Source: a virus
Strand: one strand, 5' to 3'
Virus record (IMG/VR): IMGVR_UViG_3300009506_000088
Span: 1 to 41,049 of that record
DNA: 41,049 bases
Under the pieces are notes generated by a model. That model ran no database searches, was not told where the DNA came from, and saw only the letters and a program-made list of their open reading frames with translations. Made by a program: the position numbers and the translations under genes. This document shows, piece after piece, positions 1-41,049 of the stretch. How positions within the stretch are numbered: position 1 is the stretch's first letter; each line of letters starts with the position of its first letter.

Positions 1-221
1 ATAGTTATACAGCACCCATCGGGGAGGGGCCATGGAAATATCTCCATGTCCCAAACGATGTCAACTCCTGGGAGGGCTCGAATGTCCAGATTGACAAAAT
101 TGGGCATAATATTTGATCCACACCCAACATTCAACAATATCCCGCCCTTTTCCTCGATGACTGCTTGCACTTTTTTCGTCGAAAGGTCCGCAACATCGGA
201 CCTCTGTTGTTTACCATGCAC
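1..221 (-). CDS. SAM-dependent methyltransferase, N-terminal part (cut by window edge)
   Basis: An open frame runs off the left edge. From the GTG at 221 it reads 73 codons. It contains a class I methyltransferase start: the SAM-binding loop LLNVGCGSN, followed by NFVNLDI and a PGVDIVWDMEIFPWPLPD stretch, which is the usual strand/acidic-loop/FPWPL arrangement of small Rossmann methyltransferases. GTG 221 is chosen because AAAGGAG lies six bases upstream. The frame also stays open upstream into the preceding gene. An ATG at 217 in another frame gives only a short basic peptide and is rejected. The substrate is unknown; with the sulfotransferase nearby it may modify a glycan. The family call is firm, the function is not. 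Confidence 0.7.
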   Translation of the reverse strand, partial: MHGKQQRSDVADLSTKKVQAVIEEKGGILLNVGCGSNIMPNFVNLDIRALPGVDIVWDMEIFPWPLPDGCCIT

Positions 222-267
222 AGGGCACTCCTTTGCTTCCACTAGATCGCAAAAGCAATCGTGGTTG

Positions 268-771
268 TTAAGCTGAAGTTGTCTGGATTTGCCACTCATA
301 AGTAAATTGTACATCCTGATTTGTATCCACAGTGCTCACGCCATAAGTCTGACCACAAGCCAGAGACATTGCACCTCCAGTCGTCGAATACAGACCAATG
401 TTCTGTATAGCGTGGGTGGTTGTGACGAAGTTCTGAGAACTGTCAAACGTGCCATACCATCTCATTGTGATGGCAGTGCTGGCGGTGAGAGTTGATCTGC
501 TCACACTCTCATAGGAACTGTCACTATTGTCAGTGATCTCCCCCGGTAATCTGGTGGAGTTAGTGGCTGGTTCAGTCCCAGTTCCCAACTGTGCATAGTT
601 GACTATCTGAGAACCAGCGTCAGCAGCCAACACTCTCACAAGAAAGTCCGAAAGGCCGGTTTGGGTGATCCGATTTGACCCCTTCAAACCGCTATCACCC
701 ACGACTTTGCCATCCTGTAGAATCTTTACTCTGGCAAAACCTCTGATTGAAAACACTTGAGCCTGTTCCAT
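268..771 (-). CDS. Putative virion/tail-associated protein
   Basis: A 167-residue protein with no sure family. The middle carries YAQLGTGTEPATNSTRLPGE, a pattern common in small phage tail or baseplate-associated proteins (a 'GTGT...L..E' segment), followed by Ser/Thr-rich beta-type sequence. There is no signal peptide. A strong AAGGAGGTG Shine-Dalgarno precedes the ATG at 771. It is the last complete gene of the fibre region on this strand, 16 bases after its neighbour. A structural role is inferred from composition and position only. Confidence 0.5.
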   Translation of the reverse strand: MEQAQVFSIRGFARVKILQDGKVVGDSGLKGSNRITQTGLSDFLVRVLAADAGSQIVNYAQLGTGTEPATNSTRLPGEITDNSDSSYESVSRSTLTASTAITMRWYGTFDSSQNFVTTTHAIQNIGLYSTTGGAMSLACGQTYGVSTVDTNQDVQFTYEWQIQTTSA

Positions 772-787
772 CTTCTTACACCTCCTT

Positions 788-1396
788 TTAGTCTAGGGTT
801 TCTTTGTTCCTAAACTTGTCACTAACATTTATTGACAACGCCGCCACTGAGGCAATCGTAAGTTGAGCAGCAGCAGCAGAGGATCTTATGCTATATGTTA
901 TATTGTAAAAATAGAACGTGTATTGTATTCCTGGCACAGCATTATCCGTATCTAAAGCCCAAAAAAATTCTCGCCATTGTTCGCTACCGCAAGCGATGGT
1001 GCCTGCATCTGGTAGATTCTTATCCTCTTTATTATAGTTGCTACCTAAATATCCGCTTGCACAGGCAGCTCCACTTGGATCGTTAAGTCTCATTCCAACT
1101 GCGTCAGCCTGATCATCATTGAATTGGGTCGTAGTTCCAGGGCTAATCTCATTAGCAGCATCCACATCTATGTAGGTACCGAGGTTGTTCGACTTCTCAT
1201 ACTGCAACTTAAACTGGGCACTATTGTAAGTCTTGTTACATCCAGGAGCACCTATACCTGACCAGACAGCCATACCAAGAATGAATGGGCTTCCTTTCGT
1301 CCAATTAGCAACATCAGCGTCAATCGCACCTTGCGCCACAAAACTATCGTTATAGATCCTGCTAGAGCCTATTGCATCATAATCAGAATTTGACAT
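788..1396 (-). CDS. Hypothetical structural protein with several cysteines
   Basis: A 202-residue protein that I do not recognise. It is rich in Asn, Asp, Ser and aromatic residues, contains four well separated cysteines (in APGCNKT, GAACASG and TIACGSE), and ends with an Ala/Ser-rich segment. It has no signal peptide or membrane segment. The composition matches phage fibre or decoration proteins. ATG 1396 is preceded by an AGGA Shine-Dalgarno and directly follows the stop of the CxxCxxCC protein, so the two are likely co-translated. No function is proposed. Confidence 0.5.
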   Translation of the reverse strand: MSNSDYDAIGSSRIYNDSFVAQGAIDADVANWTKGSPFILGMAVWSGIGAPGCNKTYNSAQFKLQYEKSNNLGTYIDVDAANEISPGTTTQFNDDQADAVGMRLNDPSGAACASGYLGSNYNKEDKNLPDAGTIACGSEQWREFFWALDTDNAVPGIQYTFYFYNITYSIRSSAAAAQLTIASVAALSINVSDKFRNKETLD

Positions 1397-1717
1397 TTAT
1401 TCCTGCTTTCTATATTCAATGATGCAGTTTTCGTCACTAACTGGGTCTTCTCCTAAACACCTCAATGGAAGCATGGAACCAGCAGTACATTCCCACTCCT
1501 CACCATTCTTCCTGAGCTTCACACAGTTTCCCTCATCATCGTGACCGAATGGGGCAGCCTTCCACATATCCATACAGCAAGCTCCGCACTTGTTGCACCT
1601 CACGGATTTAATATAAACGGGTTGGTCTTTGCCTGGCTCCTTATAAGCAACCAACTCAGTGTTAGCATAAACCTTAACATAAGCGTCTTCAGCCCAATCT
1701 GGTATATCTATTTTCAC
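1397..1717 (-). CDS. CxxCxxCC (YkgJ/UPF0153-like) metal-binding protein
   Basis: A 106-residue protein whose centre reads CNKCGACCMDM, then GNCVKL, EWECTAG and LRCLGED. The CxxCxxCC start followed by spaced single cysteines resembles the zinc/iron-chelating YkgJ-type family, whose biochemical role is poorly known. The GTG start at 1717 overlaps the stop of the sulfotransferase (TAGTG), and GAGGAG precedes it, so translation is probably coupled. The N-terminal 35 residues are outside the motif. It could instead be a generic phage zinc-ribbon protein. It is one of four small cysteine-rich proteins in this operon. Confidence 0.6.
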   Translation of the reverse strand: MKIDIPDWAEDAYVKVYANTELVAYKEPGKDQPVYIKSVRCNKCGACCMDMWKAAPFGHDDEGNCVKLRKNGEEWECTAGSMLPLRCLGEDPVSDENCIIEYRKQE

Positions 1718-2271
1718 TAGGGTAGCTCCTCTCGTCCTAGCAATACTTTCAATCTCTCGTTGTAGGGTTTGTAGTAATCAAGAAGTAAACTCCTAACTTC
1801 ATCATCCATCACTTCTGGGTACTCAGAGATGGATGAATGTTTGGGGAAATCAGGAAAGGTAACTTTGGGCTCCAATCCCAACCAGTTCTGCACATCAATG
1901 AAATACTGATTCGGAGTGGAATAGAACTCTTTCGTGAAATATATCCTGAATTGCTGTCGATGAGACACCGAGAACCACCTCTCTAAATGATCTACATATC
2001 TCCCTCTCGACAGATAGGAGAAAAAGAACTGGCTACAAAAACATGCTTCACTTCTCTGTATAGCCACGAAGGGTAATTTTTCAATTTTATTTATCAATAC
2101 CTCATGCCAATAAAGAGACCATGCTCCGCTGACAGGCTCCCTCAGAAGGACTATAAACCTAGCATCGGGACATGCCCTCTTAATTCTTTCCTCCACTCCT
2201 TCTATATCGAAGTATTCAGGGCTTGCATAGAACCCCATTTTTCCATGTATGAATAAATTAGGCTTTCCCAC
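1717..2271 (-). CDS. Sulfotransferase-like protein, N-terminally short
   Basis: A 184-residue protein matching the C-terminal two thirds of PAPS-dependent sulfotransferases of the heparan N-sulfotransferase type: SPEYF, then ERIKRACPDARFIVLLREPVSGAWSLYWHE (the 3'-phosphate site with conserved Arg and Ser), then LSRGRYVDHLERWF, FTKEFY, NWLGL and a C-terminal YYKPYNERLKVLLG. These proteins usually begin with a P-loop-like PAPS-binding segment (K-x-G-T-[TS]) about 70-90 residues earlier, and that part is absent here. The preceding gene is an unrelated complete protein overlapping by the TAGTG junction. GTG 2271 has AGGAG six bases upstream. It may be inactive, may work with a partner, or may be a remnant. 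If active it would sulfate a glycan. Confidence 0.75.
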   Translation of the reverse strand: MGKPNLFIHGKMGFYASPEYFDIEGVEERIKRACPDARFIVLLREPVSGAWSLYWHEVLINKIEKLPFVAIQRSEACFCSQFFFSYLSRGRYVDHLERWFSVSHRQQFRIYFTKEFYSTPNQYFIDVQNWLGLEPKVTFPDFPKHSSISEYPEVMDDEVRSLLLDYYKPYNERLKVLLGREELP

Positions 2272-3458
2272 TATATCTCCTGATACACTCTAAAGCTAAC
2301 CCAGTTATTAGCATCATAATAATTGCTCAAGCTAGTTGTGATTGTCCCTTCGAGAGTGAACTCTTCATCCACAGACGCCGTATTATTGGTATCCATATCT
2401 ACCCATTGCCCACCTCCTGTTACCCTATCTCGAATTTGTAATTTTATAGCGTTAGAAGATGGAGCCAATGAACTTTTCCCCTTCCAGGTTACCGCTATGG
2501 GGTCTGTATTATTACTATGTCGATTTTTAAACTGAAATATTGCATATTCACCGTCTGCTGTCTGCAACGTGTATATATTATCATCCAGCCTTACATTCTT
2601 TACTTCTTCAATACTAAAAGAGTTTTCCAAATCATCGTCATTTGTAGGTAAAACTGCGTAGTCACCACGAGTATAAAGTATCCCCGTATAGGGCAATTTA
2701 GTAAACGGCTTATATGGAATAATGTGCTGATATGGGTTGTAGAGAAGTTGTGCCATTTGATTTGCGTCAAACATATAAGACCAGAAACCCGCCCAATAAG
2801 TCTTTGTTAACTGGATTCTATCACTAGCAAAATTTGCTATATACAATGATTCACTTGTAGGGCCAGCTACGGAAGGAGTAAGATTTCTCACCTCAACAAG
2901 ATTTTTATATAAATAACCCGTAGTTCCATTCCAGGCAATAATCCATAACACAATATCTCCGGCAACTATATCTGATGTGCCACCCAAACTGTAACTATCT
3001 CTCAATCCAAGTATATACTGAGTGCTTGAATATCTACCCCCATAAAGTCTAACTCCACCGGCAAATCTGCCATTAGCAGGAGTATACGATGTGCTTATAC
3101 TATCTATTCGTTGTACTACAGCAAAGGTAAATGGTGTAGCAAATGGATGAGTGTATCCAGTATCAATGCAAGCTCCCGAAGTTACACCATCATTGTAAAT
3201 ACCGCCTCCTTGCCAGGTTATCGAACTTGCTTCTATTATCGTAGCATCTAAATCTCTAACTAGACACCGTGGAGGATGGGAGTCTTCGTTCAATATATAA
3301 TAAAACTCGCACCTATCCGCTAACCAGTGAGCTTTGTCCATCTCGCACGGAAACGACGGTTTTTCGCACATTTCTACAAATGGATTGACATCTGTATTAT
3401 AGAGAAATCTGCGCCTGGAAAACAATTGCTCTATATGGCGTTTTTGTCGTGCTTTCAT
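2271..3458 (-). CDS. LamG/concanavalin-like tail fibre or adhesin protein
   Basis: A 395-residue protein. Residues about 65-245 look like a LamG-type jelly roll: a GACIDTG segment, PFTFAVVQRID, LWIIAWNG, YIANFASD and a closing MAQLLYNPYQHIIPYKP, which is a typical end of LamG domains in phage virion proteins. A second beta-rich domain (about 290-395) starts with Y-T-L-Q-T-A-D-G-E-Y and ends in VSFRVYQEI. There is no signal peptide. LamG folds bind carbohydrate, so a receptor- or glycan-binding role is plausible. It sits between small structural genes and the sulfotransferase and overlaps the latter by one base. Confidence 0.65.
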   Translation of the reverse strand: MKARQKRHIEQLFSRRRFLYNTDVNPFVEMCEKPSFPCEMDKAHWLADRCEFYYILNEDSHPPRCLVRDLDATIIEASSITWQGGGIYNDGVTSGACIDTGYTHPFATPFTFAVVQRIDSISTSYTPANGRFAGGVRLYGGRYSSTQYILGLRDSYSLGGTSDIVAGDIVLWIIAWNGTTGYLYKNLVEVRNLTPSVAGPTSESLYIANFASDRIQLTKTYWAGFWSYMFDANQMAQLLYNPYQHIIPYKPFTKLPYTGILYTRGDYAVLPTNDDDLENSFSIEEVKNVRLDDNIYTLQTADGEYAIFQFKNRHSNNTDPIAVTWKGKSSLAPSSNAIKLQIRDRVTGGGQWVDMDTNNTASVDEEFTLEGTITTSLSNYYDANNWVSFRVYQEI

Positions 3459-3461
3459 AGC

Positions 3462-3887
3462 CTATGCCGGAGAATAGGTTTTTACTTTGAGGGTCACTCC
3501 ACTAGACGGAAATGATACTCCTGTTTTGTTTGTCAATCTGTACTTGTATTTAAGCGGCCCTATTGGATGCAGGTCGAGAGTAGCATACCGCTGCCCAGAA
3601 GCCTTTGCAAAGCGTATCCTACCAATAACCTCCCCTGCCGCATAAGAAGTTGGATAATTTGTTCCATCATAACTTGCAATCTGTCGTAGTTCACAATATG
3701 GAAAGTTGTCGCCACCCGACATATCAGTAGACGCCCCAAGATCAAGTTGAAATACAGCATGACTCTCAAGATTGGACGTATTGTCGAGAGCATTGTCATC
3801 ACAGTCAACACTTCCCTCGTCAGCCAAGCTGTTAAAGCCTGTGGTTTCTAGGGTTACTTCATTTGCCGCTGCTTCCCACCAAGGCAT
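3462..3887 (-). CDS. Hypothetical structural protein
   Basis: I do not recognise this 141-residue protein. It starts MPWWEAAANEVTL and is beta-rich, with GRIRFAKASGQRYATLDLHPIGPLKYKYRL near the end and a C-terminal VTLKVKTYSPA. ATG 3887 is preferred over the GTG at 3896, because the GTG overlaps a strong AGGAGGTGA Shine-Dalgarno that is well spaced from the ATG. The size and composition resemble small phage virion proteins. It lies four bases before the LamG-like gene and twelve bases after the previous one, so it belongs to the same transcript. Confidence 0.5.
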   Translation of the reverse strand: MPWWEAAANEVTLETTGFNSLADEGSVDCDDNALDNTSNLESHAVFQLDLGASTDMSGGDNFPYCELRQIASYDGTNYPTSYAAGEVIGRIRFAKASGQRYATLDLHPIGPLKYKYRLTNKTGVSFPSSGVTLKVKTYSPA

Positions 3888-3899
3888 TTTACTCACCTC

Positions 3900-4313
3900 C
3901 TATTCAGGATAGTTTTTCGCATCTGCTACTATCTGCTCAAAGATAGTCGGCAGTCCTAGCTCTGTGGCCCTGGAAGCGTTTTCCTTCCTGGCATTTTGTA
4001 AGTTGCTCATTGTTGTTGAACCTACACCAAATATATATTCTACAAACGCTACAGCTACGGTATTAAATGGGTCGATTTCTCCTATGCCACAAAACCCTAT
4101 CCACTGACTTTTTTTACTGTCTGAAAGAGCCGCATATTCTGCTGCGCTGGTATTATAAAATACCTCTGCTCCTGTCATGCTCAATTTGTTTATTTGGCGA
4201 TAGACAGTGTTCAAATCGTTAGCAATTTCCTGATTTGACATACTGCTGTAACCTCGCCCTAGAGGATCAGTAACAATTTCAGACTTCAAAATAAACCACT
4301 GATTCACATCCAT
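3900..4313 (-). CDS. Hypothetical phage protein
   Basis: A 137-residue, mixed helical protein without a recognisable domain. Features seen are a Met/Asn/Gln-rich N-terminal half (MSNQEIANDLNTVYRQINKL), a central SQWIGFCGIGEIDPFNTVAVAFVEYIFG segment with one hydrophobic run, and a C-terminal helix. The ATG at 4313 follows GGAGGTGA with good spacing. It is too soluble overall to be a holin with certainty. No function is proposed; position suggests a small tail-region accessory protein. Confidence 0.45.
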   Translation of the reverse strand: MDVNQWFILKSEIVTDPLGRGYSSMSNQEIANDLNTVYRQINKLSMTGAEVFYNTSAAEYAALSDSKKSQWIGFCGIGEIDPFNTVAVAFVEYIFGVGSTTMSNLQNARKENASRATELGLPTIFEQIVADAKNYPE

Positions 4314-4328
4314 TGTTTTTCACCTCCG

Positions 4329-4610
4329 TTACTTGATTACTCTTAGTCTTTCCCTTTCCTTTTCTCTAGCATCAAAGATCGCCTCAAGTATGGACATCTG
4401 CCTGCGTACCCACTCCTTATGCTCTATAAATTGCTCCACATACCGACTATTCGTTTGCTTCAGTTTCTCAACCACCTCATCAAACGCTTCTACCCTAAGA
4501 TAAAGCCTTTCTGCTTCATGGAAGAGAGCCAAGAGATCGGCTTTATCTTGACCTTCTTCCATGTCTACTACTGCATTGTATAGATCGACAAATTTCTCAC
4601 TCGGCTTCAC
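4329..4610 (-). CDS. Hypothetical coiled-coil protein
   Basis: A charged, helical protein of about 93 residues with heptad-like spacing (residues about 25-90) and a C-terminal REKERERLRVIK. The start is uncertain. A TTG at 4625 gives 98 residues, but the GTG at 4610 has GAGG nine bases upstream and is preferred. The gene follows the fibronectin-like exported protein closely. No domain is recognised; it may be a small assembly or chaperone factor of the fibre region. Confidence 0.5.
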   Translation of the reverse strand: MKPSEKFVDLYNAVVDMEEGQDKADLLALFHEAERLYLRVEAFDEVVEKLKQTNSRYVEQFIEHKEWVRRQMSILEAIFDAREKERERLRVIK

Positions 4611-4629
4611 GGTTCTTTGCCTCAATACA

Positions 4630-5091
4630 TTACGGTGTGCTTACATTTCTCAAGTTTGTTGGGGCTGCCATTGCTGCAAAGAACCTTATACCAAAATCCA
4701 CGCCATCCTTGCAGTCTGCTGGATTGTCCGACCAAGCAAAATTACTTTCAGGAACCACAGGCTGGCTTGTAGCATCTTCTGCTAAAAACGAAGTTACCCC
4801 TACAAAATACGTGCCCTTAGTATTGAGGGTGATCGTATATTGCGTTTGATTAGTTGTCCCAACTTTAGCAGGATTTGCCTTACCTGGGTCAGTTGCAGAG
4901 TTAGCCAAATATACGTTGTACTCCATGTGGAATCCAGTTGGGATAGGATCACCATCTACATCCTGTGTTACTGCATCCCACGATACTGTTGACTGATTAG
5001 CCGTTACCCAAGTCAGGGCCATAGCCGGAGTTACAACATAGCAGAGAATGAATGGAATCATCAACAACATTGCCGCTAACTTTTTCTTCAT
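4630..5091 (-). CDS. Exported fibronectin type III-like protein
   Basis: A 153-residue protein with a clear Sec signal peptide: MKKK, then a hydrophobic core of about 18 residues, and an AMA signal-peptidase I site (cleavage predicted before LTW). The mature part is one beta-sandwich resembling fibronectin type III, with TVSWDAV, a GFHMEYNVYL strand and TYFVGVTSF, followed by a short tail. The strong AAGGAGGTG lies before ATG 5091. It directly follows the glycosidase gene. Fn3-type modules often act as linkers or weak glycan-binding parts of extracellular carbohydrases; here it is a separate exported protein, which is unusual for a tail-region gene. Confidence 0.7.
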   Translation of the reverse strand: MKKKLAAMLLMIPFILCYVVTPAMALTWVTANQSTVSWDAVTQDVDGDPIPTGFHMEYNVYLANSATDPGKANPAKVGTTNQTQYTITLNTKGTYFVGVTSFLAEDATSQPVVPESNFAWSDNPADCKDGVDFGIRFFAAMAAPTNLRNVSTP

Positions 5092-5102
5092 AATACACCT
5101 CC

Positions 5103-8100
5103 TTATGGTGAAGTTATTCCAAAAGCTCCATCTCCCGATGCACCACTGCTTAGCCCTAAGTTACCTGTAGCTGCAGGTTCAAATCCTACTACACCACCCG
5201 AACCCGTCCCTCCTTCTTCCTCCGTACTAAATGAACGAATTACTGGAGTTCCGCCAACGGGCGAACCATTAACGTCAATACCTAGCTTCGTCACTATGTA
5301 TACTGTTTGCCCGTTAGGTAATGTATCGGCTGGGATAGTTTTGCTGTACAGATTAGAGGCATCCCAAGGGTCGCCAGCAGGCCAATGCTTTGTTACACAG
5401 CCAGTATCAGCGCAAGCTGCCCAGTATGTATATTCATGTTCCCTATTGGTGTAGATTTGATTTTGGTCTATTTCAAGTGTTATGGTTTGGGTGACATCAA
5501 CGTCAATCGCACCATTGCTAGGCGTAGACCCACTGTAGGTTGCGGCCAAGGGGATAAATTCATCAAGCTCCAAGGAATTGGATGAGCCAAAAAAACCACT
5601 GTGGTTTTCGTGGGTAGAGGTATTGCACATCCAGCCACCGTCCGCTCCCGCCCAGAACATGGCAAGACTAATTTCTGGAAAATCGCTTGAGATTATATCC
5701 AGCCACTCTGTTTTCAGGTTTAGCTTACCTTTACCGTTTGCTAAGCAACCATCATTTGGATGGTCTGGGTCATAGTAAGCGTCAGCACCATGACCAGTTT
5801 CTGCAAGCCATAATATTTTATGATGTGCCTGGGAGTATTCTTTTAGATCATCATAAAGGGTTTTGGTTCTACTGATGTCCGTTCCAAGCGTGGTTCCCCT
5901 ACTGTTCATTATGTCAACATTTGCTCCTGGGTCTGACAGATTGCTGTAATTGATGTAGAGATTTCCGTACTCGCTATCGGACGCTGACCCACCTTGAAAA
6001 TAATAAGTATTGTTAGTGTCCTTACATTCATCTATGCTAGCCGTCTCCGTTAATGTAGTGGCACTTACCCTGACGGAATACGGCCTCCCATTATAGTAAT
6101 CTGCGTTCGTTGCTAAGTTGGCGTAATAAAGACCCGTTGCGTGTTGTGACCAAATATCTGCAATATCAATCCAACTTGCTGAATCATAATTTTTGATGGT
6201 GCATGGATTGAATGTGAAATTCGCAAAAGCTCCCACATACTGCGTCCACCCTATGACATCCACTACATCGTCGCCTGGGTACCAAACCCTCCAATCACTC
6301 CTGTCTGACGAAGACTGAATACCTGTTTGTGAAACTGCCTGGTACGCAAAAATCTCATTCGTTAGTCCCTGTACTGGAACTGTGCTAACTGTGCATCCAC
6401 TATAGTTGGAACCTAATGGGTCGCCGCTTATGGTCCCACTAACTTGTGCCCATGTTCCACTCGTCAACTCAAAGTAAACAACGTCATCAAAATCTGATTC
6501 ATTGGCGTACAATGCAATGCCTGTCGCACCACCACCGAAGGTGATAGTTTCATGTGCATTAGTCGGTATCCCATCAACAAGAGTTCCTTGAGCATAGTAG
6601 TTGTCAACATCGCAAGCACCATCTACAGTCGTCACCTTTCCAAAATTCCTGTGGACTTCAACGTATCTGCGAAATGCCGCCTTGAACTTTGCTGGTGTTG
6701 CGGTATCAGTTCTGTCTTTAGAGTAGTGGAACCATTCACCATTTGTTTCACCCATTAACTTTGTCAATACCGTAGCATCTGCTTGTTCCTTCCAGTATGC
6801 TACATCAATGGCATTGGTCGTTACCATATTGAGAAATCTATCAGTTGAGGCATACGTTCCTGGTGACAGAACCACTTCGGCCCAATCACCACAGCCAGTA
6901 TGAGTACGGTAATTGCAGCCAATTATTTTATAGCTATCACCAGTTCTAACATCATCGTTGTAAAAATCTGAACCAACCACCGTAGTCAGAAAGGTAGCCT
7001 CATTGCCCTGTATCTCATATTCAATTCCCTCTGCGTCACATCCATCACAATCAGTAATAACCACGTAATAGCCGTCATAGACGTTATGTTCCCAATTCTG
7101 TGTACTATCTGTAAGATTTTGGGCCGTTGGATTAGACGTTAATGTACCGTCAGATTTTCCTCCTGATTCACACCCAAATAATACACTGCTTGTACTGCTA
7201 TCATATAAATTCCATGCACAGTCGCTATCCCACGGATCAGAAAATTCGTGTGGTGACATGGCAATGAAGGCACCGTTATTCCATACTATTAAGCCTGTAG
7301 AAAAAGCATCATCCCACGGTGGAGTCCGTCTCACTCCACCACCAACAAATGCTGGCATTTCCCCGAAAGCACTATCGCAACTATTTGCACTGCCTTCCAC
7401 ATAATCATAATATGATCCAGTTGCACTGTCCCAATCGGCATCGCCATCGCCTAGCCACTGCCCAGGTATAACCTTGCCCGTACCCCTCAATGCCCATATA
7501 TAATTCAGCATGGCTAGAGCATTTGCGTCATATTTATCGGTTGACCACACCAACTGATCGTCAGCATCCGTACCGTCACTTGTTATTCTGGTGAGCCACA
7601 CCGCAACATTTGTATAGCTCGGTCTACCCTGCGCCGTGTCAAGCGTAAAAGAGCCATCTGATGTTTGCGTAATGGTTCCTGTGCTTCCATTTACATGACC
7701 ATCTATCCTGTACCATTCGTAGTAATATTTCCCCGCTGGCAAGTAAACATTAAAAGGTGAATTAGCCTCTTGAAGAATTATATAGTCATGCCCAGGATTA
7801 GCCGTACACCACCCCGTAGTAGAGCAATCGCCACTTCCCATGCTTTGACCATCATCGGGATACATACCTCCCAAGTCGAACACTTGCCTTGTCCACGACA
7901 CGATCTTACCTGAACTGTACCTTACATCATCATAGGCTGTTGTTTCTAAAGTCCAGTCGTCAAAAGGTGTGTCATAATTAGTATAGTGGTAACCCCTAGT
8001 AAATAATTTCCACGGCAGCACCGCATCATCGCCATTTTGGCTTATGCTATTGTGGTCTATATCCACCATGATTGGCATTTTTACACTGCTATTTATAATA

Positions 8101-9077
8101 GGAATGTCGCCTGATTCCGGTGGGTTATTCGCTTTCAAGGTGAAACCGAATGTATCCAAAGTATATTCGTCACCACCAAAGACGCTAAATCCTTCTGTTC
8201 CTTTAATTGTACTCCAAGTATAGGAACCTGGACTCGAACCACAACCACCTGAGCCTTCCGTCACCATACCTGGGGTAATCATAAAAAGTCTGCTATCGTA
8301 GTTTGTGGCAGCCTTGACATAGCCAATAAGGTCTTCATACGTTCCTAATGATGGGTAACCCTGCTCATTGTATGGTTCAAAATACCAATTATCCAAATCA
8401 TGCAAGTTATTCATTAATGCTTGCGCCCAAGCCTGTTGATAACTTTGCAATGTTGAGGACGGACTTTCAAAAAACTCCATTGCACAACCATCGTCGTCGG
8501 TATCTGCATCCAAGCTGTTTTCGTTATTATCTTCACTAAACGGATTGCCAAACCAGTTATTATCACCTGGCGTAGTTTTGAAGCAAAAATTTTCGTAGAT
8601 CATCACACTTACATAGACACCTATGTCCTGCAAATCCTCAATCCTATCGTGTAGCCTAGTGAAGAAACCAGAATTAAACCCCTGTGTCAAATCGTATGTA
8701 GCTTTACCATCATTCGCAGTCCCTGGTCCTGTTCTGACATATATTTCTGGGTAACTACTATCATCACTGGTGTTATTACTGGTAGATGAAACGTCAATCC
8801 ACAGGCGAATGAAGTTGTAGCCACGGGCTTGCAGAAACGTAAGATACTTGTCCCAATCAAGTGCTGAATCACCATCGTATGTGTTTCTCCCCGTACCAAG
8901 ACTATGAGGATAATCACGGACTATACCGAATATCTGCGTACCGCTGAGATACAAGGGGTTGCCGTTTTCATCAGCAAAGTATATGGGGTTCGATTTGTAC
9001 ACACTAATAGGTGCGGTAAAGGAAACCGCCGGAATCAACAATGCCACGATTGACAATAGTAGTATTACTCTTCTCAT
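5103..9077 (-). CDS. Large exported glycoside hydrolase with two TIM-barrel regions
   Basis: A 1324-residue protein. Residues 1-22 form a signal peptide (MRR, hydrophobic core, SFTA). Residues about 30-540 look like a clan GH-A barrel of the DUF4038/GH140-like sort: YLSGTQIFG, FIRLWIDVSS, a putative acid/base in FEPYNEQG (E238), and IDHNSIS...WKLFTRG. Residues about 570-1175 look like a second, GH26-like barrel: GETNGEWF (putative acid/base E777), FRRYVEVHRNFG, WYPGDDVVDVIGW and the putative nucleophile E1093 in LAETGHG, followed by MFWAGADGGW. A beta-sandwich tail follows, then a Gly-rich end. It contains about 20 cysteines. It probably cleaves a surface polysaccharide; the substrate is unknown. 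ATG 9077 follows an AAAGGTG site. Family assignments are by motif only. Confidence 0.7.
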   Translation of the reverse strand: MRRVILLLSIVALLIPAVSFTAPISVYKSNPIYFADENGNPLYLSGTQIFGIVRDYPHSLGTGRNTYDGDSALDWDKYLTFLQARGYNFIRLWIDVSSTSNNTSDDSSYPEIYVRTGPGTANDGKATYDLTQGFNSGFFTRLHDRIEDLQDIGVYVSVMIYENFCFKTTPGDNNWFGNPFSEDNNENSLDADTDDDGCAMEFFESPSSTLQSYQQAWAQALMNNLHDLDNWYFEPYNEQGYPSLGTYEDLIGYVKAATNYDSRLFMITPGMVTEGSGGCGSSPGSYTWSTIKGTEGFSVFGGDEYTLDTFGFTLKANNPPESGDIPIINSSVKMPIMVDIDHNSISQNGDDAVLPWKLFTRGYHYTNYDTPFDDWTLETTAYDDVRYSSGKIVSWTRQVFDLGGMYPDDGQSMGSGDCSTTGWCTANPGHDYIILQEANSPFNVYLPAGKYYYEWYRIDGHVNGSTGTITQTSDGSFTLDTAQGRPSYTNVAVWLTRITSDGTDADDQLVWSTDKYDANALAMLNYIWALRGTGKVIPGQWLGDGDADWDSATGSYYDYVEGSANSCDSAFGEMPAFVGGGVRRTPPWDDAFSTGLIVWNNGAFIAMSPHEFSDPWDSDCAWNLYDSSTSSVLFGCESGGKSDGTLTSNPTAQNLTDSTQNWEHNVYDGYYVVITDCDGCDAEGIEYEIQGNEATFLTTVVGSDFYNDDVRTGDSYKIIGCNYRTHTGCGDWAEVVLSPGTYASTDRFLNMVTTNAIDVAYWKEQADATVLTKLMGETNGEWFHYSKDRTDTATPAKFKAAFRRYVEVHRNFGKVTTVDGACDVDNYYAQGTLVDGIPTNAHETITFGGGATGIALYANESDFDDVVYFELTSGTWAQVSGTISGDPLGSNYSGCTVSTVPVQGLTNEIFAYQAVSQTGIQSSSDRSDWRVWYPGDDVVDVIGWTQYVGAFANFTFNPCTIKNYDSASWIDIADIWSQHATGLYYANLATNADYYNGRPYSVRVSATTLTETASIDECKDTNNTYYFQGGSASDSEYGNLYINYSNLSDPGANVDIMNSRGTTLGTDISRTKTLYDDLKEYSQAHHKILWLAETGHGADAYYDPDHPNDGCLANGKGKLNLKTEWLDIISSDFPEISLAMFWAGADGGWMCNTSTHENHSGFFGSSNSLELDEFIPLAATYSGSTPSNGAIDVDVTQTITLEIDQNQIYTNREHEYTYWAACADTGCVTKHWPAGDPWDASNLYSKTIPADTLPNGQTVYIVTKLGIDVNGSPVGGTPVIRSFSTEEEGGTGSGGVVGFEPAATGNLGLSSGASGDGAFGITSP

Positions 9078-9086
9078 GCTACACCT

Positions 9087-10517
9087 TTATGGTTTGAATG
9101 CTGCGGTTACGCTCACCCAATTATCTGACGAAGACATACTAAATGCTTTTGCAGCCGTTGCACCTGCACTAGCCTGTTCAAAAACACCAAATGCCGCCAA
9201 GACTCCAGCACTCGTGTCCTGCTGTTCTTCTAGTATTTGTGTATCAACGCTAGGCCACGAACTTACCGATTGCACACCCGCTGTATCCTGTGATATGGCA
9301 ACAAACACAAGGGAATTGTCTTGGTTGGTAGTCACTGAAGGAGCCGTGGCAGTAGAGCTTTCAGCCTCATCCTTGCCACTCACATCCAACGGAGAACCCG
9401 CTGCCCCCGTAACCCTTGCTATTGCACAAACGTAGTCGGCAGCAGCAGAAAATGTCCAAGAATAATTTGACGGCTCACTCCCGCCGGCCACCTGGTACCA
9501 AACTGATAATGATGCGGAACTTCCATGTATGTCTTGCTGAATTACGGTAAATTCTGAACTGTCAGAACTATGTGTTCGTCCATCATCGCTGGCTACCATC
9601 GCAACCAGTAAGTCACCGCTAGACGTTCCACTCGGTTTCGTAACTGTACAGCCAGTAGAATCGCCCTTTGCGTATTGGTAACTCTCGTAAACTGGAGTGC
9701 CTGAAGGTGGAGCTTCGCCAGGAGGTTCTATAAGAGCTGTACTGACTGTGACTTCATCTACATAGTAATAACAGCTAGTAGTGGAATTTGAGGTATCCTC
9801 AAAGTAGATTGCCCTAACCGCATAGTCAGCGCCATCTTCATACAGGATATAGTTTGAGGAGTTGGTCTGTAACTGTGTTGGAGTGTCGGTCCACACTCGC
9901 AATTCACAGCCATTGGCTGTGTTGCGTCGCCCACGTAAAGCTATATAATAGACATTTCCTGCTGTGAGGGTGAAATACTCGGAAGGAGAGGACGTCATAT
10001 CAAAGGACAACTTTTGAACGCCTGATTCATCCCGCAGGTGAATATCACATACTGAATTGCTGGTGTCGCTGTCGTTGATGTGTCCTATATAGCCAGAATA
10101 TGCATCAGTTGGCACATCTGGGGCTTTATACCACCAGTGAAAGTATCGGTCTGTCTGGTCAGAGTTAAGAACACCCCCAATGTTACAGGCTGGATCACCA
10201 TCGGTATTGCAGTTGTTATTGTTATTAACTTCTATTTCAACCGAATGAGAAAGATGTTTTGACCATGCCGTAGAGTAGGTGTTTATGTGGTTCCCACTTG
10301 CACCGCTATCGTCAATTACCCAATCATTCGAGCAGAAATCATCCGCTCCATATTCAAACGACTCTATGATGTCACCACCACCCCAATCAAGAGAGCCAGT
10401 ACAACTGTAACCCGATTCTCCACCTCCGATGAATACAAGATTAATGCCACCAGGAAAGGCCAAACTAGGCACGGTCAATAAAAGCAGAAGAATTACGAGT
10501 GATAAATACCTTTTCAT
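9087..10517 (-). CDS. Exported jelly-roll/beta-sandwich protein
   Basis: A 476-residue protein with a textbook signal peptide (MKRY, a Leu/Val-rich core, SLA cleavage site before FPGG). Residues about 48-260 resemble a concanavalin-like jelly roll (FEYGADD, RYFHWWYKAP, YYIALRGRR, CYYYVDEVTVS). A linker EPPGEAPPSG leads to a second domain, about 285-476, of a kind seen in extracellular and phage adhesins: VTKPSGTSSGDLLVAMVAS, WYQVAGGSEPSNYSW, and IARVTGAAGSPLD. Nine cysteines are present, fitting an oxidising destination. The start overlaps the previous stop (TAATG), so translation is probably coupled. It likely binds glycans; it may partner with the glycosidase encoded next. Confidence 0.65.
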   Translation of the reverse strand: MKRYLSLVILLLLLTVPSLAFPGGINLVFIGGGESGYSCTGSLDWGGGDIIESFEYGADDFCSNDWVIDDSGASGNHINTYSTAWSKHLSHSVEIEVNNNNNCNTDGDPACNIGGVLNSDQTDRYFHWWYKAPDVPTDAYSGYIGHINDSDTSNSVCDIHLRDESGVQKLSFDMTSSPSEYFTLTAGNVYYIALRGRRNTANGCELRVWTDTPTQLQTNSSNYILYEDGADYAVRAIYFEDTSNSTTSCYYYVDEVTVSTALIEPPGEAPPSGTPVYESYQYAKGDSTGCTVTKPSGTSSGDLLVAMVASDDGRTHSSDSSEFTVIQQDIHGSSASLSVWYQVAGGSEPSNYSWTFSAAADYVCAIARVTGAAGSPLDVSGKDEAESSTATAPSVTTNQDNSLVFVAISQDTAGVQSVSSWPSVDTQILEEQQDTSAGVLAAFGVFEQASAGATAAKAFSMSSSDNWVSVTAAFKP

Positions 10518-11542
10518 TAGTTACCTTCCACTATGTAAGCTGAGCACCATATTTGAAGATAATCGATGTCTTCGCTGTCTACTGTTGCGTAAATAATACT
10601 GCCAGCCGAAATAGTTCCGCTATCAATAGTTCCGTTATCTTCGCATTCGTACACATTGGTGCAGGTTATTGCTTCTATTGTAGTTGGCGACCCATCACTA
10701 GGGGAACTGTAATCCTTCAACGTCACTGTATAAGTCACTGTGTTGTCGTCAAGTTTCAATCCGCAATCAGTTATTATTATGCCATGAGGGTAGTAATCGT
10801 CCTCTATCGGCCACAGCGGAAAGGTAGATACTGCCTGACCATCAGGGTCAACAATCGTAGCGACTAATGGCTTATCCCTGCAGGCATATAGCCTTGACCC
10901 CACAGAATCACGGACCTCAATACAGGCATCATTGTTATCGTGAGCAATGCGGCCCTCGGCGGCTGTAGTAGGCTCGTTAGCATTCGGCAGAGTGATGTAT
11001 GATACGTTCATGGTGTTTGACCAGGAGGGCGTGCCAGAGCTAACCATCAACACTTCGCCGTTATTACCAATGGCAAACCTGGTCAAGGTGCTTGAACTAT
11101 ATCTAAGCAGATCACCTTCTGCCCATCCTGAAATTGCCGCTAATTCGTCCAGTTCTGAGTCTTGAGGTTGTGCTCCTATACTCGCCACCGCTTCTGGTCC
11201 TGTTGTTGCTCCAGTTCCACCTGCTGGTATTGGTAGATTCTGCAATATCCATCTACCATTTCCAGCTCCATCAGGATCTACTATACTAGGTAAATTTTCA
11301 TCTTCACCACTATCCTCATCATATTTATAAAACAGAGGACCACCATAGGTAGAATCGGAAGGAACAACGGCGGTTTCTCCATCAATCATTCCTGTCAAAT
11401 CATCTAAATCATACCCTGTGGTACAACCACCATCAATACATTTTCTGCCATAATGTTTTTGCTGTGCCCACCCTTTACCCGGTAAAACCGTTAAAAGGAA
11501 TGTGAAGAATACCAGGATCGTCATAATAGGGTATCTTCTCAC
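10517..11542 (-). CDS. Exported tail-fibre-like protein
   Basis: A protein of about 341 residues. GTG 11542 is chosen because the perfect AAGGAGGTGA lies eight bases upstream; longer readings run through that site. The N-terminus MRRYPIMTILVFFTFLLTVL followed by GKGWAQQ looks like a signal peptide. The mature part has PIPAGGTGATTGPEAVASIGAQ, a segment typical of side tail fibre repeats, then beta-rich sequence (about 170-340) with six cysteines. It is therefore fibre-like but carries an export signal. It may be a fibre or adhesin that matures outside the cytoplasm, or a moron that borrowed a fibre segment. Confidence 0.6.
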   Translation of the reverse strand: MRRYPIMTILVFFTFLLTVLPGKGWAQQKHYGRKCIDGGCTTGYDLDDLTGMIDGETAVVPSDSTYGGPLFYKYDEDSGEDENLPSIVDPDGAGNGRWILQNLPIPAGGTGATTGPEAVASIGAQPQDSELDELAAISGWAEGDLLRYSSSTLTRFAIGNNGEVLMVSSGTPSWSNTMNVSYITLPNANEPTTAAEGRIAHDNNDACIEVRDSVGSRLYACRDKPLVATIVDPDGQAVSTFPLWPIEDDYYPHGIIITDCGLKLDDNTVTYTVTLKDYSSPSDGSPTTIEAITCTNVYECEDNGTIDSGTISAGSIIYATVDSEDIDYLQIWCSAYIVEGN

Positions 11543-11558
11543 CACCAGAATCACCTCC

Positions 11559-12071
11559 TTAAAGGAACAGAACACTTTCAGTTAAAACCATATTGCCCCC
11601 AGAAGCCGAGAAGTCAAACACAATCGCTTCACATTTTTCCAAATCAAATTCTCTGTAGAAATCCGTGATAGCTTCTCCACTAATAGGAACAACAGGTGTA
11701 CCAAAAGTCCAAGCCTCTCCCGATGTATTAGCCTTGCAGGCTCTCACATCTACAGTAAGTTCGGCAGCGACAGGACCAGTTCCTTTCACAAGCAGAGCAA
11801 AGCTTCTGGCAGCTTCAAAATCAAATAATTCCAAATTGAATGGTCCTGCTCTCTTCGTCTGTCCATCATTTATCGTAAGATCACTCTCGATGAGGACATC
11901 AAGTTTGGACTCTGTGGGTTCTATAGGGGCGGCAGTAGGAATATGGGAAACAAGAGTTAGATCAGGGTCATACACATAATGGGAAACTTCCTCTGTAGCT
12001 CCATACAGAATGCTCTTTCCCCTAGCAACTAAGGTGGCTTGATCGGATCTATCATTACGGTATCTGGGCAT
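11559..12071 (-). CDS. Hypothetical structural protein
   Basis: A 170-residue protein starting MPRYRND. ATG 12071 is chosen over an in-frame ATG 18 bases upstream because GGAAGGAGGTG fits it. The C-terminal half looks like a single beta-sandwich (NLELFDFEAARSFALLVKGTGPVAAELTVDVRAC, then a YREFDLEKCEAIVFDFSASGG segment), resembling small phage decoration or baseplate accessory proteins. There is no signal peptide, in contrast to the next gene. No named family is recognised. Confidence 0.5.
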   Translation of the reverse strand: MPRYRNDRSDQATLVARGKSILYGATEEVSHYVYDPDLTLVSHIPTAAPIEPTESKLDVLIESDLTINDGQTKRAGPFNLELFDFEAARSFALLVKGTGPVAAELTVDVRACKANTSGEAWTFGTPVVPISGEAITDFYREFDLEKCEAIVFDFSASGGNMVLTESVLFL

Positions 12072-12124
12072 TTCAGCACCTCCTTCCATTTATAAAAGTA
12101 TCACAAACAGTTAAACCTCGCAAT

Positions 12125-12637
12125 TTATTTTCTAATCTCCTTCTTGGCTAGATAGAGAAGGACATACAGCATTGCTTTCAATGTGGTTTTCTGATCAGTA
12201 GTAAGGCTTCCAAATACGTTTTCAACATGAACAGGAATCTGGTCATAATTCAGGTTTTCAACTAGCTCAGTCAATCTCTGTTTCAGTTGTCTATTATCTG
12301 ACATGCTAGACGCTCGGTTTGCTTGCTCAATCGTATATTCTGCATCAGACAATAGAATTATCGTCTTCGTAACCCCGACAGATTGTAGACGCAATTTGTG
12401 ACGTTCATAGTATCGCATGGAAACAGGTTGGGAACCCGCAACAGGTACAGCATGAAGCTCAAAATTACCGTCCTTGTATCTAACGTAAATCTCACTGAGG
12501 TTCATTAGGTCAACCACTTTGCCAATTCTGTGATCAAACCTCAGTCTTTCCCATCCCACTCCTCTAGGAACAGGACCTACATTTACACCCCCTTTCCATG
12601 GTCTTACTAGAATATCCTCATTGAGTAGAACTCTCAC
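12125..12637 (-). CDS. Hypothetical phage protein
   Basis: A 170-residue protein of unknown family. The N-terminal half is beta-type (MRVLLNEDILVRPWKGGVNVG, VPRGVGWERLRFD, EIYVRYKDGNFELHAVPV). The C-terminal 90 residues are helical and end in a short hydrophobic LYVLLYLAKKEIRK. GTG 12637 follows AGAGGAC and overlaps the preceding gene by 20 bases, indicating coupled translation. Such bipartite small proteins are common after tail fibres. No enzymatic motif is seen. Confidence 0.45.
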   Translation of the reverse strand: MRVLLNEDILVRPWKGGVNVGPVPRGVGWERLRFDHRIGKVVDLMNLSEIYVRYKDGNFELHAVPVAGSQPVSMRYYERHKLRLQSVGVTKTIILLSDAEYTIEQANRASSMSDNRQLKQRLTELVENLNYDQIPVHVENVFGSLTTDQKTTLKAMLYVLLYLAKKEIRK

Positions 12638-13112
12638 GCCTGTCCTCTATTTGCCCTACATCAATCGATAGAGCCGTTTCAAGTTTATCCACAACCCCAC
12701 TTTCCTCCAGTGCCGACGCAAATCTGTTCATAACTAGCAGGGTATCTTGCAAGCCTTTAAATACCTTTCTCACCTGCTCTAGTTTTCTTATCACTCCCTT
12801 ATTGAGAGCCGAACTCTGCGACAATCTGCTCCTCTGCTCCCCCAGAACTTTCCTCATCCCCCTGTAGACCCCTTCGTGATACTTCAAGTGTTGAGTCCAA
12901 AAGGAGGGGAGAAATACGTCTTCTTTCCTTAATTCTTTCGATGCTAGGGGCATCCCTGTTTTGTCATCTAGCACCTTTTCCCAAGTCATCTCTACTGTCA
13001 AAGCCTTGACAACTGCCTTCTCAACCATATCCCGCACAGTGACTTCCAACTCCACTCTGACAGCCGATTTGATTGCCTCGTACAACCACTCTTTATCTTT
13101 CTTGGATAGCAT
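12618..13112 (-). CDS. Hypothetical helical phage protein
   Basis: A 164-residue protein that is mostly charged helix, including a REQ/KLE-rich segment from about residue 90 to the end that could form a coiled coil. ATG 13112 is preferred because AAGGGGGG lies upstream with good spacing; the open frame itself extends upstream into the fibre gene. No domain is recognised. The position just behind the small fibre suggests an accessory or assembly protein. Confidence 0.45.
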   Translation of the reverse strand: MLSKKDKEWLYEAIKSAVRVELEVTVRDMVEKAVVKALTVEMTWEKVLDDKTGMPLASKELRKEDVFLPSFWTQHLKYHEGVYRGMRKVLGEQRSRLSQSSALNKGVIRKLEQVRKVFKGLQDTLLVMNRFASALEESGVVDKLETALSIDVGQIEDRRESSTQ

Positions 13113-13123
13113 AAAATCCCCCC

Positions 13124-13777
13124 TTATGGTATCTTGATTGGGTAAATCATTATGCCTACCGCAGCTTGAGGTCTCCAAGTTCCTAACGACGACCCTGTTG
13201 AATGGGTTATAGTAGGATCTGGTCCATCAGTTGTATAACCAGCAGTATAAAGAGAACTACCAACAGTCCCCGACCTGGTAATCAAATTTTGGCCTACAAT
13301 CGTATCCTTTGCTACTCCATAGCCTCCATAAGTGCCGGCTGTACTTGGAGATCCTACATTCTCCAAAGTATGTGAGTGAGATGAATGATTCGGAATAGTA
13401 ATATCATCTAAATTCCACTGCCCCCTCTTACCCCAGACAGAATAATCCTGGTAACCTCCCCTTAAAGCCAACACTCTATCACCATTAGCCGTATCCTCCG
13501 TAAAACCCTCTTCCTGAGCACTTGCATACACCCACATCCTCGTGATGTTAGCTTCCGTCTGATCTCTGAAAGCAATAATACCTCTCCATTGACCACTCGC
13601 TCCTCTATGTCTTAGCAAAGATCCAGTTGTATCATACCACAGTTGTCCCGGCTCTGCGCTGGGTGCCAAAGGGCCTGAAAACGATGATCTTACAGAATAC
13701 AAAGCATTCTCAATAGCCAACATATCCTGCTCTGAGTCATTGGTCATCTCAAAAAGATTAGTGGCAAAATTCTGCAC
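13124..13777 (-). CDS. Small tail fibre/collar-like protein
   Basis: A 217-residue protein. The N-terminal part has LAPSAEPGQLWYDTTGSLLRHRG, a pattern of phage structural proteins that display short beta segments. The middle has PNHSSHSHTLENVG, a His-rich turn typical of tail collar/fibre tips that coordinate metal. It ends with TWRPQAAVGIMIYPIK, matching the C-terminal 'WRP.AAVGI' ending of many fibre proteins. The GTG start at 13777 has GGAGGTGAT upstream. It lies directly behind the gpJ-like gene, the usual place of accessory fibres. Receptor or virion-tip role inferred. Confidence 0.65.
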   Translation of the reverse strand: MQNFATNLFEMTNDSEQDMLAIENALYSVRSSFSGPLAPSAEPGQLWYDTTGSLLRHRGASGQWRGIIAFRDQTEANITRMWVYASAQEEGFTEDTANGDRVLALRGGYQDYSVWGKRGQWNLDDITIPNHSSHSHTLENVGSPSTAGTYGGYGVAKDTIVGQNLITRSGTVGSSLYTAGYTTDGPDPTITHSTGSSLGTWRPQAAVGIMIYPIKIP

Positions 13778-13793
13778 CTTCCATCACCTCCCT

Positions 13794-16700
13794 CTATGTA
13801 TAAAAGTTTATAGTCATAGCACTGACTAGACCTCTTATGGCCTCATTCGGGTCGAATATCTCGACTTGCATCTTGTAATATCTACCCTCAGTAATTGCAG
13901 CCAATATTTCCATCATTCTCGCTTCGTTAGCCATCTCTCCCGAATAACTGTCATCCCACATAAGTTTCATTCTAACGGTGGGAGCTGCGGTTAATTCAAG
14001 CAACTCATACCATTTCTTGCCTGTAATAACTTGGTACCATTTTTCTGAACCCGGAGGAAATAAATCTTCCCAAGTAGTTCCGCCTCCTATAGAGGAAAAT
14101 GAAACATCAGCCCAAACCATCCTTGTGGCAATCGAACCAGCATCTACAATGTGACTTGTATAGATGGCATAGAGATTGTCTGCCCTAAATGATCTGTCTT
14201 GATAACCATATAAAATCCAATCAGATCCTCCCTCATCTCCATAAAACTCAAAATATGCGTCACTTACAAAGTCAAAATACCCATCATCGACAAATTCAAA
14301 ATATGGATCTCCAGAACCCCCTCCACCTCCTCCCTCTATCTTAGCAGCCATACCGCCGCCATATTCACCACTAATATCAATCTCCCAAGCCAGAGTATTT
14401 TCCCCATCAACACTAAAATCACTTCCCTTGATACTTAGCCAATATTCATCTCCCTCTTCTACATCGAGACCACCAGCAGGCAACCTAAACGTAGTCCATT
14501 CAAATGTTGTGCCGATTCCTGTAACATCTATACCTTCCCCAGATAATATTACAGATCCAGGATTTTCCCCGCTCATATCATAAATGTAAACACGAGCCTC
14601 CCCCGATGGGTCTCCTATTCTCATCAATTTGAATTGAAACTGGTCTATGGTGAAGTCTCTCTCTACGTTCCATTTCTGTGCATACTCATATGGGAATCCC
14701 CCTTTGTGAAATCTCTCCCCACTAACTAAACTAGAAATCCTTTCACCACTATGTGTTCCCTGTAAGTAATCTTCGTATGAATACACCGTATGAGAAGCTC
14801 CAAAGAACTTTCCTCTAGGTATAACCTTAATATTATCAAAATAAATCGTACCTAGATCACTCGTATTCTTACCAAATATCAGAGAAAACTCATCCTCCAG
14901 ATCACTTAACGGTATTGCAAATTCGCCGGAAAACGTCTTTAATTCAGACTGACTTGTGCCAGTTACATACCCATCCGCATACCCTCCATCCGTGACATTC
15001 CATATTCCGAAGAATATTTCCTTGTCACCTGCTGTTCCAGATTTACAATCCAACTGCACATCTAGAATAAGTTCTTCAAATAAATCTCCCATACTCTGCG
15101 AGGCAGATTGAGAGGACCCGCTAGTAGCATCCATCTCCAACATCTCACCTGATATGCTCAGAGTACAATTCGTAGGAGTCCACCCATCAGTGTTAACACT
15201 AAAATGACCATTCCTTACCATGTTATAATAAATATCAGCCGAACCTTCAGACGACCACCCTTTAGGAGTAGGTACTTTAGCTGTAGCCGATCTAGGGATT
15301 TCTCCATATACTTCATTATTGCTGAGAGTGTTGGCGTAGAATATGTGGGTGCCAGGCCTTACACCCTTTAGGCTGAGATTGGGAGACCTTAAGGCTCCTA
15401 AAAATACTCCACCCGTCCAAGCTCCTAATCGAAACTCATACAATTCAATGTCAGGGTCAGTTAGTTTTGTGGAATATAAATTGATTGCCTGCTCGGCGAC
15501 AACTGCGGCTAGCCAGGGCAAACTGGATGGGGCAGTCACCTTTCCCGTCACTCGGTGCTGTAATGGGGATATACTACCGAGGGCCAACTTAACACCCCAT
15601 ATGGAGACGGGTTGGAGTTTTATTAAATACAATTGGCCCTCTTCCACAGGGTCAATCGTAAAATTGGTATTCACATCATAGAGATACTTATAATCACTGT
15701 CTCCACTTCTCTTCACATACACTCTACAGTAATCATACCAAGGATAGTTGATAGGCTGGTCAAAGGATATATGCAGACGGGTAAAAGTTCTTAATCTGTA
15801 ATAATATGTTTCTTCGGTTATGCTTGGTCGATAAACTTCACCAGGTGATTCTCTCGGATCAACTAGGGCGGAAGAATAAACTTGATCCTCATTCAAATCA
15901 TAATCATCATTATATAATACAGCATTCTCGTAGATGAAATCTATATCTACAAGACCATCAGTCCTGATCGTACTCCCTCTAACCCTGAACAACTCACCAC
16001 TTATACCAAGTCCCCCTCTTCCAGTATAGCCATGCGTTATAGTAACAAGATCGTGAGGATCAACTTGGAGTAATTCATCAGTAAATGTACCTCTAACTCC
16101 CCTATTTAATCTTGACCTCTCTAAAAAATAAACCCCAACATCTAATGCCTGCTGCTTACTCCCCATTCCTATAGCACTAAATTCTTGAATATTACCTACT
16201 ACATCACCAACCTGAATATCATCTGTACTCCAATCCTTATCAGGATCAATGAACTTGACTTTGAACCCATCAGGTTTGTCCATACGAGAAGGCTCATACA
16301 TCTCAATCATGGCCTTCCCCGTAGTCTCTTCTACTGCTACATGTTCATCTTTAATATGAAAGACGGGGACTTCATAATCTAAATCGGCATAGCGGAGATA
16401 AATCTTGTTGCTAAAGTGAACAAACTGACCTCTGAAAGACCTTAGAATAACGTCAACAATGGTCTGAGAGGGAAGATCACTACCTATAGCATAGTTTAAA
16501 TACCAACCTTGTAAATCACAATAGTTTGCAGCCTCAGTCCACGAATCAATATCAATCTTAGAAACACTAACAGCCTTCCCATACCTAGTATTTGTCATAT
16601 AGTCATAGAGACAGAGCACTGGATTATGGGAACCTACAGTCCAATTCAAAGGATCAGGATCAGAGAGATCAACATCTACCCAATTATAAGAAGCAGTCCT

Positions 16701-17279
16701 GAAATCATAAACCTTTCTTCCCTTTAGTAAATAGGTTCTGCTGGGAGTTCTTACAAAATAATCTTCATCATACTTCAGCCTCCACACTACATTGCACGTA
16801 TATTTATAATGGTCGGTATGGCTGGGAAATGCTGCTGCTAAGTCTAGATCCTCAGTTTGATTTGATGCTCCGCTATGAAATGTAAAACTTTTAAGGTTTG
16901 AGGGGTATTCATTATGAAGAATCTCATCTAGCCATACTTGAGTTATACCAGTTATAGGATCTACATGTAAACCTTCACATTCCCCTTCTCCTAAAGAATC
17001 AACAATATATAAATATTTATTTTCATTTCCACCTGAATTTATAAATATCTCATTAGAGCCAACCTTGTGCATTCCATAAATAAGCTTGATTGCAGCCTGA
17101 GTAGTTCGAGTATTTATCTGAAGTTTTCGACCTACGTCCTGATCGGGTTCATGGATTGTTAAAGAGGCTTCAGCCCAAGCAGCCAACACAAGGGAAGCAG
17201 CCAACCAATACTGTTGAAAAGCAGCGGCTACGAAGGCCGCTACCATCAACCCTATTATCCTCGCTCTTTGGCTGCCCAT
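13794..17279 (-). CDS. Tail tip/central fibre protein (lambda gpJ / TipJ-like)
   Basis: A 1161-residue protein. The first 40 residues are hydrophobic (GLMVAAFVAAAF, WLAASLVLAAWAE), as in TipJ-type proteins. Residues about 55-480 resemble the gpJ hub region (KLIYGMHKVGSNEIFI, VLCLYDYMTNTRYG, IVDVILRSFRGQFVHFSNKIYLR). Fibronectin-like segments follow (about 500-680), then carbohydrate-binding-like beta domains (about 690-840 and 850-980). A GGGGGGSGD linker leads into three 8-residue YFxF repeats at 14309-14238, then a final beta domain. It overlaps the NlpC/P60 gene by 25 bases. It should form the tail tip that contacts the cell. The order DUF2460, DUF2163, NlpC/P60, gpJ is standard. Confidence 0.85.
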   Translation of the reverse strand: MGSQRARIIGLMVAAFVAAAFQQYWLAASLVLAAWAEASLTIHEPDQDVGRKLQINTRTTQAAIKLIYGMHKVGSNEIFINSGGNENKYLYIVDSLGEGECEGLHVDPITGITQVWLDEILHNEYPSNLKSFTFHSGASNQTEDLDLAAAFPSHTDHYKYTCNVVWRLKYDEDYFVRTPSRTYLLKGRKVYDFRTASYNWVDVDLSDPDPLNWTVGSHNPVLCLYDYMTNTRYGKAVSVSKIDIDSWTEAANYCDLQGWYLNYAIGSDLPSQTIVDVILRSFRGQFVHFSNKIYLRYADLDYEVPVFHIKDEHVAVEETTGKAMIEMYEPSRMDKPDGFKVKFIDPDKDWSTDDIQVGDVVGNIQEFSAIGMGSKQQALDVGVYFLERSRLNRGVRGTFTDELLQVDPHDLVTITHGYTGRGGLGISGELFRVRGSTIRTDGLVDIDFIYENAVLYNDDYDLNEDQVYSSALVDPRESPGEVYRPSITEETYYYRLRTFTRLHISFDQPINYPWYDYCRVYVKRSGDSDYKYLYDVNTNFTIDPVEEGQLYLIKLQPVSIWGVKLALGSISPLQHRVTGKVTAPSSLPWLAAVVAEQAINLYSTKLTDPDIELYEFRLGAWTGGVFLGALRSPNLSLKGVRPGTHIFYANTLSNNEVYGEIPRSATAKVPTPKGWSSEGSADIYYNMVRNGHFSVNTDGWTPTNCTLSISGEMLEMDATSGSSQSASQSMGDLFEELILDVQLDCKSGTAGDKEIFFGIWNVTDGGYADGYVTGTSQSELKTFSGEFAIPLSDLEDEFSLIFGKNTSDLGTIYFDNIKVIPRGKFFGASHTVYSYEDYLQGTHSGERISSLVSGERFHKGGFPYEYAQKWNVERDFTIDQFQFKLMRIGDPSGEARVYIYDMSGENPGSVILSGEGIDVTGIGTTFEWTTFRLPAGGLDVEEGDEYWLSIKGSDFSVDGENTLAWEIDISGEYGGGMAAKIEGGGGGGSGDPYFEFVDDGYFDFVSDAYFEFYGDEGGSDWILYGYQDRSFRADNLYAIYTSHIVDAGSIATRMVWADVSFSSIGGGTTWEDLFPPGSEKWYQVITGKKWYELLELTAAPTVRMKLMWDDSYSGEMANEARMMEILAAITEGRYYKMQVEIFDPNEAIRGLVSAMTINFYT
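14238..14309 (-). repeat. Three tandem 24-base repeats in the tail tip gene
   Basis: Three consecutive 8-codon units encode DPYFEFVD, DGYFDFVS and DAYFEFYG. The Tyr-Phe-acidic-Phe core and the leading Asp are kept in all three, while third-base positions differ, so the repeat is old rather than a recent slippage product. It follows a poly-Gly linker. Confidence 0.8.
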
Positions 17280-17698
17280 CTTATAACCGCCTCTATTGGG
17301 TAGTTTCTTTTGTTGACCAATCCCACCGAATCTCCTACAAAACTCGACAGAATCAACCCGTTTCCTACATATATACCTGCTCCTAATACACCTTTACCAT
17401 CTTTAAATAGAACCAAATCTGGGGGAAACAAGCAATAATTGTCTACCTTTTCTCCTAAACTAAGTACATAAGAAATAAAAGCGAATTTAGCCTGTTCGGG
17501 GAACTCAGACCACAATTTAGAATAATTTTCTTCAGTTATCCCTCTATATTCCTTAGGGATTTTAATTCCTAACTCTCTTCCTATAGAGTTAACCATCATT
17601 AAACAATCCATACCTGACAAATCTCTCCCACCCAACTTGTAGGGGACACCAATATATTTACTAATTACACTAGAAAGATTAAGCTTTTGTTTAGCCAA
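17255..17698 (-). CDS. NlpC/P60-like tail-tip peptidase, catalytic His apparently absent
   Basis: A 147-residue protein with the NlpC/P60 fold signature: YIGVPYKLGGRDLSGMDCLMMV, with the expected catalytic cysteine at C32, and a later GAGIYVGNGLILSS that aligns with the usual HVGIYxGNG strand. In the family the first residue of that strand is the catalytic His; here it is Gly (about G106). Members in tail operons (lambda gpK, GTA peptidase) are thought to open peptidoglycan during DNA entry. TTG 17698 is the start: AAGGA lies nine bases upstream and the gene overlaps the DUF2163 stop. It may be inactive and purely structural. Confidence 0.75.
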   Translation of the reverse strand: MAKQKLNLSSVISKYIGVPYKLGGRDLSGMDCLMMVNSIGRELGIKIPKEYRGITEENYSKLWSEFPEQAKFAFISYVLSLGEKVDNYCLFPPDLVLFKDGKGVLGAGIYVGNGLILSSFVGDSVGLVNKRNYPIEAVIRWAAKERG

Positions 17699-18350
17699 CT
17701 TTAGGATTCCTTCCCCACCAGATTATCTTGTCCTCAATGTCAGGCAACCAACGATACCCTCCAAAATTATCCGTATTGTTATATTTGCTACAGGCGGCAT
17801 AGGTGCGGTCGCATTCCTGAGTAGGATAATCCTTAGAATAACCACATTCATCTCCACCAAATACTTTCCATCTACAGCTAGGAGAATGAAGATTAATCGT
17901 ATTCATATCCCAACGGGTAAACTCATTGGTCATAGTTATGCGAATCTTCTCGTCAGGGTATAAATTCCAAGCGTCTATCTCTCCCGAAAACATTGTAATC
18001 GCAGCATCTCCCACAATCTGAAAATCACTATCCAGCAGCACCATTTTGAGCCCAATGGGTTGCCCCTGCTGCCCCGTTTCAGCAAAGTAATACGTCAACG
18101 ATTGATCCAACACATCTATATCCACCGTTGCCTCATCGATAATTCTAGCCGTACTGTAGTTCACGGAGTCTACGGAGAAAGGGTAAGGCTCATACTTCGC
18201 CCCTTCAAAATATATAGAAACATCACAATCAGTTAAATTAAAATGATATGCCTCCCCTTGATCATTCACCACAGAGAGATTCATAAGTATAAAGGGCCGA
18301 ATGCTCCCTTTCCTAATTTCGTCCAATAAATCTTGATCTATTTCTCTCAT
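17691..18350 (-). CDS. DUF2163/BR0599-like tail hub protein (lambda gpL-type)
   Basis: A 219-residue protein resembling DUF2163 and lambda gpL-type baseplate hub proteins: an N-terminal FILMNLSVV strand, ARIIDEATVDIDVLD, FSGEIDAWNL, and a C-terminal cysteine module with C159, C169, C180 and C187 (SPSCRWKVFGGDECGY, QECDRTYAAC). In lambda gpL and the gene transfer agent hub such a module binds an iron-sulfur cluster; metal binding here is inferred from the four cysteines. ATG 18350 overlaps the previous stop as ATGA. It connects the distal tail protein to the gpJ-like tip. Confidence 0.8.
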   Translation of the reverse strand: MREIDQDLLDEIRKGSIRPFILMNLSVVNDQGEAYHFNLTDCDVSIYFEGAKYEPYPFSVDSVNYSTARIIDEATVDIDVLDQSLTYYFAETGQQGQPIGLKMVLLDSDFQIVGDAAITMFSGEIDAWNLYPDEKIRITMTNEFTRWDMNTINLHSPSCRWKVFGGDECGYSKDYPTQECDRTYAACSKYNNTDNFGGYRWLPDIEDKIIWWGRNPKVG

Positions 18351-18979
18351 AACTCATCATTTAAGAGCCCTTTCAGCTCCACCCCCGATCTTCCCACTAT
18401 ATTGTAAAAGTCCTCATAACTAAAGGCATCCTGCATAAATCTACATCTAATCTTCAAAACACCTGTAAAATCGACCGTTACACGATTGCCTTCTTCTGGT
18501 GCCACAGTGAAATGTAAAATGTCTTCTCCATCGGAGCCAGCTTGAGGATCAATCCAATATTCTCCTGAAGTTGCTAAAGGGTCTCCTCCTTTATACACCG
18601 TTTCATTGGATATACTTTTACCAGGTAGACTGAACTGAGTAGTGCTTCCATCCCCCACACCTACATATTCACTCTCATAATCTTGTATCCCATAGTTGGA
18701 TCTCTCGATGAAAGGGGCATCTAGGTAGAAACTGAACACTTCATACCTACCCATCCTTGCAACAAAGAATTTCCAAATAGTCCTTATATTCGCCGCAGTG
18801 AAGAACTTATTATTATAAGGTATTCGGATGTTGCGGCGGGGCACGGTCCATTTCTGTCTTCTCTTTTCCCGCCCCGGTACATTTTCGTCATCAAATTGGG
18901 ACACCAAGGTCTTCGTCTGAAATTCAATGACAATAGGAAAATCATAGTTTATGTCTGAAAAATCAGGAAATTTAGCCAC
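18347..18979 (-). CDS. Distal tail protein, DUF2460 family
   Basis: A 210-residue protein. The N-terminal half has NIRIPYNNKFF and IWKFFVARMGRYEVFSFYLDAPF, typical of DUF2460 (the GTA and lambda-like distal tail protein). The central YVGVGDGSTTQFSLPG and closing VTVDFTGVLKIRCRFMQDAFSYE are also family features. It should form the ring that joins the tail tube to the hub. GTG 18979 follows GAGGGTAAG and overlaps the tape measure stop by a few bases. Its stop overlaps the next start (ATGA). Confidence 0.85.
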   Translation of the reverse strand: MAKFPDFSDINYDFPIVIEFQTKTLVSQFDDENVPGREKRRQKWTVPRRNIRIPYNNKFFTAANIRTIWKFFVARMGRYEVFSFYLDAPFIERSNYGIQDYESEYVGVGDGSTTQFSLPGKSISNETVYKGGDPLATSGEYWIDPQAGSDGEDILHFTVAPEEGNRVTVDFTGVLKIRCRFMQDAFSYEDFYNIVGRSGVELKGLLNDEL

Positions 18980-21900
18980 GGCTTACCCTCTTTATGCTAG
19001 ATACTAATTGTTTGTCTCCTTCCCTAATTGACTGTGTAGTAGCTCCGGCAAACAAACTCCTATGTCTTCTCACCCATTCATCCATCGTCCGTGTGTCTGG
19101 GGTCATTATAGTTATATTAACATTACCTGCCCCTGCTGCTTCATCCCGAGGGGTAACAGTTTCACCTCTTTGCAATATGGCGGGGAACTCATCAGGACTA
19201 AGACCTGAATGCAGTCTAGGAGCGGCTTGGATGATCCACTGTGGAACCTGTTTGCGGGGGAATACATCGACGCCTATCTGACCACCTGAATGCTGCAAAG
19301 CTATTCTACCTAACCCAGCGTCAGAACTATATGTGCTTCCAGCCGCACCCGCTGTACCAGGTGTAGTTGTTCCACTAAGTGCCCCTAACATCCTTATCCC
19401 TAACGCAATCAACTCCGCCGTCGCCCTATCCGCCAAGAACTTAGCAATCTCTCTCAACAGAGCATCGAGAAATCCCTTCCAAGCATCGTGAGCACTCTTC
19501 AGATCACCTTTCATAACCTGAAAGAAATACTCTTCCATCGCTCCAGCCATGTGATTCGCTGAATTTTGTACGATTGTAGACCAATCCCTTGCAGCCAATT
19601 TAAAGTCTATCCCAGCTAATTCAAGACCTGCTCTCAGCTTCATAAGCCAATCATCACTGTACTCCTTCATTATCGCCCATTTTTCTCTCTCAACAATTAA
19701 TTCCTGCTCACCTGCATCCCTGAGCATTTTCTGTCGGTAGCGGATGTATTCTTCACTGTCACGAGGTAGACGTTTCAGGTATCGTTCGTGTTCCAAAATC
19801 CTCTTATCGGTATTATTCTTTTCTATATCATAAGCAATTTTAGCTACTTCATTTTGGCCCTTTAAATATTCCTCTGTACCTTCTTTTTGTCTAGAAAGGA
19901 AATTTTCAGCAATGGACAACCTTTTATTTAAAATATCTCTCTCAATATCCAATTCCTCTAGCCTTATATCCTCTCTACTCTTAAATCCATCTACCCATAA
20001 AGCTGTTTGTCTTTCAATGCTTATTTTTCCATACATTTCTTCCAATTCTAGTTGATCTAATTCACTCTGAGCGTAAATCTTTCTTCTTTCTGCTAGAAAC
20101 TTTTGATCTATCTCAGCCCTTCCTTTAATATACTTCTGACGCTTTTTCTCTTTTTCTCCAGGATCAAGGTCTAATTTCAACTGCTCTTTATACCAAATAT
20201 TCAGATCATCCAAATTCTTCTGTCGAGTTGCCTTGGCTTTAGATAACTCGTCAGTTTGAAGTCTAGCCATCAAAGAGTCATATTGTTTTTGAAACTTCAA
20301 TTTGGTTTCGAGTTTCTTTTTCTCTGCCGCCTCTGTATTCCTTACATCCTGCTCCCCAAGAACCTTAATGAGAGCCATAATTCTCATATATTCATCCGCT
20401 CTCTGTTTGCCATATTTCTTCTCTATGTCAGCCTTAATCTTAGCAGCATCCTGAGCATCAGAAACCCCCCTGAGTTCTTGCATTGTGGCATTTTCTTGGA
20501 ATTTATCTATTTGCTCTAATCTAACCTTATATTGCTCTTTCCAAGTTCTCAGCAAGTCTCCCTGCAACTTTCTAATTATCCTAACACGTTCCTCCTCAGT
20601 CCAAATCTCTTTCCCTATACCCTCAATAGTTTCATTTATTGCCCTAAGATGTAATGCCGCCCTACCCTCTGCAAGTTCCTTATCTGTAAGTCCTAATTCT
20701 TTAGCCGTAGTCTCCCAAGTTGAAATCCTCTGATTCATCAACTTTATTTGCTCTAGCAAAGCAACCCGCTCGATTGCAGTAAGTTGGTTGTAAATAGAAC
20801 GCCAGTAGCTTGGCAGAGTAGATACAGCTTCCTTTTCTCTTTCAGCCTGCTTCTGTCTCTCGTAATTCGTCCAATAGACTTTCTGCAAATATTCAAGAGC
20901 AACGGCGGTGAATTGCTCCAGTTGACCTGCTGCTAATTCCATATCGCCTATAAGATAAAATATCGATCTTCTCAAAAAGCTTATAAATTCAGGACCTTCA
21001 CCTGGCTTCCACTCAATACGCAATTTAGAAAGGGCCTCACCTAAACGCCCTACCCTCTCATTGAGTTCTGCCACGTCTTTATCACTAACTAATTGATCCA
21101 CTACCGAAAACTCAGGTAACTCCATCCACAAAAATGACTGACCTGCACTCCTCACAGCCTTGGCATAATGAGCTATCTGTTTGGCTAACTGTTCAAAGGA
21201 AGCCATAGCATTCTTCTTAATAAGCTCATCTAATGCCTCACCCTGATCATTCCAAGCCCTAGTCAGTTCGTCGATATTACTTTTTAATTCGGGGAAATCC
21301 TCACCCAGTCTCTTCAATACGGCTAGGTACTCAAGAGTTCCAGGAGTTAGTTCCTTCAATTCATCTCTATATCTCTGCAAAGATTCCACGTTTTTGGCTG
21401 CTGCTCTCTCTTCTGCCTCCCATTTTTCAATCCTCTTATCCAGGTACCTAAACAAAGCTACAAAAAAGGTGCCAAAAGCACCAGCAATAAAAAACAAAGG
21501 ATGGGCAGTAAGAGTCTTCCTTAGTACACTCATCGCCACAGTAAATAAACCAACCTTCTCTGTGGCTTGCATCCACAATCTTACATTTATACCAGTAGTG
21601 AGGGCAGCAAATATAGGAATTATTGACTTCAACGCATACCCTAAAAACTGAAATGTTGAAAATAAAACAAGACCAATTGTATTCAAAGCACCCAATGACA
21701 CAATAAACTGTCCGACTACAGGTATCTCTACTATGTAAGTGATAGCTTTTACTACTTCCCTCAAAACCTCTAGCAGAACTTTAAAGGCCCCAGCAATACC
21801 CGCTTCACCTATATCGACTGCCAGCGTACCCAACCTATCCCGTAAGTTCTTAGCTGTTACTGCAAGACCTTCCATTTGCGTTTCAGCCATCCTCGTAGCT

Positions 21901-22964
21901 TCACCTGCCCGTATCGCAGCCTCGTACATCTTGTCGAAACCCTCGACCCCTGCTTCAGTTAAGGCTGCCACGGCAGGAGCGCCACGAAGACCAAACAACT
22001 GGAATGCTCTGGCAGCATCAGGGACGATCTTCACAAGTTCTTCAATAATGCCCCTCATCTTCAAACTTCCACCACTAAACTTGCTAAGATCCACACCCGC
22101 TGCTATAAAAGCCTCCCGTAGCTTTTCATTAGGAGCAACTAGGCGAGCTAAGACCTGTCTCAGCCCAGTACCTATCGTACTCGCTCGAATACCTGCATTA
22201 GCAAGAATCATAGTAGCTGCGGCGGTATCTTCAATCTGTAGACCAGCTTTGGCAGCAACAGGACCTAAATAGTTGAATGCAATACGGAGTTTATCAACGG
22301 TGAGCTTTGATCGGTTTATAGCGTTAGCCATAACATCAGCGACACGATTCGACTGTGTTGCCTCAAGACCAAACGCCCGTATAACCGTAGTAAGCAAATC
22401 AGAAGATGTTTTGAGATCAGTCAACGTGCCAGTTGCCAGCTTTGCCACTGCCCCAATGGCATCCACAGACTCCGCAGCATCGAAACCTGCCTGTGCCAAC
22501 AGAACCATCCCATCCGCAACTTCTTTCACAGAGAATTTAGTATCTTTGGCTACATTGAATATAGCCTTACCCATCGTATCGAGTTCGGATTCAGTGGCAT
22601 TAGTGATGGCTTGCAGATTATAGAGGGCTTGATCAAACTCGAATATTACCTCAGTTCCACTTCTAATAGAATTGATCAATCCATATGTCAGAGTTCCAGC
22701 TATTCCATACGCAGCAACAACCTTAAATGCTGCCATAATTCTTTCCAATCCCCCATGAACCCTACTCAACTGCTTGTTCATTTGGGTAAATTGGGTGGTT
22801 GCCCCTTTTACTCCTTCTCCTGCTTTCGTTGCTGCCACACCCGCCTGAGTCGTAGCTCCAGCAAAATTAGCCATCTGCGTCCGCAACCGAGCCAGGGCCT
22901 CAGTCACTGGGGCAATGTTGGCCGTAAACATTATCCCTAATGATAATTCTCGTCTATCTACCAT
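18972..22964 (-). CDS. Tape measure protein (TP901-like)
   Basis: A 1330-residue protein. The N-terminal 320 residues match phage TP901-type tape measure proteins (FDQALYNLQAITNATESELDTMGKAIFNVAKDTKFSVKEVADGMVLLAQAGF and later ILANAGIRASTIGTGLRQVLARL). Hydrophobic segments occur at about 80-100, 405-460 and 490-515, probably for membrane insertion during DNA ejection. A long charged coiled coil (about 525-1160) follows, with an Ala/Gly-rich C-terminus. By the usual length rule (about 0.15 nm per residue) the tail would be near 200 nm. It sits directly after the tail chaperones, as expected. Confidence 0.95.
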   Translation of the reverse strand: MVDRRELSLGIMFTANIAPVTEALARLRTQMANFAGATTQAGVAATKAGEGVKGATTQFTQMNKQLSRVHGGLERIMAAFKVVAAYGIAGTLTYGLINSIRSGTEVIFEFDQALYNLQAITNATESELDTMGKAIFNVAKDTKFSVKEVADGMVLLAQAGFDAAESVDAIGAVAKLATGTLTDLKTSSDLLTTVIRAFGLEATQSNRVADVMANAINRSKLTVDKLRIAFNYLGPVAAKAGLQIEDTAAATMILANAGIRASTIGTGLRQVLARLVAPNEKLREAFIAAGVDLSKFSGGSLKMRGIIEELVKIVPDAARAFQLFGLRGAPAVAALTEAGVEGFDKMYEAAIRAGEATRMAETQMEGLAVTAKNLRDRLGTLAVDIGEAGIAGAFKVLLEVLREVVKAITYIVEIPVVGQFIVSLGALNTIGLVLFSTFQFLGYALKSIIPIFAALTTGINVRLWMQATEKVGLFTVAMSVLRKTLTAHPLFFIAGAFGTFFVALFRYLDKRIEKWEAEERAAAKNVESLQRYRDELKELTPGTLEYLAVLKRLGEDFPELKSNIDELTRAWNDQGEALDELIKKNAMASFEQLAKQIAHYAKAVRSAGQSFLWMELPEFSVVDQLVSDKDVAELNERVGRLGEALSKLRIEWKPGEGPEFISFLRRSIFYLIGDMELAAGQLEQFTAVALEYLQKVYWTNYERQKQAEREKEAVSTLPSYWRSIYNQLTAIERVALLEQIKLMNQRISTWETTAKELGLTDKELAEGRAALHLRAINETIEGIGKEIWTEEERVRIIRKLQGDLLRTWKEQYKVRLEQIDKFQENATMQELRGVSDAQDAAKIKADIEKKYGKQRADEYMRIMALIKVLGEQDVRNTEAAEKKKLETKLKFQKQYDSLMARLQTDELSKAKATRQKNLDDLNIWYKEQLKLDLDPGEKEKKRQKYIKGRAEIDQKFLAERRKIYAQSELDQLELEEMYGKISIERQTALWVDGFKSREDIRLEELDIERDILNKRLSIAENFLSRQKEGTEEYLKGQNEVAKIAYDIEKNNTDKRILEHERYLKRLPRDSEEYIRYRQKMLRDAGEQELIVEREKWAIMKEYSDDWLMKLRAGLELAGIDFKLAARDWSTIVQNSANHMAGAMEEYFFQVMKGDLKSAHDAWKGFLDALLREIAKFLADRATAELIALGIRMLGALSGTTTPGTAGAAGSTYSSDAGLGRIALQHSGGQIGVDVFPRKQVPQWIIQAAPRLHSGLSPDEFPAILQRGETVTPRDEAAGAGNVNITIMTPDTRTMDEWVRRHRSLFAGATTQSIREGDKQLVSSIKRVSRG

Positions 22965-22967
22965 CTC

Positions 22968-23689
22968 TTATCCTGCCTTCACTGTCCCCTTCGAGAACAA
23001 CCCCTTAAACTTGCCCATCATCTTCTGGGTCAACTGCTCCCGTTCTTCAGGGGATAAGTTCTCGTAGTCAGCCGGATCTCTAAAGAGCATTGATTCCTTT
23101 TCTTTCCTCTTCTTCTCCTCTTTATCTATATCTACCCCACTCAGTGCCGCTTGAATCTTAACCCTTGCCCTCTCCTCGTCCGTTGCATGTTTCGACATAA
23201 CAAACAGCTGGCTCAGTGTGAGACCTCCTTCTCTGTAGCCTCGTCTGTAGAAGTGGGAGAGGTCATATTGGGAATATCTTCTGAGGGTATAGGTGACAAT
23301 TTCGGCGAGCGAAACTGTTTCTTGATCTTCTCCACGAGGCTCTTCACTTTTCCCGCTATACTTTCGTAGTTGACTTCATAAAGGATTTCAGCTATTTCGG
23401 CTGCTTGAAGGTTGGTGATCTCTTTGAGGATGTCTTCCCCTTCATCCGTCGCCTTCTTCAATAACACCGTAACATTGTCCTTGATAGCTGTAGCCATAAA
23501 TGTCGCAATTCCCAACTCCGACTGATCTCCACTCTGCACGTAGGTCTTTATTGCTGCGGCTACCAGATCAGTAACCTCCAACTGATCAGCCATAGAGAGA
23601 GGGTAAATCTGAATCTCCCTCAAACTTTTTATACCAATTGTTACACGCCTAATTTGTGGGTTCAACTTTTGATCGTCCGTTATAGTCAT
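22968..23689 (-). CDS. Tail assembly chaperone fusion (gpGT-type) made by -1 frameshift
   Basis: Translation starts at ATG 23689. At the slippery heptamer 23354-23348 (zero frame G-GGA-AAA) a -1 shift leaves the shorter product's frame and enters a frame that is open without a stop to 22968. The product would have 114 + 126 = 240 residues. The T-type part reads SEEPRGEDQETVSLAEIV, then LRRYSQYDLSHFYRRGYREG, then LTLSQLF, MSKHATDEERARV and ends in a charged helix. An ATG at 23198 inside it has no well placed Shine-Dalgarno and is probably not a start. In lambda the analogous gpG/gpGT pair uses GGGAAAG and is needed for tail tube polymerisation around the tape measure. Confidence 0.8.
23213..23689 (-). 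CDS. Tail assembly chaperone (gpG-type), zero-frame product
   Basis: A 158-residue protein. ATG 23689 is chosen because AAAGGAG sits eight bases upstream; the frame is also open further up, but that part would read through a stem-loop. The sequence is a mixed alpha/beta N-terminal domain (RVTIGIKSLREIQIYPLSMADQLEVTDLVAAAI), then helices and a Pro/Ser/Thr-rich tail. It lies between tail tube and tape measure, the invariant position of the tail chaperone. The site for making the longer fusion lies at codons 113-114. Confidence 0.8.
   Translation of the reverse strand: MTITDDQKLNPQIRRVTIGIKSLREIQIYPLSMADQLEVTDLVAAAIKTYVQSGDQSELGIATFMATAIKDNVTVLLKKATDEGEDILKEITNLQAAEIAEILYEVNYESIAGKVKSLVEKIKKQFRSPKLSPIPSEDIPNMTSPTSTDEATEKEVSH
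23348..23354 (-). promoter_or_regulatory. Programmed -1 frameshift site GGGAAAA
   Basis: The heptamer is G GGA AAA in the zero frame of the tail chaperone gene, the canonical X-XXY-YYZ arrangement for simultaneous tRNA slippage. It lies where the -1 frame is open for 126 codons to just before the tape measure gene. This recoding is conserved in long-tailed phages. A downstream stimulatory structure is not obvious by eye. Confidence 0.8.
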
Positions 23690-23713
23690 CTTACCGACTC
23701 CTTTTAGATTGTT

Positions 23714-23735
23714 CTGCTGCCCCGAAGGGCAGCAG
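23714..23735 (-). other. Very stable cUUCGg stem-loop between tail tube and tail chaperone
   Basis: On the minus strand the sequence forms a perfect 9-bp stem (CTGCTGCCC pairing with GGGCAGCAG) closed by a C(UUCG)G tetraloop, an exceptionally stable RNA loop. It begins 20 bases after the tail tube stop and ends ten bases before the chaperone Shine-Dalgarno. No U-run follows, so it is not a normal intrinsic terminator. It may protect the abundant tail tube message from 3' exonucleases or reduce expression of downstream genes. Confidence 0.75.
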
Positions 23736-23755
23736 TTGTATTTAGAGTCCACTTA

Positions 23756-24349
23756 TTAGGTGAACTTAATCCAGCCAAGAGGCATAGTATCCCACACAGC
23801 ACTGCCTCCCGAAACCTCACTATCTGCCCTCTTACTTTCAAACGTAAGAGTGACAGCCACAGCATCCTCAGCCTGTAGATCCATCTCAGTGGCAGGAACG
23901 GGCTGTGCCCTTGGGAAAATGATGTGCATGTAATTGGTACCATTCGGGAACGTGTACATCGCTTCCATCCTCACGTAGTCAATATCCCTACTATCGAAGT
24001 CACCTAACTTCACTTCACCCGAATGAGCCGTGTCATAGCCTCCTCCTGTAGGATCAATACCCCGAGAGAGAGCAACATTATAAGGAGTGATTTCCTTGAA
24101 AGCACACTCCAACGCAGCAACCTCACGGAGGGGTATCTGGTGATCTTCCATCAGAGGGAACCCTGACTCTAACTTCCACACATCGATGGTGCTGGTGAAC
24201 TTAGTGTTAGCAAGAGCGCCAATGCTGTCATCAGAATCCAACTGGGGATGAATGTCCCCAATATAAGTAGCACTCGTACCAACTCTAATCTGAGCCAGCC
24301 CCAATGCGACAGTAGAAGTATCTTTTGTTACAGGACCTGAACGTGGCAT
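23756..24349 (-). CDS. Major tail tube protein
   Basis: A 197-residue protein located just upstream of the tail chaperones, the standard place of the tail tube gene. It begins MPRSGPVTKDTSTVALGLAQIRVG. Beta-type segments such as STIDVWKLESGFP, REVAALECAFKEI and AVAVTLTFESKR and the late hydrophobic WIKF ending fit the tube fold. ATG 24349 is chosen: AAGGAGGTGA with eight-base spacing precedes it, and the alternative GTG at 24361 lies within that site. A stable hairpin follows the stop. Assignment rests on position and size. Confidence 0.75.
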   Translation of the reverse strand: MPRSGPVTKDTSTVALGLAQIRVGTSATYIGDIHPQLDSDDSIGALANTKFTSTIDVWKLESGFPLMEDHQIPLREVAALECAFKEITPYNVALSRGIDPTGGGYDTAHSGEVKLGDFDSRDIDYVRMEAMYTFPNGTNYMHIIFPRAQPVPATEMDLQAEDAVAVTLTFESKRADSEVSGGSAVWDTMPLGWIKFT

Positions 24350-24395
24350 ATACGACCTCACCTCCTTTCACAATAAAGTAATCTAAATTTTTGTT

Positions 24396-24698
24396 CTATT
24401 TATGGTATGACTCAGCGGAACGCTGATTGTCTTTCGGTTGGTCCGATTGTTTGGCGTGTTCAAACGTATCTGTATTAGGAAAGTAATGGAGAATGTTGAA
24501 TGCTCTGCAACTTCTCCCAATACACCTGATCTTTAATGATCCGTGTATGTAAATCTCTACTGGGCAGTATTCTCCAAGCCCATCTGTCTTAATCTTTTTG
24601 CCGAAAGCAAAGTACCACAGCCCATTTGGCAACCTACAAATCAGTTTCTTTCCACACTCTTTGCACCGAACAAAAGTCGTCAAATCTTCGACCCCCAC
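24396..24698 (-). CDS. Com-like zinc finger protein
   Basis: A 100-residue protein. VRCKECGKKLICR near the N-terminus and IRCIGRSCRAFNILHYFPNTDT further on give a two-pair cysteine arrangement like the Mu Com protein family, which in Mu activates translation of a DNA-modification gene. The spacing between the pairs is longer than in Mu Com, and the C-terminus is polar. GTG 24698 has only a weak upstream site and overlaps the terminator gene. No mom-like partner is seen in this window. It may regulate a neighbouring message or be a plain zinc-ribbon protein. Confidence 0.5.
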   Translation of the reverse strand: MGVEDLTTFVRCKECGKKLICRLPNGLWYFAFGKKIKTDGLGEYCPVEIYIHGSLKIRCIGRSCRAFNILHYFPNTDTFEHAKQSDQPKDNQRSAESYHK

Positions 24699-25156
24699 TT
24701 CAACCTAGCATTCAGCATTTTGTATTTTGTCCCGTCATCGGCCTCGAACTGCTCTGATTCAGGGTCGAGTTGAACTACTAATCCTCCTATTACGTCCCAA
24801 GCCCCACTCTCGTAACTCCTATAAAACGTGATTCTCCTCCGCCCATCTGTTTGATCTGCGTCAGTCAAATATCCCATAACTTTATCCCGAAGCTGAGCCA
24901 ATCTAAACCCTTCAGCGTCAAACCTAGTGCAGCAATAGATAGTGAGGAGCATACTGGAAAGGGTGTCAGGATCAAGGAAACCAAAATTAACAGAAACCCA
25001 TTTATCCACACTCTGAGCATCCCCTTGAATCTGAGGGCTACTGAGACCTCTATCAAACGTGAGGGGAATGTTCTCGGCTCTGGCAAGATTATCTACGAAA
25101 TATTTCTTGACAGAATCCCTTACGTTAGCCTCTCGTGCCGTAGGGTCAAGTACCAC
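24680..25156 (-). CDS. Tail terminator-like protein (gpU-type)
   Basis: A 158-residue protein. An N-terminal helix (SVKKYFVDNLARAENIPLTFD) is followed by WVSVNFGFLDPDTLSSMLLTIYCCTR, LRDKVMGYL, and a beta-ending AWDVIGGLVVQLDPESEQFEADDGTKYKMLNARLKWGSKI. This layout (domain that binds the tube end, helix-loop, final strand pair) and its position between the joining protein and the tail tube agree with tail terminators. GTG 25156 has AGGAG seven bases upstream. Family resemblance is moderate; position adds support. Confidence 0.65.
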   Translation of the reverse strand: MVLDPTAREANVRDSVKKYFVDNLARAENIPLTFDRGLSSPQIQGDAQSVDKWVSVNFGFLDPDTLSSMLLTIYCCTRFDAEGFRLAQLRDKVMGYLTDADQTDGRRRITFYRSYESGAWDVIGGLVVQLDPESEQFEADDGTKYKMLNARLKWGSKI

Positions 25157-25159
25157 CTG

Positions 25160-25351
25160 TTATCTCCTAAAAAATAAACGAAATCTTTTATCTCCAAACA
25201 TTGTATAGTTACCAAAAAGGATCGGTTTCACTATCTCCAATGTAGGATAATCACAATTGGGACACGGTTGAATAGGAGTACCATCTGGCTGAAAATCATG
25301 CTCAAACTCAGCCTCTATCTCCCATTTACAATTACTGCATCTAACTAACAT
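25160..25351 (-). CDS. Small zinc-ribbon protein
   Basis: A 63-residue protein with a CSNCKWE pair near the start and a PCPNCDYP pair about 23 residues later, a rubredoxin-type zinc ribbon, followed by a basic C-terminal tail (KRFRLFFRR). ATG 25351 overlaps the preceding stop. The family is unclear; such ribbons occur in transcription factors and as stand-alone phage proteins. It sits between the joining protein module and the terminator gene. Confidence 0.55.
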   Translation of the reverse strand: MLVRCSNCKWEIEAEFEHDFQPDGTPIQPCPNCDYPTLEIVKPILFGNYTMFGDKRFRLFFRR

Positions 25352-25559
25352 ATTTCTCAGCGTCCTTTACAAGATTATCAATGAAAGGCCAAAACACTTG
25401 CGTCATGTATTCCACGGATGGCAAGTTTCGAGGATCATCTTTTGACCTTTTATCAAATTCCCCTAAACTAATTGCTCTGTGGACCATCCTCAATTCTTCG
25501 AGAGACATAGAGAAGGTTACGTGGACATCTCGAATTTGAATATCTTTTACTTCAGGCAT
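25341..25559 (-). CDS. Hypothetical phage protein
   Basis: A 72-residue protein starting MPEVKDIQIRDVHVTFSMSLEELRMVHRAIS. ATG 25559 is favoured over the GTG at 25568 because it overlaps the previous stop as ATGA, the usual coupling in this operon. It has a beta strand, then a helix, then a polar region. Nothing is recognised; the size fits a small tail-assembly or regulatory protein. Confidence 0.5.
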   Translation of the reverse strand: MPEVKDIQIRDVHVTFSMSLEELRMVHRAISLGEFDKRSKDDPRNLPSVEYMTQVFWPFIDNLVKDAEKYVS

Positions 25560-26146
25560 CAGTGCCACCCCATCAATATCTTCTGAGCTAGAAGATTAAT
25601 AAAAGGTCCAGCTTCAAAATCCTGCAACACGTAGGTAAACACAGGGCGAGGATGATGGTGTCCGCCCTCTCCAAAACTTCCCCCAAACTCCAGCACTCGT
25701 GCGTAGAAGGCTACAGGCTTAGCAGGACCTCTAATTGTCTTCACCCCTTTCCCTAAAGTTGTAAACCATGATTTACCAGGCTGAGACATTACTCCTGCAG
25801 GAATCCCTGCCATATACCCATAATGTCTCCCTGCATATCTCTGCCGCCGCACTGTTATAGATTTCAGCAAATCACCCCACAACTGCCAATATGCCTGCTT
25901 CCCTGCTCCTGACCCATATATGAGTTTCCATTTCCTGTACCGCTCGCTTCCTGGTGTTGTGCCAAAGGGAACATAGCGACCTGCATATTTCTGAGTAACA
26001 ATGGCAGCGACGATCTCTTGGTGAGCCTTTCGAGCCATTAGAAGAGGAACTTCATCTTTCCCATAGAACAACACGGCACTCTGCACTTTATGTGTTGCCC
26101 ACATAATTCGTTCCATATCTTGTGGATTGGGGTAGATGTAGATCAC
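25559..26146 (-). CDS. HK97 gp10-like head-tail joining/tail completion protein
   Basis: A 195-residue protein. It contains a region with KAHQEIVAAIV and, near the C-terminus, FYARVLEFGGSFGEGGHHHPRPVFTYVLQDF, which matches the 'YA..VEFGT....PRPFLxPAL' signature of HK97-gp10-type proteins. These act at the tail completion/neck step. An extended middle (about residues 55-140, Tyr/Arg/Gly-rich) makes it longer than typical. GTG 26146 overlaps the stop of the last island gene (GTGA), coupling the modification island to the tail module. Confidence 0.7.
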   Translation of the reverse strand: MIYIYPNPQDMERIMWATHKVQSAVLFYGKDEVPLLMARKAHQEIVAAIVTQKYAGRYVPFGTTPGSERYRKWKLIYGSGAGKQAYWQLWGDLLKSITVRRQRYAGRHYGYMAGIPAGVMSQPGKSWFTTLGKGVKTIRGPAKPVAFYARVLEFGGSFGEGGHHHPRPVFTYVLQDFEAGPFINLLAQKILMGWH

Positions 26147-26532
26147 TCAATTTCCTCCAACCAGCCGTTCAGCACAGTCTCACCAACGTAACTGGCTATA
26201 TTTACAGGATACAATCTTTTGTCGTGCAGCACAACATTATTTCTGAAGATCCGAGGACATTTATCAATTCCTTCACTTGATCGTCTGTACAGACTCAAAT
26301 AATCGAACTGATCGCAATAAAAGAACGTCGGGAGTGCGTCGGATAGCGACTCTGTTAAGCGTTCGTCGTCATAGATATACAAAACATAGTCTGTCGATAC
26401 TCCGAACTCTGAGAACGTCGGATCGAAGTCTGCTATAATCGTAGCCACAGGTAATTTGCCAAGTGACTCGATGCACTTCTCTCTCATCCTTTTATCTTCT
26501 TTCCCCGACCTCAGAACGATTGCCGTTAACAC
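26143..26532 (-). CDS. Small glycosyltransferase-2-like protein
   Basis: A 129-residue protein that resembles a shortened GT2-type glycosyltransferase: LTAIVLRSGKEDKRMREKCIESL at the N-terminus, VLYIYDDERLTESL (a DDE acidic cluster as in 'DADE' nucleotide-sugar motifs) and YRRSSEGIDKCPRIFRNNVVLHDKRLYPV near the end, a usual late GT2 segment. Most GT2 proteins are at least twice as long. GTG 26532 overlaps the radical SAM stop (TAGTG). It could be a minimal transferase, a helper subunit, or degenerate. Confidence in the fold is low. Confidence 0.4.
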   Translation of the reverse strand: MLTAIVLRSGKEDKRMREKCIESLGKLPVATIIADFDPTFSEFGVSTDYVLYIYDDERLTESLSDALPTFFYCDQFDYLSLYRRSSEGIDKCPRIFRNNVVLHDKRLYPVNIASYVGETVLNGWLEEIE

Positions 26533-27767
26533 TACTTCAATTTCTCCTTATCCTTATACTTCGCTTCCATCATGTCCCTCAATTCAACTATCCTCTCTGA
26601 AGACAGTCCTTCAGTGGACACAGTGGATTTGTAACTACCAGGAATCCCTTTGTACCACATTGGGGCACTATTGTATTGGAACTTTATGTCCCAGAGTTCT
26701 GGTTTCTCGAAGACAGGTGATCCTGGTAGCGGCTGGAAAACCGTGAAATCAACGTCATCGGGTCTCGCCTCCTCGATCCACCTTTGTGTATCCAATATAG
26801 TGCCTTCAGTCTCTCCAGGTAGACCAACGATAAGAAACGCCTTGCATCTGATTCCTGCTTTTCTGAGTGCCCATACAGCCTCAAGATTGCGTTGCGTAGT
26901 CGTTCCTTTGAGGTTCTTTTGGAGTATTTCGTCTGATCCACTCTCTACCCCCATTCCGACCTCTACTACACCCATTCGGGCTAAGTAGCTGGCAGTCTGG
27001 TCGTCTATAAGGTTGGACCGAGCAAAACACCTGAACCTGTAATCCTTCTGTCCAAAATATTCAGCTAACTCTCTTGTCCTCTTCCTACTCGTTACAAATA
27101 CGTCATCAAAGATCATAAAAGCCTCAAACCCATATTCTTTATTCAAATGCTCGACTTCTCTGATCACGTATTTGGAGGAGGCTTGACGAAACTTTCGGGT
27201 TATTCTGGCGCAGAAGGAACAATGAAATGGGCAACCCCTCGAAGTCATCAGCGTAGTGGCGGGGCGAGAATCGATTGTGTAGTGATATTTCTTGATGTCA
27301 ATGAGATCACGGGCAGGAAGGGGGAGGCGATCTATAGAGACTAAATCCGACGTATTCCCAAGCACTTTCTCGTCACATTGCATCCCGCTTGTAAGATATA
27401 ACATCAGAGCAGTCAACGCCATCTCCCCTTCGCCCTTGATCACATAATCAAAACCATTCTCAATGCACTCATGGGGCATATGGGTAGCGTGAGGTCCTCC
27501 TGCTATTAGAGTCTTTCCCTCTTTCTTCAACTGCCTAGCTATCCTATATGCTTGATCTCTCTGTGGGGTAGTCAGTGAGATACCTACTATGTTAGATTCC
27601 ACTCTAACCAAATCATTGAAATCCGCAGCAGCCAAATCAATCACCTGAACCGTATATCCCCAATCTCTCAACACAGCCGCAAGATAAAGTATCCCAAGAG
27701 GGGGAAACACCTCTTGATCAATCAGAAAAGGACTGCTGGGGAATATTAAGGAAATGTCACAAGTCAT
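26532..27767 (-). CDS. B12-binding-type radical SAM enzyme
   Basis: A 411-residue protein with an N-terminal B12-binding-like Rossmann domain (about 1-125: VFPPLGILYLAAVLRDWGYTVQVIDL, IVGISLTTPQR, LIAGGPHAT, YVIKGEGE) and a radical SAM barrel with the CxxxCxxC cluster motif GCPFHCSFC (C179, C183, C186), then FMIFDDVF, VGMGVESGSDEIL and FLIVGLPGETEGT. The His of the classical DxHxxG cobalamin loop is not seen. Such enzymes do methylations and rearrangements in cofactor, lipid and natural product paths. Finding one among glycosyltransferase and methyltransferase genes suggests modification of a sugar or another small unit. It overlaps its neighbours on both sides. Confidence 0.85.
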   Translation of the reverse strand: MTCDISLIFPSSPFLIDQEVFPPLGILYLAAVLRDWGYTVQVIDLAAADFNDLVRVESNIVGISLTTPQRDQAYRIARQLKKEGKTLIAGGPHATHMPHECIENGFDYVIKGEGEMALTALMLYLTSGMQCDEKVLGNTSDLVSIDRLPLPARDLIDIKKYHYTIDSRPATTLMTSRGCPFHCSFCARITRKFRQASSKYVIREVEHLNKEYGFEAFMIFDDVFVTSRKRTRELAEYFGQKDYRFRCFARSNLIDDQTASYLARMGVVEVGMGVESGSDEILQKNLKGTTTQRNLEAVWALRKAGIRCKAFLIVGLPGETEGTILDTQRWIEEARPDDVDFTVFQPLPGSPVFEKPELWDIKFQYNSAPMWYKGIPGSYKSTVSTEGLSSERIVELRDMMEAKYKDKEKLK

Positions 27768-28311
27768 ATCTTAACCTCTGAAACACCACATCAATCGTAC
27801 AGGATCTATCATGGGGTATAGTGTCAATTTGAACTAACTTCAATAGGGGAAGGCGGGTCATTATATTCTGAATAAAAGGTTTTCCCACATTTACTTGATG
27901 GCTGGGATTTCCCCCTTCTTCTACCGTAGCATACCTTCCCCCTTGCATGTCAGGGAGCAGGAGAACTAAATACCCTTCAGGTCTGATCAATCTTCTCGCC
28001 CATCCATTGAGACAAGCAATGATTTCGTTTTCTGTTGGCAGGTCTTCAACCATGTGGCTGCTGAAGACAAAATCGACAGGCTCGTAATGTACATACCGCA
28101 CAGCATCCCAGTGAATAAACCTTCCCTCTGGAACTTGCATTTCACAAAGGGGTTGAGGAGATATGTCAACATGATAACAATCACCCAGAAGAAGAGGGCA
28201 ACTGCCGCAGCCCATATCAAGACCCCGACCCTGAAGATAAGCCGCAACGTGTCCAACATTGAAGTCGAACTCGACCCTGACATTTTTTACGTCCTCCAAG
28301 CTATACTCCAT
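27757..28311 (-). CDS. SAM-dependent methyltransferase-like protein
   Basis: A 184-residue class I methyltransferase-type protein: glycine-rich loop GLDMGCGSCPLL (motif I), the VDIS acidic strand end, VDFVFSSHMVEDL (motif III-like region) and LIRPEGYLVLLLPDM. The late sequence PSHQVNVGKPFIQNIMTRL resembles sugar- or lipid-modifying methyltransferases. It overlaps the radical SAM gene by eleven bases and the GT4 gene by eleven bases. The substrate is unknown. A role in methylating a glycan built by the flanking transferases is inferred from context. Confidence 0.75.
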   Translation of the reverse strand: MEYSLEDVKNVRVEFDFNVGHVAAYLQGRGLDMGCGSCPLLLGDCYHVDISPQPLCEMQVPEGRFIHWDAVRYVHYEPVDFVFSSHMVEDLPTENEIIACLNGWARRLIRPEGYLVLLLPDMQGGRYATVEEGGNPSHQVNVGKPFIQNIMTRLPLLKLVQIDTIPHDRSCTIDVVFQRLRYDL

Positions 28312-29371
28312 TTAATTCCCCTGTCACATCCGTAACAAAACCCCTCTCTTTAACAATCTCAAAAAACCTTAGATGTCTCTCTGCCATTATTTTACTTGTG
28401 AATCTATGCTCGTACAGACGCCTACAGGATTCTCTAGAGATACTATCAATTTGCTTGAGGGCATCAACAGAGGATTGAATGGCTTGTTCTCTTTGTTCAT
28501 GGGAATAGCCATCGTGATTAATAATGAATCCATGTTTTCCATGCTCTATTATTTCACCTCCATTGTAGTTAATAGCTGAAGGTTCTTGAGAGTTTCCCCA
28601 ACCTATAACAGGAACACCACACGCCAAAGACTCTAAGTTTATTACACCTAACATCTCGTGGTACCCATTGAATATAGGATTAATTAGAGCCTTTGCCCTC
28701 CTCCAAACTCTGTATTTAATCTCGTCATCACATCCTCTTAACCATATGATCTGCCGTCCATCCACTTTTGGGAGTACATTATCATGGCAAAAAGGGTAGT
28801 GATAAGCAGGACCTATAAGGATAAGTCTCTCCCCTGCCCTCTTAGCTATATCTATGGCTATGTCAGGGCACTTACCTGGGTCCATTCTTCCTATCCACAA
28901 TGAAAAATTGTCGTGATCTTTGTCCCATTCTGGGTAAATCCATTCAGGAACTCCATGATAAATCAAAGTACCTATCCCACCACTAACACTTTTGATTTTT
29001 TTAGAGTAAACTACCTTATTCTTGTCAATTCGGGGCAAATTGAAAAAGGGTTCTATAGTGAAAGGCCAATTACTTCTCAGATCATGGCTAATATAACCGG
29101 AGCCCATAAATGAATGTACATGGTCGAACTTTTTGTTTTTCTCAACCTCATACGCCTTAATTGCCTCAAGATAAATATCCCGATCGTCTTCCCAGGGGAC
29201 CGACATCTCGACGAACTCAAATCCAGGCAAATCACACCCTTTTATAGAAAACACAACACACTCATGCCCTATATCTCTCCACTCTCTAATCAAGTAATAG
29301 ATGAGCCTTTCAGCCCCATAAATATGTCCTTCGCCGAATGGGTGGGCGTAGCCCAATACTGCGATTCTCAT
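28301..29371 (-). CDS. GT4-family glycosyltransferase
   Basis: A 356-residue GT-B glycosyltransferase. The N-terminal domain begins MRIAVLGYAHPFGEGHIYGAERLIYYLIREW, typical of group 1 (GT4) enzymes. The nucleotide-sugar domain shows SLWIGRMDPGKCPDIAIDIAKRAGERLILIGP, ALINPIFNGYHEMLGVINLESLACGVPVIGW, whose HEMLGVINLE is the E-x7-E-like signature. ATG 29371 is chosen because it overlaps the previous stop as ATGA and has GGAG with eight-base spacing; eleven extra upstream codons are rejected. It should transfer a sugar from a nucleotide donor onto a glycan or protein acceptor. It is part of the modification island. Confidence 0.85.
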   Translation of the reverse strand: MRIAVLGYAHPFGEGHIYGAERLIYYLIREWRDIGHECVVFSIKGCDLPGFEFVEMSVPWEDDRDIYLEAIKAYEVEKNKKFDHVHSFMGSGYISHDLRSNWPFTIEPFFNLPRIDKNKVVYSKKIKSVSGGIGTLIYHGVPEWIYPEWDKDHDNFSLWIGRMDPGKCPDIAIDIAKRAGERLILIGPAYHYPFCHDNVLPKVDGRQIIWLRGCDDEIKYRVWRRAKALINPIFNGYHEMLGVINLESLACGVPVIGWGNSQEPSAINYNGGEIIEHGKHGFIINHDGYSHEQREQAIQSSVDALKQIDSISRESCRRLYEHRFTSKIMAERHLRFFEIVKERGFVTDVTGELNGV

Positions 29372-29682
29372 AATCCCAACTCCTTTAGCCGTTCTCTCTG
29401 CCATTGTTTCAATGTTTCGCCTACCGCTGTGTGCAATCTATTACCACACACTGAACAAAAATTCACATCACCAAACAATTCAACCACCTGTTTGTGAAAA
29501 CACGGGGTATTTATCTCTGTCTCAGAAAACAAAGGGGGAGGTACGTTAGGTTGCACATTGTCAACCCAATACATATCTCCACAGTAGGGACACCGATGTT
29601 TGCCTGGCACGATCTCAAAATCTGGCATACGCCAGAACCTGCCACACCCCAAACACATGTATCTATCCGTTGCTCTCCCCAT
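29368..29682 (-). CDS. Zinc-ribbon protein
   Basis: A 104-residue protein with three CxxC pairs: YMCLGCGRFW, RCPYCGDMYW and FCSVCGNRLH, plus a polar Lys/Glu-rich C-terminus. The pairs suggest two structural zinc sites. The TGATG overlap with the methyltransferase stop sets the start at ATG 29682. Function is unknown; it could be a partner or regulator of the neighbouring enzymes. Confidence 0.55.
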   Translation of the reverse strand: MGRATDRYMCLGCGRFWRMPDFEIVPGKHRCPYCGDMYWVDNVQPNVPPPLFSETEINTPCFHKQVVELFGDVNFCSVCGNRLHTAVGETLKQWQRERLKELGL

Positions 29683-30419
29683 CACCTAATCCTTTCTGCC
29701 CACAGTTGGCCGTGACCTAACTTTGTGTGCTTGTGACTCCATTTTTTCTTTTCATTCTTAGCAAACCAGTGAAGAAACTCAAAATTCTGAGTCTCCACAA
29801 TATCATCAAAGACCACAATACTTCCAATCTTTGAATAATCCCTAAAAAGCTTCCACTCCCTTATTATATGTTCAGTCGTGTGCAAAGTATCTTGAAAACA
29901 GAAATCCCATTCACCAATTCTAGGCATGACTTCTGGAAGGGTGTCATACGTCAATCCCTCTATGAACTCAACCTCAACATTCTTTAATCCTTTCATCTCC
30001 TCCAATCTCTTATTTCTCTTCTCAATCACTAATCCCCAAGACTTCCACCCTCTGGCACACACATGCTTTTCAGGGAAGTTCTTCCAATCGACTATTGGTC
30101 CTTCTTCAAAAGTTGGAGCGCAGCCATAAGGCTCCCCGAGAGAGTTAGCAGGAGAATGACCTACATCAAACGTGTATAACTTCCCTCCCCCATATTCACT
30201 CATTGCCTTAGCTATTTTATAAGTACCATAGCCCTCAAAAGTTCCCAGCTCCATTACTACATCGGGCTGCAAGACCAACAACGCTTGCACAATCATATCC
30301 ATATTTGCATTGTCATGGACCCAGGGTCGCATAAAAGCCTCTGCCACACATTCTTCGTGTGTTATTCCTTCACTCACTCTGGGCTTTATAGTATCCCAAT
30401 TGTTTTCTAGAAATTCCAT
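29682..30419 (-). CDS. Class I SAM methyltransferase (Methyltransf_24-like)
   Basis: A 245-residue protein with DVVMELGTFEGYGTYKIAKAM (motif I), KLYTFDVGHS, an extended loop with Cys and Trp, then DFCFQDTLHTTEHIIREWKLFRDYSKIGSIVVFDDI, the 'D..H......E......G....DD' pattern of the Methyltransf_24/cephalosporin hydroxylase-like class. ATG 30419 overlaps the GT2 stop as TGATG and follows GGAAGGA. These enzymes often methylate sugars in surface polysaccharide or antibiotic pathways. Between two glycosyltransferase genes, O-methylation of a glycan is the simplest inference. Confidence 0.75.
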   Translation of the reverse strand: MEFLENNWDTIKPRVSEGITHEECVAEAFMRPWVHDNANMDMIVQALLVLQPDVVMELGTFEGYGTYKIAKAMSEYGGGKLYTFDVGHSPANSLGEPYGCAPTFEEGPIVDWKNFPEKHVCARGWKSWGLVIEKRNKRLEEMKGLKNVEVEFIEGLTYDTLPEVMPRIGEWDFCFQDTLHTTEHIIREWKLFRDYSKIGSIVVFDDIVETQNFEFLHWFAKNEKKKWSHKHTKLGHGQLWAERIR

Positions 30420-31159
30420 CAATAGTCCTTCCAGTAGCCAGGGTTAGCACATTCAATAATCTGTCTTTTTGGAGTTGTCTCGAATACATCGTGAGTAAGA
30501 CCTAACTGTTTTCTTCTCGCTTGAGCCCTCAACCACAATTTCTCAATCCTAACCCTATCCCGATAATCATCCTTCTCAAAATGCTCCAGATCAGATTCAA
30601 ATTTATAGTACGGCAAATCTTGAGGCCAAAGCACATGATGAGGACTATTTACCCAGTGCATTCCAACCTCTCTCATTATCAATCTGCATTGGTAGTCAGG
30701 GTACTGACCTATTTGATGACTGATCAAGGGCCACCCATCCACTGAACTAGGAATTGCATAAGGTGATTCGGGAAATCGCAAAGGCTCATAAGTCCTGCGA
30801 GGCACATGGCCAACTTTATAGTAAAACCCACCCTCCTTGAAAGTTTTGTCCACAAACTCCAGTTCCCTCTTGAGCCCATCTGTTAATCGCTCGTCGAAGT
30901 CGAGGATGAAACACATCTGCCCATGTGGAATATAGGAAAGAGCGATGTTGCTTTGGGTCGTTTCCATATCGTGAAACCAGTTGAGCCACGGGTGTATGAA
31001 GACTTCCGGTTTCTCGTACTCTCTGAGGGCTTGGACAGTGAAATCTGTACTGCCCCCATCAACCACAATAATTCTTTCAAAGTAAGATTCATTATGGACA
31101 TTTTTCATTACCCTTTCTACTTGTTTCTCTTCGTTCAGACACTTCATTAGAAGAATCAC
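30419..31159 (-). CDS. GT2-family glycosyltransferase
   Basis: A 246-residue GT-A enzyme. The N-terminus ILLMKCLNEEKQVERVMKNV and the RIIVVDGGSTDFTVQALREY strand (DGGSTD), followed by CFILDFDERLTDGLKREL (DFDE at the metal/nucleotide-sugar site), are classic GT2. The C-terminal half, with HWVNSPHHVLWPQDL, is less conserved. GTG 31159 is chosen: AAAGGAG lies seven bases upstream. Its stop overlaps the methyltransferase start. Confidence 0.85.
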   Translation of the reverse strand: MILLMKCLNEEKQVERVMKNVHNESYFERIIVVDGGSTDFTVQALREYEKPEVFIHPWLNWFHDMETTQSNIALSYIPHGQMCFILDFDERLTDGLKRELEFVDKTFKEGGFYYKVGHVPRRTYEPLRFPESPYAIPSSVDGWPLISHQIGQYPDYQCRLIMREVGMHWVNSPHHVLWPQDLPYYKFESDLEHFEKDDYRDRVRIEKLWLRAQARRKQLGLTHDVFETTPKRQIIECANPGYWKDY

Positions 31160-31171
31160 GATTGTACTCCT

Positions 31172-31507
31172 TTACTTTAATCCTTTCTTCTTTTCTTCCA
31201 ATTCCTTTATCTCCCGCTCTAAATTCAAACAATCGGTCTGTGCAGGTTGGGGCATACGTATGCAGTCTCTTGTTCCATATTGCTTGTACATCTGGTACAA
31301 CATATCACGCTTGGTAGATATTCGGATGTCAACAAACTCAGCTTTGGAGAAAGCGGCTAAGAACTCTATCTTATCCTGTGTCTGCTCAAACTGCTCTTTG
31401 GTTTCTTCACAGGCTGTGAGGAAATCATTCATAGGAGTAAAATAGGATATTGCCCCTATCGTAGCCGCCACTATTGCTATCGCCACTGTTATATCCTTCC
31501 ACGTCAT
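31172..31507 (-). CDS. Small single-pass membrane protein with coiled coil
   Basis: A 111-residue protein with one predicted N-terminal membrane segment (TVAIAIVAATIGAISYF), followed by helical, charged sequence and a C-terminal REIKELEEKKKG coiled coil. The topology resembles small phage membrane proteins, such as a spanin component or exclusion protein, but no family is recognised. ATG 31507 overlaps the stop of the large fusion glycosyltransferase (ATGA), so it is co-translated with it. It could anchor the enzyme complex of the island at the membrane. Confidence 0.5.
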   Translation of the reverse strand: MTWKDITVAIAIVAATIGAISYFTPMNDFLTACEETKEQFEQTQDKIEFLAAFSKAEFVDIRISTKRDMLYQMYKQYGTRDCIRMPQPAQTDCLNLEREIKELEEKKKGLK

Positions 31508-33564
31508 ATCCCAAACGCCCCCTTTGGTTGCAATAGCTTTGTCAATTCTTTTACAACCAACATTGGGTTAATGGTACTGATACAGGGAGACATGCAGGGA
31601 GCTTTTCCTGGCTGCCCCCAGCAGTTCGCCGTAATTGGACAAACATCAAGCTTGTTAGGTTCCAAATTGATGATAGTGCCGTTGTCTGACCTTGGTCCAG
31701 TTACTCTGGCAGGAGCAGGGCCGTACAAGACTATTGCTGGGGTTCCTAAAGCCCCAGCTAAATGGCTCAGAAACGAATCGATAACCACGGCAGCACGGGC
31801 ATTTTTCATAACCCACGCAGATTGTCTCCAAGTCAACTTCTCCCTCAAATCTAAAACTGTTCTCCTGCATGCCAGATCCTTTCCCATCCCCAGTTGAACG
31901 AACTTATACTGGGGCATCATTTGAATCACGACATCCATATGTCTATACGTCCTATACTGCTTCTGAGCACCAGCCGTTTGCACCACGATGTACTCATCAG
32001 GGAGTTCGATTTCAGGTTTTTCGAGCTTTATGAACATATTATCAGGTTCGACTTGGCAGAAATAAGGGTACATAGAATGGAGAGGGACATCGAGATTGTT
32101 CCAACCTCCAGGGAGAATCTTTTCTCCATGAGGATTATATACAATCTGATATTTCCCTAACATTGAATCGTTCCAACTAATAATCTCATCAACATATGGG
32201 TTCCCTTCTACTATATCCCGATACATATCCTGAGTCATGTAGACGAGAGGAACATCGGGGTGTCTCTCCTTAATTCCCTTAAAACATTGAGTGCTCATCA
32301 GCACATCGCCTCCCGAGGAGTGCTGGGCGAAGAGGACTTTGTTGATCTTGGGAGGTCCAACCTTGATGCCAGGCTCTGTAGCCTCATCCAATAACTTGTT
32401 AATATTACTCGATCTTTCCATCCACTGCCTGGCTGCTTTAGCACCTTTCTTTATAATATCTCTCCTCAACCTGTCATCCCTAACAATCTTATCCATCTTA
32501 TCAACTAGATCCGAAAAACTACAACACACCGACTCGACAAACGTGCGACCACGCTGGGCTATGATAGGCACATAGGTTAATTCGTGGCAATCAACAGGCA
32601 ATCCTGCTCCATCCGCCAGCAGTTCTATCTGCGCTGTGGTGTTGGAGGCTACTACGGGGCATCCACACAGTTGAGCCTCCAATATCGTCCAACTCAGTCC
32701 CTCATGCGTCGAAGTATTCACTAAGCAATTCAACGAATTATAAATATCTACCATCCTCTTTCTATCATAGAATATGTTAGGCTTCTTGGCAACGACATCT
32801 CCCGTCTTTGCCCCATATACCGCAGCATAATCATTCAATGTTTGCTCTAAATTGTAAACCCCAGTCGTCATATCCGTATGAAGATAGAGGGTAACATTTG
32901 GGTTCTGCTTTTTGACTTCAAAGAAGGCTTTAATGGCTCTCTGAGGATCCTTCCGAAACTGATTAGGTCCTATGAATCCAAATAGAAATCGCTCGTCAGA
33001 CAATTCAGGGAACAACTGGTGGCGAACTGCTATCTTTTCTTCAGGAGAGTAGATCCTGAACACTTCGTAATCGTTGACGGGCGGACGGAAATAGCGAAGT
33101 TCTGGAACATAAGGTTTTAAAGTGTGGTAGCCATATTTGGAGTAAACACAGGGGAAATCAAACACGCTGAACCATTTGGCGAAATCGGCTCTTATCTCAG
33201 GGAGGTCGTAGGGCATAATACATATAGTTTTCATACCCCTCAATTCAGCCAACTGCATCAACGCATCATACACATGGGCGTACATCCATATATCTACTCC
33301 AACAATAACCAACACATCCAACTCATTGTGCTGAACAAAATTAATCAGATCCTTCCCGCCAAAATCCCTTTCATCCCTAGCAATCGTCACGTTGTAGTTG
33401 GGGAGTTTGTCTTCAAACACTTTGTTTCTAATGGGGGGTGGATAAGGAGAGAATATAGCAGGGATATAATTGTTCCTGTCAACCTGCTCCAGCAGAGCAG
33501 CCATCATATTAGCATTGCCAGTGACTCCAAGCGGATGGTCTCCTACGAATAACACATTCTTCAC
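31504..33564 (-). CDS. Fused GT4-GT9 glycosyltransferase
   Basis: A 686-residue protein with two transferase halves. Residues about 1-395 form a GT4-type enzyme: MKNVLFVGDHPLGVTGNANMM, FGFIGPNQFRKDPQRAIKAF, then STHEGLSWTILEAQLCG (E288 and E296, the E-x7-E pattern). Residues about 408-680 form a GT9/heptosyltransferase-like enzyme: KVLFAQHSSGGDVLMSTQCFKGIKE, a VVQTAGAQKQYRTY strand and WVMKNARAAVVIDSFLSHLAGALGTPAIVLYGPAPARVTGP. The C-terminus adds four cysteines. GTG 33564 follows AAAGGAG. It opens the modification island directly after the head-tail connector genes. It would add two different sugars. Confidence 0.85.
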   Translation of the reverse strand: MKNVLFVGDHPLGVTGNANMMAALLEQVDRNNYIPAIFSPYPPPIRNKVFEDKLPNYNVTIARDERDFGGKDLINFVQHNELDVLVIVGVDIWMYAHVYDALMQLAELRGMKTICIMPYDLPEIRADFAKWFSVFDFPCVYSKYGYHTLKPYVPELRYFRPPVNDYEVFRIYSPEEKIAVRHQLFPELSDERFLFGFIGPNQFRKDPQRAIKAFFEVKKQNPNVTLYLHTDMTTGVYNLEQTLNDYAAVYGAKTGDVVAKKPNIFYDRKRMVDIYNSLNCLVNTSTHEGLSWTILEAQLCGCPVVASNTTAQIELLADGAGLPVDCHELTYVPIIAQRGRTFVESVCCSFSDLVDKMDKIVRDDRLRRDIIKKGAKAARQWMERSSNINKLLDEATEPGIKVGPPKINKVLFAQHSSGGDVLMSTQCFKGIKERHPDVPLVYMTQDMYRDIVEGNPYVDEIISWNDSMLGKYQIVYNPHGEKILPGGWNNLDVPLHSMYPYFCQVEPDNMFIKLEKPEIELPDEYIVVQTAGAQKQYRTYRHMDVVIQMMPQYKFVQLGMGKDLACRRTVLDLREKLTWRQSAWVMKNARAAVVIDSFLSHLAGALGTPAIVLYGPAPARVTGPRSDNGTIINLEPNKLDVCPITANCWGQPGKAPCMSPCISTINPMLVVKELTKLLQPKGAFGI

Positions 33565-33591
33565 GATTCTCTCCTTTAAAAGAGATTGCTA

Positions 33592-34230
33592 TCATCGGTC
33601 TCTAGTGTCGGTTTCTAACTCGGCAACATCTATGCCATCATATCTGCGGCGTTTTACAGTGGTAATCATATACCATTCGCCGCTTACAGGTGTAAAACGA
33701 TCAAGGGATTGAATTTGATAAGATGAGGAGATGTAGAGTTCGTGCCTTTCCAACCCTAGCATCCCTAGCTCTACGTCCGTCTCCAATGAATGTCCGAACA
33801 GACTCTCCGTAACTAAAGCCTTGATATTGTCGTCTATAACATTCCATACATGCTTCTTCTGATATGTCTGAGCATCCCAGTCTTCGCCTGACGACCGCTC
33901 TAGTTTTCCTGCCAGAACATTGCATTTGTAGAGGACGCTTTGGTACTCAATTACTTCGTTCTCGAAAAGGTCAGGCGTCATGTTCATTAATAAGAACTTA
34001 CGCCCATCCCCAGTGAACTCAACCACATCTCCAACCGCCGCTACGCTGTCGTACGGCAGAGATGCTTCAATGAAGTATTCTCGAATAAATGGTTTGGTTA
34101 CTTGACGGTTAAGCTCAAAATCTAAGTAACCTGCCTCTACTTCTCCAGAGGCACCAGGTGCCGCCCGGACAGCACTGTACGCCGTGCCCACTTCTCTATA
34201 GACATCTTTAATATCGAACCCAATTGACAT
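33592..34230 (-). CDS. Putative head closure/head-tail joining protein
   Basis: A 212-residue protein placed directly behind the connector candidate. It begins MSIGFDIKDVYREVGTAYSAV and shows beta-type segments such as GYLDFELNRQVTKPFIREYF and GRKFLLMNMTPDLFENEVIEYQSVLYKCNVLAGKL, with RRRYDGIDVAELETDTRDR near the end. The size and order (capsid, connector, closure) fit a neck protein. No specific family was recognised. The start overlaps the upstream stop (TAATG). Confidence 0.5.
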   Translation of the reverse strand: MSIGFDIKDVYREVGTAYSAVRAAPGASGEVEAGYLDFELNRQVTKPFIREYFIEASLPYDSVAAVGDVVEFTGDGRKFLLMNMTPDLFENEVIEYQSVLYKCNVLAGKLERSSGEDWDAQTYQKKHVWNVIDDNIKALVTESLFGHSLETDVELGMLGLERHELYISSSYQIQSLDRFTPVSGEWYMITTVKRRRYDGIDVAELETDTRDR

Positions 34231-34685
34231 TACTCCGTATCCGACGGGTTGATCTTGACCCGATTACTTTCCTCATACGTGATGTCTTTTCCTGTGGTAC
34301 GGTCGTAAGCGAACCCAGGGGCCAATTGATGTCCAAAAGCTTGCGTAGCCTCAACGCCCGCAAACTCGAACATCTCTTCCTCTAACGCCTTCTCAAACTT
34401 CTCATCCAACTGTTTGATAAGCGTGTTATAGTGATCAAACCTCTGATTCAAACTAAATTGCTTGACTTTGAATTTATGGGCACTCTCGGAGTAGAGCATG
34501 AAGAAAAGGTGACGCTTTGTCCTCTCCATCAACCACTTTATTCGGAAACTGGTAGAGGCAGGAAGAGTGAAGCTTGTATCTCTCTGAGCATCATCCACAG
34601 CCAACTCATAGTCTATATCATCGAAATAGTTCGACAACCCCTTAATGCTCGTCTTCACCCTGTAAACTAACTCATCCCTAGTCAC
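34230..34685 (-). CDS. Putative head-tail connector protein
   Basis: A 151-residue, helix-rich protein: DELVYRVKTSIKGLSNYFDDIDYELAVDDAQRDTSF, then RIKWLMERTKRHLFFMLYSESAHKFKVKQFSLNQRFDHYNTLIKQLDEKFEKALE. The helical bundle size and position behind the capsid genes fit an adaptor protein that binds the portal ring (gp6/gp15-like). The GTG start at 34685 overlaps the preceding stop. The assignment is positional plus helical content. Confidence 0.5.
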   Translation of the reverse strand: MTRDELVYRVKTSIKGLSNYFDDIDYELAVDDAQRDTSFTLPASTSFRIKWLMERTKRHLFFMLYSESAHKFKVKQFSLNQRFDHYNTLIKQLDEKFEKALEEEMFEFAGVEATQAFGHQLAPGFAYDRTTGKDITYEESNRVKINPSDTE

Positions 34686-35133
34686 TGTCCTCTTCCCTCA
34701 CGATAAGAGTGGGTTTCTCGTAGTTGATTCCCTCAGTCAACGACTGAATGAGTTCCTCAGCTTCATCTTTCCTCAAAGCCGCCCTGTTCATCTTCATACC
34801 AGTCTCAGTATTGATGACATTGTACCAACCGCCACCTTTGTAATCCATTTCGTAGAGAGGTCTGGGTTCTTTCTCCTCCCCTTCCTCCACCTCTAGCCCC
34901 TCTTTCAGCAAACTCTTAGCAACGTCGCTGAAAGAGGGCTGAGGTTCAGGTGGAGGTGGAGGAGGGACGGCAGGTTTCTGATCAACTTGTTCAAAAATCC
35001 TGACCGTCCCTCTATCCAGAGCTATTTCTGCGGCTATTTCTCGTGGCATCGTGTCGTAGTCAAAGACGTGACCCTTATACCACAATTCCGTATCTCCTCT
35101 AAGAGTCGCCAATAATTCGATCTTTTTAGCCAT
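34678..35133 (-). CDS. Hypothetical protein with proline-rich linker
   Basis: A 151-residue protein made of two small parts. Residues 1-50 (KIELLATLRGDTELWYKGHVFDYD) look like a compact beta domain. A polyproline linker (KPAVPPPPPPEPQP) joins it to a charged region with PLYEMDYKGGGWYNVINTETGMKMN, a possible second small beta domain. The stop overlaps the connector gene's start. AAGGAGGT precedes ATG 35133. It is probably a virion or assembly protein, with the two parts connecting different components. Confidence 0.5.
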   Translation of the reverse strand: MAKKIELLATLRGDTELWYKGHVFDYDTMPREIAAEIALDRGTVRIFEQVDQKPAVPPPPPPEPQPSFSDVAKSLLKEGLEVEEGEEKEPRPLYEMDYKGGGWYNVINTETGMKMNRAALRKDEAEELIQSLTEGINYEKPTLIVREEDSD

Positions 35134-35149
35134 CGATTGTACCTCCTTG

Positions 35150-35635
35150 TTAGAGTGGCTCCACTTCCACGAGCAAAACAGCGTTGCTCATCTCACTGGT
35201 AGGCGTAGCGGTTCTAGTGAGAGCAGCATTCCACTGAATCACATCTCCCACCGAAAACTCATTCGCAGCCGCATTGACAACAGCCTGAGTAACACCTGTG
35301 TCTCCGCTCTGCAAAGTCGTCTTCTGCATCGAAGCCTCACCGCTGACGTGGGCGATCTTAGGTTTTGTAGTCAAACACGAAACCCCATTAATCAACACAT
35401 CAGCCTCCAGAGATAGAGCATTTGAATCATCTTTACCGCTTTTCAGCACCGACAACGCCACATTCATAATCTTTCCAGAATAGCGAGCCATACCTAAGGC
35501 AATTCCGTTAGCGGAAGCCTTAACCTCGCCTGATATGAGTCCCATTGGGATTCCCATATCGACAGCGGCAACTTGCTTGTCAAATGCTGGGCTAGGAAAT
35601 GGACCCCTCCAATATCTCGGTTCGGTCGGACTCAT
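35150..35635 (-). CDS. Putative capsid-associated protein
   Basis: A 161-residue protein of Ala/Ser/Gly/Val-rich beta sequence (MGIPMGLISGEVKASANGIALGMARYSG, VNAAANEFSVGDVIQWNAALTRT) directly behind the major capsid gene. AGGAGGTGA precedes ATG 35635. The composition and place fit a second cement, vertex or fibre-base protein of the head. I do not recognise a family. Confidence 0.5.
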   Translation of the reverse strand: MSPTEPRYWRGPFPSPAFDKQVAAVDMGIPMGLISGEVKASANGIALGMARYSGKIMNVALSVLKSGKDDSNALSLEADVLINGVSCLTTKPKIAHVSGEASMQKTTLQSGDTGVTQAVVNAAANEFSVGDVIQWNAALTRTATPTSEMSNAVLLVEVEPL

Positions 35636-35649
35636 GGGTCACCTCCTAA

Positions 35650-36873
35650 TTAAGCAACGGTTAAGATGTACACGCCATCCCTCTGGTATAGAACCGGCAG
35701 ACCTTTATTCTGCACTCGAATCCATGTTCCTTCAGGATCCCACTCATCCATCGAATCAACTTTCATGCCCCGGGTGCGGGTCAGGCCGAAAGGAGCTTCC
35801 ATAAACTCAGCAATCTTCGTCCCTTGCACATTGTCACAGAACATGATGAACTTGTTGGTGGGAAGGAACTTCTTGGTCATCGTAACGCAGTCCTCACTAG
35901 CCTTGAAGCTGGCAGTAGGAGCAGTGGAAACAGTAATCGTCCCCGCCGCAACGTCAACGGCACTGATCGTTTCATCTTCCCAAGTGTCTGCGCTGACATC
36001 GTGGAACCTTAGGGTAGCTCCCACCTCAAAGTCCGTGGCATCGTCAACGTAGATCGTCGTTGTTGCTCCGCCCGTAACAGCCGCCGTCAACCAACCCTTC
36101 AACTGATACTGCTCGTCGTAAATGACGAAGTTGTCGATGTTGAGAAGATTGGCGAGGACTGCGGCAGGACGGGCAAACAGATCACCGTTGCCAAAAGCAG
36201 ACTTCTTCAATAGGGTTTGAATTGAGGTGTTGAGGAACATGTACTTTAGGGTTTCGGTGGTCAGGAGGGCATAGTTCAAATCTGCCCCAACACTATTCCT
36301 GATCGCCAACTTAGCGTCGAATATATCCTCAACGATGTTTGCATTCGCCCCAGTGCTCCACAGACGGGAGGCGGCGAGAGTAACTACCTGAGCGGAGGGG
36401 ATACCGTAGTCAACCGTGTGATAAATCCCCTTCATGTCAGTATAGCTGAAACTCCCATTTGTGATCATCTTAGCGAACATCCACTCTTTCCGACGATCAC
36501 ACCGATTCCTCAGCATCTTCATATTTCGAGCCAGCATATTCTTTGCTGCCCAGTGTTGCTGCGTAGTACCTGGCATTCGGAGGTTATTCAGAAATACTTC
36601 ATCGAAGTACATCTTCTCCTTCCAGAACGCAGCCGTGGCCTGGTGCTGTGAAATGCCGACAGGCTCGACTTGAGGCGCTTTGGCACCGGGGGCTACAAAC
36701 GGGGTCATCCCCCTGCTACCAATCATTCCCTCCCACGTGATCGTATCTGATTCAGCTGGAATGCTCCCCCAGAGTCCAGACAACACAAGGGAAGGGGACT
36801 GCATGAACATTTCTATTAATCTCTGGAGTCGAGCTAATCTCAACTCCGGAATCTCGGCAGCGCCTAGTGGCAT
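35650..36873 (-). CDS. Major capsid protein (lambda gpE-like)
   Basis: A 407-residue protein with gpE-family features: VLSGLWGSIPAESDTITWEGMIGSRGMTPFVAPGAKAP, an RNRCDRRKEWMFAKMITNG helix region, and the C-terminal MFCDNVQGTKIAEFMEAPFGLTRTRGMKVDSMDEWDPEGTWIRVQNKGLPVLYQRDGVYILTV, a typical end of the family. About 70 residues (258-330; YVDDATDFEVGATLRF, ETISAVDVAAGTITVSTAP) form an added beta domain that seems inserted between two conserved strands and may project outward. AAGGAGGTGA six bases before ATG 36873. It assembles the shell with the neighbouring protease/scaffold. Confidence 0.85.
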   Translation of the reverse strand: MPLGAAEIPELRLARLQRLIEMFMQSPSLVLSGLWGSIPAESDTITWEGMIGSRGMTPFVAPGAKAPQVEPVGISQHQATAAFWKEKMYFDEVFLNNLRMPGTTQQHWAAKNMLARNMKMLRNRCDRRKEWMFAKMITNGSFSYTDMKGIYHTVDYGIPSAQVVTLAASRLWSTGANANIVEDIFDAKLAIRNSVGADLNYALLTTETLKYMFLNTSIQTLLKKSAFGNGDLFARPAAVLANLLNIDNFVIYDEQYQLKGWLTAAVTGGATTTIYVDDATDFEVGATLRFHDVSADTWEDETISAVDVAAGTITVSTAPTASFKASEDCVTMTKKFLPTNKFIMFCDNVQGTKIAEFMEAPFGLTRTRGMKVDSMDEWDPEGTWIRVQNKGLPVLYQRDGVYILTVA

Positions 36874-36895
36874 ATCTATTCACCTCCTTCCATTA

Positions 36896-37609
36896 TTATT
36901 TCATAATCAGGAACTGCCCATCGACGCTGGCGCCGAGATCAGTCCTGGCTTGGGCGATCATGTTTGTCAACAATGCGTTATAGAACATGGCATTGCTGAG
37001 GACCATTGGAGCAACTGCACCCTTCGCATCTTCCCCTACACCTGTGTTGACAGAGTGCATCAGCACCCCAACTGCAACACTGTAGGAGTTAGTGCTCGCA
37101 GCACCCGCCTCCACGTGAATGCAGGCGTTGTTGGCAACGGCGAAGGCTCCACTGATGGACGCAGTTGTCGTTATTTTTGCCATGTGCAGGTAGGTCGTGC
37201 GGTCGATAGCCGTAATTGCCCCTAAGTTCTCCGAACTGGCAGCGTAGGTGTTATCATCAAGGATGATAATGTCGTCACCCACCACAAACTTGTAACTGTC
37301 CTCCATCGTGACGTAGAGGATGTTGGTGGCGGCGTCTGCTACAAGAAAAGCACACGCCAGTTGGTGATCTGGGTTGGCTGCACTAGGCAAATTTGCTGCA
37401 ATACCTGGCATAAGAGGAACGTACTTGCCGACATTTCCAGCAGCCGACAGATTCTTCGCCAGAACTGTGCCGGCACGAATTACCCCGTAACCAGGGGCTA
37501 GGGTTACTTCTTTGGTCAGGGCTCGGTCGGGTTCACTGTAGAATATTCTTTTGTAGTCAGTTTGCCCGCCCCTGATGATGGACGGCATGTCCATAACCTG
37601 AGTCGTCAT
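36896..37609 (-). CDS. Putative head decoration protein
   Basis: A 237-residue, Ala/Val-rich protein located between the protease/scaffold and the major capsid gene, the lambda gpD position. It contains KEVTLAPGYGVIRAGTVLAKN, a segment like those of lambda head decoration family proteins, then repeated small beta units and a C-terminal helix (NALLTNMIAQARTDLGASVDG). It is about twice as long as gpD, so it may carry an extra domain. AAGGAGGTGA seven bases before ATG 37609. Confidence 0.6.
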   Translation of the reverse strand: MTTQVMDMPSIIRGGQTDYKRIFYSEPDRALTKEVTLAPGYGVIRAGTVLAKNLSAAGNVGKYVPLMPGIAANLPSAANPDHQLACAFLVADAATNILYVTMEDSYKFVVGDDIIILDDNTYAASSENLGAITAIDRTTYLHMAKITTTASISGAFAVANNACIHVEAGAASTNSYSVAVGVLMHSVNTGVGEDAKGAVAPMVLSNAMFYNALLTNMIAQARTDLGASVDGQFLIMK

Positions 37610-37636
37610 ATTCTATTCACCTCCTTCTCTGTTATA

Positions 37637-38170
37637 TTAATGCTGTGTTGCGGGCTTTTCGCCGGCTAGCTCCAGCATCTCGTTTACAAAGTCGTCGTCA
37701 GCCTTTTTATCGGCGGCGACATTGGCACCTTCACTGGAACCAGGAGGAGTCCCACCCCCCATCACTTTCTCAGTCGTGAATCCTTCCCAATCCTTGATCT
37801 CTTCTCTCACTGCCTCCCTAAACGCCTTCGCATCCAACACACCATCTTTGACAAACTTGTCATGGCGGATCATGGAGCGAACTTTGGGATGCAGTCGGGA
37901 GGGGACATCGCTGGTGATCAACTCTTCGTTCCAGATGTGGTGAGCCGTGTTCTCGATTTCCCTTTCTGCCCTGAGAGCCTCAGCCTTCTCCAGCTTTAGC
38001 AGCCGCGAGTTGGTCTCGTCGAGATTCTTGGTCAGACTGTCGTTGGCCTCTAGGAGATCGGAAATAGTTTCATCCCTCTCATCGATCTCCTTCTGCATCT
38101 CAGCCCTAACCTCATCAACGATCTGTTGGTACTCCTCAGGGTGCTCGACTTTATACTCATTTCTATCCAT
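37637..38170 (-). CDS. Nested scaffold protein (Nu3-like internal start)
   Basis: An ATG at 38170, in frame with the protease, corresponds to residue 342 and begins MDRNEYKVEHPEEYQQIVDEV. It is preceded by a ten-base perfect match to the anti-Shine-Dalgarno (AAGGAGGTGA, 38188-38179) with eight bases of spacing, the same site seen before stand-alone structural genes here. The product would be 177 residues: a coiled coil followed by a conserved ending. In lambda, gpNu3 is made the same way from inside gene C. Internal translation is a strong prediction; it has not been shown. Confidence 0.75.
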   Translation of the reverse strand: MDRNEYKVEHPEEYQQIVDEVRAEMQKEIDERDETISDLLEANDSLTKNLDETNSRLLKLEKAEALRAEREIENTAHHIWNEELITSDVPSRLHPKVRSMIRHDKFVKDGVLDAKAFREAVREEIKDWEGFTTEKVMGGGTPPGSSEGANVAADKKADDDFVNEMLELAGEKPATQH

Positions 38171-39193
38171 TCTCTTTCTCACCTCCTTCTTTTTAGGTTT
38201 AACCATCGTTGACAATCTATCCACAGCATGACCGAAAGATCCAATCCTATCGATCAACCCAACATCCAACGCTTTCTGACCGATAAAGATTTTCCCCTCA
38301 GCCATGTCACCCAGTACCTTCTCCTTCTCAACCCCTCTATTCTGAGCCACCATATCCACAAACATCGTGTAATAGTGGTCGAGGCGCTCTTGGATATACT
38401 TGCGGGATTGGTCGTCGAGGGGGGCGGAGTCGTGGCCCATAGCCTTGTACTTCCCCGAGTACAAGTAAGTTTTCTTCACCCCCATCTGCTCCTGCTGTTT
38501 AGAGTAATCATAGTGAGCCGCTAAGACTCCTATACTGCCCACCCTCGACACCGAATTGCTTACAATCTCGTCCGCCGCACTCCCTATCATATATGCCGCA
38601 CTTGTCATTTGTCCATTAGCGTAAGAGACCATCGGCTTTACACCCCGATACGAATGAATCAATTCGGCGACATCGAAGGGGCCGTCCACGGAACCACCTG
38701 GCGAATCTATGTCGAACAGCAGACCTTTGACCTCCTTGTCCTCCATCGCCACCTGAATATCCCTCATCAGCAGTTCAGCACTCGTCCCACCGCTGATCAT
38801 AGTGAAAAGGTTCATCTTCTTGGCGATGGTCCCATAGACAGGCAACACACATATACCATTGTCTAGACAGTAGGGGCCGTCAGGGCGGTCTTGATTCTTC
38901 TTGATTCTAGCCAACTCTCCTTCGGTCAATTCAACTTGCCCTCCACTCACCCGAACGCCTAAAATCTTGTGCATGTTCTCCAGAGCTTCCTGAGTAATCG
39001 CCCAATACTCCTCATTCAAGAAATCGATCAGATGTCCGTATGTCAAATCTTCGCTCCTCGCTCCTTTACGCCAACTATCTTGACAGATAGCATGGCGCTG
39101 TTTCTGGTCTTTGTATTCGTTGGCTAGGGCTCGGTGGCAGCGTGAAGTAAAATCCTTATTAGATTCGCCCTTCTTAGGTCTCGGAATCGGCAT
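37637..39193 (-). CDS. S49 (SppA-type) capsid maturation protease with fused scaffold
   Basis: A 518-residue protein. Residues 1-45 (MPIPRPKKGESNKDFTSRCHRAL ... RHAICQDSWRKG) are a module often found at the start of phage head proteins. Residues about 115-325 form a ClpP/SppA-fold protease: VYGTI, LLFDIDSPGGSVDG, YANGQMTSAAYMIGSAAD with putative nucleophile S198, and SGKYKAMG with putative general base K250. From residue 342 a charged coiled coil and a Gly/Pro-rich tail form the scaffold. It matures the capsid like lambda gpC. AAGGAGA overlaps the portal stop before ATG 39193. Confidence 0.9.
   Translation of the reverse strand: MPIPRPKKGESNKDFTSRCHRALANEYKDQKQRHAICQDSWRKGARSEDLTYGHLIDFLNEEYWAITQEALENMHKILGVRVSGGQVELTEGELARIKKNQDRPDGPYCLDNGICVLPVYGTIAKKMNLFTMISGGTSAELLMRDIQVAMEDKEVKGLLFDIDSPGGSVDGPFDVAELIHSYRGVKPMVSYANGQMTSAAYMIGSAADEIVSNSVSRVGSIGVLAAHYDYSKQQEQMGVKKTYLYSGKYKAMGHDSAPLDDQSRKYIQERLDHYYTMFVDMVAQNRGVEKEKVLGDMAEGKIFIGQKALDVGLIDRIGSFGHAVDRLSTMVKPKKKEVRKRMDRNEYKVEHPEEYQQIVDEVRAEMQKEIDERDETISDLLEANDSLTKNLDETNSRLLKLEKAEALRAEREIENTAHHIWNEELITSDVPSRLHPKVRSMIRHDKFVKDGVLDAKAFREAVREEIKDWEGFTTEKVMGGGTPPGSSEGANVAADKKADDDFVNEMLELAGEKPATQH
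38179..38188 (-). promoter_or_regulatory. Internal Shine-Dalgarno for the nested scaffold
   Basis: AAGGAGGTGA lies inside the protease coding sequence, eight bases before the in-frame ATG 38170. It is encoded in the KKKEVRK linker between the protease and scaffold parts, where a basic linker allows a perfect site. It decides that the scaffold can be made alone. Confidence 0.75.
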
Positions 39194-39206
39194 CTCACTA
39201 TTCTCC

Positions 39207-40661
39207 TTACTTTGCAGGAGTCTTAGGTTTCTTTTTGGGAGATGGTTCTATGCGCTTCTCTTGCAGCATTTCGTCGTCTTCGGGGTCAGTGAGGCGCGGA
39301 AACATCTCCTCCTCCGTCGCATGTTGCAATCTGAGTTCCCTATAATTACCGAATCCCATCCTCTTAGCCAGCTGGGCTTTGGGAATACCTAAGATGTCGC
39401 TCAGATTTCCATGCTTTACACCTAACAGTGCTTTCGCTGCCGCTTCGAGACCTATCGCCTCACTGGTGGGGAAGCTGATCTCGATTAATTTCTCTGGCTT
39501 ACGGAGTACATTCTTAAATACAGGTTTGGCATCGGGCTCCCCCTCTTTGTCCTTTCTTGGGTCAAAATCAACGGCTTCACGCATAGTGAACCGTTCGGGG
39601 AACCTCTTGTCCAGCTTACTTCTAAGATAAAATAAATTTCCCCAAAAATCAAACCTTAAAAATCTCTCCCACAATATAACTTCATCCGACACTCGGTCAG
39701 ACATTGGGCCTCGGGAAGCCTTCACGCTTCCGAAGGGTCTATTTGATTTGCCCAACATAACATCTTCAGGCTCATTGAGCCCACTACTGATCATCTGCAT
39801 TATGTCGGTGTCTTCGTCGGAAATACGAGGAAGCTGGGGAAACTTGGCATCACAGGTCATGCCGGGGGGAAGCACGAGCGAGGAGCCAGGTATCTTTTTA
39901 GCTCCAATCCCAGTCTTCCTCTTATCCTCGTCACTCAGCAATAACCAATTCTTGAATGCCTTCACATCCTCAAACGTGAAGATCCACAAGTAGGCCCCAG
40001 AAGATTTCTTGTGGTCAATCTCGTACTTTTTAAGAGTCTCGTAGTGATTGAGCCATTCGAGGATAGTTCTTAGATAGCTATTAGCCCTGCGGACAATGAA
40101 GGAGCGGTCAAAGGCGATTACAAATTTATTGAACGAATTGAAAGGTTTGAAGGTAACATGTGGATCCTTAGCTGCCGACAACTTATCATTATTATATAGT
40201 TGATCGGTCTTGACGGCGTTGATCAGGGAAGGGTCACGGGCAACGTAGATCGACGGTAGTTGGAACTCACGTTCCTGGTCTTCATGGAGACGAATCTTAA
40301 TGTTGTAGAGGATTGGTAGGTGGGTTTTTCTCGGATGAAACAAGATACCATCATCTGCGTCCTGATCACTTGTCCCTGTTATCGCCTTGGGCTCCAGGAA
40401 ATCTATCTCAATAAATCCATCCCTGTGACACGTAGCTACCAAATACAGTTCACCATCAACGTAGGAGCGTCCGCAGAACTTGGGCAAAAAGTGGTATAGT
40501 CTGTTGCGCCAATCCTCGGAAATCTCATCCACAAAATCCTGTATCTGCCTGTTGCTGCTCGTCACGCTGAAACCGAGGCCAGTCAGTCGCCCCACCAGTC
40601 CTCTGATAGCCGTGTTGAGTTGCGGGTTCCTGTTGAACTTTACCCAGCACTCGTCCTGCAA
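39207..40661 (-). CDS. Portal protein (5' part in another frame)
   Basis: The open frame from TTG 40661 encodes 484 residues: NPQLNTAIRGLVGRLTGLGFSVTSS, FCGRSYVDGELYLVATCHRDGFIEIDFLEP, VIAFDRSFIVRRANSYLRTILEWLNHYETLKKYEIDHKK and a late DVMLGKSNRPFGSVKASRGPMSDRVSDEVILWERFLR, matching phage portal proteins with a charged C-terminal tail. In the same frame the protein-like sequence continues upstream of 40661 (RSLDAFTRKELQ and, further up, WQYDPDGISEGRTERDADGF) until a TGA at 40784. No ATG or GTG exists there, so the true start is probably the GTG at 40828 in another frame. The portal is the DNA gate of the capsid. It precedes the protease/scaffold, as expected. Confidence 0.85.
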   Translation of the reverse strand: MQDECWVKFNRNPQLNTAIRGLVGRLTGLGFSVTSSNRQIQDFVDEISEDWRNRLYHFLPKFCGRSYVDGELYLVATCHRDGFIEIDFLEPKAITGTSDQDADDGILFHPRKTHLPILYNIKIRLHEDQEREFQLPSIYVARDPSLINAVKTDQLYNNDKLSAAKDPHVTFKPFNSFNKFVIAFDRSFIVRRANSYLRTILEWLNHYETLKKYEIDHKKSSGAYLWIFTFEDVKAFKNWLLLSDEDKRKTGIGAKKIPGSSLVLPPGMTCDAKFPQLPRISDEDTDIMQMISSGLNEPEDVMLGKSNRPFGSVKASRGPMSDRVSDEVILWERFLRFDFWGNLFYLRSKLDKRFPERFTMREAVDFDPRKDKEGEPDAKPVFKNVLRKPEKLIEISFPTSEAIGLEAAAKALLGVKHGNLSDILGIPKAQLAKRMGFGNYRELRLQHATEEEMFPRLTDPEDDEMLQEKRIEPSPKKKPKTPAK

Positions 40662-40828
40662 CTCCTTCCTCGTAAAAGCGTCCAGACTCCTATCTGAAGC
40701 CGCACTCCCCGTAGCCCTGAACCCATCCGCATCCCTCTCCGTGCGACCCTCGCTGATGCCGTCAGGGTCGTACTGCCAACTTCATCGGGAATATCTAGGA
40801 TGGCTTGGATGATCTGTTCGTTTGTCAC
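40640..40828 (-). pseudogene. N-terminal portal fragment, shifted by one base
   Basis: GTG 40828 starts VTNEQIIQAILDIPDE, after which this frame becomes Arg/Gly-rich and unlike a protein. The portal frame carries SWQYDPDGISEG from the same point. One base missing near 40781 (a -1 step) would join TNEQIIQAILDIPDE to SWQYDPDGISEGRTERDADGF and give a portal of about 540 residues. No slippery heptamer is present, so a sequencing or assembly error or a real mutation is likelier than programmed recoding. The short frame is probably not a separate gene. Confidence 0.65.
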
Positions 40829-40876
40829 ACTCGTTGCGCCTTATAACTATCTCAACATTTCCATTAAGTTACCTAT

Positions 40877-40906
40877 ACTATAGGAGCCAATATAATCGAT
40901 TGTCAA
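40877..40906 (-). promoter_or_regulatory. Sigma70-like promoter upstream of the structural operon
   Basis: On the minus strand a perfect -35 TTGACA (40906-40901) is followed after 18 bases by a -10 TATAGT (40882-40877), one mismatch from TATAAT. It lies in the only roughly 100-base intergenic gap at the top of the window, just after the upstream gene's stop and about 45 bases before the portal start. It may start transcription of the head-tail operon, probably read by the host polymerase. No operator was recognised. Confidence 0.6.
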
Positions 40907-40924
40907 GCGGAATTTTAAACGACC

Positions 40925-41049
40925 TCAATAGTCTGCCAGTAAACCCTTGTTTTCAAACATAATTCCGAAATGAGCTAATGGTTTTCTCAACCTGAAATCA
41001 TCCACTCCCTTTAATCTCAGCCCGTACAGTCCCCACCCCGAAGCAAACA
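40925..41049 (-). CDS. C-terminal end of an unidentified upstream gene
   Basis: One frame is open from the right edge to the TGA at 40925 and reads FASGWGLYGLRLKG, then VDDFRLRKPLAHFG, then IMFENKGLLADY. The composition is that of a real, folded protein end. In this kind of phage the gene before the portal is often the large terminase, but 40 residues are not enough to claim it. The other two frames have early stops. Confidence 0.55.
   Translation of the reverse strand, partial: FASGWGLYGLRLKGVDDFRLRKPLAHFGIMFENKGLLADY

What the first reader, a model, noticed from the sequence alone, without database searches (positions are those of the whole stretch)
4630..11542. Four consecutive tail-region genes with Sec signal peptides
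Genes at 11542, 10517, 9077 and 5091 each begin with a basic start, hydrophobic core and a signal-peptidase-like site (GWA, SLA, FTA, AMA). They encode a fibre-like protein, a jelly-roll protein, a double glycosidase and an Fn3-like protein. Phage virion proteins are normally assembled in the cytoplasm and have no signal peptides. Export suggests a system in which infected or lysogenic cells secrete a glycan-binding and degrading set, for example to clear the capsule for released phage, to help the lysogen feed, or to mount onto tails outside the cytoplasm.
Basis: partly seen in the sequence, partly recalled or inferred. Interest (0 to 1): 0.75.

Follow-up and report, generated by a model that had tools for sequence, protein, structure and literature searches.

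The report
Phage tail adhesins with export signals
Four neighbouring genes in the tail region of an uncultured phage start with convincing signals for export out of the cytoplasm, at least one of them on an ordinary tail-fibre part, which suggests that this phage has the infected cell export proteins that tailed phages normally keep inside.

Summary
All four genes (4630-11542, minus strand) start with a Sec/SPI-type signal peptide and sit tightly packed in the late operon between tail-tip and lysis genes. Such signals are rare in this setting: 5 of 367 ORFs downstream and 2 of 462 upstream of the tail-tip gene in 81 other contigs with a related tip protein. One of the five is telling. In L023 (tip protein 44% identical) a gene at nearly the same place has a signal peptide in front of the same fibre domain. 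That domain also occurs without a signal, at the very N-terminus, in L101, so the signal was added to, or lost from, a tail-fibre module. The mature proteins carry 2.6 to 3.2 times more cysteine than signal-less adhesin or tail proteins of this phage. Best reading: late export to the periplasm, oxidative folding, release at lysis, action on glycans. Free or docked on tails is undecided; lysogen feeding has no support. The trait is not general: close relatives L022 and L102 have fibres without signals. 'Fn3', 'jelly-roll' and the first glycosidase domain have no profile support; the second matches GH26. Export itself was not tested.

The parts
10517..11542 (-). Fibre protein (341 aa): signal peptide cut at GWA|QQK, then a fibre N-terminal domain (mature residues 1-77), then a tail-fibre-like part
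   Evidence: PHROG tail fiber match at residues 102-283, E 3e-6; domain shared with L101 (35% over 75 residues, E 2e-9) and L023 (32% over 69, E 3e-5)
9087..10517 (-). 476 aa protein: signal peptide cut at SLA|FPG; C-terminal domain of a kind found in phage tail regions. Start overlaps the fibre's stop by one base
   Evidence: phrog_3329 (unknown function) at 263-375, E 1e-6; minor tail protein of Rhodococcus phage Shagrat, E 7e-5; Ruegeria phages, E 0.2 to 0.5
5103..9077 (-). 1324 aa protein: signal peptide, best site AVS|FTA; second half GH26-like; 20 cysteines in the mature part
   Evidence: first half unassigned
4630..5091 (-). 153 aa protein: signal peptide cut at AMA|LTW; mature part without a family match
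12125..13777 (-). Three genes between J and the signal-peptide genes (13124-13777 collar-like, 12618-13178 coiled-coil-like, 12125-12637), conserved in order in L023
   Evidence: 29%, 28% and 32% identity to the L023 genes
11559..12089 (-). 176 aa gene between these and the fibre; it has no counterpart in L023, where the fibre follows directly
   Evidence: no PHROG or Pfam match
13794..17279 (-). Tail-tip protein J (central tail fibre), anchor for the comparison; hydrophobic hairpin at its N-terminus
   Evidence: PHROG central tail fiber J, E 2.5e-42

Best explanation
The four genes encode a late-made set of phage adhesin and glycan-cutting proteins, at least one built on a tail-fibre module, which the host's Sec machinery exports into the periplasm. 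Signal peptidase removes the signal. In the fibre, cleavage leaves the fibre domain beginning where signal-less versions begin. The proteins fold under oxidising conditions, are released when the phage lyses the cell, and then bind and cut surface or matrix glycans, which would help progeny leave debris and reach new cells. Shown: signal-like N-termini, operon place, domain kinship, a second phage with the same pairing, cysteine enrichment. Inferred: actual export, disulfides, release at lysis, glycan role. Undecided: free action (favoured for the glycosidase) or docking on tails (open for the fibre, which keeps its N-terminal domain).
For: Signals. Rarity: 5 of 367 and 2 of 462 ORFs. Second phage: L023 has J, three homologous genes in order, then signal peptide plus fibre domain, with the ATG overlapping the stop before it; its N-terminus reaches its observed score in 24 of 3000 shuffles. 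Signal-less form: L101 has the domain at the very N-terminus of two ORFs, one of them a 797 aa tail-spike-like protein; the window's mature domain aligns from residue 2 to L101 residue 3; domain scores exceed all of 1000 shuffles in the five pairs tested. Cysteine: 38 in 2204 mature residues against 31 in 5792 for 17 signal-less tail/adhesin proteins (p 1.9e-6) and 15 in 2271 for the 9 adhesin-like ones after J (p 0.0013). GH26 match.
Against: No relative of three of the four proteins was found outside G001 and, for the fibre domain, L023 and L101; only the fibre has a second signal-bearing case. L023 is cut off inside the fibre. The domain-only scan with L023 first did not bring back the near-identical record G001, so window and L023 domains are only weakly alike in such a search. 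Close relatives L022 and L102 have fibres after J without signals, and L111 and L116 have none after the conserved genes. J has a hydrophobic N-terminus that the rule also calls. Other, cytoplasmic-type enzymes of this phage are cysteine-rich too. The 153 aa protein has one mature cysteine.
Confidence: 0.5

Rival explanations
1. Export is a folding detour. The four, or the fibre at least, are virion parts that pass through the periplasm to form disulfides and oligomers, and mount onto finished tails only after lysis.
For: The fibre keeps the N-terminal domain that opens a tail-spike-like protein in L101; tail-type C-terminal domain in the 476 aa protein; cysteine enrichment; place in the tail operon.
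Against: That this domain is the tail-binding one is inferred from its N-terminal position. No virion data. It does not explain why a glycosidase of 1324 aa would dock.
Confidence: 0.2
2. The N-termini are not used for export: they are hydrophobic ends of virion proteins, as in J, buried in the tail or acting on the membrane at infection.
For: J, a core tail protein, has a hydrophobic N-terminus called by the same rule; hydrophobic J N-termini also in HTVC111P, CRP-406 and Lebethron.
Against: The four have a charged start, one hydrophobic core and a cleavage-type site and no second segment, arranged better than in nearly all shuffles; J has two segments. Cysteine enrichment is unexpected for cytoplasmic folding.
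Confidence: 0.15
3. Ordinary cargo: exported genes taken from bacteria, unrelated to the virion, carried as accessory genes.
For: Glycosidase and 153 aa protein have no match in phage records; exported genes of unknown function are described in Porphyromonas gingivalis phages (PMC10367356, passages).
Against: Fibre and 476 aa protein have tail-type parts; no bacterial relative of the glycosidase by one scan of genome contigs or in 395 genomes; no promoter or terminator signals beyond shuffles; third-position GC like the tail genes.
Confidence: 0.15

Closest known systems
Phage-encoded Sec-exported endolysins (Lys44 of Oenococcus phage fOg44; SAR endolysins)
   Same: Tailed-phage late proteins that use the host Sec system, described in PMC6116005 (passages)
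   Different: They cut cell wall for lysis; the four show no peptidoglycan-hydrolase match and are adhesin- and glycosidase-like
Signal-peptide genes of Porphyromonas gingivalis phages (proposed Nixviridae)
   Same: Phage genes adapted to the host's secretion route (PMC10367356, passages)
   Different: There the five exported genes are of unknown function; here the signal stands before a tail-fibre domain
Tail-spike depolymerases made in excess that spread ahead of the phage (halo)
   Same: Glycan-active tail-type proteins thought to act free of particles (PMC9917116, passages)
   Different: The passages do not speak of Sec signals; release there is by excess production
T4 Spackle
   Same: Phage protein working in the periplasm (PMC7677548, start of abstract in a listing)
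   Different: An early superinfection-exclusion inhibitor, not a late fibre or glycosidase
Signal-peptide run in marine contig L063 and relatives of one of its genes in Pelagibacter and Roseobacter phages
   Same: Several consecutive signal-peptide genes downstream of tail genes
   Different: Unrelated small proteins, seemingly near lysis genes; no fibre domain or glycosidase

Membership tests
Sec/SPI signal-peptide proteins | Charged start, hydrophobic core, small residues at -3 and -1, no further membrane segment | tested here: met
   4 of 4 by rule; no SignalP-class program
Sec/SPI signal-peptide proteins | Actual translocation and cleavage | not testable with these tools
   needs an experiment
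Tail-fibre proteins (window 10517-11542) | Sequence kinship to tail-fibre proteins | tested here: met
   PHROG tail fiber E 3e-6; domain shared with a tail-spike-like protein
Tail-fibre proteins (window 10517-11542) | Presence in the virion | not testable with these tools
   no proteomics
GH26 glycosidases (second half of 5103-9077) | Pfam score above the curated cut-off | tested here: met
   23.2 and 25.5 bits against 20.2, over about 95 of 311 profile positions only
GH26 glycosidases (second half of 5103-9077) | Two catalytic glutamates and whole barrel | not tested
   the match covers part of the profile; no usable structure model was made of this half (the one run was of the first half)
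Fn3 domain (4630-5091) | Profile match to Fn3 | tested here: not met
   no Pfam, PHROG or NCBIfam match
Jelly-roll / LamG-like lectin (9087-10517) | Profile or fold match | tested here: inconclusive
   no Pfam match; model useless, mean pLDDT 31.5
Exported endolysins | Peptidoglycan-hydrolase domain | tested here: not met
   no such match for the four

The most novel reading that the evidence does not exclude
A tailed phage that sends part of its tail-adhesin set through Sec into the periplasm, so that these proteins mature outside the cytoplasm and mount onto tails only after lysis: extracytoplasmic maturation of virion parts in a tailed phage.
Probability: 0.2. Interest if true: 0.85.

Novelty: new variant of a known kind. 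Interest (0 to 1): 0.5.

Why it matters
Tailed phages are understood to build their tails in the cytoplasm (established knowledge). A Sec signal directly in front of a tail-fibre domain, in two divergent phages, makes it testable whether some fibres mature in the periplasm or serve as exported companions of the virion. It would point to a way for a phage to free its progeny from debris and clear host glycans, and suggests checking tail-region genes for signal peptides routinely.

Tried and rejected
Single-protein scans of viral contigs with each of the four found only the near-identical longer record G001. tblastn against phage records: no match for fibre, glycosidase, 153 aa protein, L023 fibre and L101 domain; fibre against plasmids: none. 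Glycosidase in genome contigs: no relative; in 395 genomes of one phylum: none. Fibre-domain profile in 395 genomes: none, which shows little because no positive genome is known.

Structure models of residues 21-560 of the glycosidase and of the mature 476 aa protein were useless (mean pLDDT 34.2 and 31.5), so no fold search was made.

The first survey required a ribosome site and a higher score (2 of 306 downstream, 1 of 426 upstream; 79 contigs). After reading L063 I saw that it missed signal-peptide genes there; I relaxed the rule and added two loci (5 of 367 and 2 of 462; 81 contigs). Four of the five downstream hits are in L063 and do not support the fibre case. The relaxed rule still misses some export signals, for example another L063 gene (7036-7902) and a lipoprotein-like ORF at L102 9900-10127, so the rates are lower bounds. 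The window was not in either count.

In five annotated phages with a J relative I entered most but not all listed genes; downstream of J only a 73 aa gene beside the lysozyme gene of CRP-406 was called.

Lysogen feeding: rejected for want of support. Separate transcription: scans gave no more than shuffles. Literature searches; I saw listings, and passages of four papers, so I do not claim that nothing like this is in print.

Full report
Setting. The window is a virus record of 41,049 bases. A longer, near-identical record, G001 (54,932 bases; window base 1 lies at G001 15,550), gave the sequence to its left (L013). The minus strand carries a late operon: head genes (35.6-39.2 kb), a block with glycosyltransferases (28-34 kb), tape measure (18972-22964), tail-tip protein J (13794-17279), three small genes (12125-13777), one gene (11559-12089), the four genes in question, further adhesin-like genes, and in L013 a holin-like gene (Pfam match below cut-off) and a lipoprotein that I take for a spanin. 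L013's plus strand holds replication and recombination genes such as RecA, a 5'-3' exonuclease and an SbcCD-like pair.

The observation. All four N-termini fit the Sec/SPI plan by a rule-based predictor that recognised 13 of 13 known signal peptides. Shuffling residues 2-36 reaches the observed scores in 11, 2, 42 and 46 of 3000 trials. The glycosidase is better cut at AVS|FTA than at FTA|PIS. Of 67 genes in window and L013, 8 are called: the four, the lipoprotein, L013 9127-9447, J and 31172-31507. The last two I take for false calls: J has a second hydrophobic stretch directly after the first, and 31172-31507 is called only by an apparent lipobox.

How unusual. A profile of J (A1) brought the best 80 of 584 viral loci, one of them in G001. 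In the other 79 plus two loci from genome contigs, signal peptides occur in 5 of 367 ORFs downstream and 2 of 462 upstream of J; a stricter first pass gave 2 of 306 and 1 of 426 in 79 loci. The five lie in two contigs: L023 (one) and L063 (four, unrelated proteins; one has relatives in 11 phage records, 6 of them Pelagibacter phages). Many contigs are short, so these are rates per ORF seen, and lower bounds because the rule misses some signals.

The key comparison. L023 is from another phage; its J is 44% identical in the best segment. After J come a collar-like gene (29% to 13124-13777), a coiled-coil-like gene (28% to 12618-13178) and a 194 aa gene (32% to 12125-12637). Then an ORF opens with MKKLLTFIFLLFLVAVWATPVLA and goes on with the fibre domain of the window's fibre (28% over 100 residues with the signal, E 1e-5; 32% over 69 residues without it, E 3e-5). 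Its ATG overlaps the stop before it. The window has one more gene (11559-12089) between. L023 ends inside the fibre, in what looks to me like sequencing-adaptor sequence (recalled, not searched).

Signal-less counterpart. A scan with the domain alone found L101 besides L023. L101 holds the domain at the very N-terminus of a 797 aa tail-spike-like protein and of a second, cut ORF, both without a signal. The second aligns with the window's mature domain from residue 3 to mature residue 2 (35% over 75 residues, E 2e-9) and with L023's (42% over 69, E 1e-10). All five domain pairs tested beat 1000 of 1000 shuffles. Against this stands that the domain scan, with L023 as first row, did not return the near-identical record G001: the window's domain is a divergent member. 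So a signal peptide stands in front of a tail-fibre module in two divergent phages, placed so that cleavage leaves the usual N-terminus. Gain on this domain or loss in L101 cannot be told apart with three cases.

Not general. L022 (J 45%) and L102 (J 40%, in a MAG named Proteobacteria) have fibres after J without called signals. L111 and L116, from genomes found with J profile A3, show no signal-peptide gene after the two conserved genes.

Physiological hints. The mature four hold 38 cysteines in 2204 residues. Seventeen signal-less tail and adhesin proteins hold 31 in 5792 (p 1.9e-6); the nine adhesin-like ones after J hold 15 in 2271 (p 0.0013). I chose these sets by position and likely role; enzymes of the phage that should stay in the cytoplasm are also cysteine-rich, residues in one protein are not independent, and the 153 aa protein has a single mature cysteine. 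The enrichment suits periplasmic folding but does not prove it. Third-position GC of the four (0.38-0.40) is like J and tape measure (0.34, 0.38) and unlike two head genes (0.60).

What the proteins are. Fibre: PHROG tail-fiber match after the N-terminal domain. The 476 aa protein: its C-terminal part matches phrog_3329, a minor tail protein of Rhodococcus phage Shagrat (E 7e-5) and, weakly, Ruegeria phages (E 0.2 to 0.5), in one of which the gene lies between tail and chitinase-type genes. The 1324 aa protein: GH26 above cut-off over part of its second half; first half unassigned. The 153 aa protein: nothing. The two structure models failed.

Mechanism. I put 0.5 on the exported, glycan-active set and 0.2 on export followed by docking on tails. 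The genes lie in the late operon with a one-base overlap or gaps of 4 to 16 bases, so they should be made with the tails, shortly before lysis. A lipoprotein in the lysis region and a J relative in a MAG named Proteobacteria suggest a diderm host, where Sec would deliver them to the periplasm and lysis would release them. Free action fits the glycosidase; the fibre's N-terminal domain leaves docking open.

Known kinds. Sec export is known for endolysins (PMC6116005, passages) and inferred for genes of P. gingivalis phages (PMC10367356, passages); tail-type depolymerases made in excess are said to spread ahead of the phage (PMC9917116, passages). I saw no case of a Sec signal on a tail-fibre module in the listings of eight searches, which is weak evidence of absence. 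I rate it a new variant of a known kind.

Noticed in passing
window 28301-33564: Several glycosyltransferase-like genes lie between head and tail genes, with a weak radical-SAM match next to them at 26532-27767; perhaps sugar decoration of virion or host surface.
   Followed up: no
window 1717-2271: A sulfotransferase-like gene (just below Pfam's cut-off) sits among the adhesin-like genes, next to a small cysteine-rich gene (1397-1717, 8 Cys in 106 aa).
   Followed up: no
L063 6512-9182: A marine contig with four called (five by eye) consecutive signal-peptide genes downstream of fibre genes; one family recurs in Pelagibacter and Roseobacter phages.
   Followed up: partly
window 13794-17279; L005 3616-6645; J genes of L015, L017, L018: The tail-tip protein J often opens with one or two hydrophobic segments, which can fool signal-peptide rules and may be a membrane-active part.
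   Followed up: partly
L023 7839-7897: The contig end looks like sequencing-adaptor sequence (recalled), so the fibre ORF is cut there.
   Followed up: no
L013 11621-13825 (minus): 734 aa protein without cysteine, made of repeated stretches resembling LHINVSDKATVKEYV (read by eye).
   Followed up: no
window 35650-39193 versus 4630-22964: Head genes have third-position GC of 0.60, tail and signal-peptide genes 0.34-0.40: a composition break between modules.
   Followed up: no
L102, L111, L116: J, a collar-like gene and a gene of about 195 aa stay in this order in bacterial genomes; in L116 the gene run on that strand seems to end soon after them.
   Followed up: partly
L013 9127-9447: Plus-strand gene beside the lysis region with a signal-peptide-like start and a C-terminal hydrophobic segment, no Pfam match above cut-off.
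   Followed up: no
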